A stretch of DNA of 64,000 nt. It comes from Rhodothalassiaceae bacterium. GTDB lineage: Bacteria; Pseudomonadota; Alphaproteobacteria; Sphingomonadales; Rhodothalassiaceae. The notes beneath the pieces were generated by a model that did not search any database, was not told the DNA's origin, and saw only the letters and a program-made list of their open reading frames with translations. The stretch lies in assembly GCA_026004935.1 (NCBI GenBank), contig BPKC01000001.1, forward strand, positions 1-64,000. Reading direction: 5' to 3'. Both the position numbers and the translations under genes were made by a program. Below are positions 1 to 64,000 of this stretch, piece after piece (position 1 is the stretch's first letter; the number at the start of each line of letters is the position of its first letter).

Positions 1-416
<416 letters not shown>

Positions 417-476
417 TCACCCTCGGAAAGCCGCCGCGCATATTCGCGCGTCACGATGTATCACGCAAGCCCGCGC

Positions 477-1394
477 TCAGCGCGCCGCCAGCCGCACGGG
501 CCGGGCGCCGTCGACCGCGGCCATGCCGTATTCGGCCTTCGCCTTCTCGACCCAGCGGGCGAACTCCTCCTCGCTCACGACCTCGATCGCGATCGGCATG
601 AAGGCGTGGCGCTGGCCGCACAGCTCGGAGCACTGGCCGTAGAAGGTGCCGGTCTTCTCGGCCTTGAACCAGGACTCGTTGAGCCGGCCCGGAATCGCGT
701 CAATCTTCACCCCGAAGGCCGGCACGGCCCAGGAGTGGATCACGTCGGTCGAGGTCACCTGAACCTTGACCACCTTGCCGACGGGGACGACGAGGCGCGT
801 GTCGGTATCGAGCAGGCGGTGCAGCTTCACCGGCTCGCTGCGCCCGAGGAAGGCCGCGACCTGGCGGGCCGCCTCCTCGCGCTCGCCCGCGGCGGCCGGA
901 TCGTCGAACAGACGCTCCGGGATCATGATCGCGTCGAATGTGATCCCGCCCAGATCGGGATACTCGTAGGTCCAGTACCACTGGTGGCCGACGGCCTTCA
1001 CCACGATGTCCGCCGGCGGCGCGACGTCCTCGGCATAGAGCAGGCGGAAGCTCGGCACCGCGATGGTCACGAGGATGATGACGGGAATCGTCGTCCAGAT
1101 CACCTCCAGGAGGGTGTTGTGGGTGACCCTGGAGGGCGTCGGATTGGCCTTGCGGTTGTATCGGATGATGACCCACAGCAGCAGGCCCGCGACCACCGCC
1201 ACGACGGTCAGAATGATGACGAGCAGCAGGTCGTAGAAGTCGTGGATCTGGTGGGCGATGGGCGAGGCGGCCGGCTGCAGCCCGATCTCCCGATCCTGCG
1301 GCGCGCCGACCATCTCCTGGGCCAGCGCCGTTCCGGCGCTCAACCAGACCATGAGCTGGACCGCCACGAGCGATGCGATGCGCTTGATGACCAT
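477..1394 (-). CDS. ctaC: Cytochrome c oxidase subunit II
   Basis: A 305-residue protein carrying the CuA electron-entry site of the oxidase. In order: a signal peptide (cleavage probably after ALAQ near residue 22), two membrane helices (about residues 45-70 and 87-112), the aromatic patch GHQWYWTYEYPD, and a periplasmic cupredoxin domain. The CuA ligands are clear in CSELCGQRHAFM (two Cys, His, Met), with the upstream ligand in VIHSWAVPAFGVKID. A loop containing DDPAAAGEREEAARQVAAFLG lengthens the domain slightly. The start at 1394 is chosen because it opens the signal peptide and has AAGGCGG just upstream; longer in-frame starts would add an arginine-rich, unlikely N-terminus. It is divergent from tldD. 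Confidence 0.96.
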   Translation of the reverse strand: MVIKRIASLVAVQLMVWLSAGTALAQEMVGAPQDREIGLQPAASPIAHQIHDFYDLLLVIILTVVAVVAGLLLWVIIRYNRKANPTPSRVTHNTLLEVIWTTIPVIILVTIAVPSFRLLYAEDVAPPADIVVKAVGHQWYWTYEYPDLGGITFDAIMIPERLFDDPAAAGEREEAARQVAAFLGRSEPVKLHRLLDTDTRLVVPVGKVVKVQVTSTDVIHSWAVPAFGVKIDAIPGRLNESWFKAEKTGTFYGQCSELCGQRHAFMPIAIEVVSEEEFARWVEKAKAEYGMAAVDGARPVRLAAR

Positions 1395-1694
1395 GGGATC
1401 GTTCCGCCTTGCTGACTGTTCCGTTCCGCCGGTTCCGGCCTGCCGACGGCGCCCGCCACGGGGCCTGGCGTGTGCCACCCGCCGGCGCCCCCGCATGCAG
1501 CGGGCAGGATCGGGCGCGGTGGTTTTGCCGGTTCTTTAGACGATGGCTTTCGCCCATCGCAAGCCGCTTTTTCCGGGCGGGGATCCTATGCAAGCGGGGC
1601 CGCGGTCCCTATCTTGCGACAGGAAGGGTCTCGGGTGCCGCCTGCGGCGGACGCGGGCGCGGGATCGTATCGACAGGCGAGGGATTCGGCACGC

Positions 1695-3167
1695 ATGGAC
1701 GCATCGCGGCAGGACGCAGACCGCGGCAGCCCCCCGGCAGGCGATGTCGAGGCGCTGCTCTACGGCGAGGGTGATCTCGATGCCGAGGCTCTGCCCGCCC
1801 TCGTCGGCGAGGCCTTGACGGGGCTCGAGGACGGCGAGCTGTTCGCCGAATACGCCCGCACGGAGTCCCTGCTGCTCGAAGACGGGCGGATCACGGATGC
1901 CCATTACGGCGAAAGCCGCGGCTTCGGGCTGCGCGGGCTGATCGGCGAGCAGGCGGCCTTCGCCCATTCCCCGCTGCTGACGAAGCAGGCGCTGGCCGAG
2001 GCCGCCGCGGTCGTCCGGAGTCTGCGCAGGGGCGGGCCGGTGCGCATGGCGCCTCCGCCGCCGGGCACCAACCGCCGGCTTTATGGCGACGAGGACGTGC
2101 TGGCGCGCCCCGGCTTTGCGGAGAAGGTGGCGCTGCTCGCCGAGATCGACCGGCATCTGCGCAGCCGCGACCCGCGTGTGCGGCAGGTCACCGCCTCGCT
2201 TGCCGCAAGCTGGCGGGTGGTGGAGATCCTTCGCGCCGACGGCTTTCGCGCCCGCGACATCCGGCCGCTCGTGCGGCTCACGATTTCCGTGGTTCTGGAG
2301 CGGGACGGGCGGCGCGAGCGCGGCTCGGCCTCGGCCGGCGGCCGGCTCGCCTTCGCCGGGGCGCTGGAGCAGGCGGGGGGCTGGCGGCGGCTGGCGGACG
2401 AGGCGCTGCGCCAGGCGGACGTCAATCTTGCGGCCGAGCCCATGCCGGCGGGCGAGATGCCGGTGGTGCTGGGGCCCGGCTGGCCCGGCGTGCTGCTGCA
2501 CGAGGCGGTCGGCCACGGGCTCGAGGGCGACTTCAACCGCAAGGGGCTGTCGGTGTTCGCGGGCCGGATCGGCGAGCGGGTGGCGGCCCCCGGTGTCACG
2601 GTGGTCGACGACGGCACGATCCCCCTGCGCCGCGGCTCGCTCACCATCGATGATGAAGGCACGCCGAGCCGCGAGACCGTGCTGATCGAGGACGGCGTGC
2701 TCAAGGGCTATCTCTTCGACCGCCTCAACGCCCGGCTGATGGGCCGCGAATCCACGGGCAACGGCCGGCGTCAGTCCTACGCCCATCTGCCGATGCCGCG
2801 GATGACGAACACCTTCATGCGCCCCGGCGACGCGGAGCTTGCGGACATGATCGCCGAGGTGAAGGACGGCATCTATGCGGTCGATTTCGGCGGCGGTCAG
2901 GTGGACATCACCTCCGGGCGCTTCGTCTTCACCTGCACGGAGGCCTATCGCATCCGCAACGGCCGGATCGCCGAGCCCGTCAAGGGCGCGACGCTGATCG
3001 GCTCGGGGGCCGAGGTGCTCCAGCGCGTGCGCGCCATCGGCAGGGAGCTCCGGCTCGACCCGGGCATCGGCACCTGCGGCAAGGACGGCCAGAGCGTGCC
3101 GGTGGGCGTCGGCCAGCCGGCGCTGCTCGTCTCCTCGCTCGTCGTCGGCGGCACCGAGGCCGCCTGA
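1695..3167 (+). CDS. tldD: Metalloprotease TldD
   Basis: A 490-residue U62/PmbA-TldD family zinc protease. In other bacteria TldD works with TldE/PmbA on microcin precursors and small proteins such as CcdA. The zinc site is visible as HEAVGHGLEGD, with H269, E270 and H274. The C-terminal family signatures are also present: GQVDITSGRFVFTCTEAYRIRNG and IGTCGKDGQSVPVGVGQPALL. The start at 1695 is preferred because the upstream open frame (from 1470) is of low complexity and the family is about 475 residues long. The gene is divergent from ctaC, a neighbourhood common in Alphaproteobacteria. No TldE partner is in the window. Confidence 0.95.
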   Translation: MDASRQDADRGSPPAGDVEALLYGEGDLDAEALPALVGEALTGLEDGELFAEYARTESLLLEDGRITDAHYGESRGFGLRGLIGEQAAFAHSPLLTKQALAEAAAVVRSLRRGGPVRMAPPPPGTNRRLYGDEDVLARPGFAEKVALLAEIDRHLRSRDPRVRQVTASLAASWRVVEILRADGFRARDIRPLVRLTISVVLERDGRRERGSASAGGRLAFAGALEQAGGWRRLADEALRQADVNLAAEPMPAGEMPVVLGPGWPGVLLHEAVGHGLEGDFNRKGLSVFAGRIGERVAAPGVTVVDDGTIPLRRGSLTIDDEGTPSRETVLIEDGVLKGYLFDRLNARLMGRESTGNGRRQSYAHLPMPRMTNTFMRPGDAELADMIAEVKDGIYAVDFGGGQVDITSGRFVFTCTEAYRIRNGRIAEPVKGATLIGSGAEVLQRVRAIGRELRLDPGIGTCGKDGQSVPVGVGQPALLVSSLVVGGTEAA

Positions 3168-3218
3168 GTCGGCGCGCGCCGGCGCGGCGGGATCGAGACG
3201 GGGATCGTCCGCAGCTTC

Positions 3219-3830
3219 ATTGGATCCGCCGATCAAGTCGGCGGGTGGCGCTTTCTTTCTTCGTCATTCGCCGCGAAAGCGGCGAATCCAGCCGGCGGTG
3301 GTAACCGCCGCGACGCCGTCGTTGGCCCCGATAGTGGCTGGATCCGCCGATCAAGTCGGCGGATGACGATTGGGAGTAGGCACCGACCGATGCCCTCCCC
3401 CGTCGCGTCATTCACCGGCTCGACCGGCGAACCCATCAGGCGGTGATGGCAGTACCGGCGCAGGTGATCGGCCCCGCTGCCCGCTGGACCCGCCGGTCAA
3501 GCCGGCGGGTGACGAGCGATGGGGGAGCCGGCGGGTGACGCTCTCCTCACTCGTCGTTCGCCGGCTTGACCGGCGAACCCATGAGGCGGCGAACGCATCC
3601 CCCGCCCCCGGGATTGGCTCCGCCGCCGGCCGGTCCCGCCGGTCGAGCCGGCGGGTGGCGCTTTCTTTCTTCGTCATTCGTTGCGAAAGCGGCGAATCCA
3701 GCCATCAGACGGGCTGTTCCCGGCGCACGGGGTCGTTTCCGCTTCCCGCCGGACCCGCCGATCAAGTCCGCGGGTGACGAAAAGAGGCGGAACGCGCCGC
3801 TCGAGCCTGCGGATGACGGGAAAAGGCGCG
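3219..3830. repeat. Cluster of palindromic intergenic repeats
   Basis: The 860-bp gap between tldD and the stress-protein gene contains no convincing gene. It is filled with at least five imperfect copies of paired short palindromes. One half reads like GGATCCGCCGATCAAGTCGG followed by CGGATGACG. The partner half reads like TCGTCATTCGCCGCGAAAGC followed by GGCGAATCCAGC. Copies start near 3219, 3341, 3483, 3630 and 3748, in both orientations and with internal variation. The pattern is that of REP/BIME-like elements. Both strands are open for long stretches only because the repeats are GC-rich and palindromic. Confidence 0.8.
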
Positions 3831-4028
3831 GCAAGGGTCGGGCCTGCGGCTCATCCTTGCGGGCGGGGAGGGGAGGAAGCGCCGCGCCGTTTGATCGATG
3901 TCAAAGCGCTGAGCCGGGTCTTCCGGCAGGCTGATGCATGCACGCGAAACGAAAGGGGCCAAGGCGCGTTGATCGTGTAGCGGCCGCGCGGTGGCGATGG
4001 CCGGAAAACGGACGGGAAGGACGGAACG

Positions 4029-4469
4029 ATGGCGGACACTCTGTATTGCGTCGGTGTCGACGGCAGCGAGAACAGCCGGCGGGCGGTGATTCATGCCGCG
4101 CGCCTGGCGCAGAAGACGGGGGCGCGGCTGCTGCTTGTCCATGTGATCAGCTGGTCGGCCTACACTCCGCTTTCGGTGGAGGAGGCCCTGCGGCGGCCCG
4201 TCGAGAAGAAGGAGGAGGAGCGCATCGGCCGCGAGCGGGTCCTGGAGCCGCTGGCCGCGCTCGCACGCGAGCAGGGTGCGGCGGACGTCGACACGCATCT
4301 GACCTGGGGGCACCCGGCCGCCGAGATCGTGAAGGTCGCCCGCGAGCGCAAGGCGGAAATGATCGTGGTCGCGCGGCGCGGGCATTCGACGCTCGTCGAT
4401 CTCGTGCTCGGCTCGGTCGCGAACGCCGTCGCCCACATGGCGGACCGGCCCGTGCTGCTGGTGCCCTAG
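4029..4469 (+). CDS. Universal stress protein (UspA family)
   Basis: A single-domain, 146-residue UspA-fold protein. The N-terminus (TLYCVGVDGSENSRRAVIHA) has the family Asp and beta-1 pattern. The C-terminus (MIVVARRGHSTLVDLVLGSV) matches the ATP-binding signature G-2x-G-9x-G-S except that Ala replaces the first Gly, so nucleotide binding is likely but not certain. A good start context (AAGGACGGAACG) precedes the ATG at 4029. An unrelated dehydrogenase gene follows 143 bp downstream on the same strand. A diverged, inverted copy of this gene's last third lies at 6468-6629. The cellular role cannot be read from sequence. Confidence 0.93.
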   Translation: MADTLYCVGVDGSENSRRAVIHAARLAQKTGARLLLVHVISWSAYTPLSVEEALRRPVEKKEEERIGRERVLEPLAALAREQGAADVDTHLTWGHPAAEIVKVARERKAEMIVVARRGHSTLVDLVLGSVANAVAHMADRPVLLVP

Positions 4470-4612
4470 GGCCGCTCCTGCCGGTGGCCGGCGCGACGCG
4501 CTCGCCCGCTGCGGGATCTTGACAGCCCGGCCCCCGCCCGGCTTTTCCGACGCAGAGGTGGCCGCGGCGGCGGTCGGATGGCGCAAGACGGGCTGAAGGG
4601 AGGCATGCGGAC

Positions 4613-5371
4613 ATGGAGATCGCGGGTGTTGCGGCTGTCGTAACCGGCGGCGCCTCGGGGCTGGGCGAGGCGACGGCGCGGCGGCTGGCGGCGGCGGGTG
4701 CCAAGGTCACGATCTTCGACCGCAATGGCGAGCGCGCCGAGGCGGTGGCGCGCGAGATCGGCGGGCGGGCGGCAGTCGTCGACGTCGCGGACGCCGGGGC
4801 CGTCGAGGCCGCGTTTGCCGAGGCCGAAGCCGCCCATGGCGTCGCGCGCATCCTCGTCAACTGCGCCGGCATCGGGCTCGCCATGAAGACGGTGAGCCGC
4901 GGCAAGCCGCATCCGCTGGACGCCTTCGAGCAGGTGATCCGCGTCAATCTCGTCGGCACCTTCAACTGCATCCGCGTGGCGGCCGCGCGCATGGTGGCGG
5001 CCGAGCCGCTTGGCGAGGAGCGCGGGGTCATCATCAACACGGCATCCATCGCCGCCTTCGACGGCCAGATCGGCCAGGCGGCCTATTCGGCCTCCAAGGG
5101 CGGAATCGTCGGCATGACGCTGCCGATCGCCCGGGATCTGGCGGATAAGCAGGTCCGGGTGGTGACCATCGCGCCCGGCCTGTTCCTGACGCCGCTCCTG
5201 ATGAGCCTGCCCGAGGAGGCGCGCGAGGCGCTGGCAGCCAGCGTCCCGCACCCGCATCGCCTCGGCCGGCCCGAGGAATACGCGATGCTCGCCGAGCACA
5301 TCGTCACCAACCCCATGCTCAACGGCGACACCATCCGCCTCGACGGCGCCCTGCGCATGGCGCCGAAGTGA
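4613..5371 (+). CDS. Short-chain dehydrogenase, 3-hydroxyacyl-CoA dehydrogenase type II-like
   Basis: A 252-residue classical SDR. The cofactor motif is [15 protein letters not shown], with an acidic residue after beta-2 (TIFDRNG) suggesting NAD(H). NCAGIG, the active-site Ser in [15 protein letters not shown], and the YSASK catalytic pair are all present. The overall sequence ([39 protein letters not shown]) resembles 3-hydroxyacyl-CoA dehydrogenases of the HSD17B10 type, which act in fatty acid or branched-chain oxidation. The substrate is an inference. Start at 4613 follows GGAGGCATGCGGAC. The last 140 bp of the gene are repeated at 6666-6812. Confidence 0.93.
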
Positions 5372-5524
5372 GGGGCGCGCCCAAGGCGGCTGGGCCTCTG
5401 GCATCTCGTGGCGCCCTGCTTGAGGGAGCTGAGGCGCGCGAAGTCCTGGGTTTCCCGGGCCCGCCGCGGGGGAAGCCCCCCGTTTCTCCGTTCGATTGCC
5501 GATAAAACGCGGATCGTAGAAGTC

Positions 5525-5553
5525 TTGACAGCTCGCGCAACCTGGGACAGGAT
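5525..5553 (+). promoter_or_regulatory. Candidate sigma-70-type promoter
   Basis: A perfect -35 box TTGACA (5525-5530) is followed after 17 bp by CAGGAT (5548-5553), a weak -10 box. It lies about 50 bp upstream of the gene at 5605 and reads toward it. The rest of the 233-bp gap after the dehydrogenase shows nothing else. Confidence 0.4.
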
Positions 5554-5604
5554 TTGCCGTGGGACGTATAGGGGGAACATCTCCAGGAGAGGGGAGTCCA
5601 AGCC

Positions 5605-6267
5605 ATGAAGGATCTGGCGGTTCTGCTCCAGGAAGAGCGGGAAGAAGAGCATTTCCCCGCCAAGGGGCATTCCGCGCTCAGGGAGCGCAAATGCGGGTGG
5701 GGAAGCGGCGAAAGGACATCTCATTGCCGGGTGTCGGGGAGTGGACGGTTCTTCCCTTCGGCAAAGCGGGCGATCGCCGGTGCCGCTCTATTCCTCTGGG
5801 TTTCCATGCTTTTTCTTTCCGGTTCCGGCATGCTGCTTGCGCAGCCTCTGCTCGCGCAAGGCAAGGTTTCGAGCCGACCGGCCTTCGTGCCGGGGCGGCA
5901 GAGCTTGGCAAGCCCGCTTTCCTTCACGGGCTATGAAGGCCGCATGGCCATCTGGCAGGGTGAGCTGCCGGTTGTTGGGGCGCCGGTTCGACTGGCTCTT
6001 GATGGTCGTGGAGGCGGCATCCTCACGATCACGAACCCGCAAACCGGCGCGCAGGAAAGCGTTGGCATCACCATTTCCAGCGGCGCGGGTGCGGGCACCG
6101 GTACACCGCTGGCAACCGCCTCGGGAACCGTCGATGTCGGCGTGGTCTTTCTCGGCAAGAGTCCCGACGGCAAGCTGATATTCGGGGTCGTGGTTGACGG
6201 ACGGATCGTGGAGATCCTTTTGATCGACCCGGTCACCAAGAGGGTGGTGCGGCGCATTTCGTTCTGA
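5605..6267 (+). CDS. Hypothetical secreted protein
   Basis: A 220-residue protein I do not recognise. The first 50 residues are polar ([18 protein letters not shown]). A hydrophobic stretch follows ([20 protein letters not shown]), ending in [12 protein letters not shown], which reads as a signal peptide with a long n-region or as a signal anchor. The exported part (about 140 residues) is Gly/Val/Thr-rich and strand-like ([34 protein letters not shown]), with no cysteines and no catalytic motif. A strong ribosome site (GGAGAGGGGAG) precedes the ATG at 5605, which supports the long N-terminus. A promoter candidate lies at 5525. Possibly a small periplasmic or surface beta protein. Confidence 0.65.
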
Positions 6268-6467
6268 AGCGCTCGATTTCCTCTGAAGTTCATCGGATCG
6301 ACAGTCGGCATGACCGGAGCGTGCGCTGGGCCTGCGTGGCGGTGAGGGAGTCCGTACTCTCCTTCCTGCGGCGAAGACCCAGAGCGCCGCTGCTTCGCGC
6401 TCTCGGGGCGAAGACGGGTGGGCTCCTCCTGCAAGGAGCCGACAGGAGGCAGGAAAAGGGGGCCTCT

Positions 6468-6629
6468 TCAAGGCACCGGAGAAACGGCCGGGTCTGCCAA
6501 GTCGGCCACGGCATGCGCCACCAGCCCGAGCGCGAGATCGACGAGCATCGAATGTGCACGCCCTGCAGCCATGATCATCTCGGCATCCCGCCCGTGCGCA
6601 GTCCTCACGATTTCCGCGGCCGGTGTCCC
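6468..6629 (-). pseudogene. Remnant of a universal stress protein gene (3' third, inverted)
   Basis: Read on the minus strand, this stretch translates to a 53-residue segment ([19 protein letters not shown] through [18 protein letters not shown]) that aligns without gaps to the C-terminus of the intact stress protein at 4029-4469. It ends at the equivalent stop codon. By eye roughly 60 percent of residues match. The ATP-site glycines are partly lost. No start or N-terminal half is present, so it is a relic. Confidence 0.75.
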
Positions 6630-6665
6630 CGGACGAGAGGGGATCGCCATTGCCCCCTGCGCCTC

Positions 6666-6812
6666 AGGGCGCTGGCGGCGAGCGTCCCGCACCCGCATCG
6701 CCTCGGCCGGCCGGAGGAATACGCGATGCTCGCCGAGCACATCGTCACCAACCCCATGCTCAACGGCGAGACCATCCGCCTCGACGGCGCCCTGCGCATG
6801 GCCCCGCGGTGA
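6666..6812 (+). pseudogene. Duplicated 3' end of the short-chain dehydrogenase gene
   Basis: About 147 bp are nearly identical (roughly seven mismatches) to 5225-5371, the last 48 codons and stop of the dehydrogenase. The encoded tail ([20 protein letters not shown] onward to [10 protein letters not shown]) is intact but has no upstream coding sequence. The relic abuts the inverted stress-protein remnant at 6468-6629, so both genes of the intact locus were copied and rearranged here. From 6813 to 7053 I see nothing else. Confidence 0.85.
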
Positions 6813-7053
6813 GACGGAAGGCGGGCGCCCCGTCGCATTCGAAACGCGGCGGAAGAGAGACTCCTTACGGCTCTCATCGATCGCCCGCCGGGCGCGGACG
6901 GCGTCGTGGGCCGTCCGACGGGGTCGGGCCCGCTCTGATACCGGCACAATTTGCTCTTTCAGCGGCGCCGGCCGACGCACCGACCGCGCTCTCCGCTTAC
7001 GTTTTTTCGCCGGCAGAGCCGACAACGGGTGGAAGAAGGAAAGGGAAAGAGAG

Positions 7054-7080
7054 AGGGGCCGGGCACGAGGCCCGGCCCCT
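7054..7080 (-). terminator. Rho-independent terminator downstream of the first TonB receptor
   Basis: A perfect 11-bp stem (AGGGGCCGGGC, 7054-7064, with GCCCGGCCCCT, 7070-7080) has a 5-base loop. On the minus strand it is followed by a pyrimidine run CTCTCTTTCCCTTTCC. It lies 25 bp beyond the receptor stop codon. Confidence 0.7.
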
Positions 7081-7104
7081 CCTTAGGGTGCGTATAGGTG
7101 CCGC

Positions 7105-10100
7105 CTAGAACTGGGCGGTGATGCCGACGAAGTAGCGGCGGCCGATATTGTCGAAGGTCTCGCACGCTCGGCGATCGCGGGCGGGTCGTTGTCCGCCAGA
7201 TTGTTGACGCCGGCGCGCAGGGTGACATTGTCGAACAGATCATAGGTCACGGCGATGTCGTGGATGCCGTAGCCGCCCGTGGCCAGCACGTCCTTCGACA
7301 GCAGCAGGTCCGGCTCGTTCTGCCGAGACTCCTTGTTGAAGACCCACTGCGAATCCTGCCACTCGAAGGTGTATGTCAGGCTGAAGCGCTTGTAGGCCCA
7401 GGTCGTCGAGAACTGGAAGTGCCAGACGTGGGATTGTCGATCCAGCCCGGCGAACTGGTCGAAGTCCTCCGGATCGTCCTGGAAGGCGAAGACTCTTCAG
7501 GCTGTCGAGCCAAGTGCCGCGCACGCGGAAGCCGAGGTCACCCCACTCGCGCCCGACAAGATCATAGAAGGACGTGCGGTAGATGCGCATCGAAATCCGC
7601 ACCGCGGGTGGAGAGGGCCTCCACATTGAGCGAACCGTCGAGCAGGAACTCCGATGATCTCGAAGGCGTTCGAGCGCCCGCGGCCGTGCGCCCGCTTGAT
7701 CAGCGAGCAGAACGTCGGATCGAGCGTCGGCCCGTCCACGCAGCGCTGGGCCACGAGTCGTCTGCGCGGACAGGAAGCGTCGCAATCGCGTCCTTGATCT
7801 TGATCTTGTAGTAGTCGACGCGACGAGCGACAGGCCAGGGCACCCAGCGCGGCGTCACGATCGTGCCCACCGTCCAGGAGCGCGCCCGCTCCTCCTGCAC
7901 GTTCGGGTTGCCGCCAAAGAAGCCGGCATTCGACACGTTCGGATTGGGATCGACGTAGGTCACCCAGCGGCGGGAATGCCCAGCGCCGCACAGTTCTTGA
8001 CGGCGGTTCGCGGCCGAGATCCGGATTGGCCGTCCAGATTCTCCGGCCGAGCAGGGGTCGGCAATCTGCGTCGAAGGTCTGCGACAACGGCTGGAACAGC
8101 TCACCGAATGTTGGGCGCCCGGATCGCACGCGAGAAGGTGCCGCGGAAGCGTGACGTCGCGGACCGGACGATAGGTGCCGTCCACGCCCCAAGTCGTCGT
8201 CGACGCCGACCGCCGATGGAGTAGTTGGAGAACCGGGCGGCGCCATGGACCGTCAGCTCCTCCACCAGCGGCTTGTCGCGCAGGATGGGCACGTTGAACT
8301 CGAAGAAGCCCTCGTGCACGTGGAACTTGCCGCCGACACCCGCCTGCGCATTCGCGAAGACGTCGATGATGCGCGGCAGATCGTCATTCGTGACGCTGGG
8401 CGCGCTCGCCCCGGTATTCGTAGCCGAGCGCGAAGGAAACGGGCCCGGCGCCGAAGCGGCGTCTCGAACAGATCACCCGTCAACGTGAACAACGCATCCC
8501 ACTGCTCGACAAGCGCCTTTCTCGAGAACGTTCACGTTGATCCAGTTGGCACGCGCTTCCGCGCTGATCGCGTTCGGCCCGAAGTAGCTCGTCGGGATGC
8601 AGCCCTCGTAGGCAAAGGAGTCGAAACCCGAATCCTGGCCCGAACGCTCCATCGCCAGCGCGCGGCAGACGATGTCGCCCGGCTTTGCGTCCTTCGGCGG
8701 CCGTAATGACGCGTGCCGGTCCGAACGCCGGCACGACCGGGTCGTCCGCCTGCGAGATTGGCGAGGATGGCGTCGGTCAGGGCGATGGCGTCCACCGCGG
8801 CCGCCAGCCGCGGCACGAGCGGAATGCCCCGCTGGATGTTGGTGGCCGAGGTGCGGCCATAGGTGAAGCCGGCGTCATAGTGCCAGTCGTGGAAGAGGTT
8901 GCCGACGTCGAAGTCACCCCGCACACCGGTCACGATGCGCGCCGTCTGGCGATCGACCGTCTGGGTACGCTCACCGAGGTCGAAGTTGAAGCGCACACGC
9001 CAAGGCCAAGGCCGGCGAAGGCGCAAAGATCTGGCCAAATGTTGGAGGGTCGCCCGCGCTCATCGGTCAGGAAGGGATTGTCCGAGGCCAATGGCGAGAG
9101 TCGGCACGCCAACTGCGTCAGGCCCAAAGATAGGCACCGGCACGGGAACAGGTGCGCCATCATCGTCACGACAAGGGCGCTCACCGGCGCGACGTCTGGT
9201 AAAACGTAAAGCTCGGCTGGAAGGCGAAAGTTCGCCTGAGTGTTGGCGTATTTGCCCTCCATGTAGGCCTCGAGCCAGTCGGTCACCTGATAGTTCACGA
9301 AGGCAGTTGATGACGAGCGACTGGGAATCGGGCGTGAGCGAGCCGGCGAACTCGCCGAACGGAAAGCCGTCACCATCCAGGACAGTGAACCGCGGCCGTG
9401 GCACCGAGAACGCCGAGCGGTCCCTTGTCGGCAAGCCGCAGCTGGCCACCCTCGAAGAAGCGGAAGACTGCGCGCCGGAGTCGCGGGCGGTGAAGCCAAA
9501 CCAGAGAAAGCCTCCACAGGAAACAGATTGCCGCCATCACGAGATCTGCAGCGAGCCCGAGGCCGGAAGAACAGCGTCGTGCGATCGGACTGCCCGTCGG
9601 GATCGAGAATCCCGTCGCCATCCGTGTCGGTGTCGAGGTCGGTGCGGATCACGCCGCGGTTGAGCCGGAAGAAAGTCGATATCCGCCTCGTCGAGGCCGT
9701 TAGTCTCGCGCCACTCGATGGCGAGCGTCGCATTGCCGCGTGCCGTCCGCGAAATTGCCGCCGGCCACCGCCGAGAAGCGATAGCTGTCTCCCGCGGAGC
9801 CGCGGTTGTCCTGCGGCGCATACTGGGCGTCGAGAATGAGGCCCTGGAAGTCGTCCCGGATGATGAAGTTGACGACGCCCGAGACCGCGTCCGCACCGTA
9901 GATCGCGGACGCGCCACCCGTGATCACCTCGACGCGCTCCACCAGCGCAAACGGGCAGCGTGCCGACATCCACCGCCGACGAACCGGGGTCGCCCGCCAC
10001 ATGACGGCGGCCGTTGACGAGGATCGAGCGTGCGCACGGAGCCGAGATTGCGCAGGTTGAGCAGGTTGAGGCCCGCAAGGCCCAGCGAGGCGCCGGTCTG

Positions 10101-10463
10101 CTGGTCGGGGGTCAGCGAGCCGGACAGCGCCGGCAGCTCGCTCAGGAAGTCCGCGAGGTTGTTCTCACCCGACAGCTTCACCGCCTCGCTGTCGATGATG
10201 GTGAGCGGCGCGGGCGACTCGAGCTCGCTGCGGCGGATGCGCGAGCCGGTGACCACGATCTGCTCGATCTCCTCTTCCTCGGCCTTCTTTTTTTCTTCTT
10301 CGGTCTGGGTCTGGGCCTGGGTCTGCGCCTGCGGCGCCGCCTGCAGCTCCGGAATCGCGGCCTCTTCCGCCGCCTGCGCGCCGCTCGCCATCGCGATCAG
10401 CATCGCCGCCGCCGACGTCGCGACCAGCGCCTGGATCTTGCGTGCCTTCAGGATGTCCTGCAT
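7105..10463 (-). pseudogene. TonB-dependent receptor, disrupted by many frameshifts
   Basis: The start at 10463 gives a signal peptide (VATSAAAMLIAMASGAQAAE), a Gln/Glu-rich linker and the plug-domain opening IEQIVVTGSRIRR. Downstream, plug and barrel segments appear in alternating frames: ITGGASAIYGADAVSGVVNF, DLGERTQTVDRQTARIVTGV, YVDPNPNVSNAGFFGGN, GVNNLADNDPPAI, and finally YFVGITAQF with the C-terminal aromatic typical of outer-membrane barrels before the stop at 7105-7107. The shifts are single-base indels every 50-200 bp; I saw no clear in-frame nonsense substitutions. That pattern suits consensus error at least as well as true decay. If intact, it would be an outer-membrane importer of about 1100 residues. 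The ligand is unknown. Confidence 0.85.
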
Positions 10464-10846
10464 CGTCCGGTCCCTCCCTTGGGTTTCCATGAGGATGGCT
10501 TGACCGCCTGCCTCCCGCTTCGTCCGCGGCGCGGAACCCTTGTTCTCGGTACTTTCTTGCGCCGCGCGGCATCGCGCAGGAAGAAGCGGCGGAGCCAGCA
10601 CGATCGCAAAGCCGGCTCGCGCAAAATTTCATCACAGCTTTCGAAAAGATGTAAAGGCGAGTGAGGCGCCCCGCAGCGCCGGCAGGCATCATTTTTTCGC
10701 GAGCTGTGGCAAATCTGCCACACCCGCTGGCAGACAGGAGCCCCGCCGGGCGGGTCTCCGCCTCGCAGCGCCCGACCAGCTCATGCCGGCCGGGCGGGCG
10801 GGTTTGGGCTTGGAAGACTCGGGCGGGAGCGGACGGCGATCCGCCG
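10464..10846 (-). promoter_or_regulatory. Upstream region of TonB receptor 1 with an 18-bp dyad at 10705-10722
   Basis: This 383-bp gene-free stretch lies between the receptor start and the next gene. It contains a perfect inverted repeat, TGTGGCA-AATC-TGCCACA (10705-10722), 242 bp upstream of the receptor ATG. A closely related dyad lies at 15735-15752, 220 bp upstream of the second receptor. The shared sequence and distance suggest a common regulator. No obvious sigma-70 promoter stands out. Confidence 0.5.
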
Positions 10847-11491
10847 TCATCTGATGCGCACGACGCGTCCGCTCGCGCCCACGCCCGCGATCTTGATCTG
10901 CCAGCTGCCGAAAAGCCCCTTGCGGATCGTCGCCCGGCGACCGGTGAAGGAACTGTCGCGCAGGCGGCTCTTGGAGGCCTCCTTCCAGACCTGGCCGTTG
11001 TCGAGCGTGAAGATCCAGTAGCCGAGGGGATCGCGGCTCGCCTCCACGATGACGCCCTCCACGCGATCGGGGGTCGCCTCGGCCAGGGCGTGGCGATATT
11101 CGCGCTCGGCCTTGGGGGAGGCATCGGCCGGGGGCGGGGATGCGGGTGCCGGCGCGGAGACGGCGGGCGCGCGCGCCCATGCCCGCCCGCTTCCGCCCGC
11201 CGGCGCGGGGAGTGCGGCCGGATTGTCCCGCGCGGCATCCTCCGCCCGCCCCGAGAGCAGGCCGAAGCGGGCCTTGTATTTCTTGAGCGCGGTACGGAAG
11301 CAGATCAGCTGCTCGGTCGGGTCCGGCACCGCCTCGCAGGCCAGAAACTCCGAGAACACCTCGCCGCCCGAGGGCTGCTGAGCCGCTGCCGGCAGGCCTG
11401 TCGCCGTGAGCATCGCCGCCGCCGCAGCAGCCCATGCCGCCGGAGCGGTGCGGTGGGCCTTGAGCCCATCCTTCCGAAACCGATTCCGCAT
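10847..11491 (-). CDS. Hypothetical exported protein, paralogue of the next gene
   Basis: A 214-residue protein with a signal peptide (cleavage near LPAAAQQ, about residue 38). Its N-terminal part is conserved with its neighbour (SGGEVFSEFLACEAVPDPTE, LICFRTALKKYKARFGLLSG) and carries two cysteines that could pair. An Ala/Pro-rich linker follows. The C-terminal module of about 75 residues (VEGVIVEASRDPLGYWIFTL, DNGQVWKEA, RKGLFGSWQIKI) resembles a small beta-barrel or SH3-like fold. Start at 11491 follows GGAAGG. The family is unknown to me. It lies between two TonB receptor genes on the same strand and may serve in the periplasm with them, but that rests on position only. Confidence 0.75.
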   Translation of the reverse strand: MRNRFRKDGLKAHRTAPAAWAAAAAAMLTATGLPAAAQQPSGGEVFSEFLACEAVPDPTEQLICFRTALKKYKARFGLLSGRAEDAARDNPAALPAPAGGSGRAWARAPAVSAPAPASPPPADASPKAEREYRHALAEATPDRVEGVIVEASRDPLGYWIFTLDNGQVWKEASKSRLRDSSFTGRRATIRKGLFGSWQIKIAGVGASGRVVRIR

Positions 11492-11551
11492 GCCGACCTT
11501 CCGTTCTTCTGCCGTATCGTGCCATCGCGATCACGCGATGGCGCTGCGCGA

Positions 11552-12109
11552 TCACCGGATCCGCTTGAAGCGGCCGACCTCCTTGTCTTCCTTGATCTTG
11601 AACCGCCAGCCGCCCATCCAGCCGCGCTTTGCGATCACCGTCTTGCCCGCGTAATCGGGGTGCTTGAGCCAGGTGCCGTCGGCCGCCTTCCACACCTGGC
11701 CGTTGTCGAGGGTGAAGATCCAGTGGCCGACCTGGTCGGTGGCGGCCGAAACGATCGTCGCCTCGAAGGCATCGGTCTGCTCATCCGCACCAGCCGCCAT
11801 GCGCGGGACGAGGGGCGTTCGCCGCACGGGCGCGCCGGGCGCCGGGCCCGCGCGGTCGTGGCTCAAGAGCGGGGCCAGATCGGCGCCCCCGCGCCCCTCG
11901 CCGCCCAGTCCGAAGCGCCGCTTCATGGCCTTGAGCGCCGTCTCGTAGCAGATCAGCCGGTCCGCCGGCAGCGCGAGTGCGTCGCAGGCGAGAAACTCGG
12001 AAAGCACCTCGGCTCCCGTGGGCTGCTCCTGCTGCGCCCTTGCTCCCGCCGTTGCAAGCAGAAGCGCAGAGGCGGCAAGCAGAGTTCCAAGTCCCGTCGC
12101 GCGCAGCAT
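11552..12109 (-). CDS. Hypothetical exported protein, paralogue of the previous gene
   Basis: A 185-residue protein built like its downstream neighbour. It has a signal peptide (LGTLLAASALLLATAGARAQ), a conserved segment with two cysteines (TGAEVLSEFLACDALALP, LICYETALKAMKRRFGLG), a linker, and a C-terminal module (VGHWIFTLDNGQVWKAADGT, KRGWMGGWRFKIKEDKEVGR). The start at 12109 is preferred over 12145 because GAGAGGGAA precedes it and the signal peptide begins there. The pair is a tandem duplication that has diverged mainly in the linker. Function unknown. Confidence 0.78.
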   Translation of the reverse strand: MLRATGLGTLLAASALLLATAGARAQQEQPTGAEVLSEFLACDALALPADRLICYETALKAMKRRFGLGGEGRGGADLAPLLSHDRAGPAPGAPVRRTPLVPRMAAGADEQTDAFEATIVSAATDQVGHWIFTLDNGQVWKAADGTWLKHPDYAGKTVIAKRGWMGGWRFKIKEDKEVGRFKRIR

Positions 12110-12203
12110 CGTCGCATTCCCTCTCGCGGCCCTCCGCCAGTGCATCTGGCATAGCGCGTCGATGCCGGCGAGGCAAAGGTGAAGTGGAGCCCCGCAAAGG
12201 AAA

Positions 12204-12230
12204 GGGGCGCCGGGTGACCCCCGACGCCCC
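12204..12230 (-). terminator. Intrinsic terminator downstream of the second TonB receptor
   Basis: GGGGCGCCGGG (12204-12214) can pair with CCCGACGCCCC (12220-12230), an 11-bp stem with one mismatch. On the minus strand it is followed by TTTCCTTT. It lies about 40 bp past the receptor stop. Confidence 0.65.
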
Positions 12231-12271
12231 TCTTCCTTCCGCTTCGGGTTCCGCCTCGGACCCGCGGCTTC

Positions 12272-15200
12272 CTAGAACCGCACGGTGCCGCGCAGGAACC
12301 AGGTCCGGCCGATGAGATCGAAGCCCGAGGAGGTCACCGCATTGTTGCGGTTCGGGCCTTCGCTGTCATCGATCAGCGGCGGCTTCGTGTCCGTCAGGTT
12401 GCGCACGCCGAAGGTCAGCGCAAAGCGGTCGAAGTTCGCCGTCAGCGAGACGTCGTTGTAGAGACGCCGATCCGCCACGGAGTCATCCGCAGTCGGAATC
12501 GTCGTGTTGAGCTCCGGGTTCACGCCGAACGGCTCTTCCGGATCAACCCGGTCCTCCGGGAACTGCGTCTGCCCGATATAGCGGGTCTGCCAGAGAAGCT
12601 GGTAACGCTTCCACTGGACATTGACGGTCGACGACACCAGCCACTTCGGGTTCCCGATCCGCCCGACATTGTCGATCTTCGGCGAATCCGGGAAGACCTG
12701 CCGCACCTGGTCCAGCATCCGGGTGGTGCCGGTCGTCCAGACGATGTCGATCGGCGCATCGTCGAACTCGCCCACCGTCGCGCGGAAGCGGGTCACGACA
12801 TCGAGACCCTTCGACGTCTCCCGACCGATGTTGATGAAGGAGGCGTCGATCAGGCTGATGATGTTGGAACGCGGATCACCACCCGGTCCGACCCCCGGCC
12901 GCTCGACGCGGTCACAGAACGGGCTCGCCAGATTCGGCGCGTCGAAGAAGCAGCGGTTGACGATGGTCGCCGGGTCCAGCTCCTCGACCGTGTTCTTCAC
13001 CTTGATCGAGAAATAGGTGAAGGCGATGTCGAAATCGAAGCTGTCGAACCACGGCTGCCGGAACTGCATCTGCGCGACGTAGGAGTCGGACGTCTCCGCC
13101 TTCAGATCCGTGGTGCCCCCCACGATGACGGGGATCGTGGTGACGCCACCGGTGCCGAGCAGTGTGACGTCGGCGCCCGAGAGGGTGCAGTTGGCGATCA
13201 GCAGCTGCGTCTGGGGATCGTTCGGATCAAGCACCTGCACATTCTGCGCAAGGCACGGATCGATGCCGCCCGACACGCCGCCCGCCTGGTCCGCGAGGAA
13301 CTGCTCGCGCAGATTCGGCGCCCGGAAGGAGGTGTTGAAGGAGCCGTAGAAGGTCACATAATCCACCGGCCGATAGGTGCCGGACAGCCGCCAGGTGACC
13401 TCGTTGCCGAAATTCTGCTCCTCCGTGTAACGCACGGCGCCGTCGACCTGGAACAGCTCGACGAACTTGCGGCGGGTGACCACCGGCACCGAGACCTCCG
13501 CATAAAGATCGTAGATCCAGCGCGAGCCGATGGTATCACCCTCCTGGCTGGGGCTTTCGGCCGCGTTCAGGCCCTTTACGCCGACGATATCGTTCTGCGA
13601 GTTGATGGTATCCCGCCGCCATTCGAAGCCGAAGGCTGTCGCCACCGGCTCGTCGGAGGTCGGCAGCGTGAACAGCTCGCCGTTCATGAACATCGCGGCA
13701 TCGAACTGCTGGGTGACGGTGCGGTTCGTGCGCGTGCCCAGCAGGAAGTCGCGCTCGGCATCCGTCGCGAAGCGACCCTCGCCGTCCTCGTAGATCGAGG
13801 GGGCGAAGAGATTGACCGGCACGCATTCCTGCGGCGTGAGGAAGCCGTTCGGGTTCTCGATCCTGAGGCCGCAGATCACATTGCCGTTGGCGTCCAGCCT
13901 GAGCGTCTGCAGGGCGAGGGTCAGGTTCGGTTCGAAGAGAATCGTCTGGGACTGGAAACCCGTGCCCCGGTCATAGGTAAAATAGGCATCATAGTTCCAG
14001 TTGTGCTCCTCGAACCAGCCGCCGCCGATGTCCCCGCGGAAGCCGATCACGCCCCGGAACTGCTGGACGTCCACATTGAAGTTCTGCGGAATGTCGTCCA
14101 GCGTGATGATCGGCGCGACCGTGACCGGGAAGGGATTGAGCGGGTTGTCGACGAGAATCGGGTTGCCGTCCGCATCGACGATGATGTTCCCGTTCTCGTC
14201 CTCCTGCGGGATCATTCCGGGCACGTCGGGGAAGATCTGCTCGGTGGTCGCGCGGACCTTGTTCTTGCGGTCGAAGAAGAAGGTCTCGAAGTAGAGCTGC
14301 TCGTTGTGGCCCCAGTCGAGGTCCCAGTAGCCGTTGGCCACCACCGAGATGCGCTCGGTCGGCCGCACCATGTCGGCGGCCCGCCGCTCGTCCTGGTCGT
14401 TGTAGAAGTCGTTGTAGACGAAGCGGTTGAGGGCGCGGTTGATGTCGGCGTTGGGGAAGTTGCGCACCCTCGAGGATCGGCCGGCTGCGGCAGCGCGAAG
14501 GCCGTGGACCAGTTGGGAACCCCGATGTCGGTCTGGCCCGGGCGTGTAGTAGAAGAACAGCGCGTCCGAGAACGACAAGCCGTCCGGCCCGGTCACGCCG
14601 GGGATCACCGCGCCCGGCTCGGCACCCGGCACGAAGTCGGAACCGATCACGACGATGTTGTCGAAGAAGGGCGGACCGGCAGGGACCTCGAAGCGGGTCT
14701 TGCCGTCCTCGCTGACCTCGATGTCCCTGCAGGCACCGGCTGAACTTGCGCTGACCCGTCGAAAGCCGCTCCTGCTTGTAGTATTCGAAGCCGATCGTGA
14801 TGTTGCCCCGCTCGCCGTTGACACCGAAGACGATGGAGTTGCGGAAGGCCTCGGCTCCGCCATGTTCGGGAAGCTCGATGCTGCCCGAGACGTCCACGCC
14901 CTCGAAGTCCTTCTTGGTGATGAGGTTCACCACGCCGGCCACCGCGTCCGCACCGTAGATCGTCGAATAGCCGCCGGTCAGGATCTCGATGCGGTCGAGC
15001 ATCGCGAGCGGGATGAGGTTGATGTCCGGCTGGGCCGGGGCGCCGCGTGCACCCGCGAGGCCGAGCCGCTTGCCGTTCATGAGGATGAGCGTGCGCTCGG
15101 GGCCCAGCGCCCGCAGATCGACGTTGGACGAGCCGATGCCGCCCGTCGGCGGGGCCTCGGTCGCGTTCGCGTTGCCCGCGTTCGTGTTGATGGTGTTGTC

Positions 15201-15515
15201 GATCTGCGTGCCGGTCACCAGCGTCGACCGCTGCAGCAGATCCGTCAGATTGCTCACACCCAGCTTGATCGATTCATCGGGTTCGATCACCTGCAGGGGC
15301 GAGGTGCTGGTGAAGGCGTCGCGGCGGATGCGCGAACCCGTCACCACGATCTGTTCCAGCTCCTCCTCCTCGCCGGTGGCCTGTTCGCCCTGCCCCTGGC
15401 TCTGGACCTGCTGGGCGAAAGCCGAACCGCCTGCGAGCGACAGCGCCAGCAGCGATGCCGCCGCCAGCAGCCACGCATGACGCGTCTCGCGCGTCGTGAC
15501 GGACTTGGATGCCAT
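12272..15515 (-). CDS. TonB-dependent receptor, interrupted by three small frameshifts
   Basis: An outer-membrane TonB-dependent transporter of about 1080 residues. The start at 15515 follows GGGAGGTCAAGCC and opens a signal peptide (SLLALSLAGGSAFAQ), a Gln/Glu-rich linker and IVVTGSRIRR. The plug has ERTLILMNGKRLGLAGARG and ILTGGYSTIYGADAVAGVVN. The barrel is long and well conserved (GSFNTSFRAPNLREQFLA, ALTFGVRNLTDTKPPLIDDS) and ends in GRTWFLRGTVRF. Reading frame changes occur near 14739, 14543 and 14470, each by one base; the last two restore each other. The coding sequence is otherwise clean, so consensus error is plausible. It resembles receptors for large or oligomeric ligands, but the substrate is unknown. 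Confidence 0.85.
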
Positions 15516-15734
15516 GGCTTGACCTCCCTGAGTGGTTTTCACTGTCCGGCACGCCGGCGGTCGGGCTTCGCCGCACCTGCCGGTCGTGCTCCGCGATGGG
15601 AGGAGACGCTCCCGCCCCGTGATCGCGCGATCGGTGCCGACGATCGGGCGCGACGCTCTCCCCGGCCCGATCGCAGCACCATCCGCGGCAAAAGTAAACG
15701 GAAGCGGCGGCGCGTGCGCGAATTTCCCTGAAAC

Positions 15735-15752
15735 TGTGACCGAAATGCCACA
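15735..15752 (-). promoter_or_regulatory. Dyad upstream of TonB receptor 2, like that of receptor 1
   Basis: TGTGACC-GAAA-TGCCACA, an imperfect inverted repeat 220 bp upstream of the receptor start. One half is identical to the dyad at 10705-10722. The 276-bp region between the receptor start and the leader promoter at 15792 shows no other clear feature. Binding by a shared regulator is an inference. Confidence 0.4.
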
Positions 15753-15791
15753 CTGCCGCAGGAAGCGGAGCGCGGGCCGGCAATCCGCCGC

Positions 15792-15820
15792 TTGACACCC
15801 CGGCGCCTGCGCCATATCCT
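15792..15820 (+). promoter_or_regulatory. Promoter of the aromatic attenuator operon
   Basis: A perfect TTGACA (15792-15797), 17 bp of spacer, and TATCCT (15815-15820). Transcription would start about 15826-15828, which is at or within a base or two of the leader-peptide ATG (15828). The leader would then be translated from a leaderless transcript. Confidence 0.75.
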
Positions 15821-15827
15821 TGCGCGC

Positions 15828-15920
15828 ATGAGCAGGAGCCGCAGCTATTATTACTTCGGCATCTTTACCTTCCGCCCCTGCGGCGGGAGCCGGTGCCGGT
15901 CGTCTGCGATCCAGCTCTAA
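15828..15920 (+). CDS. Tyr/Phe-rich leader peptide of the attenuator
   Basis: A 30-codon open frame, ATG at 15828 and TAA at 15918-15920. It reads MSRSRS then YYYFGIFTF, so three Tyr and three Phe codons lie within nine, followed by a Cys/Arg/Ser-rich tail. It sits between a strong promoter and an intrinsic terminator hairpin, directly ahead of a gene for phenylalanine synthesis. This is the layout of ribosome-mediated attenuation (as in pheL of enteric bacteria). Stalling at Tyr or Phe codons when the charged tRNAs are scarce would favour an antiterminator and read-through. No Shine-Dalgarno sequence is visible, consistent with leaderless translation as known for rhizobial trpL. Confidence 0.85.
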   Translation: MSRSRSYYYFGIFTFRPCGGSRCRSSAIQL

Positions 15921-15949
15921 GACCCCAGCAGACAGGACAAGGCAGCAGG

Positions 15950-15976
15950 CCCCGCCGCGGATCCGGCGGGGTTTTT
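15950..15976 (+). terminator. Attenuator (intrinsic terminator) ahead of the aromatic gene
   Basis: CCCCGCCG (15950-15957) pairs perfectly with CGGCGGGG (15964-15971) around a 6-base loop and is followed by TTTTT (15972-15976). It lies 30 bp after the leader-peptide stop and 52 bp before the structural gene. The competing upstream antiterminator arm was not resolved by eye. Confidence 0.85.
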
Positions 15977-16028
15977 CGTCATGGGCGGGATCCGGGAGAA
16001 CGGCGGACGGACAGGACGAAGGGACGCG

Positions 16029-18146
16029 ATGATGGACGAGGCACGGACGGATGATGCGGCGGCCGGGAAGGCGGCCGGGGACGGGGCCGCGCGGCTCGAG
16101 GCGCTGCGCGGCGAGATCGCGGCGCGCGACCGCCGGCTTCTCGCCCTGCTCGCCGAGCGCCGGGAACTGGTGAAGGAGGTCGCCCGCGCCAAGGCCGAGG
16201 CGCGGCTTCCCGTGCGCGCACCGGCGGTGGAGGTGACGGGGCTGATGCGCCTGCTGGACGAGGCGGACCGCCTCGGGCTCGATCCCGAATACGTCCAGCG
16301 GCTGTTCCAGACCATCGTCGAGGACTCGGTGCTCCTCCAGCAGGCGACCCTCACCCGGCTGGGCGCCGGCGAGGCGAAGACGGTGCGCATCGCCTGTCTC
16401 GGATCGAAGGGCTCCTACAGCCAGCAGGCGGCCCGGCGCTTCTTCGAGCGCCGCGGCGAACCCCATGTCGTGATCGACTGCCGCAGCTTCCGCGACGCCG
16501 TGCGCCGCACCGAGCGCGGCGAGACGGATTTCGCGGTGCTGCCCATCGAGAACACCACCTCCGGCGGCATCAGCGAGGTCTATGATCTGCTGCAGCACAC
16601 CTCGCTCAACATCGTCGGCGAGATCCGCCACCGCATCGAGCATCAGCTGCTGGCCTTGAACGAGCGGGTGACCCCGGCCGCGATCCGCACGCTCTACGTC
16701 CACCCCCAGGTCTACGCCCAGTGCAGCCATTATCTCGGCGAGCTGGAGGCGGCCAATGTCGTCTACTGCTCCAGCACCACCGAGGCGATGGAGCGGGTGG
16801 TCGCAAGCGGGGATGCGACGGCCGCCGCCATCGGCTCGGCCGAGGGCGGCGCGCTCTATGGGCTCAAGGTGATCGCCTCGGATCTCGCCAATCAGAAGGA
16901 GAACCACACCCGCTTCATCGTCGTCGCCCGCACGCCCGCCGAGGTGCCGGAAGGCGTCTCGGCGAAGACGACGCTGATTCTGACCGTCGACCAGAAGCCC
17001 GGCGCGCTGGTGGATGCCCTCGTCGTCTTCCGCGACCGGGCCATCAACATGCTCAAGCTCGAGTCGCGGCCGCTGGCCGGCAATCCCTTCGAGGAGCTCT
17101 TCTATCTCGACATCGCCGGCAATCTGCGCGACCCGAACGTCGCGGCGGCCCTCGACGAGATCGCGGCCCGCGCCCGCTTCCTCAAGGTGCTGGGCTGCTA
17201 CCCGGCCGACGAGGTGATCCCCGTCGCGCTGCCCGAGTGGCGGAAGGTCGAAGCGAAGGCCGCCGGATCCGGGCCGGCCCGGCGCCCGGCGGCGCGGCCT
17301 TCCGCGGACTCCGCGCCGGCGCCGGCGGCAAAGGGCGAGGCGCCGAAGAGCTGGCGGCTCGCCAGCCGCGTGACCCGCCCGGAGCCGACGGTGATCCGCC
17401 TCGGCCGCGGTGCGATCGGCACGGGCTTCTTCGTCATCGCGGGGCCGTGTTCGGTGGAATCGGAAGAGCAGATCATGGAGGCGGCCCGCTATGTCCGGGC
17501 CGGCGGCGCGCATGCGCTGCGCGGCGGCTGCTTCAAGCCGCGCACCAGCCCCTACAGCTTCCAGGGGCTCGGCTTCGAGGGCCTGCGGCTGCTGAAGAAG
17601 GCGGGGGCGCGCTTCGGGCTGCCCATCGTCACCGAGGTGCTGGCGCCGGAAGACGTCGAGGCGGTGGCCGAGCACGCCGACATGCTGCAGATCGGCGCGC
17701 GCAACATGCAGAACTTCCCGCTGCTCAAGGCCGTGGGGCGCAGCCACCGGCCGGTGCTGCTGAAGCGCGGGATGATGGCCTCGATCGACGAGCTGCTGCA
17801 GGCGGCCGAATACATCCTGCGCGAGGGCAACCGCCAGGTCGTGCTGTGCGAGCGCGGCATCCGCACCTTCGAGAGCGCGACGCGCAACACGCTGGATCTG
17901 TCGGCGGTGCCGCTCCTGAAGCAGCTCACGCATCTGCCGGTGATCGTCGATCCCAGCCATGCGGTGGGCCGGCGCGACCTCGTCATCCCCATGGCGCGCG
18001 CGGCGAAGGCGGTGGGTGCGGACGGCATCATCGTCGAGACGCACCCCAGGCCCGAGGAGGCGCTCTCCGACGGCCCCCAGGCGCTCACCCCGGAGATGTT
18101 CGCCGGAATGATGGACGAGCTTCTCGGCGCACCGGCCGCGGCCTGA
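16029..18146 (+). CDS. pheA: Chorismate mutase / prephenate dehydratase / ACT / DAHP synthase fusion
   Basis: A 705-residue protein joining three enzymes. Residues about 22-105 form an AroQ chorismate mutase ([20 protein letters not shown]). Residues 118-298 are prephenate dehydratase, with [27 protein letters not shown] and the catalytic NHTRF. Residues 313-395 are an ACT domain with the Phe-binding motifs GALV and ESRP. After an Ala/Pro-rich linker, about 460-700 are a type I-beta DAHP synthase ([60 protein letters not shown]). It would catalyse the first shikimate step and the two steps toward phenylpyruvate, perhaps with Phe feedback on all. Start 16029 follows GAAGGGA; 16032 is an alternative. 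The attenuator upstream ties expression to Tyr/Phe supply. Confidence 0.94.
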
Positions 18147-18298
18147 GGCGGGCGGCGTGCGCCGCGGCATGCGCAACGCGGCATGATCGGGGTGGCGGCT
18201 GCGCGCGGGCGCGGCTCGGGGCGCAGCGGGGAGGCGGGCACGGTCCTGTGCGGCCGGCGTCGGCCCTGGCGCAGGGCGGATCCGGCCCGCAAGCCCGC

Positions 18299-18326
18299 TT
18301 GACAAGGCGCGGGCGAGCGATTAGCT
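18299..18326 (+). promoter_or_regulatory. Likely promoter of tRNA-Leu
   Basis: TTGACA (18299-18304) and TTAGCT (18321-18326), 16 bp apart, placing the start about 15 bp before the mature tRNA. The remaining gap back to 18147 shows only GC-rich short inverted repeats. Confidence 0.5.
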
Positions 18327-18349
18327 CGAAGCCGCCTTTCGCACCTTAA

Positions 18350-18437
18350 GCCCAGGTGGCGGAACTGGTAGACGCGCTGGTTTCAGGTACCAGTGGCCAT
18401 TGCGGCCGTGGAGGTTCGAGTCCTCTCCTGGGCACCA
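18350..18437 (+). tRNA. tRNA-Leu (anticodon CAG)
   Basis: An 88-base class II tRNA with encoded CCA. The acceptor stem GCCCAGG (18350-18356) pairs with CCTGGGC (18427-18433). The anticodon arm CTGGT-TTCAGGT-ACCAG gives CAG. A long variable arm and the T-loop GTTCGAGTC are present. An integrase gene begins 180 bp downstream in the same direction, so the 3' end of this tRNA is the probable attachment site of island A. Confidence 0.96.
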
Positions 18438-18553
18438 ACACGTTTTCCGACCCGGTCCTCTGAAATCCTTGGAATCCTAGGAAATTCTTGCCATTTGCGC
18501 CACTCGTCATCCGATATGTTCCTGTTTTGTCCGTTGACATCCGGCGCGACATT

Positions 18554-18573
18554 GGGGTAGCTTCCGGGGTAAC
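18554..18573 (+). repeat. Paired GGGGTA motif upstream of the integrase
   Basis: GGGGTAGCTTCCGGGGTAAC sits 46 bp before the integrase start. A related pair, GGGGTAACTTTGGGGGTATC, occurs in the same orientation at 37297-37316, near the proposed right end of the island (16 of 20 bases match). Such repeated motifs near element ends may be recombinase or regulator binding sites; this is an inference. Confidence 0.4.
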
Positions 18574-18618
18574 AGAAGGCCCGGCGCGGGGCCGGTGCCG
18601 TGGCGAGGGGAGCGCGGG

Positions 18619-19890
18619 ATGCGTCTCGCCGATACGCGCATCCGCAATGCGAGGCCCGGTGCGAAGCCGTGCAAGCTGTTCGACGGCGGCGGGCTGTTCC
18701 TGCTCGTCACCCCGAAGGGACAGCGCTGGTGGCGGTTGAAGTATCGCTGGCAGGGGCGCGAGAAGCTGATCTCCCTGGGTGTCTATCCGGCGGTATCGCT
18801 CGCCGAGGCACGCCGGCGGCGGGATGAGGCGAAGCGGCTGCTTGCGCGCGGCATCGACCCGAGTGCGCGGCGGCGCGCGGAGAAGGAGGCGCAGCGCAAG
18901 CGAGACGAGGGGAGCTTTGCGCGGGTTGCCGACACGTGGCTTGCGTTCAAGGCGCCGACATGGGCGCCGGCGACGCGGCGCAAGGCCGAGCTCGTCGTGC
19001 GTCGCCATCTGATCCCGGCGTTGGGCAAGCATTCCATCGACACGCTTTCGGGACGCGATGCCGCCCCGGTGCTGCGGCGGCTGGCGGCGGAGGCGCCGGT
19101 GCTGGCGGTGAAGGCGCGGCAGTATCTGCAGGCCATCGTGCGCCATGCGATCGGCGAAGGGTTGCGCGCGGAGGGCCGCACGCTGATGCTGGACGGGATC
19201 CTGCCGGTGGCGGCCAACCGGGAGCACATTCCGGCCGCGACGCTGCCCGAGGAGGCCGCCGAGGTGATGCGGGCGATCCGGCGCCATCCCCAGCCGGTCA
19301 CGCGCGCGGCGCTGCTGCTGTGCGCCTATACGGCCCAGCGTCCCGGCACCGTCGTCGCGATGCGCTGGGATGAGCTGTCGGCGGACCTTTCCGAGTGGCG
19401 CATTCCCGGCGGGAAGATGAAAACGCGGCATGCGCACATCGTGCCGCTGCCGCGGCAGGCGGTGGCGCTGCTGGAGAGCCTGCGGCCGCTTTCGGGCGGT
19501 GAGGGCCATGTGTTTCCCTCGCTTGCCGGGCGCAGGACGCCGCATCTCAACCGGGATTCCCTCTCCAAGGCCCTGCGGGCCATGGGCTTTGGCGGGCGGC
19601 ACGCGACCCACGGCTTTCGCGCCATGTTCCGGACGCTGGCGCGCGAGCGGCTCGGGATCGACAGCGACATCCTCGAGGCCCAGCTGGCGCACGCCAAGCG
19701 CGGAGAGGTGCAGGCCGCCTATGACCGCACCGCCTTCACCGAGGCCCGGCGGCTGGCCATGCAGCGCTGGGCGGACTGGCTGGACGAGCTGGCCGCCGAT
19801 CAGGCGGTGGCGGCGGTCGCTCGCTGGCGGCGAGGAGGACTTTCCCCGCACGGCCGGGCGGTGGGCAGCCACCCCGAAAAGGCGCGTTAA
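18619..19890 (+). CDS. Tyrosine-type integrase (P4-like, DUF4102 N-terminus)
   Basis: A 423-residue tyrosine recombinase. The N-terminal arm-binding domain (ARPGAKPCKLFDGGGLFLLV, LISLGVYPAVSLAEARRRRD) is typical of tRNA-directed island integrases. The catalytic set is complete: R241 in AYTAQRPGTVVAMRW, H331-x-x-R334 in HGFRAMF, H358 in LAHAKR, and the nucleophile Y368 in AAYDRTAF. The start at 18619 opens the conserved domain. The gene lies just behind tRNA-Leu in the same direction, the classic layout for an element integrated in the tRNA 3' end. It appears intact, so excision may still be possible. Confidence 0.95.
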   Translation: MRLADTRIRNARPGAKPCKLFDGGGLFLLVTPKGQRWWRLKYRWQGREKLISLGVYPAVSLAEARRRRDEAKRLLARGIDPSARRRAEKEAQRKRDEGSFARVADTWLAFKAPTWAPATRRKAELVVRRHLIPALGKHSIDTLSGRDAAPVLRRLAAEAPVLAVKARQYLQAIVRHAIGEGLRAEGRTLMLDGILPVAANREHIPAATLPEEAAEVMRAIRRHPQPVTRAALLLCAYTAQRPGTVVAMRWDELSADLSEWRIPGGKMKTRHAHIVPLPRQAVALLESLRPLSGGEGHVFPSLAGRRTPHLNRDSLSKALRAMGFGGRHATHGFRAMFRTLARERLGIDSDILEAQLAHAKRGEVQAAYDRTAFTEARRLAMQRWADWLDELAADQAVAAVARWRRGGLSPHGRAVGSHPEKAR

Positions 19891-20174
19891 TATGGATGGG
19901 TGATGTCCTCGCCCCCGCGTGAGGTCGGAAAGATGCCATGGCGGACGAGCGCGGGCCGACATCCCGGCGCGTCCCGCATGCGGTAGACATGGATCTCGCG
20001 ATGGTGTTGATGGTCGTCGGGTCCGTGAGGGGCCGTCTCCGCCGCGGGATGCTATGAAGGCAGGTCTGCACGTCCGGGAGGTCCCGCTTCGCGCGGGCCT
20101 TGTGGCTGATCCCGGAAGGGCCGGCTCGTCGACCCGGTCGGGCTTTATCGCCTCAAGACGGATGGAAAGTGGCG

Positions 20175-20262
20175 CCCGAGCCCCAGCCGGCGCGCCAGGC
20201 GCGGGCAGGCGCAGGCCGCCTGTGACCGCACCGCCTTCACCGGGGCCCGACAGCGGGTGAAG
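20175..20262 (+). pseudogene. Remnant of a second integrase C-terminus
   Basis: This segment closely matches the intact integrase around its nucleophile. It encodes QAQAACDRTAFTGARQ against VQAAYDRTAFTEARR, with Tyr replaced by Cys. It has no upstream coding context. The surrounding gene-free stretch (19891-20371) otherwise shows only short GC-rich sequence. It points to an earlier or tandem integration at the same tRNA. Confidence 0.7.
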
Positions 20263-20371
20263 GTGCGCCACCGCACGGCAGAACCCGGAAACGGTGGCAA
20301 GGCGCGCGGGGTGACGAAGCCGTCCCGTCGTGCCGGGATCTCGATTTCAGCCGCCGCTGAAAGCGCGCCCC

Positions 20372-21175
20372 CTACCTCTTCAGGCTGTCGAGACGCCGGT
20401 AGATCGCCCGGCAATGATCGCCCGGTTCGATCGCCCAGCTGCGATCGGCGCAGCGTCTGGCCTCATCGAGCAATTCTCGATCGCCGGTTTGCTCAAAGCG
20501 ATCCATGAGCAGGGCCGCGCGCTGAATCAGCAGGACCCGACGCTCGCCATCCGTGAGCTCGCTGCCCCTGGCAAGCACCTGCTCGGTTCGCTTCAGCGCT
20601 TCGATGGTGCGGCCGGAGTGGCGCAAATGACGGATCAGAGGGATCAGCAGGTCAGGCAGGCATGATCCCGGGGCGGCATCGATCCAGGCGCTCAGCGGCT
20701 TGATCACGTTGTACGGCTGCCCGTATTTTTCGGCGAGGCCGATGTAGCGCGCGCGTTCATGGTCCGGTGGAACGCGCCCCTGTCTTGCGCTGCACACCGC
20801 GGCGTACAGATCGTCGAGATCGCGCTCGTCCACTCTTCTGACAAAGCCATAGGCGGCAATTGCGCGCCGTTTGTCCTGCGCCGCGCGCAGCTCCGGCGTG
20901 ATGGCCGCATCGAGTGCGCGGCGCAGCGCCCGAGAGACGAGCACGCAGCCGGCCGCGAGTGCGACGTTTCTGCTGGTGCCGCCGGGCATGCTTACGGAGA
21001 GCCGCCCGGCGTTGGCGTCGCAGTGCCGGATGGTCCAGAGGCAATCGGGATCGTCGCGATAGAACCGGCAGCCGACCAGCGCGGCTGCGACCGCCGCGCC
21101 GTGCGGGCCGCGCAGGAGGGGAAGAATGTCCTCTCCCGGGATATCGTCCGCGTCATCGTCGGCAGGCTGCGTCAT
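20372..21175 (-). CDS. Hypothetical protein, last gene of the defence operon
   Basis: A 267-residue protein I do not recognise. It has an acidic N-terminus (DDDADDIPGEDILPLLRGPH). The C-terminal half (about 130-265) is helical, with a tetratricopeptide-like rhythm (SLIR-type helices such as LLIPLIRHLRHSGRTIEALK and LLDEARRCADRSWAIEPGDH). No catalytic motif, signal peptide or membrane segment is seen. Its ATG (21173-21175) overlaps the stop of the methylase gene in an ATGA arrangement, so it is probably translated by coupling and belongs to the same operon. A partner or scaffold role in the defence complex is a positional inference. Confidence 0.75.
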   Translation of the reverse strand: MTQPADDDADDIPGEDILPLLRGPHGAAVAAALVGCRFYRDDPDCLWTIRHCDANAGRLSVSMPGGTSRNVALAAGCVLVSRALRRALDAAITPELRAAQDKRRAIAAYGFVRRVDERDLDDLYAAVCSARQGRVPPDHERARYIGLAEKYGQPYNVIKPLSAWIDAAPGSCLPDLLIPLIRHLRHSGRTIEALKRTEQVLARGSELTDGERRVLLIQRAALLMDRFEQTGDRELLDEARRCADRSWAIEPGDHCRAIYRRLDSLKR

Positions 21176-24100
21176 TGATGGCCCTCCGTTCGCGGCCGCA
21201 TGCCCCGGGCGGTCAACTCGTCATAGGCGGCGAGGACGAGGCGGCGGGTGCGGTATTCGCCGAACGCCTTGATCTCGTTGTTCTTCAGCACGCGGAAGGT
21301 CTCGGAGGGATAGTCCGCGCCGTAGACGTCCGCCGGATCGAGGATGTAGCGCAGCTCGTCGCGGGTGAGCCCATAGAGATGGGCGTAATAGGCGTCGAGC
21401 TCGGCGCGCAAGAGCGCGCGGCGGTCCGGGTCCCACGGGAAGGGCGGGCCGTTAAACCCAAGATCGCGCGCAAACGGCGCCATGGAATAGCTTGTGTAGG
21501 TGAGCTCGAGGACGCGGGGGACGATGAAGGCGAGATCGGCCGGGCGGTAAATGGAAGGCGGTAAAGCAATCAACTGTTTCATGGTAAAGTACTTGAGCGA
21601 GGTGCCCCCGACCTTCTGGCGAGCTACGAAGTCAAACGTTAATGAGTTCATGCATCCAAGGAGTGCTGCCACCAGTTCGGCGTTCAAACTGGACATCATC
21701 AGCAGAAACTTGTCGCCCACCCCCACCCGCGGAAACGCCGCGGCGATCACGGTCCGCTCGTTCGTCGCGTTCGTGATATCCCGCCAGCCCATGAGCCAGC
21801 CGCGGGTCCAGCCCTTGGCGGAAAGGCGTTCTTCCACCTCGCGCTCGGGCACCCAGTAGCGGGGCAAGGGCAGAAAAGCGGGATCGCACTTTTCGTCATC
21901 GCCCACATCGCGCGAGCTTTCCCCCTCCGGCTCGTAAGAAGCCCAGCGATGATCGAACTGGTGGATCATCTTGGCTTCGTAGAGCGGCACCCAGACGGCG
22001 CCCGAGGGCTCGACCCAGCCCGCGCCCTCGCGCCGCGCCCCCGCCTCCTCGAGCTGCCGCCAGGTGCGGAAAAGATGGCTGTCGTTGGACATGTGGAACA
22101 TTGCCATGAACGACACGCCCCAGGGATTGCCGTCCCCGCCCTTGGCTTCATCGATCAGCACCGGCACGCGGGCGTAGATCTTCCGGGTGAGCTCAGCATC
22201 GGCCTGGCTGCGGAACACGGGCGCGGTGCTTGCGTGTTGGGGTTGATGCGGCGGATGTCGTCGGGCGAAAGGGTGAAGCGGCGGCGCGGGTCGCGCAGCT
22301 GCTCCACGTTCGTCGCGAAGAACGCGAATTCGGCCTCGGGTATACTGGCGCCCAGGGTCAGCAGACAGAACTTGTAACTGCGGTGGACCGCCGGGAAGAT
22401 CGCCTCGCGGTTTTCGAAATCATAAAGGCTCGCCAGCCGCCCCCTGGTCGAGACCTCCTCGAAGAAGGCCCTGGTGGAATTGTCCGTCGCGATCCCCGTC
22501 GGCACGATCAGGCCGGCGCGCCCGAGGGGGGCGATGAGGTTCAGGAAGGTTTCGGCGAAAACTGCATAGGTGTTGACGTCGCCGGTGCCGGTGAGCGGAA
22601 AGCGCCCGGAGGTACGCACGAACTGGCTCGCGGCCTCGGCCTCGTGCCTGGCCTGTTCGAAGGCTTTGAGGAGCGCCTTTTCCGCCGGCGCGGCGTCAGG
22701 GCGACCGAGGGCCTTGATCAGCCGCTCGCGCGCGGCCTTGTTGGGCGCCTTGGCGATCTCAGGCGCGCGGGAGGCGAAGAACTCCTGCTCCTGAAGCTTG
22801 ATCCGCTCCCACGGCGGGTTGCCCAGCACGACGTCGAAGCCGCCCTTGGCGAAAACTTCAGGAAACTCCACCGGCCAGTGGAAGAACCGGGCTTCCTGCG
22901 CGATCCGGTCGGTCTCGGCGATGAGCGGCCCATAGAGGGTGACGCCGTCGAGATACTGCCAGAGCTGGCCGGAGGTCGGAACCAGCTCGCGCCCGCGTTG
23001 CGGGATGTCGGTCTTGGGGGCGAAGAAGGCCGCGCACCAGAGATCGCAGGCGATCTTCATCTTCCACCCGAGACCCCCCGACCTCAGGCTCTCGAAGGCG
23101 CGGCGCTTGGCCGCGATGTCGGCGAGGCTCTCTTCGGGCATGGCGTCGAGCGCTTCGAGCGCCCTGGCGAGGTCGCGCGGGTCCTGGGCGAAATCGAAGC
23201 CGCTCGCGATCCGCTCGCGCTCGGCCCGTTCGCGCCGGTTCTTCGCCCTGTAATGGCCGGCGGCCTCCTTGGAATCACCGGTGAGCGGCTTGTAGGCCGC
23301 ATCCGGGATCCCTTCGCGCAGCACCTTGAGATCGAACACGCCGACAAGGGAATCGCCGCAGCGGATGTGGGAATCGAGAAAGGTGAGCGGCTTGCCGGGT
23401 TCGACGGTCTCGATCCAGAGCGCGGTGCGGCAGAGTTCCACGGCGAGGGGATTGCGGTCGACCCCAAAGATGCAGTGCTGAACCACCTCGCGCAGCGCGT
23501 GCTGGCGCGCCTGCTCGTCGGGGGTGTCGGTGCCGGCCTCCAGGCGCGCGATCTCGGCCGCCATGCGGCGCGCTGCCGCCAGCAGGAAATGACCCGAGCC
23601 GCAGGCCGGGTCGATGATTTTGAGATCGAGGAGAGCCGCGCGCGGGTTTTCCGGCCGCGCTTTGATCGCCTCGGCCATGACCGGCTCCAACGCGGAGGCG
23701 ATGAGCTCGTTCACGAGCGCGGCGGGGGTGTAGTAGGAGCCGGTGAGCTTGCGCTCTGAGCCCCTGGTCTTCTCGCCATTGACCTCTCCGACGAAGCCGA
23801 AGGTCCAGGGCTTGGCTTCGACGTCGACGACGGGGTGGAGCTCGAGCAGGCTCTCATAGACCGATCCCAGCTCCTCGGTGCCCATGTCGCGGTAGTTGAC
23901 GCGGGCGAGCCCCGAAGACGTCCGGAAGAAGGTCAGGCTGCGGATCGCTTCCAGCAGCCGCTCATTGGTGATGCTGAGCGCCTCGAGAGTTCGGCACTGA
24001 TCCGGGGCGAACAGCCCGCCGAGTGCGGGAAGGCCCAATGCCGGCGCTCCATGGGCGAGAGCGCGGAAGACGATCCGCAGACCCTGCCAGAGGTCGTCAT

Positions 24101-25133
24101 GGCGGTCGTAGTGCCGGCGCTTGCGGGCGCGCTCGCGCAGGCGCGTCACGCTGTAGCCCTCGGCGTAAATCGCGCGCTGCTCGTCGGTGGCCTCCGGGCT
24201 GTGGAGCAGGCCGCGCTCCTCGGCGGTGAACAGGAACAGGAGCCGGTAGACCAGGCGCAGGAGCTCCTGGAAGTAGTGCTCCGGCGTCATGTGTCCGTGC
24301 ACGAGCCTGTCACGCAGATCCGCATTTTGCGGATGCTGCAGAAAGCCGTTGCCGAGTGCACGCAGCGCATCCGTCACGCCGTCGCGCAACTGGTCCAGCG
24401 CCCGCGCACCCGCTTCATGCGCCTCGCTGCGCCAGCGCTCGAGGATGGCGGTCTCCGGCCTGCCGTCCACGGGGCGAAAGCGTGACGCGTGGGCGAGAAG
24501 CCAGAAAGCCGCGAAGTCGGAGTAGAGCTCCTCGCCGAACATCAGGTCGAGGTCGATCTCGATGAAGGCCGGACGGGTCAGACTCGGGTTGTCGCGCAGA
24601 ATCCGCAGCCGCGCCCCATTGGCGACGATGCCCCACAATGCCTCTTCGCGGGCGTTGAGAAATTCCTGTATCAGGCCGTGCGGTGCCCGCCTTCGGCCCT
24701 CATCACCGAAGCGCACGTCGGCACGGTCGAGGTCGAATTCCCGCGTCGTCAGAAGAACGGGAACGGCGCCGCCAAAGACCTGATGCGTGATCGGATACGT
24801 GCGGCCATCGACGACAAGCGGTTCGGCCGGGGCGAGATCGTCAAAACCGAGGACCTCTTCGAGGAGCGGGACCAGCCAACCCTCGACCCCGACCCGGATC
24901 GGGTCGAGATCCACCCGTTCGCGGCGCTCGGCATAGGCCGCGTAGAGATCGTTCGCGATCCGCCAGTAGCGGGCTATCTCGTCCTTGAGCGCAAGCGAGC
25001 GGGTGAGGCCGTAGTCCGGCCCCGTCTGATGCTTCGCCTCGAGCGCGGCCACACTGGTCAGGAACTCGGGCGGGAGGATGCCGCCCTCGACGCGGATGGC
25101 GGTGAAGCTCGTATCTCTGCGACGGCGCGCCAT
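21172..25133 (-). CDS. Eco57I-like N6-adenine DNA methyltransferase (DrmMI/PglXI type), one frameshift
   Basis: A methyltransferase of about 1320 residues. SAM motif I is DPACGSGHFLLAAARRMAAE and catalytic motif IV is NPPWERIK. GSYYTPAALVNELIASALEP precedes them, as in type IIG/Eco57I-like enzymes. The C-terminal part (MFHMSNDSHLFRT, RYWVPEREVEERL, RDITNATNERT, KYFTMKQLIALPPS) is the target-recognition region. The frame changes near 22228, within NPNTQ-APVFRSQADAEL, where two bases appear inserted. Start 25133 follows GAGGGA; 25148, overlapping the upstream TGA, is an alternative. In DISARM class 1 and BREX-3 such enzymes mark self DNA. If the indel is real, host protection would be lost while the helicases remain. 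Confidence 0.88.
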
Positions 25134-25144
25134 CGTCCGATCCC

Positions 25145-28009
25145 TCACATCGTCGCCATCGGCATCAGCACGTAGACACCGATCTTGTCGACCGGCAGCG
25201 CGGGGCTCACGGAGTAGCGCAGCCCGCGCGCGTCGCTCGCTTCACGGATGCGGCGGTGATCGGCGAGCAACGCCTCGGCGCGGGCCTGGGCGATGGCATT
25301 GAACGTCGGTTCGAGCGCCGGCACGGCCTCGAGCGCCTGAGCGATCAAACGCGTCTTCTGGCCGGCCTCCATGTTGCGGCCGGGTTCGAGCGAGAGCAGC
25401 GCAAGCGCGTCGGCCTCATCAAGCACCTCGGGTGCCGCCGTGCCGCGCACGGCGACGCCGAGACATTCCTCGGCGAGCAGCAATTTGGCGGGTATGTGGC
25501 GACCCTGTTCGTCGCGCCGCTCGACCGTGATCTGGTGGCGAAGACGCAGGAGATACACGGTGGTCCGGACATCGACCCCGGCGGTGAACATGGCGGCGGC
25601 CCGCGCGCCGAGCGCCGGATCATTATCTTCGAGAGCGGATTCGGCGATGTAATCGGCGAGGTTGGCGACGAGCGGGTGGGCACGGTGGATATGCAGGACG
25701 CCGCTCGGTACCGGATGGGTGAAGGCTATTTTCAGCGTTCCCTTGAGCCCGGCGGCTTCCAGGCGTTCCTGAAGCGCCCTGGGCAGGTGGGCAAGGGGGA
25801 GACGGTAGTGATCGCGGCGCTCTTCGAGAGGAGCGCCGAGGCGCTCTGCCGCGTGCCTGACAAAGCGGGCGACGTCTTCCTCGCCGCCGAGGACGGCGAC
25901 CGCCTTGCGCCACTCGGGCAGCACCTCGTCCGGTCGCAGGCGCCGCTGCGCGAAAACGGTGCGGGTCATTCTGTCACGCGCCGTCTCCCAGGCACGGTCC
26001 ACCTCGGTTTCGGTCTCCCCGAAATCGAGCGCTAGCTGGCGGGCGGCACCAGAGACCCCGCCGGATTGAAGCAGAACCGCGCGCATGATGGCGTCGACGA
26101 CCTTGGTGTTGTCGGCCGGCAGCGGCACCGCGACCCCCAGCTCTTTGCGGATCTTCTCGGCCTTGCGGAGGATCACCTTCAGCACGGCGCCGTCGACGGG
26201 GTTGTTCTCGCCGTAGAGCATGAGGGTGCGGACGATCTTCGAAGCCTGGCCGAAGCGGTCGACGCGGCCTTCCCGCTGCTCGTGGCGGGTCGGGTTCCAG
26301 GTGAGGTCGTAGTGGATCGCGGCGTCAAAGTAGTTCTGGAGATTGATGCCCTCCGACAGGCAGTCGGTGGCGACCAATACCGGCGTGACGCTGTTTTCCA
26401 GCGCGCCAAGCTCCTCGATCCGTTCTTCCCGTTGATCGGGAGTAAGCTCGCCGGTGACCGCGATGACGTGCGCCTTGTCCGACGGCAGGAGCGCCCGGAG
26501 GTGATCCGCCACGTAATGGGCGGTGGCGATGTAGCGGCAGAACACCACCGGCTTGAAGCCATCCGCAAGCAGGCCCCGGATTTCCCGGAGGAGCGTCGCG
26601 AGCTTGGGATCGCTCCCCGGCCCGCGCAGGGCCTCGGCGCGTTCGATCAGTTGACGAAGGGCGGCGGCGTCTTCCGGCGATTCGACCGTGCCGGCGGGAA
26701 CGGTCTCATCGAGGGTCAACGCATCATCCGACGCTCCATCGAGGACCGTCTGGCTCGCCGACTGGTCGAGGTCGGCGATCTGCCGGGGCTCGGGTTCGCC
26801 CTCTGCGGCCTTGAGGCGGGTACGCAGCGCGAGTGCGGCCGCCGCTGGGCTGGACGAGACGCAGCGCAGAAGCGCCAGCGCGGCCCACCAGGACATGCGT
26901 TGCTCAAGCTTTGTGCCCCCTTCGGCGCGTTTCACCATGCCACGGGCATAGTCGAGGACGTTGTCGAAGAGGCGGCCCCATTCGCCGGTCAGCCTGTAGG
27001 TCGCCTCGCGGCTCTCCCGCACCGGGAAACCGGCGGCATCGCGCCATTCGGCGATATCGCCGCGTCGGCGCTGCACGAAATGCTGCGCCAGCTCCTCCCG
27101 GAGCCGCCGACGTTCCTCACCCTCAGGCAGATCAATGAGGCGCGCGAAGCGCGGGTGGATGAGGCCGAGAAGGTTGTGGAACGCCGTATCATCGCCGGAA
27201 TGGGGAGTGGCGGTGAGGAAGAGCATGTGGCGGGCGGGATTGGCCTCCGCCAGGCCCTTGATCAGCTCGTAACGCTGATGGCGTGCGGTCGTGCTCGCCT
27301 GGACGCAGGTGTGCGCCTCGTCCACGATGACAAATTCCGGGCAGGCGCGCAGAAAATCCGCCCGGCGGCGATCGGACTTGATGTAGTCCAGCGAGACCAC
27401 GGTGAAGGGGTAGACCTCGAAGATCGACTCGTCGGGTCGCAGCCCGCGTTCGAGACGCGCCGCAGTACCGGTGCGCACGACCTCCGCCTCGATGTTGAAT
27501 TTGGATGAAAGTTCCTGCTGCCACTGCTCGCAGAGATGCGGCGGGCAGATGACGACAAGACGCTCTACCTCGCCGCGGTCGAGCATCTCGCGGGCGATGA
27601 GACCGGCCTCAATGGTCTTGCCGATGCCGACGTCGTCGGCGATGAGCAGCCGGATCGTGTCGAGCTTGAGCGCCATCAGGAGCGGCACGAGCTGGTAGGC
27701 GCGCGGCTCGACGGAGATGTTGCCGAAGCTCCGGAATGGCCCGGCGCCGGCCCGAAGCTTAAGGCGCAGCGCATCGCGCAAGAGAAGTGCTGCGGCCTGG
27801 GAGCCCGGTTTGGTTGGATCGGGCAGATCGAAGGTGGCGGCGGCGGGCAGCTCAGGCTCAAGGGGCAGATAGATCAGCGTGGCATCGTCCTCACTGCCAC
27901 CCAGCGGACGCAGCTTTACCAGGTCGGGGCGGGTCTCCGGCAGCACGACCCATTCCCGCCCCCGCGCCCTGACGAGGTCTCCCGGCTTGTAAGCGACCGC
28001 TGTTGGCAT
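25145..28009 (-). CDS. drmD: SNF2-family helicase, DrmD/BrxHII-like
   Basis: A 954-residue SNF2 ATPase. The N-terminus (YKPGDLVRARGREWVVLPET, LRPLGG) is characteristic of DISARM DrmD-like proteins. The motor motifs are ADDVGIGKTIEAG (Walker A), VDEAHT (Walker B), LTATPHSGDD, and in the second lobe VATDCLSEGINLQ and EQREGRVDRFGQ (motif VI). The C-terminal third has no recognised domain. The start at 28009 follows AAAAGG, 17 bp after the stop of the preceding helicase gene. In DISARM class 1 the SNF2 protein is encoded beside the DrmMI methylase; in BREX-3, BrxHII pairs with PglXI. The two families are alike and I cannot separate them by eye. Confidence 0.9.
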   Translation of the reverse strand: MPTAVAYKPGDLVRARGREWVVLPETRPDLVKLRPLGGSEDDATLIYLPLEPELPAAATFDLPDPTKPGSQAAALLLRDALRLKLRAGAGPFRSFGNISVEPRAYQLVPLLMALKLDTIRLLIADDVGIGKTIEAGLIAREMLDRGEVERLVVICPPHLCEQWQQELSSKFNIEAEVVRTGTAARLERGLRPDESIFEVYPFTVVSLDYIKSDRRRADFLRACPEFVIVDEAHTCVQASTTARHQRYELIKGLAEANPARHMLFLTATPHSGDDTAFHNLLGLIHPRFARLIDLPEGEERRRLREELAQHFVQRRRGDIAEWRDAAGFPVRESREATYRLTGEWGRLFDNVLDYARGMVKRAEGGTKLEQRMSWWAALALLRCVSSSPAAAALALRTRLKAAEGEPEPRQIADLDQSASQTVLDGASDDALTLDETVPAGTVESPEDAAALRQLIERAEALRGPGSDPKLATLLREIRGLLADGFKPVVFCRYIATAHYVADHLRALLPSDKAHVIAVTGELTPDQREERIEELGALENSVTPVLVATDCLSEGINLQNYFDAAIHYDLTWNPTRHEQREGRVDRFGQASKIVRTLMLYGENNPVDGAVLKVILRKAEKIRKELGVAVPLPADNTKVVDAIMRAVLLQSGGVSGAARQLALDFGETETEVDRAWETARDRMTRTVFAQRRLRPDEVLPEWRKAVAVLGGEEDVARFVRHAAERLGAPLEERRDHYRLPLAHLPRALQERLEAAGLKGTLKIAFTHPVPSGVLHIHRAHPLVANLADYIAESALEDNDPALGARAAAMFTAGVDVRTTVYLLRLRHQITVERRDEQGRHIPAKLLLAEECLGVAVRGTAAPEVLDEADALALLSLEPGRNMEAGQKTRLIAQALEAVPALEPTFNAIAQARAEALLADHRRIREASDARGLRYSVSPALPVDKIGVYVLMPMATM

Positions 28010-28026
28010 TGCCTTTTCTTGTCCCC

Positions 28027-33289
<5,263 letters not shown>

Positions 33290-33303
<14 letters not shown>

Positions 33304-33880
33304 GGCCTCCATCCACGTGAAAGTTCGACGATGTGCTCTTGCCCATATGTTTATGAGGTCTTGTCTGCCTGTGGCCACGCGTCATAGAAATGACTCGATT
33401 CTTCAGCACGCACATCTTTGAACCGACCACCCGGTAATCGCGAATCGGGTAGCGACGGTATTCGGGGTGGTCCGGGACGGCGTAGGTCATGTGACCATCC
33501 ACGATGGATCCGTTCCAGGCGGCCACGACCGTCTTGTTCCGGGACAATCCCTGAAGCAGACGCAAAGGATCCTGCTTCAGGTGGACATCGAAAAGGATCT
33601 CGATGTTGTCGAGCAGAACCAGCTCGCCTGTGGCTTCACGCACGATTTCGCCCAAGAGCCGTGTTAGCTGCAGAGCCCGTTGGCGTTCGGTCAGGTCCAG
33701 CATCCGGCGAGACAGCTCGAGATTGACGTTGACGAGCGGTGCGGAGGTCGAGGCCGACACCTCCTGCAACGCGGACGTCTTCCCGCTTCCCGCCGGGCCC
33801 ACCATCAGGATCAGGCGGTGAAAGAGCTCGCGAGCCTCGCCGATCTTTCGCAGGACCTGATCCGCCAAGGGCTCCGCCAT
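33290..33880 (-). CDS. brxF: BREX-3-type P-loop protein BrxF
   Basis: A 196-residue small ATPase. The P-loop is LMVGPAGSGKTSALQEVSA (about residues 25-43). NLELSRRMLDLTERQRALQ, VLLDNIEILFDVHLKQDP and LQGLSRNKTVVAAWNGSIVD match BrxF, a hallmark of BREX type 3. The family core ends near residue 150 (PEYRRYPIRDYRVV). The last 45 residues are basic and of unusual composition and run 14 bp into the next gene, as if the normal stop had been lost. It is the first gene of the leftward operon. Its usual partners BrxC and PglZ are absent from the window. Confidence 0.85.
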
Positions 33881-34618
33881 GACAAGAATCTTTCTGGGAC
33901 CACTAGATGTACGACTGCTATCGTGCCATCAGACTGTCGCTGTCTGCCAAATCGGTCAACCGGGATACCTCCCTTGAGGGGAACTCTGCTTGCGCCCTGC
34001 GCGCTGTTCACAAAACGGTGGAAGGTCCCGATTGTCTTGTCGCTCGATGTTGGCGAACCCCGTTTGAAAAGGGGAGCAAACCACCGTCCGTGCCCGTCTT
34101 TCAACCGCCACGGCCCGGTCGCGGCCCGAATGCGTGTCATCACAATAGAAATGCTTGAAGAAATGCATCGGATGGGGGAAGGACGCATTGAGTGGCTGAC
34201 CCTTCCGTGGTATTCTTGTAAATTGCCGTTGGGATCCCAGATGTAGCTTTGGGAATGGAGGAGGCGGTGCGGTATGTTCCCATCACTGTGGCAAGTGCTT
34301 GCCATGTGAAGGCCTTGGCGAAGGGGTAAGGAAAGGTTCCGCGAAGCTCGGCTGTGGAGTGCAGTTTGCCGGCTTTTCCTGCGACGTCGATAGCAGTGGT
34401 GCACGAGCGCCGCGGAATTGAAATCGGACTTCGCAGTGCCCGGCCGGCCCTGTCATATCGGGTAAAGGAAAAGCCGGCCGCTATCTCACTGCCTTCATCA
34501 GGCCGCGCGATCTCGTGATGTACCGCAGATCGGACCGTTCGAGCCTCTCCCATCATCGCAGATGGGTTGATTGCTCGCAGTCGGAAGGAAACCCGGTAAC
34601 AGCAGCGGAGTTACATCC
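33881..34618. other. Gene-free divergent region upstream of brxF
   Basis: About 740 bp between brxF and the rightward gene at 34619. Several frames are open on the minus strand (for example 34140-34556), but their translations have no consistent codon pattern or recognisable motif. It presumably contains the brxF promoter; I could not place it with confidence. Confidence 0.4.
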
Positions 34619-35471
34619 ATGAGCGCAATCAAGAGAAAGAGCCCGGAAACTCTGCCTCTTGAGCATGATGGGGATATCGACATTGCTTCTACCGCCATGG
34701 CATGGGGCAGTATTCGTCCGCCCCGCCCGACGCGCGAAGAGATGGAGACTGACATGCGCGTCTGGGAGGCGGCATTGGCGAGAGGCCTTGTGCCAGAAGC
34801 GCAAAAAGGGCGAAGGAGGGATGCAGCCAAAATCCTTTGCCTGAAAGTGAATGGTGAGTGGCGCCGGGTCTGCGAAGGACCGTTCCATTTTACGGAGGAG
34901 GAAAGAAAAAATATCGAGTGGGGCACTCTTTGCGAAGAAGGGGAAGGAGGAAGAGTTCAGCCTCTGGAGTCCGAACCGAACCGCGTTCGTTGGATGATTG
35001 GCCCTGAAGGTGGGTACGGGTTGTTGCCAAGCGGTGAGGCTTACGTGAAGGGTGTGCCTTTTCCAGAAGACGATGGTCGGTTCCGATTCTATCGGAAGGT
35101 TCTTCTCGGGACTTTCATCCCTGGCATCAGGGCTCTGCTCCGGGAGGGCGACGAGGAGACGGCGCGGGCGCGGTTCTATTATGTGAGTCGGATTGTGAGA
35201 TACATGGCGGGGCGCGCCGAGGGCCTCGACCCGCCCCGTTGGGCCGGGCGCAGGGGAGGGGAGGAGCGCGCCCGAAGCAAGCGCACCGAGCTAGCCGCGC
35301 GCAATGAGAAACTGGCGCGTGAAATCGATCGCCTCCTGCGCGGCCGACGCTCCATGCGCAGCGCCATCGAAATTTTGCGCAGGCAAGGAAAAAACCAGCC
35401 TCAAGGAATCTCAACTGCGGCGCATCTACAAGGAATGGAAGGAAAAAATGGGCCACGAAGGGGCCACATGA
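34619..35471 (+). CDS. Hypothetical island protein, frameshift at an A6 tract
   Basis: About 284 residues, unknown. The start at 34619 follows AGCGGAG. The N-terminal 190 residues contain TREEMETDMRVWEAALARGL and FHFTEEERKNIEWGTLCEEG. A basic helical C-terminus follows (TELAARNEKLAREIDRLLRG, RRSMRSAIEILRRQGK). At 35389-35394 a run of six A leads into three open frames. Losing one A gives TSLKESQLRRIYKEWKEKMG and a stop at 35469-35471, the most protein-like continuation. Without it the frame runs on to 35566 with poor composition. The base composition is lower in GC than the chromosomal flanks. It precedes alpA and may be an element accessory gene. Confidence 0.5.
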
Positions 35472-35499
35472 CACACGGGCCCGTCCATATCCGGATTCG

Positions 35500-35766
35500 A
35501 TGGAAACGCAGGAGAAGGATCCGGATTTGGACAGACTTCTTCGCCTCAAATCGGTTCTCGACCTGACGGTGCCCTCCCGCAGCCGCGTCTACGAGCTCGT
35601 CGCAGTGGGTGCCTTTCCCGCACCGGTGAAGATCGGGACGCGGGCGGTCGCCTGGCGGGCCTCGGAGATTGCGGCCTGGATCGACAGCCGACCCTCCACG
35701 GCCAGTCGGTACGCAGCCAGCAAGACGTTGCCGTCCGCCGCAAAAGGGGGCGAGCGCCATGGCTAG
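35500..35766 (+). CDS. AlpA-family excisionase/regulator
   Basis: An 88-residue protein with the AlpA/MerR-like helix-turn-helix pattern: LKSVLDLTVPSRSRVYELVA, VGAFPAPVKIGTRAVAWRAS, EIAAWIDSRPSTASR. AlpA-type proteins activate integrase transcription or act as excisionases in tRNA-integrated islands. The acidic N-terminus (METQEKDPDLDRLL) is typical. It overlaps the next gene by 8 bp, so the two are probably co-translated. An intact integrase lies 17 kb to the left, at the other end of island A. Confidence 0.85.
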   Translation: METQEKDPDLDRLLRLKSVLDLTVPSRSRVYELVAVGAFPAPVKIGTRAVAWRASEIAAWIDSRPSTASRYAASKTLPSAAKGGERHG

Positions 35767-36208
35767 GACCTTGAAGCAAAAGCGGGGCAGCAAAGTCGAT
35801 CAGACCGGCCGGTCGAAGAGCGACGGGAAACACGTCCGCATCTATGAGTGGGAGTTTGCGTGTCCGGCCTACGAGGGGCTTTCATCCCACGCCACCAGAT
35901 TGCTTCTGGAGTTTCGACGGCGGTACAATGGACGGGACAACCGGATTCACCTGTCCGTGCGAAAGGCGGCACGGGTCATTCACGCCAGCAAAAGCACCGC
36001 GAGCCGGGCCATCAAAGAGCTGCTCGAGCGGGGGTTCATCCGCCTTCTCAGAAAGGGGATGTTCTCGGTCCGTGAAGGCCCGCGCGATGCCAGCGTGTAC
36101 GCACTTACAAACGTGCCCATCAATGGCATCGCACCAAAAGACTACATGCACTGGCGGCCGCGCGACCAGAAATCTTCCGAGGGAAGCGGGAAATCTTGCG
36201 GGAGGTAG
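35759..36208 (+). CDS. Winged-helix DNA-binding protein
   Basis: A 149-residue protein with a central helix-turn-helix: YEGLSSHATRLLLEFRRRYN, IHLSVRKAARVIHASKSTAS, RAIKELLERGFIRLLRKGMF. The arrangement (sensor helix, recognition helix KSTASRAIKEL, then a basic wing) resembles replication-initiator or MarR-like winged helices found on mobile elements. The start at 35759 lies inside the end of alpA. The N-terminus is very basic (TLKQKRGSKVDQTGRSKSDG). It is a likely element regulator or replication gene. Confidence 0.65.
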   Translation: MARTLKQKRGSKVDQTGRSKSDGKHVRIYEWEFACPAYEGLSSHATRLLLEFRRRYNGRDNRIHLSVRKAARVIHASKSTASRAIKELLERGFIRLLRKGMFSVREGPRDASVYALTNVPINGIAPKDYMHWRPRDQKSSEGSGKSCGR

Positions 36209-37296
36209 GGAAGAATTCGCGAGGTTGAGCCTTTCCAGATCATTGGTGATGCGCGCGCTGAGATTTGATGGCAGGCGCGCGGCCGCTGCGAGGACGCGCA
36301 GTCTGGCATTTTTGGCGGTTTAAAGGCGGCCCACCGCGCACGTCGGCTGGCTTTCCCCGGCTTTAGAGAGGTTGTGCCAGGATACGGAGGCGGTGAGGGT
36401 CGCCATATCCGCCCCTCCAACAAACCCCACCCCTGCCATGGTGGACTACATGGTAAACTAGAAGTGTCCCTCCATAAGGACCATCCGAAGCATGTTTCCA
36501 AGCTCAACCGTCCCGCCAGGAGGACGGTCGCGGCCTGCGCCATGTCCGCCGCGCACCCGTGTGGTTTCATGACGGGGACCATCCGGTTTCAGTGGAAGGA
36601 CTGCTTGCTGTTTTTGGGCCGCGCGCCGCTTCGGGCCTTGACCGAGGTTGCGGTGTGCTTTCCCCAGTTCAGAACACAAATTCCTGCCGGCCGTCAACGA
36701 AACTCGGGTGACCATGCCCCGCAGGTGGCGGACCATCGGGCCGGCGCCGAATGCGCTGAAAGGAAGAAGCAGGGTCTCGACTAATGTATTAACGTAACCC
36801 AAGGGGTGGGCGAATGCAATTGCCGCAAAGCCGGCAGGACGCACGATGGAAGTTTCCTTTTCTAGGCAGATGCCTCCCGGCCTGCGAAGCTGTTCTTTCA
36901 TGCCGACGGTTCGGACGTGGTAGGTGAACCGGCGCGCGCCTGTCGCGCCAATAGGGGGACGTTGGCGTTGACAGGGCAAGGAACAGATTTTGGCCTACAT
37001 CTCTGAGAGGCTTGCCCGCGCGCCGTCCTGTGCCGCGATCCGCCTGCAAAGAATACCTTCTATCACTGGTGAAGCAGTTGCTCGTCACAGGTTGGTCGAG
37101 CCGGCCGCGTGTGCCTTGTGCGGGGATGAGCCGGCAGCCGGTTCATGGGGCGTCGTGAGATCCTTGCAGGGATCAAACCCGATCCTGGAATGACGCGGGC
37201 TGACAAGACAGCGCAGGGGGCGTGTTGCCTCGCAGGTAGGCAGAAAAGGCTTACGTTGATTCCGCTCATAAGAGGAATCTGCACTCGCCCAAAATA
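36209..37296. other. Region without a supported gene, inside island A
   Basis: About 1.1 kb between the winged-helix gene and the proposed island A/B junction. Short open frames exist on both strands, but none shows a motif, a good ribosome site and sustained codon bias together. The last 100 bp become AT-rich. Probably degraded element DNA. Confidence 0.4.
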
Positions 37297-37316
37297 GGGG
37301 TAACTTTGGGGGTATC
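37297..37316 (+). repeat. Second copy of the paired GGGGTA motif
   Basis: GGGGTAACTTTGGGGGTATC, direct repeat (16 of 20 bases) of 18554-18573 beside the left integrase. An AT-rich stretch follows (37317-37357). It may mark the right end of island A. Confidence 0.4.
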
Positions 37317-37371
37317 TATGCTGTCGCAATCTTAAATAATACAAATTAATCAATTCGATGTGTGTCACGGT

Positions 37372-37391
37372 CGTGTCCTCTCCTGACCACC
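37372..37391 (+). other. Candidate right attachment site of island A
   Basis: CGTGTCCTCTCCTGACCACC matches the tRNA-Leu 3' segment at 18418-18437 at 17 of 20 positions, including an unbroken 11-base core GTCCTCTCCTG. It has the same orientation as the tRNA. The 11-base core could be chance, so the call is tentative, but its place next to the repeated GGGGTA motif and the start of island B is suggestive. Confidence 0.35.
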
Positions 37392-37558
37392 GCTTTGACG
37401 CGATTCCACAGGATGTTCGCCCTGGATCGGGCTGCGGGCCGATCGGTGCCGCCTTGATGCGGGGGCGCGCCTGCCGACCCGGCGCATGGCCGCGCCATGG
37501 CATCGGCGGGAAGCGGCAGCCGCCGCTCCATCCCGTCTTCGGGGACCGCTCGACTCCG

Positions 37559-37579
37559 GATTGGTCGGGGAGACCGGAT
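37559..37579 (+). other. Left direct repeat (att) of the CRISPR island, copy of the tRNA-Pro 3' end
   Basis: Twenty of 21 bases are identical, in the same orientation, to 56022-56042, which covers the CCA end, acceptor strand and adjoining T-arm bases of tRNA-Pro. The identical run starts GATTGGTCGGGGAGAC. A truncated integrase gene starts about 100 bp further right. Confidence 0.8.
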
Positions 37580-37655
37580 AGGGATGCGGACGGCCCCAGG
37601 CATGGTTAAGTTATAGACACGACGACATTTTTCTGGGCAGAGGGAGGCATAAACC

Positions 37656-37675
37656 TGTGACATCGGCGTGTGACG
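37656..37675 (+). repeat. Arm-type repeats near the left end of island B
   Basis: TGTGACATCGGCGTGTGACG contains about 1.5 copies of the 13-bp unit that is tandemly repeated at 55936-55973 near the other end (18 of 20 bases match). It lies 77 bp inside the left att copy. Likely recombinase arm-binding sites. Confidence 0.55.
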
Positions 37676-38089
37676 TGGGCCCCTTTTCGGGAGCGTCCGG
37701 AAACGGGGGATGGGCTGCCGGGCGATCTTCAGGCGCGGATCGACGGCCTGAATGCCGGACGCCTGCAGAGGCTGGGACATCCCGCGGCGAAAAAGGTGCA
37801 GTACGAGCCGCTCTTCAGTGAGCTTGGCGAGCGATGGCTCGAGCAGTGGCGGCGGCGTCCGGGTCGTCGGCCGGCAAACACGAGCGCCCAGTACGCGGCG
37901 ACCATCAGCCTCTCTGCCGAATGGTGCGATGACCGCCCCATCCGCCTGATCAAGCGGGCCGACGCGGCGCGCTTCGTGGAGGAGGTGGTGAAGCGCCTTC
38001 CCCCTTCCTCACCACGGTCTTGCGTGCTCTTGCACGGTTTTGATCGCGAAACGGCCGCACATAAGACGGCCTGCGCAGTCGAGAGGTGA
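37670..38089 (+). pseudogene. Truncated tyrosine integrase (N-terminal and SAM-like domain only)
   Basis: The translation contains LGERWLEQWRRRPGRRPANT, SAQYAATISLSAEWCDDRPI and RLIKRADAARFVEEVVKRLP. This is the core-binding (SAM-like) part of tyrosine recombinases with the usual threonine/serine-rich linker. The catalytic domain is missing: the sequence loses similarity near 38010 and stops at 38089. From 38090 to 38322 nothing else is seen. It is probably the former integrase of the CRISPR island, inactivated by deletion. Confidence 0.65.
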
Positions 38090-38322
38090 CGCACCGCCGA
38101 CAATGGGCTTGCGGGGGATCGCGGGGTGCGCCCTTCGGGAGCGCGGGGTCGTCAATTACGCCCCATCGAACCGGTCAACCTTTGCGGAATTCGCCGAATG
38201 TGCAGCAAAACTGACCGCCCGACCTCGCCCACCTCCGCATTTGATCCGCTTGCGGACCTGCCGGGCGGCTGCCGTGCCTTCCGACGACGCGTGAAACCTT
38301 TTCCGCTCGGGCCCGCGGCCGC

Positions 38323-39969
38323 CTATGGGCGATAGCGGCGCAGGCGGGTGAAGCGGAAGCTGCGCCGGGTGGATTTCGCCGCCGGACGCATCTGGCCGGC
38401 ATTCTCGTCCAGCGGCTCCACGAGCCGGGGCGTGCTCGCCGCGTAGCAGGGCACGCCCGCCTTCTCGAGCCTGTCGACGAGTGCAAAGGTCAGCGTGAAT
38501 TCCCCCTGAACGAGAGCAGCCGCCGGCGCCAGCGCCGTGGCCGCGGCGGCAAGCTCATCGGCCATGCGCTGGATCCACGTCTCGTCCGCCTCGGCCGGCA
38601 CCTCCGGAAAGGGCAGATCCCGGATCGGCTGCCCGAGCGCCAGAGCCGCGCTCCGCTGATCCTCATTCCATTCCGCGCTCGGATGGTTCGAGATGTTGAG
38701 AAAGACGCCGGAAATCCTGCTGTCCTCCCGAAAGCCGTCAAGAACCCGCCCAAGCCGATCCAGCAGCTGGTCCGGTGCCACCGCGTTCTCGCGGTAGCCG
38801 GCGTGCATGAGGTCGTTCCTCAGATCGCTCGCCTCGTCACGAAACCGCGGGAAGAGGGAACGGGCGATGCCTTCGGCCCTCTCGCGCGCATGGCGATCAA
38901 AGGAAGGCGCACCGGGCCGCGCCGCCTCGGGCCGGGCGACGAGATTGATATAGCCCTCGCGCAGCGTCATGGCGGCCTGCAGGGGACGCTCGAAGCGGCG
39001 GTAGAGCTCCGCCAGCGCGGCCACGCGGCCGGCGTTGCCGGGCCCGGCAAGATCCCGCGGCGAGCCCGCAAGCGGCTCGATCATGGCGACGAGATCCTCC
39101 AGCACGAAGTCGAGCCCCGGCAAATGCGCGCCGGCATGGTCCCGGATGGCGCGGGCCCGTTCGAGCAGCCTGTCGGCGAGAGACGGCGTGCGCCCGTCGC
39201 CCAGCAGGAGCCGCCCCGTGCGCACCGTCGCAAAATGGCCGGAAAACTCCCGCAGGGCCGCTCCGAAGTCCTTGAGTTGCGGGCGCTCGCCCTCGCGTCC
39301 GCCACGCGCCCATTCGGCGCTCAGCCGGTTGCCGACCTCCGTGCCGATGCGCGCGGCGTCCTCGGCGCGGCCCGTCTTGAGAAACAGCCGCAGCGCCTGC
39401 GCCCAGTCCACCATGTCCACGAAATAGGTGAGATCCCAGATCGGGGCTTCGCGGAGGCCCCGAACTTCCTTCCCCGCCTCCCACGCGCCGTAGACGATGC
39501 GGGTCCGGGGCCAGTCCGCCCGCACGGCCTTGAGCAGGCTGATGGCGGCGCCGGCGAAGAAGGGCAGCGAGCGAAAGCCATGGGTGATGTCGATGAATAC
39601 CTGGTCGCCTGGCCCGGGCTTGTCCCTGCGCGGGAAGAGATCCGGGTGGTTCAGCGCATCGACGATGGTGCGGAAGTTGGAGATTACCTCTTCCGCATCT
39701 TCGCCGTTGTGGATCCGGATCCTTTCGGGGGGCGAGAGGTCCGCCTGCGCGAAGGCGTCGAGAAGCCCCTGCCAATGCTTCTTTTCGGCGTCCGGGGTGA
39801 CGAAGACGATGAAACGGTCAGGGACAAGCAGGCGGGCGAGGGCCGCTTGGACGAAGCAGGTTTCGTGGCTCGTGAGGGCGGAATCGGCGAGGAAATGCTG
39901 GTCGCCGTCCCAGACGTAGCGACCGGGCTGGTAGTTGCTGGTACCGAGGAAGGCTGCGATCAGACGCAT
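38323..39969 (-). CDS. CARF-HEPN ribonuclease (Csx1/TIGR02221-like, DxTHG) with a Csx20-like C-terminal domain
   Basis: A 548-residue CRISPR accessory protein. Residues 1-190 are a CARF domain, starting MRLIAAFLGTSNY and bearing the family signature DITHG (127-131, DxTHG) within FIDITHGFRSLPFF. The helical middle carries R384-N-D-L-M-H389, an Rx4H HEPN ribonuclease motif. Residues about 421-515 differ: VFLNISNHPSAEWNEDQ, IRDLPFPEVP, ALVQGEFTLTFALVDRL and GVPCYAAS follow the pattern of stand-alone Csx20 proteins. The family knowledge suggests cyclic tetra-adenylate switches on the RNase; the added domain could degrade the ligand. It stands alone at the left of array 1, transcribed leftward. 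Confidence 0.85.
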   Translation of the reverse strand: MRLIAAFLGTSNYQPGRYVWDGDQHFLADSALTSHETCFVQAALARLLVPDRFIVFVTPDAEKKHWQGLLDAFAQADLSPPERIRIHNGEDAEEVISNFRTIVDALNHPDLFPRRDKPGPGDQVFIDITHGFRSLPFFAGAAISLLKAVRADWPRTRIVYGAWEAGKEVRGLREAPIWDLTYFVDMVDWAQALRLFLKTGRAEDAARIGTEVGNRLSAEWARGGREGERPQLKDFGAALREFSGHFATVRTGRLLLGDGRTPSLADRLLERARAIRDHAGAHLPGLDFVLEDLVAMIEPLAGSPRDLAGPGNAGRVAALAELYRRFERPLQAAMTLREGYINLVARPEAARPGAPSFDRHARERAEGIARSLFPRFRDEASDLRNDLMHAGYRENAVAPDQLLDRLGRVLDGFREDSRISGVFLNISNHPSAEWNEDQRSAALALGQPIRDLPFPEVPAEADETWIQRMADELAAAATALAPAAALVQGEFTLTFALVDRLEKAGVPCYAASTPRLVEPLDENAGQMRPAAKSTRRSFRFTRLRRYRP

Positions 39970-40102
39970 GGAAAACCGCCCCTTTCTCGCTCGCCGCGCC
40001 GCTGCCCCGATGCTGGCGAGACAGAGTGCCGATCGGGATGCTCTCCGGATTCGTTACCAGCCCCGCCAAGGGAGAGCGCAACTGTAACGCGCGCGATACC
40101 TG

Positions 40103-41387
40103 CGCTCAATCCCCTCGAGATCGGGGCAGCATTAGGACGGCCGCGATCGTGCGCGCGTGGGCGCGCGACGCGTGTCTCAATCCCCTCGAGATCGGGGCAG
40201 CATTAGGACCGCGGTCACCCGAGGTGGTGGTGCCGTGCACGCGTCTCAATCCCCTCGAGATCGGGGCAGCATTAGGACTCTGCAGTGGGATGATTGTCTG
40301 ATGTCCAGTGTCTCAATCCCCTCGAGATCGGGGCAGCATTAGGACCGGCGGCCGAGATGGAGCGGACGGGCGGATAGGTCTCAATCCCCTCGAGATCGGG
40401 GCAGCATTAGGACATGAGCGCCGGCGTCGCATCGGGAATCGTTCATGGGTCTCAATCCCCTCGAGATCGGGGCAGCATTAGGACCGGCGCGCCTCGACTG
40501 GTGCGCCGAGCAGGAGCCGTCTCAATCCCCTCGAGATCGGGGCAGCATTAGGACAGGATGGTGATCTTGTGCTTCGCCGAGCGGGCAGGTGTCTCAATCC
40601 CCTCGAGATCGGGGCAGCATTAGGACACAAGATTCCGTTGCATTTCAATCCTTGCGAAGGCGTCTCAATCCCCTCGAGATCGGGGCAGCATTAGGACCGA
40701 CGTCGATCTGACCATGCGCCACGTCTATGACGTCTCAATCCCCTCGAGATCGGGGCAGCATTAGGACGCGGAGCGCCCATGAGGAGCCGTGGCGGGCGCT
40801 GCGTCTCAATCCCCTCGAGATCGGGGCAGCATTAGGACGCGGCGAGGATGGCCGTACCGGCGCCGAGAGGCGGTCTCAATCCCCTCGAGATCGGGGCAGC
40901 ATTAGGACGCGGCAGACGGTGACGCAGACAGCGTCACCGTGTCTCAATCCCCTCGAGATCGGGGCAGCATTAGGACGTCGAGCCTGGTTCGAAATTGAAC
41001 CGCTAGGCGTCTCAATCCCCTCGAGATCGGGGCAGCATTAGGACGCGACGTGCGCGCGATGTGATATCGCGCGGCAGTCTCAATCCCCTCGAGATCGGGG
41101 CAGCATTAGGACGAGATGAAGTTCGATAAGCTCACCGCCATGAAGTCTCAATCCCCTCGAGATCGGGGCAGCATTAGGACGGAGCGCATGTCGAGCGGCT
41201 GTGGCGGCTCTGTCTCAATCCCCTCGAGATCGGGGCAGCATTAGGACCAAATCGGTCGCACTAATGAGACTGATCAGGTCGTCTCAATCCCCTCGAGATC
41301 GGGGCAGCATTAGGACCATGTCGAATAGAGGCGGTTTCGCATGGCTTCCCTGTCTCAATCCCCTCGAGATCGGGGCAGCATTAGGAC
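40103..41387 (-). CRISPR. CRISPR array 1: 19 repeats, 18 spacers, transcribed leftward
   Basis: Nineteen 36-bp repeats spaced by 31-36 bp. On the plus strand each reads GTCTCAATCCCC ... GCAGCATTAGGAC; in transcript orientation it begins GTCCTAATGCTGCCCC and ends GGGGATTGAGAC, giving a type III-style 8-base tag ATTGAGAC. Repeat starts: 40103, 40174, 40243, 40310, 40378, 40449, 40519, 40591, 40662, 40732, 40803, 40873, 40941, 41009, 41077, 41145, 41212, 41281, 41352. The leader is on the right. The leader-distal repeat (40103) has two changed bases at its tag end. The spacer at 40485-40518 is nearly identical to one in array 2. Confidence 0.98.
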
Positions 41388-41502
41388 TCTGGCGCCCGAA
41401 AAAATCCTGCAAATCCAGACGATTGCAAAGAGCGATTCCAAAGCCTGGCGGCATCGCCGGACTTATGGAAGAAAGTTTACGCATACGTCAGCTCCTGTCA
41501 AG
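41388..41502 (-). promoter_or_regulatory. Leader and promoter of array 1
   Basis: Read on the minus strand this 115-bp leader starts with TTGACA (41496-41501), then after 16 bp TAAACT. It is about 93 percent identical to the leader of array 2 (53738-53852), with the 60 bp next to the first repeat unchanged. Its upstream end overlaps the last codons of cas6 (stop at 41488-41490), so array transcription starts within the cas operon's final gene. Confidence 0.85.
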
Positions 41503-42723
41503 GCCCGAATGGGATCGTGCCGCATGCAAGGTGCTGCCGGCATGCGGTGGCGGCGGCGCGGCGGCGCGGCCGCCCTCGATGGCGATCCTCATGCGGCCGA
41601 AGCCGAAGCTCGTCTCCTTGCCGACATGCAGCAGCGCGCCGGCCGCAAGCTGGGCGGCGAGATCGGCCGCCTCCGCCGGATGCGGCCGCCAGGTCCAGCG
41701 TCCTCTGATGCCGCCCAGGGTCATCACCCGGCGCTGGCGGCTGGAGCGCCGCTTCCAGTCCGTCCAGACGAGATGCCGCGCCGTCACGGGAATGGCGCCA
41801 GGCGACAGCATGGCATCGCCGAGACGCGCCGGCGCGGCATCCGGATCGCCGCAGGCGGCCTCGAGCTGGCACCGGCGCCGCCAGCAGGCGAGCAGCAGAT
41901 CGGCGGGCGAGAGAGCGTCGGCGTCCAGAATCCGCCCGTGACGCTTCAGGCGCAGCGGCGTGTCGTGGTGGATGGTGAGGACCGGGTCGCCGGTCTCCAG
42001 GCCCCCAAGGCGGCGCGCCAGAAGCCGCGCGAGTTGCGGGCCGTCCAGGATCGCCGCGTCGATGGGCTCCGTCTCGGCCGTCTCGTCAACGAAGTCATAG
42101 AGGGGGATGCAATCCGGCGGACCGGCAGCCGGATCCCGGAAGACGGCGTCGAAGGGGTCTGCGAGGGCATCGACGCGGGCCAGCCGGAAGCGGGCGCGAC
42201 GGCTGCCGAGACCGCGGGCGAGCGCGCGGCGCATGGCCTCGACCACATGCGCGATGCGCCGCGTTGCGGGACCCACAAGCGTGATTCCGAAAACAAGCGA
42301 CCGCCCGGGTGCGATTTCGTGGCGGCCGAAGGGCGGGGGCGCGAAGGCGTAGGGTACCGGCGGCTCGCGCATCCCGCGCTCCGCCAGCTCGTCGGTCGCC
42401 GGCGGCATGAAGATGGCCGGATAGGGGCAACGGGTGAGCAGCGCGCAGCCGTCGCAGGCGGGCATGCCCGTCATGCAGACGAGCCGGCGCAGCGCCCGCC
42501 CGAAGCTGCCGCGCAGCACCGAGCCCGCAAATTCGGGTGTGAGCCAGGGATCCTGCGCCACCGCCTCGAATCTGAGCGCCACAAGGGGAAAGCCGAAGCG
42601 CGCCCAGCGGGCGGCCGCGCGGGAGACGGCGTCTTCCTTCGACACGGCTGCGGGCGCATCGCGATCCCGGCTTCGCGGCCCGTGCGGGGGCGATGCGCGG
42701 GGAATGGTCCGCGACGCGGGCAT
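41488..42723 (-). CDS. cas6: Cas6 pre-crRNA endoribonuclease
   Basis: A 411-residue RAMP protein that cuts the repeat transcripts into crRNAs for the Csm complex. The N-terminal ferredoxin-like fold contains ALRFEAVAQDPWLTPEFAGS and VLRGSFGRALRRLVC, followed by a CxxCxxxxxC-like cluster (MPACDGCALLTRCPYPAIF). The C-terminal half has the diagnostic TLGGIRGRWTWRP and the glycine-rich loop LHVGKETSFGFGRMRI. Histidines that might act in cleavage lie in TIHHDTP. Start 42723 is supported by GAGGGGG 8 bases upstream, 13 bp after csm5. It closes the leftward effector operon and its 3' end overlaps the array 1 leader. Confidence 0.93.
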   Translation of the reverse strand: MPASRTIPRASPPHGPRSRDRDAPAAVSKEDAVSRAAARWARFGFPLVALRFEAVAQDPWLTPEFAGSVLRGSFGRALRRLVCMTGMPACDGCALLTRCPYPAIFMPPATDELAERGMREPPVPYAFAPPPFGRHEIAPGRSLVFGITLVGPATRRIAHVVEAMRRALARGLGSRRARFRLARVDALADPFDAVFRDPAAGPPDCIPLYDFVDETAETEPIDAAILDGPQLARLLARRLGGLETGDPVLTIHHDTPLRLKRHGRILDADALSPADLLLACWRRRCQLEAACGDPDAAPARLGDAMLSPGAIPVTARHLVWTDWKRRSSRQRRVMTLGGIRGRWTWRPHPAEAADLAAQLAAGALLHVGKETSFGFGRMRIAIEGGRAAAPPPPHAGSTLHAARSHSGLDRS

Positions 42724-42736
42724 GGCTGCAGCCCCC

Positions 42737-44335
42737 TCAGCCGCTCCGGCTATTCAGCTTCGCCACCTGCTGCAAAATCTGCTTCCAGCGGTGATCCTTT
42801 TCGGCGCGGTCACCAAGCTTCGGACGCACATGCTCCTCGACGAGGCGCACGAGCAGCGAGCGTTCTTCCGGCGACCAGTTCCGGGCCTGCTTTACGAGAT
42901 TCGAAAGCAGGGCGTGATATCGCTCTGGCAGCTGTGAGGCTATCTGGCCCCTTACCGCTCGCAACAGCGCCGCATTGCGGGAATCCGGTATCTCGACGTC
43001 GATTTCGGCTCGGGTCGCAGGTTCCGCCTCAGGCCGGCTTCCAGAACGAGAAGGCGCACCCTCCGTAGCGCTGCCGGCCCATTTGGACCAGCGCTCACAG
43101 AACGCCTCGAGCTCCGGAAAGGCCGAGGGTTCCTCGCCTTCAGGCGCAAGCTCCACCAGCACCCAGCCGAAAGGCAGGGCGGCGCGGTCGGGGTGTGCGG
43201 TCAGCCCTGCCACGGAAAGCGTCTTCGTGCCAGGGTCGCCAAGCGAAAGGTAGCGGGCGCCCGAGCCCTGCCCAAGTCGCAGCAGAAACGCGCGATGGCC
43301 CCGGCTGCCGTCATCATTGTGTGGCTCGAGCGCGTCCAGAAGTTCGAGCGCCGCATCAAACCATTTCGGGTTTACGTGGGTGTTCACGGTGAGTGAGTTA
43401 CGCTCCTGTGTGAGGACCCGCTTTGCGAGGCGGTTGGCAGTGCCGACCAGATCTTCGAGCTTGGGGGCAAACAGGCTCTTCGGTAGATCATTCCTTCGAC
43501 GGCCGGGCACGGGATGGCCGTCGAGATCCCGCAAAAGGATCGCGCCCTCGAATGGACGCAGCTTGCCGGGCAGGACAACTTCGACCCCTTCGGAGACAAT
43601 GATATCCTTCTTTTTTCCCTTCTTGAGCTCGGGCTTGCGGTACATTCGGACCCGAAAGACCACATGTCCGGCATCCCCCGCGTGGGCGCGGGTCGGGTGG
43701 AAATCGGAAACGCCGAGAAGCCGCAACGGGTCCCACGCCAGATGCGCCCGTTCGCCGCGTTCCAGCAGGTCATTCTCGAGCTTTCGGAATTTCTCTTCTA
43801 CTTTTTCGGGCGGTTTCGTCTCATAGAGTACGGTGCGCCCCTTCCAGCGCGCCAGGCTTCGCAGCACCAGACCGCGCAAGGCACCCTTGACGGAGGTGCC
43901 GGGCAGATAGGGATGGAATCGGAGCGGATCACGCATCATGCGCGCGACATTGACGGTCTTGATGACATCGAAATTGAGCGTCGCGCCCTTGCGCTGGAGA
44001 TCGTGCCACTTCTTTTTCGCTTCCTCACAATTGGCCACGAATCCGTCGCAGACAGGTACGCGATAGCGGGACGTCCGGTGGATCACCTGAGGGGAGAAGC
44101 TGTTCGCGAAGAACAGGTGCGTCGCTGCAATCGCCGCGACGACATCCTCTCCTTCCACGATTTTGCGGAGCCGGTTCCGGAGCTGGCCATTAAAGGGCAG
44201 GTGCAGCGGATCGAACGCCCACAGAGCGCCGTCGTGAACGACGAAATTGGTGGGCTCGTAATCCTCGCCGGTGCCGATGTGGACCGGGGACAGCGGGGTG
44301 ATCCACGCGCGGTAGTGTTCGAGAAAGCGTGTCAT
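42737..44335 (-). CDS. csm5: Csm5, type III-A RAMP protein
   Basis: A 532-residue Csm5 that caps the 3' side of the crRNA in the Csm complex. The N-terminus (YRAWITPLSPVHIGTGEDYE, PTNFVVHDGALWAFDP) and the glycine-loop segment HPYLPGTSVKGALRGLVLRS are diagnostic. A basic stretch (KPELKKGKKKDIIVSEG) may contact RNA. A low-complexity segment near residue 430 and a helical C-terminal extension (ALLSNLVKQARNWSPEERSL) make it longer than typical Csm5 (about 350-400). Its start overlaps the csm4 stop by 4 bp (ATGA), so translation is coupled. Confidence 0.93.
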   Translation of the reverse strand: MTRFLEHYRAWITPLSPVHIGTGEDYEPTNFVVHDGALWAFDPLHLPFNGQLRNRLRKIVEGEDVVAAIAATHLFFANSFSPQVIHRTSRYRVPVCDGFVANCEEAKKKWHDLQRKGATLNFDVIKTVNVARMMRDPLRFHPYLPGTSVKGALRGLVLRSLARWKGRTVLYETKPPEKVEEKFRKLENDLLERGERAHLAWDPLRLLGVSDFHPTRAHAGDAGHVVFRVRMYRKPELKKGKKKDIIVSEGVEVVLPGKLRPFEGAILLRDLDGHPVPGRRRNDLPKSLFAPKLEDLVGTANRLAKRVLTQERNSLTVNTHVNPKWFDAALELLDALEPHNDDGSRGHRAFLLRLGQGSGARYLSLGDPGTKTLSVAGLTAHPDRAALPFGWVLVELAPEGEEPSAFPELEAFCERWSKWAGSATEGAPSRSGSRPEAEPATRAEIDVEIPDSRNAALLRAVRGQIASQLPERYHALLSNLVKQARNWSPEERSLLVRLVEEHVRPKLGDRAEKDHRWKQILQQVAKLNSRSG

Positions 44336-45327
44336 GACACCGTCTCCTCCCGTCGGCTCGCGAGAGGTTCTTCCGACCCCCTGGGCAGACGCACCGGCAC
44401 CACAGGAGCGTAACCCTGGTGGACGGTGGCCGCGAAGGCCTCATCCAAGGATATCGGGCTGGCCGTCCCGCCGAGGCCCCGGCCTGCGAACAACTGCGCC
44501 TCGTCGAAATCCCGGGGGGTCAGCACCGCACCGGTATCAGCCAGCAGGATCGGCCGCTTGAAGGGGTTGGGGCCGACTGCCGCGATGGAGCCGTGCCGAC
44601 CGAAACGGGTGAAGGGCTGATAGAAACAGTCCCGCACCCGCCAGGCACCGCCCTGCGGGGCGCAGGGAGCGAGCGTGAGCCATGAACCGCCGCCTGCCTG
44701 GCCCGCAGGCCTTTCCCCCGCCTGATCAATAACCTGAAACTTGCCGAGCCCCGTGCTTGCGTCCCGGCCATAGCCGATGCGGCCGACGTCCTCAAACAGC
44801 CTGGTCAGATCGTCCTCGCCGAACCGCGTCTCGTCGAAGACGGCATGGATGTCGAAACGCTCCGTTTTCGCCACCCACTCCTTCAGCCCGTAGGGTGCGA
44901 AATCTCCTCCGGTGGTGGCCGTGATCCGCGAGATGCTGTTGTGGAGATGCACGGCTTCCTCCCACGGCTTTTCGGCCCCGCCGTCATCGCCGGCCATGCG
45001 CCGGAAGGTCGCAGCGATGTCGGGGGCATCCGCGACCCATGCCTGCGGGATGAAGGCGCGCCGCTTGAAAGACTTGCGCCGCTCGGGTTCCACCTTGATA
45101 CCGATCCTGGCAAGCGGCACCTGCGGGCGCGGCAGATGGTCAGCGGGAAAACCGTCCGAGACCACAAGGAAGGGCCGGCCCTCGGTGTAGCCATCGAGCC
45201 AAGCTTCAAGCCGCTCAGGACCGAAGCGTTCGCGTGCCGCCCAGCACAGCTGCCCGAACAGGGTGTCACCACGGATCTGGGATCCGAAGGCGGTCAGCGG
45301 GCGGATCGTAAAGCGCATCCAGCGCAT
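44332..45327 (-). CDS. csm4: Csm4, type III-A RAMP protein
   Basis: A 331-residue Cas5-like RAMP that binds the crRNA 5' tag and bridges to Cas10. Diagnostic segments are FTIRPLTAFGSQIRGDTLFG, the insert motif HNSISRITATTGG, and the glycine-rich loop RIGYGRDASTGLGKFQV. The start at 45327 follows GGGAGG. It lies 54 bp downstream of csm3 and overlaps csm5 by 4 bp. Confidence 0.94.
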   Translation of the reverse strand: MRWMRFTIRPLTAFGSQIRGDTLFGQLCWAARERFGPERLEAWLDGYTEGRPFLVVSDGFPADHLPRPQVPLARIGIKVEPERRKSFKRRAFIPQAWVADAPDIAATFRRMAGDDGGAEKPWEEAVHLHNSISRITATTGGDFAPYGLKEWVAKTERFDIHAVFDETRFGEDDLTRLFEDVGRIGYGRDASTGLGKFQVIDQAGERPAGQAGGGSWLTLAPCAPQGGAWRVRDCFYQPFTRFGRHGSIAAVGPNPFKRPILLADTGAVLTPRDFDEAQLFAGRGLGGTASPISLDEAFAATVHQGYAPVVPVRLPRGSEEPLASRREETVS

Positions 45328-45381
45328 GGGTCTGCCGTCCTCCCGGGCTGGCTGCTCGCGACAATGCCCTTCAACGGTGGC

Positions 45382-46098
45382 TTACGCAGCCTTGCCGGCA
45401 TCCTCCACGAAGGGATCCTCGGGCAGCCGAAAGTCCTCGCCATCGAGTTTCAGATCGTCGAACCGGATCTTGCCGTATCCGCGCGAGCCGTTGCCGCCGA
45501 GGGAATCGAGCTCCAGCAGCCTCAGGCCGCGGGCCAGCATGGCGAGCAACTCCTCTCCGTCGCCCTTGAAGCGGCGGATGGTCAGCCGGAACGCGAAGCG
45601 GGCGCCGGCCGGCACGCGCTCCGTCTGGCGGGGGTTCGTCGCCGTGCCCGAGATGCGGTTGATCGAGTTTTCGAACTTGGCTTCGGTCAGTGGCAGGTCC
45701 TTTTCCCGTGCCGCCTTCAGCCAGTCCTCTTCAAGCGGGCAGTCCCAGAAATTGAGACGACAAGGCCCGAAGTCGCCCATCTTGTCGGCGGAGACCTGAT
45801 CGCCACCCGAAATGCCGAACAGTTTGAGGATGGTCTCGGCCGCCCGGGAGTGCGTGCGATCCTTCCACCCCAAGGGCCGGTCGCCTGTGAGCGCACCGGA
45901 CCACCATTCGAGCAGCGAGCGGGTCCGGCCTTTGAGACTCGAGCCCGGGATGTAGGGTTCATCCGTGTGCGGGTGCTTGATCACGGGATTGTCGATGCCG
46001 CCTATGTGCATCTCCGCATCGCCCGCACCGATATGCAGGCCGCTCACCAGCTCGATGGTGCCGGTGAGCCGCGAAATCCTTTCAAGTACCAGTGTCAT
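45382..46098 (-). CDS. csm3: Csm3, backbone RNase of the Csm complex
   Basis: A 238-residue Cas7-type RAMP that forms the filament along the crRNA and cleaves target RNA every six bases. GLHIGAGDAEMHIGGIDNPV contains the family's catalytic aspartate (in GGIDNPV), and YIPGSSLKGRTRSLLEWW is the signature loop. The C-terminus GGNGSRGYGKIRFDDLKLDG completes the fold. The start at 46098 is preferred, because longer forms add residues absent in the family. It begins 4 bp after csm2. Target-RNA cleavage should be active. Confidence 0.95.
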   Translation of the reverse strand: MTLVLERISRLTGTIELVSGLHIGAGDAEMHIGGIDNPVIKHPHTDEPYIPGSSLKGRTRSLLEWWSGALTGDRPLGWKDRTHSRAAETILKLFGISGGDQVSADKMGDFGPCRLNFWDCPLEEDWLKAAREKDLPLTEAKFENSINRISGTATNPRQTERVPAGARFAFRLTIRRFKGDGEELLAMLARGLRLLELDSLGGNGSRGYGKIRFDDLKLDGEDFRLPEDPFVEDAGKAA

Positions 46099-46102
46099 GG
46101 TC

Positions 46103-46525
46103 CTAGCTCCCACCCTTCTCCATTGCCCCGTGGAACCCGGTGAAGGCCTCAAGGAAGATCTTGAAGCGCATCAACCTTTTGCGCTGTTCCTCTGTATCCT
46201 TTCCCGCGCGGATAGCCTGGAGTCCCGCGTTGATCATCTTCTCGTAGATGTCCGTGACATTTTTCCTTCCCTTTGCGTAGGCGACCTTGGCGCGGACCAT
46301 CAGCACGAAGGGAAGGATGTCCGCGAAATCGCGGCGGCGGTCGTTGGCCCGTTCATTCCAAATAGAGATTTCGTTGTAGAAGCGGCGAAGCTGCGTGGAC
46401 TGGTTCTTGCGGCCCTCGCGCTTGCCTTCCTCCGCCACCGCCTTGGCCCATTCCTCCGCTATGTCCGAATAGAGATCAGGATCGCCGCGCGCGATGGCGG
46501 CCTCAAGGCGTTCCACATCTGGCAT
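46103..46525 (-). CDS. csm2: Csm2, small subunit of the Csm complex
   Basis: A 140-residue, highly charged, all-helical protein. STQLRRFYNEISIWNERAND, DFADILPFVLMVRAKVAYAK and LMRFKIFLEAFTGFHGAMEK match Csm2, the small subunit that lines the target RNA opposite Csm3. The start at 46525 follows GAGGAGGAGG. It sits between cas10 (47 bp) and csm3 (4 bp) and confirms subtype III-A rather than III-B. Confidence 0.93.
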   Translation of the reverse strand: MPDVERLEAAIARGDPDLYSDIAEEWAKAVAEEGKREGRKNQSTQLRRFYNEISIWNERANDRRRDFADILPFVLMVRAKVAYAKGRKNVTDIYEKMINAGLQAIRAGKDTEEQRKRLMRFKIFLEAFTGFHGAMEKGGS

Positions 46526-46572
46526 GTCCCGGCCTCCTCCTCAATACCCTTGTTGAACCCGCACTGATGGGG

Positions 46573-49368
46573 TCATCGCCTGTCTCCCTTCCGATAGCTG
46601 CGCCGCTCGTAGAGAAACCGGTAGAGGGGAATGCGGTAGGCCGCGCCCGCCGTCTCGATGCCATCCTCACCGATCTCGGTCACGATCCGCTCATGGATCT
46701 TGTCACCGTGCTCCTCGCGGACATCGTGCGGGAGACGGTCGACGATCTGGCGGCGCGTGCGGTAGCGCAGCAGCGCACGCCACAGCGTGTTCTCGGGCTT
46801 CCTGTCTTCGGCCACGCGCATGTCGACGAAGCGCAGCACGTCATAGAGAAAGCCGCTGCTGGTGATCACGGAAAAGTCGCCTGCAAGCCGGCCCAGGGCC
46901 TCGTAGCGTGAGTGAAGCTCGATGAAACCGGGTCTGCCGCCATCCGCCGTCCAAGGGACCGTCTCCTGAAAGCAGGTGACGGCGTTCTTCCGGGGTGCCT
47001 TTTTGTCCCCGCCGCCATAGCGCTTGGCCTTCTCCTCCAGGGCTTCTTCCGCCATGCGGGCCATCGTGGAAACCGGAACCTGGGGCTTGACCATGACCAT
47101 GGCGAGCGAGAAGTGGATGCCCGGATTGCCAGCGACATGGAGCGCGAACTCCGTTCGCAGCGCGGTGACGAAATCGAGCATCTGCCGCCACGGGCCGATG
47201 AAGAAGAAGTCGTCTCCACCGGCAAAAACGGTGTAGACTTGGGAAAACTTGGATGCGAGCAGCCAAGGCACCTTCAATGTGAAGAAGGCGTTGACCTGAC
47301 GCGAGAGCGCCGCCCACTTGGCGAAGCTTGGATCCGCGAGACCCCTTTCAAACAGCTTTCCGAGATCGTCGATGTCGCCTTTGACCGCCATCAGCGCCGG
47401 CACGCCACGAAGATCGATGCCGCCGTCCTGCACATCCTCACAGACATCCAGGGCTTCAGCTGCCAGCTCCTGAAAGCTGCGCACGCCGCCATCCCGGTCT
47501 CCCGTCTCATCTGGCTCGATCCCGACGGCATCATACAGGGGCTCGTATTCGGCCTTGGCCTTGTCGGTATGGACCGGCACATAGGCGTTGATCGGGCGCC
47601 AGGCGAGCCCGTGCCAAGGCGCGGCATCGCCACGCTCCGGCAGCGACAGGTCCCAGACGCGCGCGGGCAGCGGTGCCGGATCGTCGCGGCGCTCCCTCTC
47701 CTCGTGCTCAAGGGGCACAAAAGCGAGACGGTAGCCGAAGACCGGCACCCTGAGGGCATTCCGCCCCGGGGCGGTCTGGTGCTTCCAGTCGCCCTCCCGC
47801 CACACGCGCAGCCGCAGCGTCTTCTTCTGCGCCAGCACGCGCCCCAGAGTGCTCTGGTCCAATGTGAGGCGGTGGACCGTTGGTTCGTCGTCCTTCTCAT
47901 CCATCCTGACCTGCGCCGGCCAGCGCCCCTGATACCGGCAGGGACCGTTGGGGTATTGCGCATCCATGAATACCGGCGCGGGCGCATGTGCTCCGCATAG
48001 ATCAAGGCGCCGGTGCTTCACCTCATCCAGATCGTCGACGAGCGCCTGCTGGATGGCCTTGAAGCGGTCGGCCTCGATGAAATCATTGGGGGATGCCTCA
48101 CGCATCGCGATGCCGATGCCCGCCTCTCCGAAGCTGTGGGCAAGGAACCACTCATCGATCTCGCGCTGCACCTTGGCGACCGCCTTGCGCGCCTCCTCGG
48201 TATTAGGAGCGACGATCAGGAACTTTCCCGCCGCATTGATCACCTGCGAAGTCGGCGGCAGGTCGAGCGCCTCGAGGATCTTCAGCGCCGCGCATTCGCT
48301 GAGCAGCGACACATAGGCGGACCGGCCGCGCAGGATCTTCGCCGCGCCCCGGTTCGACTCCCCGCCATCGGCGAAGATGAAGCGCTGGATCCCGAAGAGG
48401 TCACCTTGAACGAGAAGGAATTTGGTATGATCCCAATCCTCTCGACCCTTCTGCCTGGCGGCCACGGCTCTCTCGTCATCCTTGCGGTCGTGGTGGTAGC
48501 GCCAGAGCGCGGTGGCCAGCGCCGCCGTCGTGCGCGAATGGTCGTAGAGCGAGACCTCCGGTTTCGTGTTGCCGGCCGTGGCCGAAGGGATCGCGTGGGT
48601 GAACTGGAACCAGACCGTATCGAAATGGTCCAGCCAGAGCGCCCAGTCCGCCCGGTGCGGCGCCGGGATCGCCGCAAGCGCCTCCACGAAGCCCTCCCAC
48701 AGCCGCCGGTATTCGTCCTGGGCCTCCTTGTCCGAGGACAGCTTGACCTCCTTGTCCGGCACCGGCGCAAGCGTCTCCGGGCCCGCGCGCCGCAGAAGAT
48801 GGCGCATGTGGCCGGACTTGCCCGGGGCATTCTCGCCAAGCTTCAGTTCGCCGAAGAGGCTGAGCAGCCGCGTCCGGTAGTGACTGGTGTTCCCTGTCGG
48901 CTCGCGGGCCGCGTTGTATTCCTCCCAGTCGCGACGCTCGAATCCGCTGGCGATCCGGTCGCCGCAGGCGACCATCCACTGCAGGAAGGTGTGCGGCAGA
49001 TGATGGCCGGCCGCCGCATTGACGAGGGAGTCGTCGGGCTCCTGACCGTCCCTGTCCCGTTGCGCAGCCTTCTGACGCGCCGCAAACGGAGAGACGTCAT
49101 GCGTCAGGGACGGCAGATATTCTTCGATCAGGTCGAATGCGGCCGCCGTGTAGGCTGCATGCACATGGGAGAAATAGCCTTTCGCACCGGCGCCCGCCGG
49201 CTGGGGGCAGTAGATCTGGCGATAGGCGTCGAGTCGCGCCTTGCCGACCGGGTCGTCGTCCAGAATGCGCGCCCGCTCGGCGAACTTGCCGAGATCGTGC
49301 ATGAGCGCCGCAAACGCGACCCGCGCAGAAGCCTGGAGGCGCGCCGTCGGTCCCGACTCCCCGCTCAT
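46573..49368 (-). CDS. cas10: Cas10 (Csm1), HD nuclease and cyclic oligoadenylate synthase
   Basis: A 931-residue signature subunit of the type III complex. The N-terminal HD nuclease is intact (ALMHDLGKFAERA, H24-D25, and GHHLPH further on). The second Palm domain has GGDD at 717-720 (YTVFAGGDDFFFIGPW), so synthesis of cyclic oligoadenylates is expected. The first Palm is around VQGDLFGIQRFIF. A helical C-terminus closes the protein. Start 49368 follows AAAGGGGAAAA; longer in-frame starts add unrelated sequence. It is the first gene of the leftward operon and diverges from the Csm6-like gene. At 931 residues it is longer than typical (750-850). Confidence 0.95.
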   Translation of the reverse strand: MSGESGPTARLQASARVAFAALMHDLGKFAERARILDDDPVGKARLDAYRQIYCPQPAGAGAKGYFSHVHAAYTAAAFDLIEEYLPSLTHDVSPFAARQKAAQRDRDGQEPDDSLVNAAAGHHLPHTFLQWMVACGDRIASGFERRDWEEYNAAREPTGNTSHYRTRLLSLFGELKLGENAPGKSGHMRHLLRRAGPETLAPVPDKEVKLSSDKEAQDEYRRLWEGFVEALAAIPAPHRADWALWLDHFDTVWFQFTHAIPSATAGNTKPEVSLYDHSRTTAALATALWRYHHDRKDDERAVAARQKGREDWDHTKFLLVQGDLFGIQRFIFADGGESNRGAAKILRGRSAYVSLLSECAALKILEALDLPPTSQVINAAGKFLIVAPNTEEARKAVAKVQREIDEWFLAHSFGEAGIGIAMREASPNDFIEADRFKAIQQALVDDLDEVKHRRLDLCGAHAPAPVFMDAQYPNGPCRYQGRWPAQVRMDEKDDEPTVHRLTLDQSTLGRVLAQKKTLRLRVWREGDWKHQTAPGRNALRVPVFGYRLAFVPLEHEERERRDDPAPLPARVWDLSLPERGDAAPWHGLAWRPINAYVPVHTDKAKAEYEPLYDAVGIEPDETGDRDGGVRSFQELAAEALDVCEDVQDGGIDLRGVPALMAVKGDIDDLGKLFERGLADPSFAKWAALSRQVNAFFTLKVPWLLASKFSQVYTVFAGGDDFFFIGPWRQMLDFVTALRTEFALHVAGNPGIHFSLAMVMVKPQVPVSTMARMAEEALEEKAKRYGGGDKKAPRKNAVTCFQETVPWTADGGRPGFIELHSRYEALGRLAGDFSVITSSGFLYDVLRFVDMRVAEDRKPENTLWRALLRYRTRRQIVDRLPHDVREEHGDKIHERIVTEIGEDGIETAGAAYRIPLYRFLYERRSYRKGDRR

Positions 49369-49540
49369 CTTCGGATTTTCCCCTTTACCCCTGTCCACAC
49401 CAACCCGGTTGGGTTCCGCCGTCGGTCGTCCTGCCGACGGCTCCACCCTCACGCCGGGGATTGATGCTCCCACCGGAGAGCATGCACAATCATCACAACC
49501 TTGGGAAGACCCTTCAGGCGGCAGGCGAAAAAACGCGATC
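49369..49540. promoter_or_regulatory. Divergent control region between cas10 and the CARF gene
   Basis: These 172 bp must hold both operon promoters. Two dyads stand out: AACCC-GGTT-GGGTT (49402-49415) and CCGTCGG (49419-49425) with CCGACGG (49434-49440). They could be operators or RNA hairpins. No perfect -35/-10 pair is visible. Confidence 0.45.
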
Positions 49541-50629
49541 ATGGTTGCCGGCGGGCCGCAGCTTCAGGATGGACGGGACACGGCGGGCGTCCTGTTGTGC
49601 ACCGTGGGGCTGGCACCCCAGGTGGTCACGGAGACGCTCTATGCGCTGGCCAGACTTGTCAGGCCGCGATTCCGGCCCGCCCGCCTGATCCTGCTCTCGA
49701 CCGCCGCCGGCCTCGAGCTGGCGCGGCGCACGCTGTTCCAGCACCCGCGGGGAGCCGTATTCCGGCTTGCCGCGGACTGGCCTGAGGTGCGCGTGCCGGA
49801 GCCGGAATTCGTCACGCTGGAGGGACCGCGCGGTCCGCTGCCGGACATCCGATCCTCCGAGGAGGCGGCAAGCGCGGCCGACCAGATCTGCTCGCTGCTG
49901 CATCGGCTGACACGAGAGGACATGCCGCCGCTGCATGTCTCGATAGCGGGCGGGCGCAAGACGATGGGCGCGGTCATGGCGGCGGCGATGTCGGTCTATG
50001 CGAGGCGGGACGATGCGATGTCCCACGTGCTCGTGAGTCCGCCCTACGAGAATCGCCCGGATTTCTTCTATCCCGACCCCGCCGACCCCGAATCGCAGCG
50101 CGCCGTCACACTGGCGCGCATTCCCCTTGTCAGCCTGCGTGGGCACCTGCCGCACCACCTGCTGGCGCGCCCGCTTTCCTATGAGGCGCTCGTGCGCGAG
50201 GTGACCGAAGGGCTGTCCCGGCCCCGGCTCGAGATCGATCTCGTTCGCGGTGATCTCAGAGCCGCCGGTGTGCATCTCGGCCTGCCGCCGCTGGAGGCGG
50301 CCTTCTACGCCTGGCTGGCCCTGAACCGCGCGCGGGGTGGCGAGAGCGTGACCGCCCGCGCAGCCGACCCCAGGGAGTTTCTGGACATGTATGACCGCTT
50401 TCTTGCCGCCTCCGGCCGACCGGTTGCGGCCGGAGACCGGGTCCGTCAGGCCCTCAAGGAGGGCTTCGATCCGGCCTGGTTCAACGAGCGCAAATCCCGC
50501 ATCAATGCCGCCTTGCGCCGGCAATTGGGATCCCAGGCCCTGCCGTTCCTCATCATGCGCACGGGCCGCCGGCCGGAATCCGGGCTCGCCATCGCCCTGC
50601 CGCGAGCGCACATCCGCGTGGCCCGTTAG
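49541..50629 (+). CDS. Csm6-type CARF protein (NE0113/TIGR02584 family, ring-nuclease-like)
   Basis: A 362-residue CARF protein. VLLCTVGLAPQVVTETLYAL opens the Rossmann-like fold and HVSIAGGRKTMGAVMAAAMS is the ligand-binding signature. SHVLVSPPYENRPDFFYP is also typical of NE0113-like proteins annotated as Csm6 ring nucleases. The C-terminal 130 residues look like a winged helix (KSRINAALRRQLGSQALPFL) rather than a HEPN RNase: I find no Rx4-6H motif. It could therefore sense and cleave cyclic oligoadenylate, or regulate. The start at 49541 has only a weak ribosome site. It heads the rightward adaptation operon, divergent from cas10. Confidence 0.85.
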   Translation: MVAGGPQLQDGRDTAGVLLCTVGLAPQVVTETLYALARLVRPRFRPARLILLSTAAGLELARRTLFQHPRGAVFRLAADWPEVRVPEPEFVTLEGPRGPLPDIRSSEEAASAADQICSLLHRLTREDMPPLHVSIAGGRKTMGAVMAAAMSVYARRDDAMSHVLVSPPYENRPDFFYPDPADPESQRAVTLARIPLVSLRGHLPHHLLARPLSYEALVREVTEGLSRPRLEIDLVRGDLRAAGVHLGLPPLEAAFYAWLALNRARGGESVTARAADPREFLDMYDRFLAASGRPVAAGDRVRQALKEGFDPAWFNERKSRINAALRRQLGSQALPFLIMRTGRRPESGLAIALPRAHIRVAR

Positions 50630-50767
50630 CTTGAGCCCGCTCCGCCGCATCCGCGCACCACAATGTTGTGACGGCTGAATCCTCCTCGCCCTTCGGCTCA
50701 GATCGGCCGCGGCCGCCCGCACGACCGGCGTGCGCGGGGCCGGTATCTGATGAGGAGGAGCGAGCCG

Positions 50768-51205
50768 ATGCGAACGGGAACGTCTCTGGTCGCCGTCATT
50801 GCCGCCACCAGCTTTCTGCTCGGGGGATGCGCCACCATCATGGGAGGCAAGCACCAGGATGTGGCCATCACGACCTCGCCCGAGGGCGCCCGCTGCACCA
50901 TCCAGCGCGAGGGGCTGAGCGAGCCCGTCGCCGAGGTCGTCACCCCGGCGACCGTGAACCTGCGCCGGAACAAGCATGATCTGAAGGTCACCTGCGCAAA
51001 GCCGGGCCTTCCGGCCGCCACCCGCGTCGTGCCCAGCAAGACGAATCCGTGGTGGATCTGGGGCAACCTGCTTCTTGTCGGCGGGCCGCTCGGCATCGTC
51101 ATCGATGCCATCACGAAGGCCAACAACAAGTATCCGAAGCAGGTGGAGATTGCGCTTCCGCCGTCCGGGAATCAGCCGCAGGGATCCGTCGGCGGGGACC
51201 GGTAG
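50768..51205 (+). CDS. PEGA-like lipoprotein inside the CRISPR operon
   Basis: A 145-residue predicted lipoprotein. The signal peptide ends in a lipobox (LLGGC, Cys about 22), followed by ATIMGGKHQDVAITTSPEGA, a PEGA-like opening, and a strand-rich body. A hydrophobic segment (NPWWIWGNLLLVGGPLGIVI) near the C-terminus may touch the membrane. GAGGAGGAGC just before 50768 decides that start over 50750. It lies 138 bp after the CARF gene and 25 bp before cas2 on the same strand. PEGA lipoproteins are common envelope proteins, so it may be cargo; an envelope function linked to the type III response is only inferred from position. Confidence 0.8.
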   Translation: MRTGTSLVAVIAATSFLLGGCATIMGGKHQDVAITTSPEGARCTIQREGLSEPVAEVVTPATVNLRRNKHDLKVTCAKPGLPAATRVVPSKTNPWWIWGNLLLVGGPLGIVIDAITKANNKYPKQVEIALPPSGNQPQGSVGGDR

Positions 51206-51230
51206 CGGGAGGGCGGACGGGCGGGCCCGC

Positions 51231-51509
51231 ATGTCCCGAAGCCTTCATCTGCTCTGCTACGACATCAGCGACCCTCGCCGCCTGCGCCAGGTGTTCAGGA
51301 TGGCAAGGGCATACCGGGTCGCGGGCCAGAAATCCGCCTTCGAATGCTGGCTCACCCCGGGCGAGCGGCAGGCGCTGCTGATCGAGCTCGAGCGGATCAT
51401 CGACCGGCGTGTGGACCGCATCCACTGCTTCGCGCTCGACCCGCGGTCGCGCGTACGCTGCTTCGGCCGGGCCAGAAGCTTCACGGGGCCGCCCTTTCTC
51501 GTCGACTGA
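51231..51509 (+). CDS. cas2: Cas2 (first copy)
   Basis: A 92-residue Cas2 with the beta-1 strand and metal-site Asp in LHLLCYDISDPRRLRQVFRM. The following segment AYRVAGQKSAFECWLTPGER and the strand DRIHCFALDPRSRVRCFG complete the ferredoxin-like fold. It is of normal length. It begins 25 bp after the lipoprotein gene and ends 30 bp before cas1. Cas2 bridges two Cas1 dimers during spacer integration. Confidence 0.93.
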   Translation: MSRSLHLLCYDISDPRRLRQVFRMARAYRVAGQKSAFECWLTPGERQALLIELERIIDRRVDRIHCFALDPRSRVRCFGRARSFTGPPFLVD

Positions 51510-51539
51510 CCGGACTCGCGCCATGGCGGGGAGCAACCC

Positions 51540-52529
51540 ATGGCCACGCTCTACATCGACCGCCGCAATATCGAGCTTGCGCTCGATGGGGACACGCTCG
51601 TCTGCCGCGACGGCGAAGGGCGGGCCGCCACCATTCCGCTTGCGCCGGTGGACCGCGTCTATCTGCGCAGCGGGGTGAAGCTCACCTCCGGCCTGCTGGC
51701 CGCCCTCGGCGCACGCGACGTCGCGGTGGTCATTCTGCACGGGAGGAAAGGCGTGCCAGTGCTGTTTCATCCGCGCCCACATCGCGATGCCCGCCTGCGC
51801 TGCGCCCAGTACCGCCTGCTCAACGACGACGCCTTGCGGCTGCAGCTGGCACAGCTCGTCGTCAGCGGCCGGATTGCAAGCCAGATCGAACTGCTCTCTG
51901 AGCTTGCCATCCGCCGGCCCAAACACGCGGCGAAGCTCGGCGCGCGCGTCGAAACGCTGGAAAGCATGCGCCGGCAGGTCTCCCGCAAGACCGACCTCGA
52001 CGCGCTGCGCGGGCTCGAGGGCGCGGCGGCCCACCACTACTTCGCGGCTCTGGCCGAGATCCTCCCCGAGAGCCTGGAGTTTTCCGGCCGCAACCGCCGC
52101 CCGCCCCGCGACCCGGTCAACGCCGCGCTCTCGCTCGGCTACACGCTGCTGCATGCGGAGGCGGTCATCGCCGTCTATGGACATGGCTTCGACCCCTACA
52201 TCGGCTTCTACCACGGCGTCGACTACGGACGGGAATCGCTCGCCTGCGACGTCGTCGAGCCCCTGCGCACCGAGGTGGACGCCTTCGTCCTCGCGCTCTT
52301 CCTGGAACGACGACTGCGGCCCGAACACTTCACGACCGGCCCTCACGGCTGCTTCATGGGCAAGGCCGGCCGCCAGCGCTTCTATCAGGATTTCGAGCGC
52401 GCAGCCGAGCGCATCCGCCGGCGCTTCGACGAGCTGCTGTCCGCGCTCGCCGACACCCTCCTCCAGAACGCGCCGGCTGGCGATGGCGAGCGGCATGATG
52501 GCACCTCCGTCGACGAGCCGGGCTCATGA
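51540..52529 (+). CDS. cas1: Cas1 integrase
   Basis: A 329-residue Cas1, the transesterase that inserts spacers beside the leader. The beta-rich N-terminus starts ATLYIDRRNIELALDGDTL. The catalytic residues are E160 (LRGLEGAAAHHYFAAL), H225 (GFYHGVDYGRESLACDVVEP) and D237/E240 in the same block. Start 51540 follows GGGGAGCAACCC. It is flanked on both sides by cas2 genes. No cas4 or reverse transcriptase fusion is seen. The gene looks intact, so adaptation should be possible. Confidence 0.96.
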   Translation: MATLYIDRRNIELALDGDTLVCRDGEGRAATIPLAPVDRVYLRSGVKLTSGLLAALGARDVAVVILHGRKGVPVLFHPRPHRDARLRCAQYRLLNDDALRLQLAQLVVSGRIASQIELLSELAIRRPKHAAKLGARVETLESMRRQVSRKTDLDALRGLEGAAAHHYFAALAEILPESLEFSGRNRRPPRDPVNAALSLGYTLLHAEAVIAVYGHGFDPYIGFYHGVDYGRESLACDVVEPLRTEVDAFVLALFLERRLRPEHFTTGPHGCFMGKAGRQRFYQDFERAAERIRRRFDELLSALADTLLQNAPAGDGERHDGTSVDEPGS

Positions 52530-52548
52530 CCGTGGAGAGCGGACCGCC

Positions 52549-53013
52549 ATGCCCGACTACGTGATCTGCTACGACATCAGCGATCCGCGCCGGCTCGCCC
52601 GTCTGCACCGCCACTTGCGCCGCCGTGCCCTCGCCATCCAGTACAGCGTGTTCCTGATGCGCTGCGATGCGCGCCGCATCGACGACGAGCTCACCGAGGC
52701 CGCCTCGCTGATCGACCCGCGCGCCGATGATCTGCGCTGCTATCGTCTTCCCGAACGCGGCTTTGCCGCCCGCTTGGGCGCGGCGGTGCTGCCCGAGGGG
52801 ATCCTGCTCACCGACCTGCCCATGCCGCTCGTTGCGCCGGCCGGCTGCAGCCCGGACGACGGTGGTGATGATGGGAGCTCTGCAGCGAACCGGGCCGGTG
52901 ACGGGACCGATCTTGGGGACGCTCCGTCGCGGCCCCGGCGCCAGCTCGCCCGCCGCCGCGGCCGGAGGCGGCCGCGACGCCTGCGCCGGGACTCCTTCCT
53001 TCTCCTGCGGTAG
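52549..53013 (+). CDS. cas2: Cas2 (second copy) with a basic C-terminal tail
   Basis: A 154-residue protein. The first 95 residues are a clear Cas2: MPDYVICYDISDPRRLARLH, LAIQYSVFLMRCDARRIDDE and DDLRCYRLPERGFAARLG. The remaining 60 residues are first acidic (DDGGDDGSS) and then strongly Arg/Pro-rich (RPRRQLARRRGRRRPRRLRR), probably disordered and nucleic-acid binding. The start at 52549 is 19 bp after the cas1 stop. The two Cas2 proteins are only distantly similar, so the copy is not a recent duplication. Confidence 0.9.
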   Translation: MPDYVICYDISDPRRLARLHRHLRRRALAIQYSVFLMRCDARRIDDELTEAASLIDPRADDLRCYRLPERGFAARLGAAVLPEGILLTDLPMPLVAPAGCSPDDGGDDGSSAANRAGDGTDLGDAPSRPRRQLARRRGRRRPRRLRRDSFLLLR

Positions 53014-53162
53014 AAGGAACGAAGGATTGCCGGTTCAGCGGGGCGCGATGAGCGGGCGGCACCGGCTGCGGATTGCCCCCGGCTCTCCTCGTCGGATCCG
53101 GGTCTTGCGGCGATGCGGGTAATGGAAGCCGTCTCCGTGCCGGGGCGTGAAAGGAGGGATCG

Positions 53163-53528
53163 ATGACGAGAGACGATTCCGATGATGCCATCGATCCGGT
53201 GGTCCCGACCATCATGGTGCCCGCGCTTTCCTGTCTCGGGCTGCTGGACCGCGATTCTCTCGAAGAGCTGCTCGGAAAGATCCGGCAGAACGAAGATCAC
53301 GATGTGGTCCACATGCAGATCATCGTCCGGCGGGGCTGCGACCCGTCGACCACAGTCGACTATTGCGTCTGGATCAACGATGAGACCGGCCCGGTTCCCG
53401 CCCCGGTTCAGCTTTGCGTCTCGGCGCCGGCGGACCTGTTCAGGCGCATCGTCCGCCTGGCCCTGAAGATCGGGCCCATGGACGACATTCTCGGCAAGGA
53501 CGCCTTCCATGCAGAGTCGTTCCATTGA
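53163..53528 (+). CDS. Hypothetical protein between cas2 and array 2
   Basis: A 121-residue protein of unknown family. It has an acidic N-terminus (TRDDSDDAIDPVVPTIMVPA), a leucine-rich helix (LGLLDRDSLEELLGKIRQNE), and a beta-like segment (VVHMQIIVRRGCDP, VDYCVWINDE). No signal peptide or catalytic motif is visible. A very strong ribosome site (AAAGGAGGGATCG) precedes the ATG, arguing that it is a real gene. It is the last gene before the array 2 leader, 149 bp after the second cas2, and could be an adaptation accessory protein or unrelated cargo. The 209 bp after it show nothing further before the leader. Confidence 0.75.
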   Translation: MTRDDSDDAIDPVVPTIMVPALSCLGLLDRDSLEELLGKIRQNEDHDVVHMQIIVRRGCDPSTTVDYCVWINDETGPVPAPVQLCVSAPADLFRRIVRLALKIGPMDDILGKDAFHAESFH

Positions 53529-53737
53529 TTTCGGCCCGCGCGGATCGGCCCATTCCCCTATCGCCACCAATCCGCGGAAGACGGCTGTCCGCCGTAAGCT
53601 TTTCCGCCCCTTCGGCGGTCTGTGCCTGCGGCGCCCGCATGCTGGCCGTGGCGAACGGGCAAGCGAAACCCATCTCGGCGAAGGGCCGGTCGCGCCGCGA
53701 AAGGCGGGCGTCACGCACGGGCGAGGTGCAACAAGGT

Positions 53738-53852
53738 CTTGACAGGGGCTGACGTATGCGTAAAGTTTCTTTGGTAAGTCTGGCGATGCCGTCAGGTTTT
53801 GGAATCGCTCTTTGCAATCGTCTGGATTTGCAGGATTTTTTCGGGCGCCAGA
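53738..53852 (+). promoter_or_regulatory. Leader and promoter of array 2
   Basis: A 115-bp leader with TTGACA (53739-53744), 16 bp, then TAAAGT (53761-53766), reading into array 2. Eight mismatches separate it from the inverted leader of array 1 (41388-41502); the 60 bp next to the first repeat are identical. That conserved part is probably the Cas1-Cas2 recognition region. Confidence 0.85.
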
Positions 53853-55433
53853 GTCCTAATGCTGCCCCGATCTCGAGGGGATTGAAACGCTTCTTCTAAA
53901 ACCTTTTCATATTGTACCCCCGGTCCTAATGCTGCCCCGATCTCGAGGGGATTGAAACTCAAGTTCGCCCTTAATAATATTAAGGGCCTGTAGTCCTAAT
54001 GCTGCCCCGATCTCGAGGGGATTGAAACGGCTCCTGCTCGGCGCACCAATCGAGGCGCGCCGCGTCCTAATGCTGCCCCGATCTCGAGGGGATTGAAACA
54101 GCGCCTCGCGGACCAGCTCGCGATACGCGCGGAGGTCCTAATGCTGCCCCGATCTCGAGGGGATTGAAACAGTCGGCGCACTCCCGCACGCGCTCCTCGC
54201 ACCAGCGGTCCTAATGCTGCCCCGATCTCGAGGGGATTGAAACCCCCCGGCGCGGCGTTTGCTTCCGCCAAAACCTGGTCCTAATGCTGCCCCGATCTCG
54301 AGGGGATTGAAACTACGCGCCCGGGGCTTTTTTTGCAGAAATGAAACGTCCTAATGCTGCCCCGATCTCGAGGGGATTGAAACGGGGTGAGGTTGATGAG
54401 CTGCATCTGACTCCTCCTGTCCTAATGCTGCCCCGATCTCGAGGGGATTGAAACAATACTGAGCCCAAAACTCTTTGGGCGAATAAGGTCCTAATGCTGC
54501 CCCGATCTCGAGGGGATTGAAACTCGATCGCTCCGAGGGTACGCCGGACCGCCGTGACGTCCTAATGCTGCCCCGATCTCGAGGGGATTGAAACCGGGCG
54601 CGCGCGGTCCATTCCGCGGTGATGACGGTGTCCTAATGCTGCCCCGATCTCGAGGGGATTGAAACACGCTCGGCGCACCAGTCCAGCCGCTCTGGGGGTC
54701 CTAATGCTGCCCCGATCTCGAGGGGATTGAAACATGAGCCAATAATGAAAGTCTCCACCACGGTCCAGCGTCCTAATGCTGCCCCGATCTCGAGGGGATT
54801 GAGACTTCCACCGCGGGTCGAGTGCGTCACTTCCACGCAGTCCTAATGCTGCCCCGATCTCGAGGGGATTGAGACCCCTTCCTTAGGTAATTGTGGTAGT
54901 TAAATTGTCCTAATGCTGCCCCGATCTCGAGGGGATTGAGACTCAATGCGTTCCGCAACTATGAGTGAGCGGCCGGTCCTAATGCTGCCCCGATCTCGAG
55001 GGGATTGAGACCGTGAGCAGGTGCGCAGCGTACCACAGCGCATGCGTCCTAATGCTGCCCCGATCTCGAGGGGATTGAAACATGATGGTCATCATCTTTC
55101 TTCTCCTCGCGCCGGGGTCCTAATGCTGCCCCGATCTCGAGGGGATTGAAACCTATCGGACGGCCCAAGGCCGTCCACGTGGGGCGTCCTAATGCTGCCC
55201 CGATCTCGAGGGGATTGAAACTTTCGCGTTCCGGGCAAGATTCCGGTCACAATAATGTCCTAATGCTGCCCCGATCTCGAGGGGATTGAGACTTAAGAAT
55301 TCGCGGATTTTCTTGTAGTTTATCTCGTCCTAATGCTGCCCCGATCTCGAGGGGATTGAGACGCTGAAAGCTTTCTGAAGCTTTTCAGATTCGACAAGTC
55401 CTAATGCTGCCCCGATCTCGAGGGGATTGAATT
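53853..55433 (+). CRISPR. CRISPR array 2: 23 repeats, 22 spacers, transcribed rightward
   Basis: Twenty-three 36-bp repeats, GTCCTAATGCTGCCCC ... GGGGATTGAAAC, with 31-37 bp spacers. Starts: 53853, 53923, 53993, 54064, 54135, 54208, 54278, 54348, 54419, 54488, 54559, 54630, 54698, 54770, 54840, 54907, 54976, 55046, 55117, 55186, 55257, 55327, 55398. Repeats 14-17, 21 and 22 end in GAGAC like array 1; the others end in GAAAC. The last repeat ends in GAATT, as expected for the leader-distal copy. The ATTGAAAC end gives the usual type III 8-base tag. Confidence 0.98.
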
Positions 55434-55935
55434 GCGCGTTCCTGTACAATGACATCTAAGATTGGACTGATGCATTCTTTCAGAATTGGCATTTGCGATG
55501 AGAGAAAATTGAGAAAATAAGAAAATCAAAGAATCGACCATGTCGTTTAAGTTAGAACGACAAGAGGTAACCTATTCTTTAAAGAAGAACGAAAGAGAGA
55601 TATTTTGGTAGACATTGTTGATTGCGTCATTGTTAAAGATTTTAGGGTTTGAAATAAACATTTTTGATGATTTGTACAAGTGGCTTTCTGGCGCAATGGT
55701 ACCCGGGGGCAAAGGACGAATTTTTGATGCCCAATGGTACCCCGATCTCGGGGGATGCGCGGTGGCCGTCGGCGTATGTTGCGGCGCCGGCGGACGCCGT
55801 TTTCTTTTGGGAGGCCTGCAGGTTGGAGATGTGCGGGCGGGTGACGCCGCGCTTCGACAGCTCACACCGGAGCCTGGACGAGCCGGCAGTCGCTATCGCC
55901 GCACCCCGCCGGAGGGTCGCCCGGGCGACCGTTGC
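55434..55935. other. AT-rich gene-free stretch after array 2, with a possible relic repeat
   Basis: The first 250 bp are strikingly AT-rich compared with everything around them. No gene is supported. At 55731-55757 CAATGGTACCCCGATCTCG continues into GGGGATGCG and resembles the middle of the CRISPR repeat, and a partial second copy of its start (CAATGGTACCCGGGGGC) lies at 55695-55711. It may be a decayed repeat or coincidence. Confidence 0.4.
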
Positions 55936-55973
55936 GCGTGTGACATAGGCGTGTGACATAGGCGTGTGACATT
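55936..55973 (+). repeat. 13-bp tandem repeats near the right end of island B
   Basis: Nearly three direct copies of GCGTGTGACATAG (55936-55948, 55949-55961, 55962-55973). They lie 49-86 bp from the att copy at the tRNA. The matching sequence at 37656-37675 lies at the other end of the island in the same orientation. Arm-type recombinase sites are the simplest reading. Confidence 0.6.
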
Positions 55974-56021
55974 GCGGCCGACAGCGCCTCGCTAACTGTT
56001 GATTTTAAAAGGAAAAACGAT

Positions 56022-56042
56022 GATTGGTCGGGGAGACTGGAT
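56022..56042 (+). other. Right direct repeat (att) of the CRISPR island within tRNA-Pro
   Basis: Covers the CCA end and 3' acceptor strand of tRNA-Pro plus the base positions just outside. It matches 37559-37579 at 20 of 21 positions. The intact tRNA lies on this side, so the element was inserted into the tRNA 3' end and restored it. Confidence 0.8.
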
Positions 56043-56101
56043 TCGAACCAGCGACCCCCTGCTCCCAAAGCAGGTGCGCTACCAGGCTGCGCTACTCCCC
56101 G
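56025..56101 (-). tRNA. tRNA-Pro (anticodon TGG)
   Basis: A 77-base tRNA with encoded CCA (56025-56027 on the plus strand as TGG). The acceptor stem CGGGGAG (5', at 56095-56101) pairs with CTCCCCG. The D-arm, an anticodon arm with TGG in the loop (CTTTGGGAG), and the T-loop GTTCGAATC are all present. It marks the right boundary of island B. Confidence 0.96.
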
Positions 56102-56303
56102 TGCGCGGCGATGCGCGGGCCGCCCGGCACCCGCGGGCGGCGGCGATCTTCTACCCGATCCGCGCCCGGCCCCACAAGTCCCGGCCGGCTCCGCAAGCCC
56201 CGCCCGCCCCCAGCAAGCCCCGCTCGCCCCCGCAAGTCCCGGCCGGCGCCACAAGTCCGGGCCGGTCCGGCCCCGCCCGGCGGCCGCCGCGCCGCGCGGC
56301 CCC

Positions 56304-56918
56304 TCAGCGGTGCGCCGGCGGAACCCCGGATGTGGCGCCATGCGCCGGCCCGAAAGCCTTGCGCACGAGCGTTTCGTCGGCCGGCGTCCAGTTGCCGAAG
56401 ATGGGATGGTGGACGACATCGCCCGGCGCGATCTTGAGCCGTGCGGCGGTGCCGCCGGCCAGCTCCAGCGCCGCCAGCACCCGCCCGCGCGACGGCAGGG
56501 TCGTCAGATCGAGCGGCCCGCCGTGGGCGATGTTGGCGATCCGGCCGTTCGCCCTGATGAACAGGATGTCCAGCGGAATCAGGGTGTTCTTCATCCACAT
56601 CGCGACCTTCTGCGGCGTGCCGTAGTCGAACAGCATGCCGCCGTCGGCCGCAAGCTCCTTGCGGAACATCAGGCCGATGCGCCGCTCGTCTTCGTTGTCG
56701 GCCAGCTCCACCAGAAAGGCGTGCCGGCGCCCGTCCGCCGTCTCGATGACGAGCGGCGTGGTCTCGAGGCGCTGCGGCCGGCCGTCATCCACCCCGGCGC
56801 AGCTCGCGCCCGCCGGGAGCATCAGCGCGGCGAGCAGCGACAGCAGCAGGCCAAGGCCGGTCCGCCTCAGCCCCGCGCAGAGGCGCCGTCCCCGCCCTGC
56901 GCCTGCAGCCCGGGACAT
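56304..56918 (-). CDS. DUF192 exported protein
   Basis: A 204-residue protein with an N-terminal signal peptide (LGLLLSLLAALMLPAGASCA) and a DUF192 domain. Family landmarks are FLVELADNEDERRIGLMFRK, GMLFDYGTPQKVAMWMKNTL, IPLDILFIRANGRI and VLAALELAGGTAARLKIAPG. DUF192 proteins are small exported proteins of unknown biochemical role. Its ATG overlaps the stop of the upstream cold-shock gene (TGATG), so it is translationally coupled to it. The 202 bp between its stop and tRNA-Pro hold no feature I can support. Confidence 0.92.
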   Translation of the reverse strand: MSRAAGAGRGRRLCAGLRRTGLGLLLSLLAALMLPAGASCAGVDDGRPQRLETTPLVIETADGRRHAFLVELADNEDERRIGLMFRKELAADGGMLFDYGTPQKVAMWMKNTLIPLDILFIRANGRIANIAHGGPLDLTTLPSRGRVLAALELAGGTAARLKIAPGDVVHHPIFGNWTPADETLVRKAFGPAHGATSGVPPAHR

Positions 56919-57457
56919 CACCCGCGCGGACGCCGGATCGCGGTCACGACGGGCCCGCGCTCGCCGGTGCCGATGCGCACCTCCACCGCCTCGCCCGCCT
57001 CCAGCGTTTCCAGATGCGCGCGCCGCACGACCCGCATGTGCAGGAACACGTCCGCCTCGCCCTCGCCGCGCGAGACGAAGCCGTAGCCCTTCGCGCGCGA
57101 GAACCATTTGACGGTGGCGGGCTCGAAGGGGCCGCGGCCGTCCGCCTCGAAGGGCCTGCGGCGGTGGCCGGCCGGCCGGCGGGGCCGCTCCTCCTCGGCC
57201 CGGCTGAGGTCGAGATCGAGCACCTTCACCGCCTGGCGGCCGCGGGCGCGCTCGGCGACCTCGCATTGCAGCACCGCGCCGGGCGGCAGACTGTCCCGCC
57301 CCAGAGGCGCCAGCACCGAAAAATGCACGAGCACGTCGCCGCCGCCGTCATCCGGCACCAGAAAGCCGTAGCCGCGGCGGCGGTCGAACCACTTGATCCG
57401 GCCGGAGAGCACACCGACCGTCTCGGCAGGAGGGGCTTCCTCCCCGCTGCTGGACAT
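56918..57457 (-). CDS. Protein with two cold-shock domains
   Basis: A 179-residue RNA-binding protein with two cold-shock domains. The first holds [19 protein letters not shown] and VLVHFSVL; the second holds [19 protein letters not shown] and VFLHMRVV. A basic, disordered linker ([20 protein letters not shown]) joins them. RNP1 and RNP2 aromatic residues are kept in both. Double-CSD proteins of this kind are typical of Alphaproteobacteria, where some act in stationary phase or cold adaptation as RNA chaperones. The start at 57457 follows GGGAGGTGCGAG and is preferred over 57493. It forms an operon with the DUF192 gene. Confidence 0.94.
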
Positions 57458-57556
57458 CTCTCGCACCTCCCCTCGGACGACAGGGAGGGTCATGGTAGCA
57501 CAGCCGCGCGCCGGCGCAAGAGCCGGCGCACGCCCGCCCGCCCGGGCCGCGCCGCC

Positions 57557-59156
57557 TCAGTGGCCGCTGCCGTGCTGTCCGGCGATCAGCTTCGGCATCT
57601 CGTGATGGTGCGTGATCAGCCCCTGGTCGTACATCCAGGCGGTCGCGGGCTCGAGCCAGAAATAGACGGCGACGAAGCCCGTGATCGTCATCACGATCGT
57701 ATACGGCAGCGCCATGATCACCATGCGCATGTAGGACAGCCGGATCAGCGGCGCGAGCGAGGAGGTGAGCAGGAACAGGAACGCCGCCTGGCCGTTCGGG
57801 GTCGCGACCGAGGGGATGTTGGTGCCGGTGTTCACCGCGACCGCCATGAGATCGAAGGTGTCCCGGTCGATCATGCCTTCGGCCAGCGCCTTGCCCACCT
57901 CCGAGATGTAGACGGTGGCGACGAAGACGTTGTCGCTGATCGACGGACAGCACGCCGTTCGCCATGTAGAGGGCGGCGATGCGCATGTTGCCCTCGAGCG
58001 CCAGCACCGCGTTGGTGACGGGATCGAACAGCCCCTGGTCGTTGATCATCGCCACGATCGCGAAGAACACGACGAGCAGGGCCGTGAACGGCAGCGCCTC
58101 CTGGAAGGCGTGGCCGATCTGGTGCTCCTCGACGACGCCGGAGAAGGTGGTGGCGAGGATGATGACGGACAGGCCGATCAGGCCCACCGCGGCCAGATGG
58201 AACATGAGGCCGATGACGAGCCAGATCGCCACCACCGCCTGGGCCGCGATCTTGAGCTTGTCGCGGGTGGACAGCTTGGCCGATTCGTAGGCCTCGAACT
58301 CCTCCATGATCTTCAGCACGGCCGGCGGGATGCGCGCGCCGTAGCCGAACATGCCGGTCACCTCGAGAAAGATCACCGTCATCAGCCCGACGAAGAGCAC
58401 CGGCAGCGTGACGGGAGCCATGCGGAAGAAGAACTCGATGAAGTTCCAGCCGGCGTCATTGCCGATGATGATGTTCTGCGGCTCGCCGACGAGGGTGGTC
58501 ACCCCGCCGAGCGCGGTGCCGACGGCGGCATGCATCATGATCGAGCGCAGGAAGGCCCGGAACTGCTCCAGATCCGTGCGCTTCAGGCTGTCCACGTGCT
58601 CGTCGGCATGGGCGTCGTGCTCGTCGTCGAAATGCTTGCCGGAGGCGACCCTGTGGTAGACCGAGTAGAAGCCGAGCGCGACCGTGATGACGACCGCCGT
58701 CACCGTGAGCGCGTCGAGGAAGGCCGACAGCACCGCCCCCAGCAGCGAGAACAGCAGCGCCAGCGCCACCTTCGAGCGCACCCGCACCAGCACCTTGGTG
58801 AAGATGTAGAGCAGCATGTCGCGCAGGAAGTAGATGCCGGCGACCATGAAGATCAGCAGCAGCAGCACCTCGAGCGCGGACTCGATCTCGTGAACGACGG
58901 TGCCGGGCGTCGTCATGCCCATGAAGATCGCCTCCAGCGCCAGCAGGCCGCCGGGCTGGAGCGGGTAGCACTTGAGCGCCATGGCGAGGGTGAAGATGAA
59001 CTCGCCGACCATCAGCCAGCCCGCGACATAGGGGCCGAGCGCCCACATCACGAGCGGATTGATCACGAGGAAGGCGAGGATCGTGAGCTTGTACCACTCC
59101 GGGGCCTGACCCAGGAAATTGGCGCGAAAGGCCGCAAAGAGACTTTCCTGCTTCAT
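57557..59156 (-). CDS. nhaB: Na+/H+ antiporter NhaB, one frameshift
   Basis: A polytopic inner-membrane antiporter of about 530 residues. The sequence follows E. coli NhaB closely: [80 protein letters not shown] and [21 protein letters not shown] His/Asp-rich cytoplasmic loop ([17 protein letters not shown]) could sense pH or bind metal. The frame changes near 57942, where one extra base lies between GVLSV and [18 protein letters not shown]; the protein is otherwise complete, so consensus error is likely. The start at 59156 opens the conserved N-terminus. Confidence 0.92.
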
Positions 59157-59370
59157 CGTTTCGATCTTCGTCCCTTGACCCGCGGGCGCTGGGCCGCTCG
59201 TGCGGCAGGCGCAGCGCATCTAGCCGGGCGAAAAACGCGAAATCAAGGGCATTCGGTGCGGGCGATGCCGCACGGCGCGCTTGCGCTCGCCGCCCGCCCG
59301 GGCTTTAACCGGGGACCGGAGGCGGACCGCAGGGTGCGGATCCGGCCGGCATGAAAGGAGCCAACGCGCG

Positions 59371-60003
59371 ATGAAATTCGCAGGCGAGGTGACGATCCCG
59401 GCCCCGCCGAGGGTGGTCTGGGACTCTCTCATGGACGAGACGGTGCTGATCGAATGCGTGCCGGGCGTGGAGGCCATCGAGCGCATCTCGGACACGCAGT
59501 TCGCCGCCGAGGGCCGCGCGAAGATCGGCCCGGTGGATGCGGTGCTCAAGGGCGAGCTGCGGCTGGAGAACGTGACGCCGCACGAGTCCTACACCCTGAT
59601 CGGCCAGGGCAAGGGGGCGGTCGGCTTCGTCAAGGCGCGCGCCGACGTCGCGCTCCATGAAACCGACGACGGCCGCGCGACGCGCCTCGTCTGGTCGGTG
59701 GAGGCGAAGCTCGGGGGCCGGCTCGCCCAGGTCGGCAGCCGCCTGCTTGCGGGTGCCGCGCAGAAATACGCGGACGAGTTCTTCGCCCGATTCAGTGCGC
59801 TGGTGGCGGAGCGCGCGGGCGCCGGGGCCGAGGCCGCCGCGCCGGCGGCCGGATCGCCCGCCGAAGCCGCGCCCGCGCCGGCCTCCGGTCCCGCGGAAGC
59901 GGCCGCAGGCGAGGCGGGCCCGCGCGGGGCCGGGCTCTCGCCCTGGATCTGGGTGCCGGCGCTGATCCTCGTCATCCTCGCCCTGCTCTATCTGTGGAGC
60001 TGA
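59371..60003 (+). CDS. coxG: CoxG family SRPBCC protein with C-terminal membrane anchor
   Basis: A 210-residue protein. Residues 1-145 form a CoxG-type SRPBCC domain: GEVTIPAPPRVVWDSLMDET, LIECVPGVEAIERIS, AKIGPVDAVLKGELRLENV and GSRLLAGAAQKYADEFFARF. An Ala/Pro-rich linker leads to a single membrane helix (SPWIWVPALILVILALLYLW) at the end. CoxG is needed for recruiting aerobic CO dehydrogenase to the membrane in Oligotropha, and relatives serve other molybdenum hydroxylases. It starts a rightward cluster with xdhC and a mocA-like gene. Confidence 0.92.
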   Translation: MKFAGEVTIPAPPRVVWDSLMDETVLIECVPGVEAIERISDTQFAAEGRAKIGPVDAVLKGELRLENVTPHESYTLIGQGKGAVGFVKARADVALHETDDGRATRLVWSVEAKLGGRLAQVGSRLLAGAAQKYADEFFARFSALVAERAGAGAEAAAPAAGSPAEAAPAPASGPAEAAAGEAGPRGAGLSPWIWVPALILVILALLYLWS

Positions 60004-60036
60004 CCCAATCGCCGGATTCGTCCCGCCGATCCCGCC

Positions 60037-61121
<1,085 letters not shown>

Positions 61122-61134
<13 letters not shown>

Positions 61135-62783
61135 TGGTGCCGGCGGCCGAGGCGGCGGGCGACATGCTCGCCCACGCCGTGCATCTGCCGGGCCGGCGCC
61201 TGCCGAAGGGCCATGTGCTGACGGACGCCGACTGCGCGGCGCTGGCGGCGGCGGGATTTTCCGCGCTTCCGGTGCTGCGGCCGGGTGCGCGCGAGCTGGG
61301 CGAGGACGAGGCGGCCCGGGCCGCGGCCGAGGCGCTGGCGGGGCCGCATCTGGAGATCGGCGCGATCGCGCGCGGGCGCGCGGACATCCTGGCGCGCGCG
61401 GCCGGCATCCTCGACGTCGACGCGGGCGCGATCGCGCGGCTGAACGCGGGCGACGACGGCATCCGGCTCGCCACCGTCGCGCCCGGCCCGGTCGCGGCCG
61501 GGCGGCGGGTCGCGAGCATCAAGGTGATCCCGCTGACGCTGCCCGAATCCGCGTGCGCCCGCTGGCGCAGGGCGATCGCGGCGCGCCGGCGGCCGCCCCT
61601 TGCGCTCCATCCCTTCCGGCCGCTTTCCGCCGTGCTCGTCGAGACGCGGCCCGTGCTGCCCGGTGCGCGGCCCGCAAAATCCTACGCCGGCGCGCTTTCC
61701 ACACGCCTTGATGCGCTCGGCGGGCAGCTCAGCGAGACCGTCGCGGCGCCGCACGAGACCGGGGCGCTGGCGGCCCTGCTGCGGCGCCTGCACCGCCGGT
61801 TGCCGGCGGGTGTCGCAATCGTGATCGGCCCGGCCGCCTCGGCGGTGGCGGTGGACGACGTGGTGCCGGCCGCCATCACCCGGGCCGGCGGGCGGATCCT
61901 GTCCTTCGGTCTTGCGGTCGAGCCGGGCAATCTGCTCGTCACGGCGCGCATCGGCCGCAGGCCCGTGGTGGTGCTGCCCTCCTCGGCCAGAAGCCCGGCG
62001 CCGCAGGGAACCGATCTCGTGCTGGCGCGTCTTGCGGCCGGCCTTGCGGTCGATGCGGCGGCGCTCGCGGGGCTCGGGGTCGGCGGCCTCCTCGGTGCCG
62101 CTCCCGAGCGCGGAAGGCCTGCGGGCCGTGGAGGCCGGCGGCCGCGGCTTGCGGTGGTGCTGCTTGCGGCCGGGGCCGCGCGCCGCTTCGGGGGCGGCAA
62201 GCTGCTCGCCCTCTGGCGCGGCCGTCCGCTGGTTGCGCAGGCGGCCGGGATCTTCCGGCATCCCGCGATCGCGGCGCGCTTTGCGGTGCTGCGGCCGGAC
62301 GACGAGAAGACCGCGACCGTGCTCGCCGGGGCGGGCTTCGTCCCCGTTCCCGCCCCCCGCGCCCTTGAGGGACTCGCCGAATCGCTCAAGGCGGGGGCGG
62401 CCGCGGTGGCGGCGGCCGAACGCGCCGAAGGCCGCCCCTTCGACGGCGTCTTCGTGATGCTCGGCGACATGCCGGCGGTCCGGCCCGAGACCGTCGCCGC
62501 TCTCATCGAGGCTTTTGCGCCGCTCGTGCGGGCGGATGAGCCGGAGGCGGATGCCGTCGTGCCCGTGCACGCGGGCCGGCCCGGGCATCCCGTCCTGCTC
62601 CTGCGCCCGGCGCTCGATCTCGTCGAGACGCTCCAGGGCGACGTCGGCCTGAAGCCCCTGTTCAAGAGCGGGCGGCTGAAGGCCCGCGAGCTTGCCGTCG
62701 ACGACCCCGGCGTGGTGCTCGACGTCGACGACATGGCGGCGCTCGCGGCGCTCGAGGCCCGTCTCGGCGGCGACGCCGGTTAG
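61122..62783 (+). CDS. MoeA-like domain fused to MocA-type molybdopterin nucleotidyltransferase
   Basis: A 553-residue two-part protein. Residues 1-340 resemble a molybdopterin-binding (MoeA-like) protein (LAHAVHLPGRRLPKGHVLTD, TRAGGRILSFGLAVEPGNLL). Residues about 345-553 are a MobA/MocA-like nucleotidyltransferase with LAAGAARRFGGGKLLALWRG and VMLGDMPAVRPETVAALIEA, then GRPGHPVLLL. MocA attaches CMP to the cofactor for xanthine-dehydrogenase-type enzymes. The same fusion, beside xdhC, is known in other Alphaproteobacteria. It is translationally coupled to xdhC and its stop overlaps the convergent recX stop by 4 bp. Confidence 0.88.
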
Positions 62784-63358
62784 ACCGCCTCGATCGGCGG
62801 CCAGCCGGCGTCGAGAAGCCGGGCGTTGAGCGTCGTCTCGTCCTCGGCCTCCAGGATGAGCCGGGCGAGCGAGTCCGGCAGCCCCCGGCGCCGGAAGGCG
62901 GCGAGCGCGCGCTCGCGCGCCCGCGGATCGCCGCGCGCGCGGCCGTCGCCGAAGGGGCCGAGCCGGCGCCGGCGGGCGTAGGCGAGCGCCGCCTGCAGCA
63001 GCGCCGCATCGCGCCCCTGCGCCGCGTACACCGCATCGATCGCGGCCGCGACATCCCCGGCCCCGAAGCCCTGCGCCCGCAGCCTCGCCCGGATCGCGGC
63101 CGGTCCCAGCCCGCGCCGCAGCAGCGCGTCCACCCGCTCGCGCGCGAGCCGCCGGTCGTCGACGAGATCGAGCGCCGCCATCTCCTCCACGACCGCCTCG
63201 GCGAGCGCCGCGCGCTCTTCCGCGGCCAGATCCGCCCCCTCCTTCCAGCGCGCGAGCCGGCGCAGCAGCACGTGGCGCAGCCGCGCGGCACTTGCGCCCC
63301 GGCGCGCAAGATAGGAAAAGGCGGCTTCCTTCAGCCGGGCGTGGATGGCGTCGCGCAT
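62780..63358 (-). CDS. recX: RecX regulatory protein
   Basis: A 192-residue protein made of three-helix repeats, as in RecX, which modulates RecA filaments. The first repeat is EAAFSYLARRGASAARLRHV with LLRRLARW, the second ALDLVDDRRLARERVDALLR and GLGPAAIRARLRAQGFG, and the third RERALAAFRRRGLPDSLARL. It is very Arg/Ala-rich, in line with the local GC content. The start at 63358 gives the normal family length. No recA is in the window. It is convergent with the mocA-like gene. Confidence 0.88.
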   Translation of the reverse strand: MRDAIHARLKEAAFSYLARRGASAARLRHVLLRRLARWKEGADLAAEERAALAEAVVEEMAALDLVDDRRLARERVDALLRRGLGPAAIRARLRAQGFGAGDVAAAIDAVYAAQGRDAALLQAALAYARRRRLGPFGDGRARGDPRARERALAAFRRRGLPDSLARLILEAEDETTLNARLLDAGWPPIEAV

Positions 63359-63456
63359 CGGGCTCCCCTCGCAGCTTGGCCGCGCCTCGAGCCGAGCCTA
63401 GCGCGCGCGCACCGCCCGCGGAAGATCGGCGGCCAGGTGGAAGGGCGGACCGGCCC

Positions 63457-64000
63457 ATGCGGCACAAGGCATCGTCACTGGGCGACGCGGCCCTGCTCGG
63501 CCTGCTCGCGCTGATGTGGGGCAGCGCCTTCCCCTTCATCGAGACGGCGCTGACCGGCTTCGGTCCCCTCATGCTCGCCGCCGGCCGGATCGCGATCGCG
63601 GCGCTGCTGCTGACGCTTCTCGCCGCTTTCCGCCGCGAGCGCCCCGCGGGCGACCGGCGGGCGCGCTGGCGGGTGCGGATCGCCGGGATCACCGGCGCCA
63701 GTCTGCCCTTCGCCCTCATCGCCTGGGGCCAGCTTCACGTCACGGCCGCCGAAAGCGCGACGCTGATGGCGTTCTCGCCGCTTGCCACCGCCCTGCTCGC
63801 CCATGTCTTCCTGCCCGATGAGCGGCTGGGGCCGCTGCTTCTCGCCGGGCTCGTGCTCGGCATCGTCGGGGTGGCGACGCTGGCGGGTCTGCCGCAGGCC
63901 TTGGCGGCTCTTGCGGCCCCCGATCCGCTCCGGCTTGCGGCCGACGGCGCGATCCTTGCCGGCGCCTTCGGCTATGCGGCCTCCAGCATCCTGCTGCGCT
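63457..64000 (+). CDS. EamA/DMT-family transporter, N-terminal part (runs off the right edge)
   Basis: The first 181 codons of an inner-membrane transporter of the drug/metabolite superfamily. LLGLLALMWGSAFPFIETAL is the typical first helix of EamA repeats. Helices around LMLAAGRIAIAALLLTLLAA, ITGASLPFALIAWGQLHVTA, ATLMAFSPLATALLAHVFLP and LLAGLVLGIVGVATLAGL follow. The second EamA repeat begins near DGAILAGAFGYAASSILLR at the window edge. The substrate cannot be predicted. Confidence 0.9.
   Translation, partial: MRHKASSLGDAALLGLLALMWGSAFPFIETALTGFGPLMLAAGRIAIAALLLTLLAAFRRERPAGDRRARWRVRIAGITGASLPFALIAWGQLHVTAAESATLMAFSPLATALLAHVFLPDERLGPLLLAGLVLGIVGVATLAGLPQALAALAAPDPLRLAADGAILAGAFGYAASSILLR

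Follow-up and report, generated by a model that had tools for sequence, protein, structure and literature searches.

A predicted self-limiting Csx1-Csx20 fusion effector at a type III-A CRISPR locus

The rate at which cyclic oligoadenylates are removed decides whether cells carrying type III CRISPR systems recover or die from their own alarm. In the Csx1-Crn2 fusion, a cA4-activated RNase and the removal of cA4 are combined in one protein (PMC7293037), and we found published biochemistry for no other Csx1 that is fused to a separate ring nuclease. Csx20, which has a derived Rossmann/CARF-like fold and has previously been described in phages, is as a stand-alone protein a proven cA4 ring nuclease that also degrades cA3 at high enzyme concentration (PMC12409355). 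The ring-nuclease survey behind these results took in proteins of up to 250 aa (PMC12409355), a ceiling that excludes by design fusions of the size considered here. A Csx1-type effector ending in Csx20 is already catalogued by PADLOC as CARF_HEPN_CSX20 (PDLC01843); in the literature that we searched, no published test of such a fusion was found.

Here we describe a member of this architecture encoded in a 64,000-nucleotide stretch of a Rhodothalassiaceae genome (contig BPKC01000001.1; hereafter the window). The domains and their conserved residues, the surrounding csm locus, the Cas10 whose cyclase motif is intact, and another gene in the genome with this architecture together make it probable that the protein is a self-limiting, cA4-activated type III CRISPR effector RNase.

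Domain architecture of the fusion protein

The gene specifies, in a single uninterrupted frame, a protein with the domain order CARF, a helical/HTH middle, HEPN and Csx20 (Table 1). An earlier note made from the DNA alone had the limits of this frame, which lies on the minus strand, exactly right. Its reading of the N-terminus as a DxTHG-type CARF is borne out by the TIGR02549 match, and the R384-N-D-L-M-H389 motif that it took for the HEPN Rx4H lines up with the Rx4H of four relatives (L008, L009, L013 and L015). The PADLOC fusion model (PDLC01843, CARF2--CARF_HEPN_CSX20) covers nearly the entire protein with 235 bits (residues 4-546 of 548, model positions 5-498 of 498), and the Csx1/Csm6 model PDLC01032 covers residues 4-414 with 197 bits. 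When the full-length structural model (pLDDT 81.9, poor beyond residue 512) was compared with solved structures, the best match was the Marinitoga Csx1-Crn2 fusion (PDB 8y6z, 8y7g; E 1.2e-15) and the next was Sulfolobus Csx1 (6qzt; E 1.3e-10), in agreement with the CARF-HEPN half being Csx1; a profile built from our own alignment recovers the Csx1-Crn2 entries by sequence too (E 5e-29). Judged by these comparisons, the N-terminal part is a Csx1 (TIGR02221-type) CARF-HEPN effector, for which cA4-activated RNA cleavage is predicted.

Table 1. Features of the fusion gene, its type III-A locus and the second type III operon of the genome
Feature	Position	Strand	Basis or remark
Csx1-Csx20 fusion gene	38323..39969	-	ATG at 39969, stop at 38323; 548 aa
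CARF domain, residues 1-180	39430..39969	-	profiles; strand/helix Rossmann order in model
DITHG motif, D127-I-T-H-G131	39577..39591	-	TIGR02549 (DxTHG) 38 bits, cut-off 21
HEPN RNase region, about residues 310-417	38719..39042	-	profiles, alignment, model
HEPN Rx4H, R384-N-D-L-M-H389	38803..38820	-	sequence; alignment with relatives
Csx20 ring-nuclease-type domain, residues 421-546	38332..38709	-	PADLOC profile; models
Csx20 motif I, N425-I-S-N-H429	38683..38697	-	alignment; role of H429 by analogy with Csx15
R515	38425..38427	-	present in 12 of 12 aligned Csx20 sequences
Additional loop between last Csx20 strands, about 9 residues (about 519-528)	38386..38415	-	alignment; low model confidence there
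CRISPR array 1, 19 repeats	40103..41390	- (repeat sense)	between cas6 and fusion gene
Probable Cas6	41488..42723	-	position and reading; no NCBIfam match
Csm5	42737..44335	-	NCBIfam 33 bits, slightly under cut-off 38.3
Csm4	44332..45327	-	profile match
Csm3	45382..46101	-	profile match
Csm2	46103..46525	-	profile match
Cas10/Csm1	46573..49365	-	HD (H23-D24), cyclase GGDD (716-719)
NE0113-family CARF protein (CARF5)	49538..50629	+	143 bits, cut-off 80.65; NCBI name: ring nuclease
Type III-B operon with second fusion	L026, own genome C1:2238000-2257999		Cmr genes

The isolated tail matches the PADLOC Csx20 model PDLC01397 over model positions 2-114 of 114 (E 7.4e-22, residues 423-546). The Csx20 identity that the earlier note had given to residues 421-515 thus stands, and its C-terminal boundary moves to residue 546, since residues 516-546 carry the conserved C-terminal strands and the invariant arginine R544. 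A chance likeness to Csx20 is ruled out by this E-value and by the presence of the same tail on the second copy in the genome. In the full-length model, about 3 residues separate the last HEPN helix (399-417) from strand 1 of the Csx20 domain. The NCBIfam Csx20 model (NF040559) matches the fusion at E 1.8e-5 with 25.1 bits, under its cut-off of 70, a labelling threshold below which the plain viral Csx20 of locus L016 likewise falls (44.3); TIGR02221 (Csx1) gives 62.5 bits against a naming cut-off of 76.25. Hence, automatic annotation probably names neither half by these two models. A Pfam search of the protein returned no match, including none to a C-terminal Crn2 (DUF1874) domain. Modeled in isolation with AlphaFold2, the Csx20 domain shows alternating strands and helices (pLDDT 83.6), and its Foldseek matches to solved structures are weak (best E 0.008, TM about 0.4) and rich in CARF and SAVED proteins, namely Cam1, Csm6, Can2, Cap5, Cap4 and Sso2081.

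The type III-A locus and a second fusion gene in the same genome

By its gene content, the locus housing the fusion gene is a type III-A (Csm) CRISPR locus: a probable cas6 and csm5-csm4-csm3-csm2-cas10 lie upstream on the same strand, and the fusion gene begins about 130 nt after the final repeat of array 1. The HD and GGDD motifs of Cas10 make it plausible that this protein has a nuclease domain and synthesises cyclic oligoadenylate. Divergent from cas10 lies the gene of an NE0113-family protein, in which the CARF domain extends up to about residue 185, and which we regard as a putative second ring nuclease of the locus.

Several further features accompany this region. The two CRISPR arrays (40103-41390, minus; 53853-55433, plus) have the same repeat in opposite orientation and lie on either side of the csm, cas1 and cas2 genes. 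Two Cas2-like frames (51231-51509 and about 52530-52850, plus strand), both with the motif CYDISDPRRL, flank one Cas1 gene (51540-52529). Beside the CRISPR locus there is a further defence pair on the minus strand, made up of a DruE-like large helicase (28027-33378, 319 bits) and an adjoining BrxF homologue (33290-33880, 315 bits).

A second Csx1-Csx20 fusion (L002), 42% identical to the window protein over residues 8-546, is encoded elsewhere in the same genome, where it adjoins Cmr1, Cas10/Cmr2 with a GGDD motif, Cmr3, Cmr4 and a Cmr6-like protein (the last one by reading) in a type III-B operon. No CRISPR array occurs within the 20 kb read there, suggesting that this operon may use crRNAs from elsewhere. 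With one fusion at the csm locus and one at the cmr locus, both type III systems found come with a fusion of their own.

Conservation and divergence of the Csx20 domain

The earlier note relied on Csx20 being a proposed ring nuclease, and stand-alone Csx20 has now been shown to cleave cA4 (PMC12409355). In an alignment with 11 other Csx20 sequences, 28 positions are conserved in 70% or more of those 11, and the window domain keeps 24 of these positions, including N425, S427, N428, H429, Q438, D451, E490, T513, R515, K532 and R544. Among these, H429 is proposed to be the ligand-contacting or catalytic histidine, because the motif-I histidine of Csx15 is the catalytic or main binding residue of that protein (PMC13148439).

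The domain is also the more diverged of the two Csx20 halves in this genome. Its identity to the viral Csx20 of L016 is 50% versus 60% for the sister copy, and to the Rhodothermus Csx20 33% versus 43%; to other cellular and viral Csx20s it is mostly 3-10 points less identical than the sister's. The Csx1 halves of the two proteins are about equally diverged. The loop inserted between the last strands is missing from the sister copy and from the viral Csx20s, and FREY is replaced by LRRY. Taken together with the NE0113-family protein, these features make slow turnover or cA4 sequestration possible, and a redundant or decayed Csx20 is conceivable given that second protein. In its full form, this alternative has the window domain lower free cA4 by binding it like a sponge, or cleave it very slowly, with the NE0113-family protein responsible for real turnover; a Csx15 orthologue that acts as a non-enzymatic cA4 sponge provides a precedent (PMC13148439). 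We consider it unlikely: the precedent is a Csx15 rather than a Csx20, LRRY is common to the less diverged sister copy, and nearly all of the conserved polar residues are kept, H429 and R515 among them.

Considerably less probable again is the idea that the Csx20 domain is not a nuclease and serves as an additional ligand sensor, possibly of a ring of different size, through which the HEPN RNase is adjusted; we know of no sensor-only Csx20, which counts against it. In its favor are the CARF-like fold of Csx20 and the presence of the sensors Cam1, Can2 and Cap5 among the weak matches of the model, but Csx20 assayed elsewhere degrades cA4 and, at high enzyme concentration, cA3 (PMC12409355). Least of all do we credit the view that the Csx1 and Csx20 parts are produced as separate proteins, or that the fusion is an artefact of assembly or prediction, since, despite the existence of unfused csx1/csx20 pairs on Rhodothermus and Runella plasmids, there is one open frame without a stop, the architecture recurs elsewhere in this genome at a diverged second locus, and PADLOC has a public profile for it.

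Relatives, proposed action and comparison with known systems

In a tree of the Csx1 half (12 sequences), the window protein, the second copy and the proteins of L008 and L009 form one clade with support of 100/100, inside which the branching order lacks resolution. The L009 protein (9001-10545; Albidovulum MAG) is a Csx1 ending in Csx16 (101 bits, cut-off 46) and matches the PADLOC model CARF_HEPN_CSX16 at 485 bits, and the L008 protein (3162-4796; Planctomycetota MAG) is a Csx1 ending in Csx15 (NCBIfam 163 bits, cut-off 35), with no Csx15 fusion model among its PADLOC matches. Both tails occupy the C-terminal position held by Csx20 in the window protein. On the Rhodothermus and Runella plasmids, csx20 comes after csx1 as a separate gene, the two overlapping by 20 nt in different frames, and a small frameshift in such an overlapping pair could yield a fusion. 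Stand-alone Csx20s are also encoded on viral contigs (L016:6043-6393, L017:5995-6363, L022:5986-6381 and L023:6001-6357), that of L016 adjoining genes for the terminase large subunit and SSB, and are possible anti-CRISPR ring nucleases. Viral locus L025 proved to be a false match in a terminase frame, reference phage records gave no Csx20 match, and the Csx20 tree mostly lacked resolution.

Among 198 other genomes of the host order, one of the same genus included, none has a match; vertical inheritance in the host lineage is thus not seen, which argues for horizontal gain. Sampling of 385 genomes of the class and 398 of the phylum turned up Csx20 in the window's own genome and in no other. It occurs in 2 of 199 genomes of a sample centred on a Planctomycetota MAG, in both as a short open frame (147 and 160 aa), and in none of the genomes of two other phylum samples (0/195 and 0/201); these samples are small, none is centred on Bacteroidota, and they give no fusion frequency. 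A single pattern scan across genome contigs, made with CARF patterns instead of Csx20 ones, yielded no other Csx20 fusion. We tentatively raise the possibility, to which we give somewhat less than even weight on a small sample of related Csx1 proteins, that one Csx1 clade acts as a socket which has repeatedly received Csx15, Csx16 and Csx20 modules from a virus-shared pool at one and the same C-terminal site, so that length-capped surveys would undercount Csx1 loci with their own off-switch.

As to the action of the window protein, we envisage that the Csm complex binds target RNA and Cas10 then makes cyclic oligoadenylate, most likely cA4. As in the Csx1 family, cA4 would bind the CARF dimer and switch on the HEPN RNase. 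By analogy with stand-alone Csx20 and Csx1-Crn2, the C-terminal Csx20 of each subunit would compete for the same cA4 and cut it to linear products; as the ligand is consumed, RNase activity would decay, with RNase and off-switch fixed at 1:1. The logic put forward in the earlier note, of an RNase switched on by its ligand and also removing it, is one already known for Csx1-Crn2 (PMC7293037), and that analogy supports its extension to the present protein. Weighing against this self-limiting reading are the NCBIfam Csx20 score below its cut-off, the diverged Csx20 half with its loop and LRRY, and the NE0113-family protein.

A covalent fusion of effector and ring nuclease sets the ratio of the two activities and so would provide a measurable timer. 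The two fusions of this genome, in which the Csx20 half is ordinary in one copy and more diverged in the other, would reveal whether the logic holds generally and can be tuned. The fusion further suggests that ring-nuclease surveys limited to 250 aa overlook built-in off-switches. Added interest lies in the paired copies and in the exchange of one ring-nuclease tail for another among related Csx1 proteins, as judged from a small sample.

Compared with known systems, the window protein has the domain order of PADLOC CARF_HEPN_CSX20 along its whole length and without difference. Any novelty implied for the architecture is accordingly rejected in view of this dedicated model, and the protein, by its domains, adds a member to a catalogued architecture. 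With the homologous stand-alone Csx20 it has in common the motif-I NISNH, GE and R515; there Csx20 is separate, whereas here it is built into the effector. The Csx1-Csx16 (PDLC01842; L009) and Csx1-Csx15 (L008) proteins are the nearest relatives of its Csx1 half among those sampled and also end in a ring-nuclease-type domain, but their tails belong to other ring-nuclease families than Csx20. The Marinitoga Csx1-Crn2 fusion likewise joins a TIGR02221-type Csx1 to a C-terminal cA4 ring nuclease, the latter being predicted in the window protein, and differs in that its ring nuclease is Crn2, of the DUF1874 fold, instead of Csx20, the two proteins being about 17% identical.
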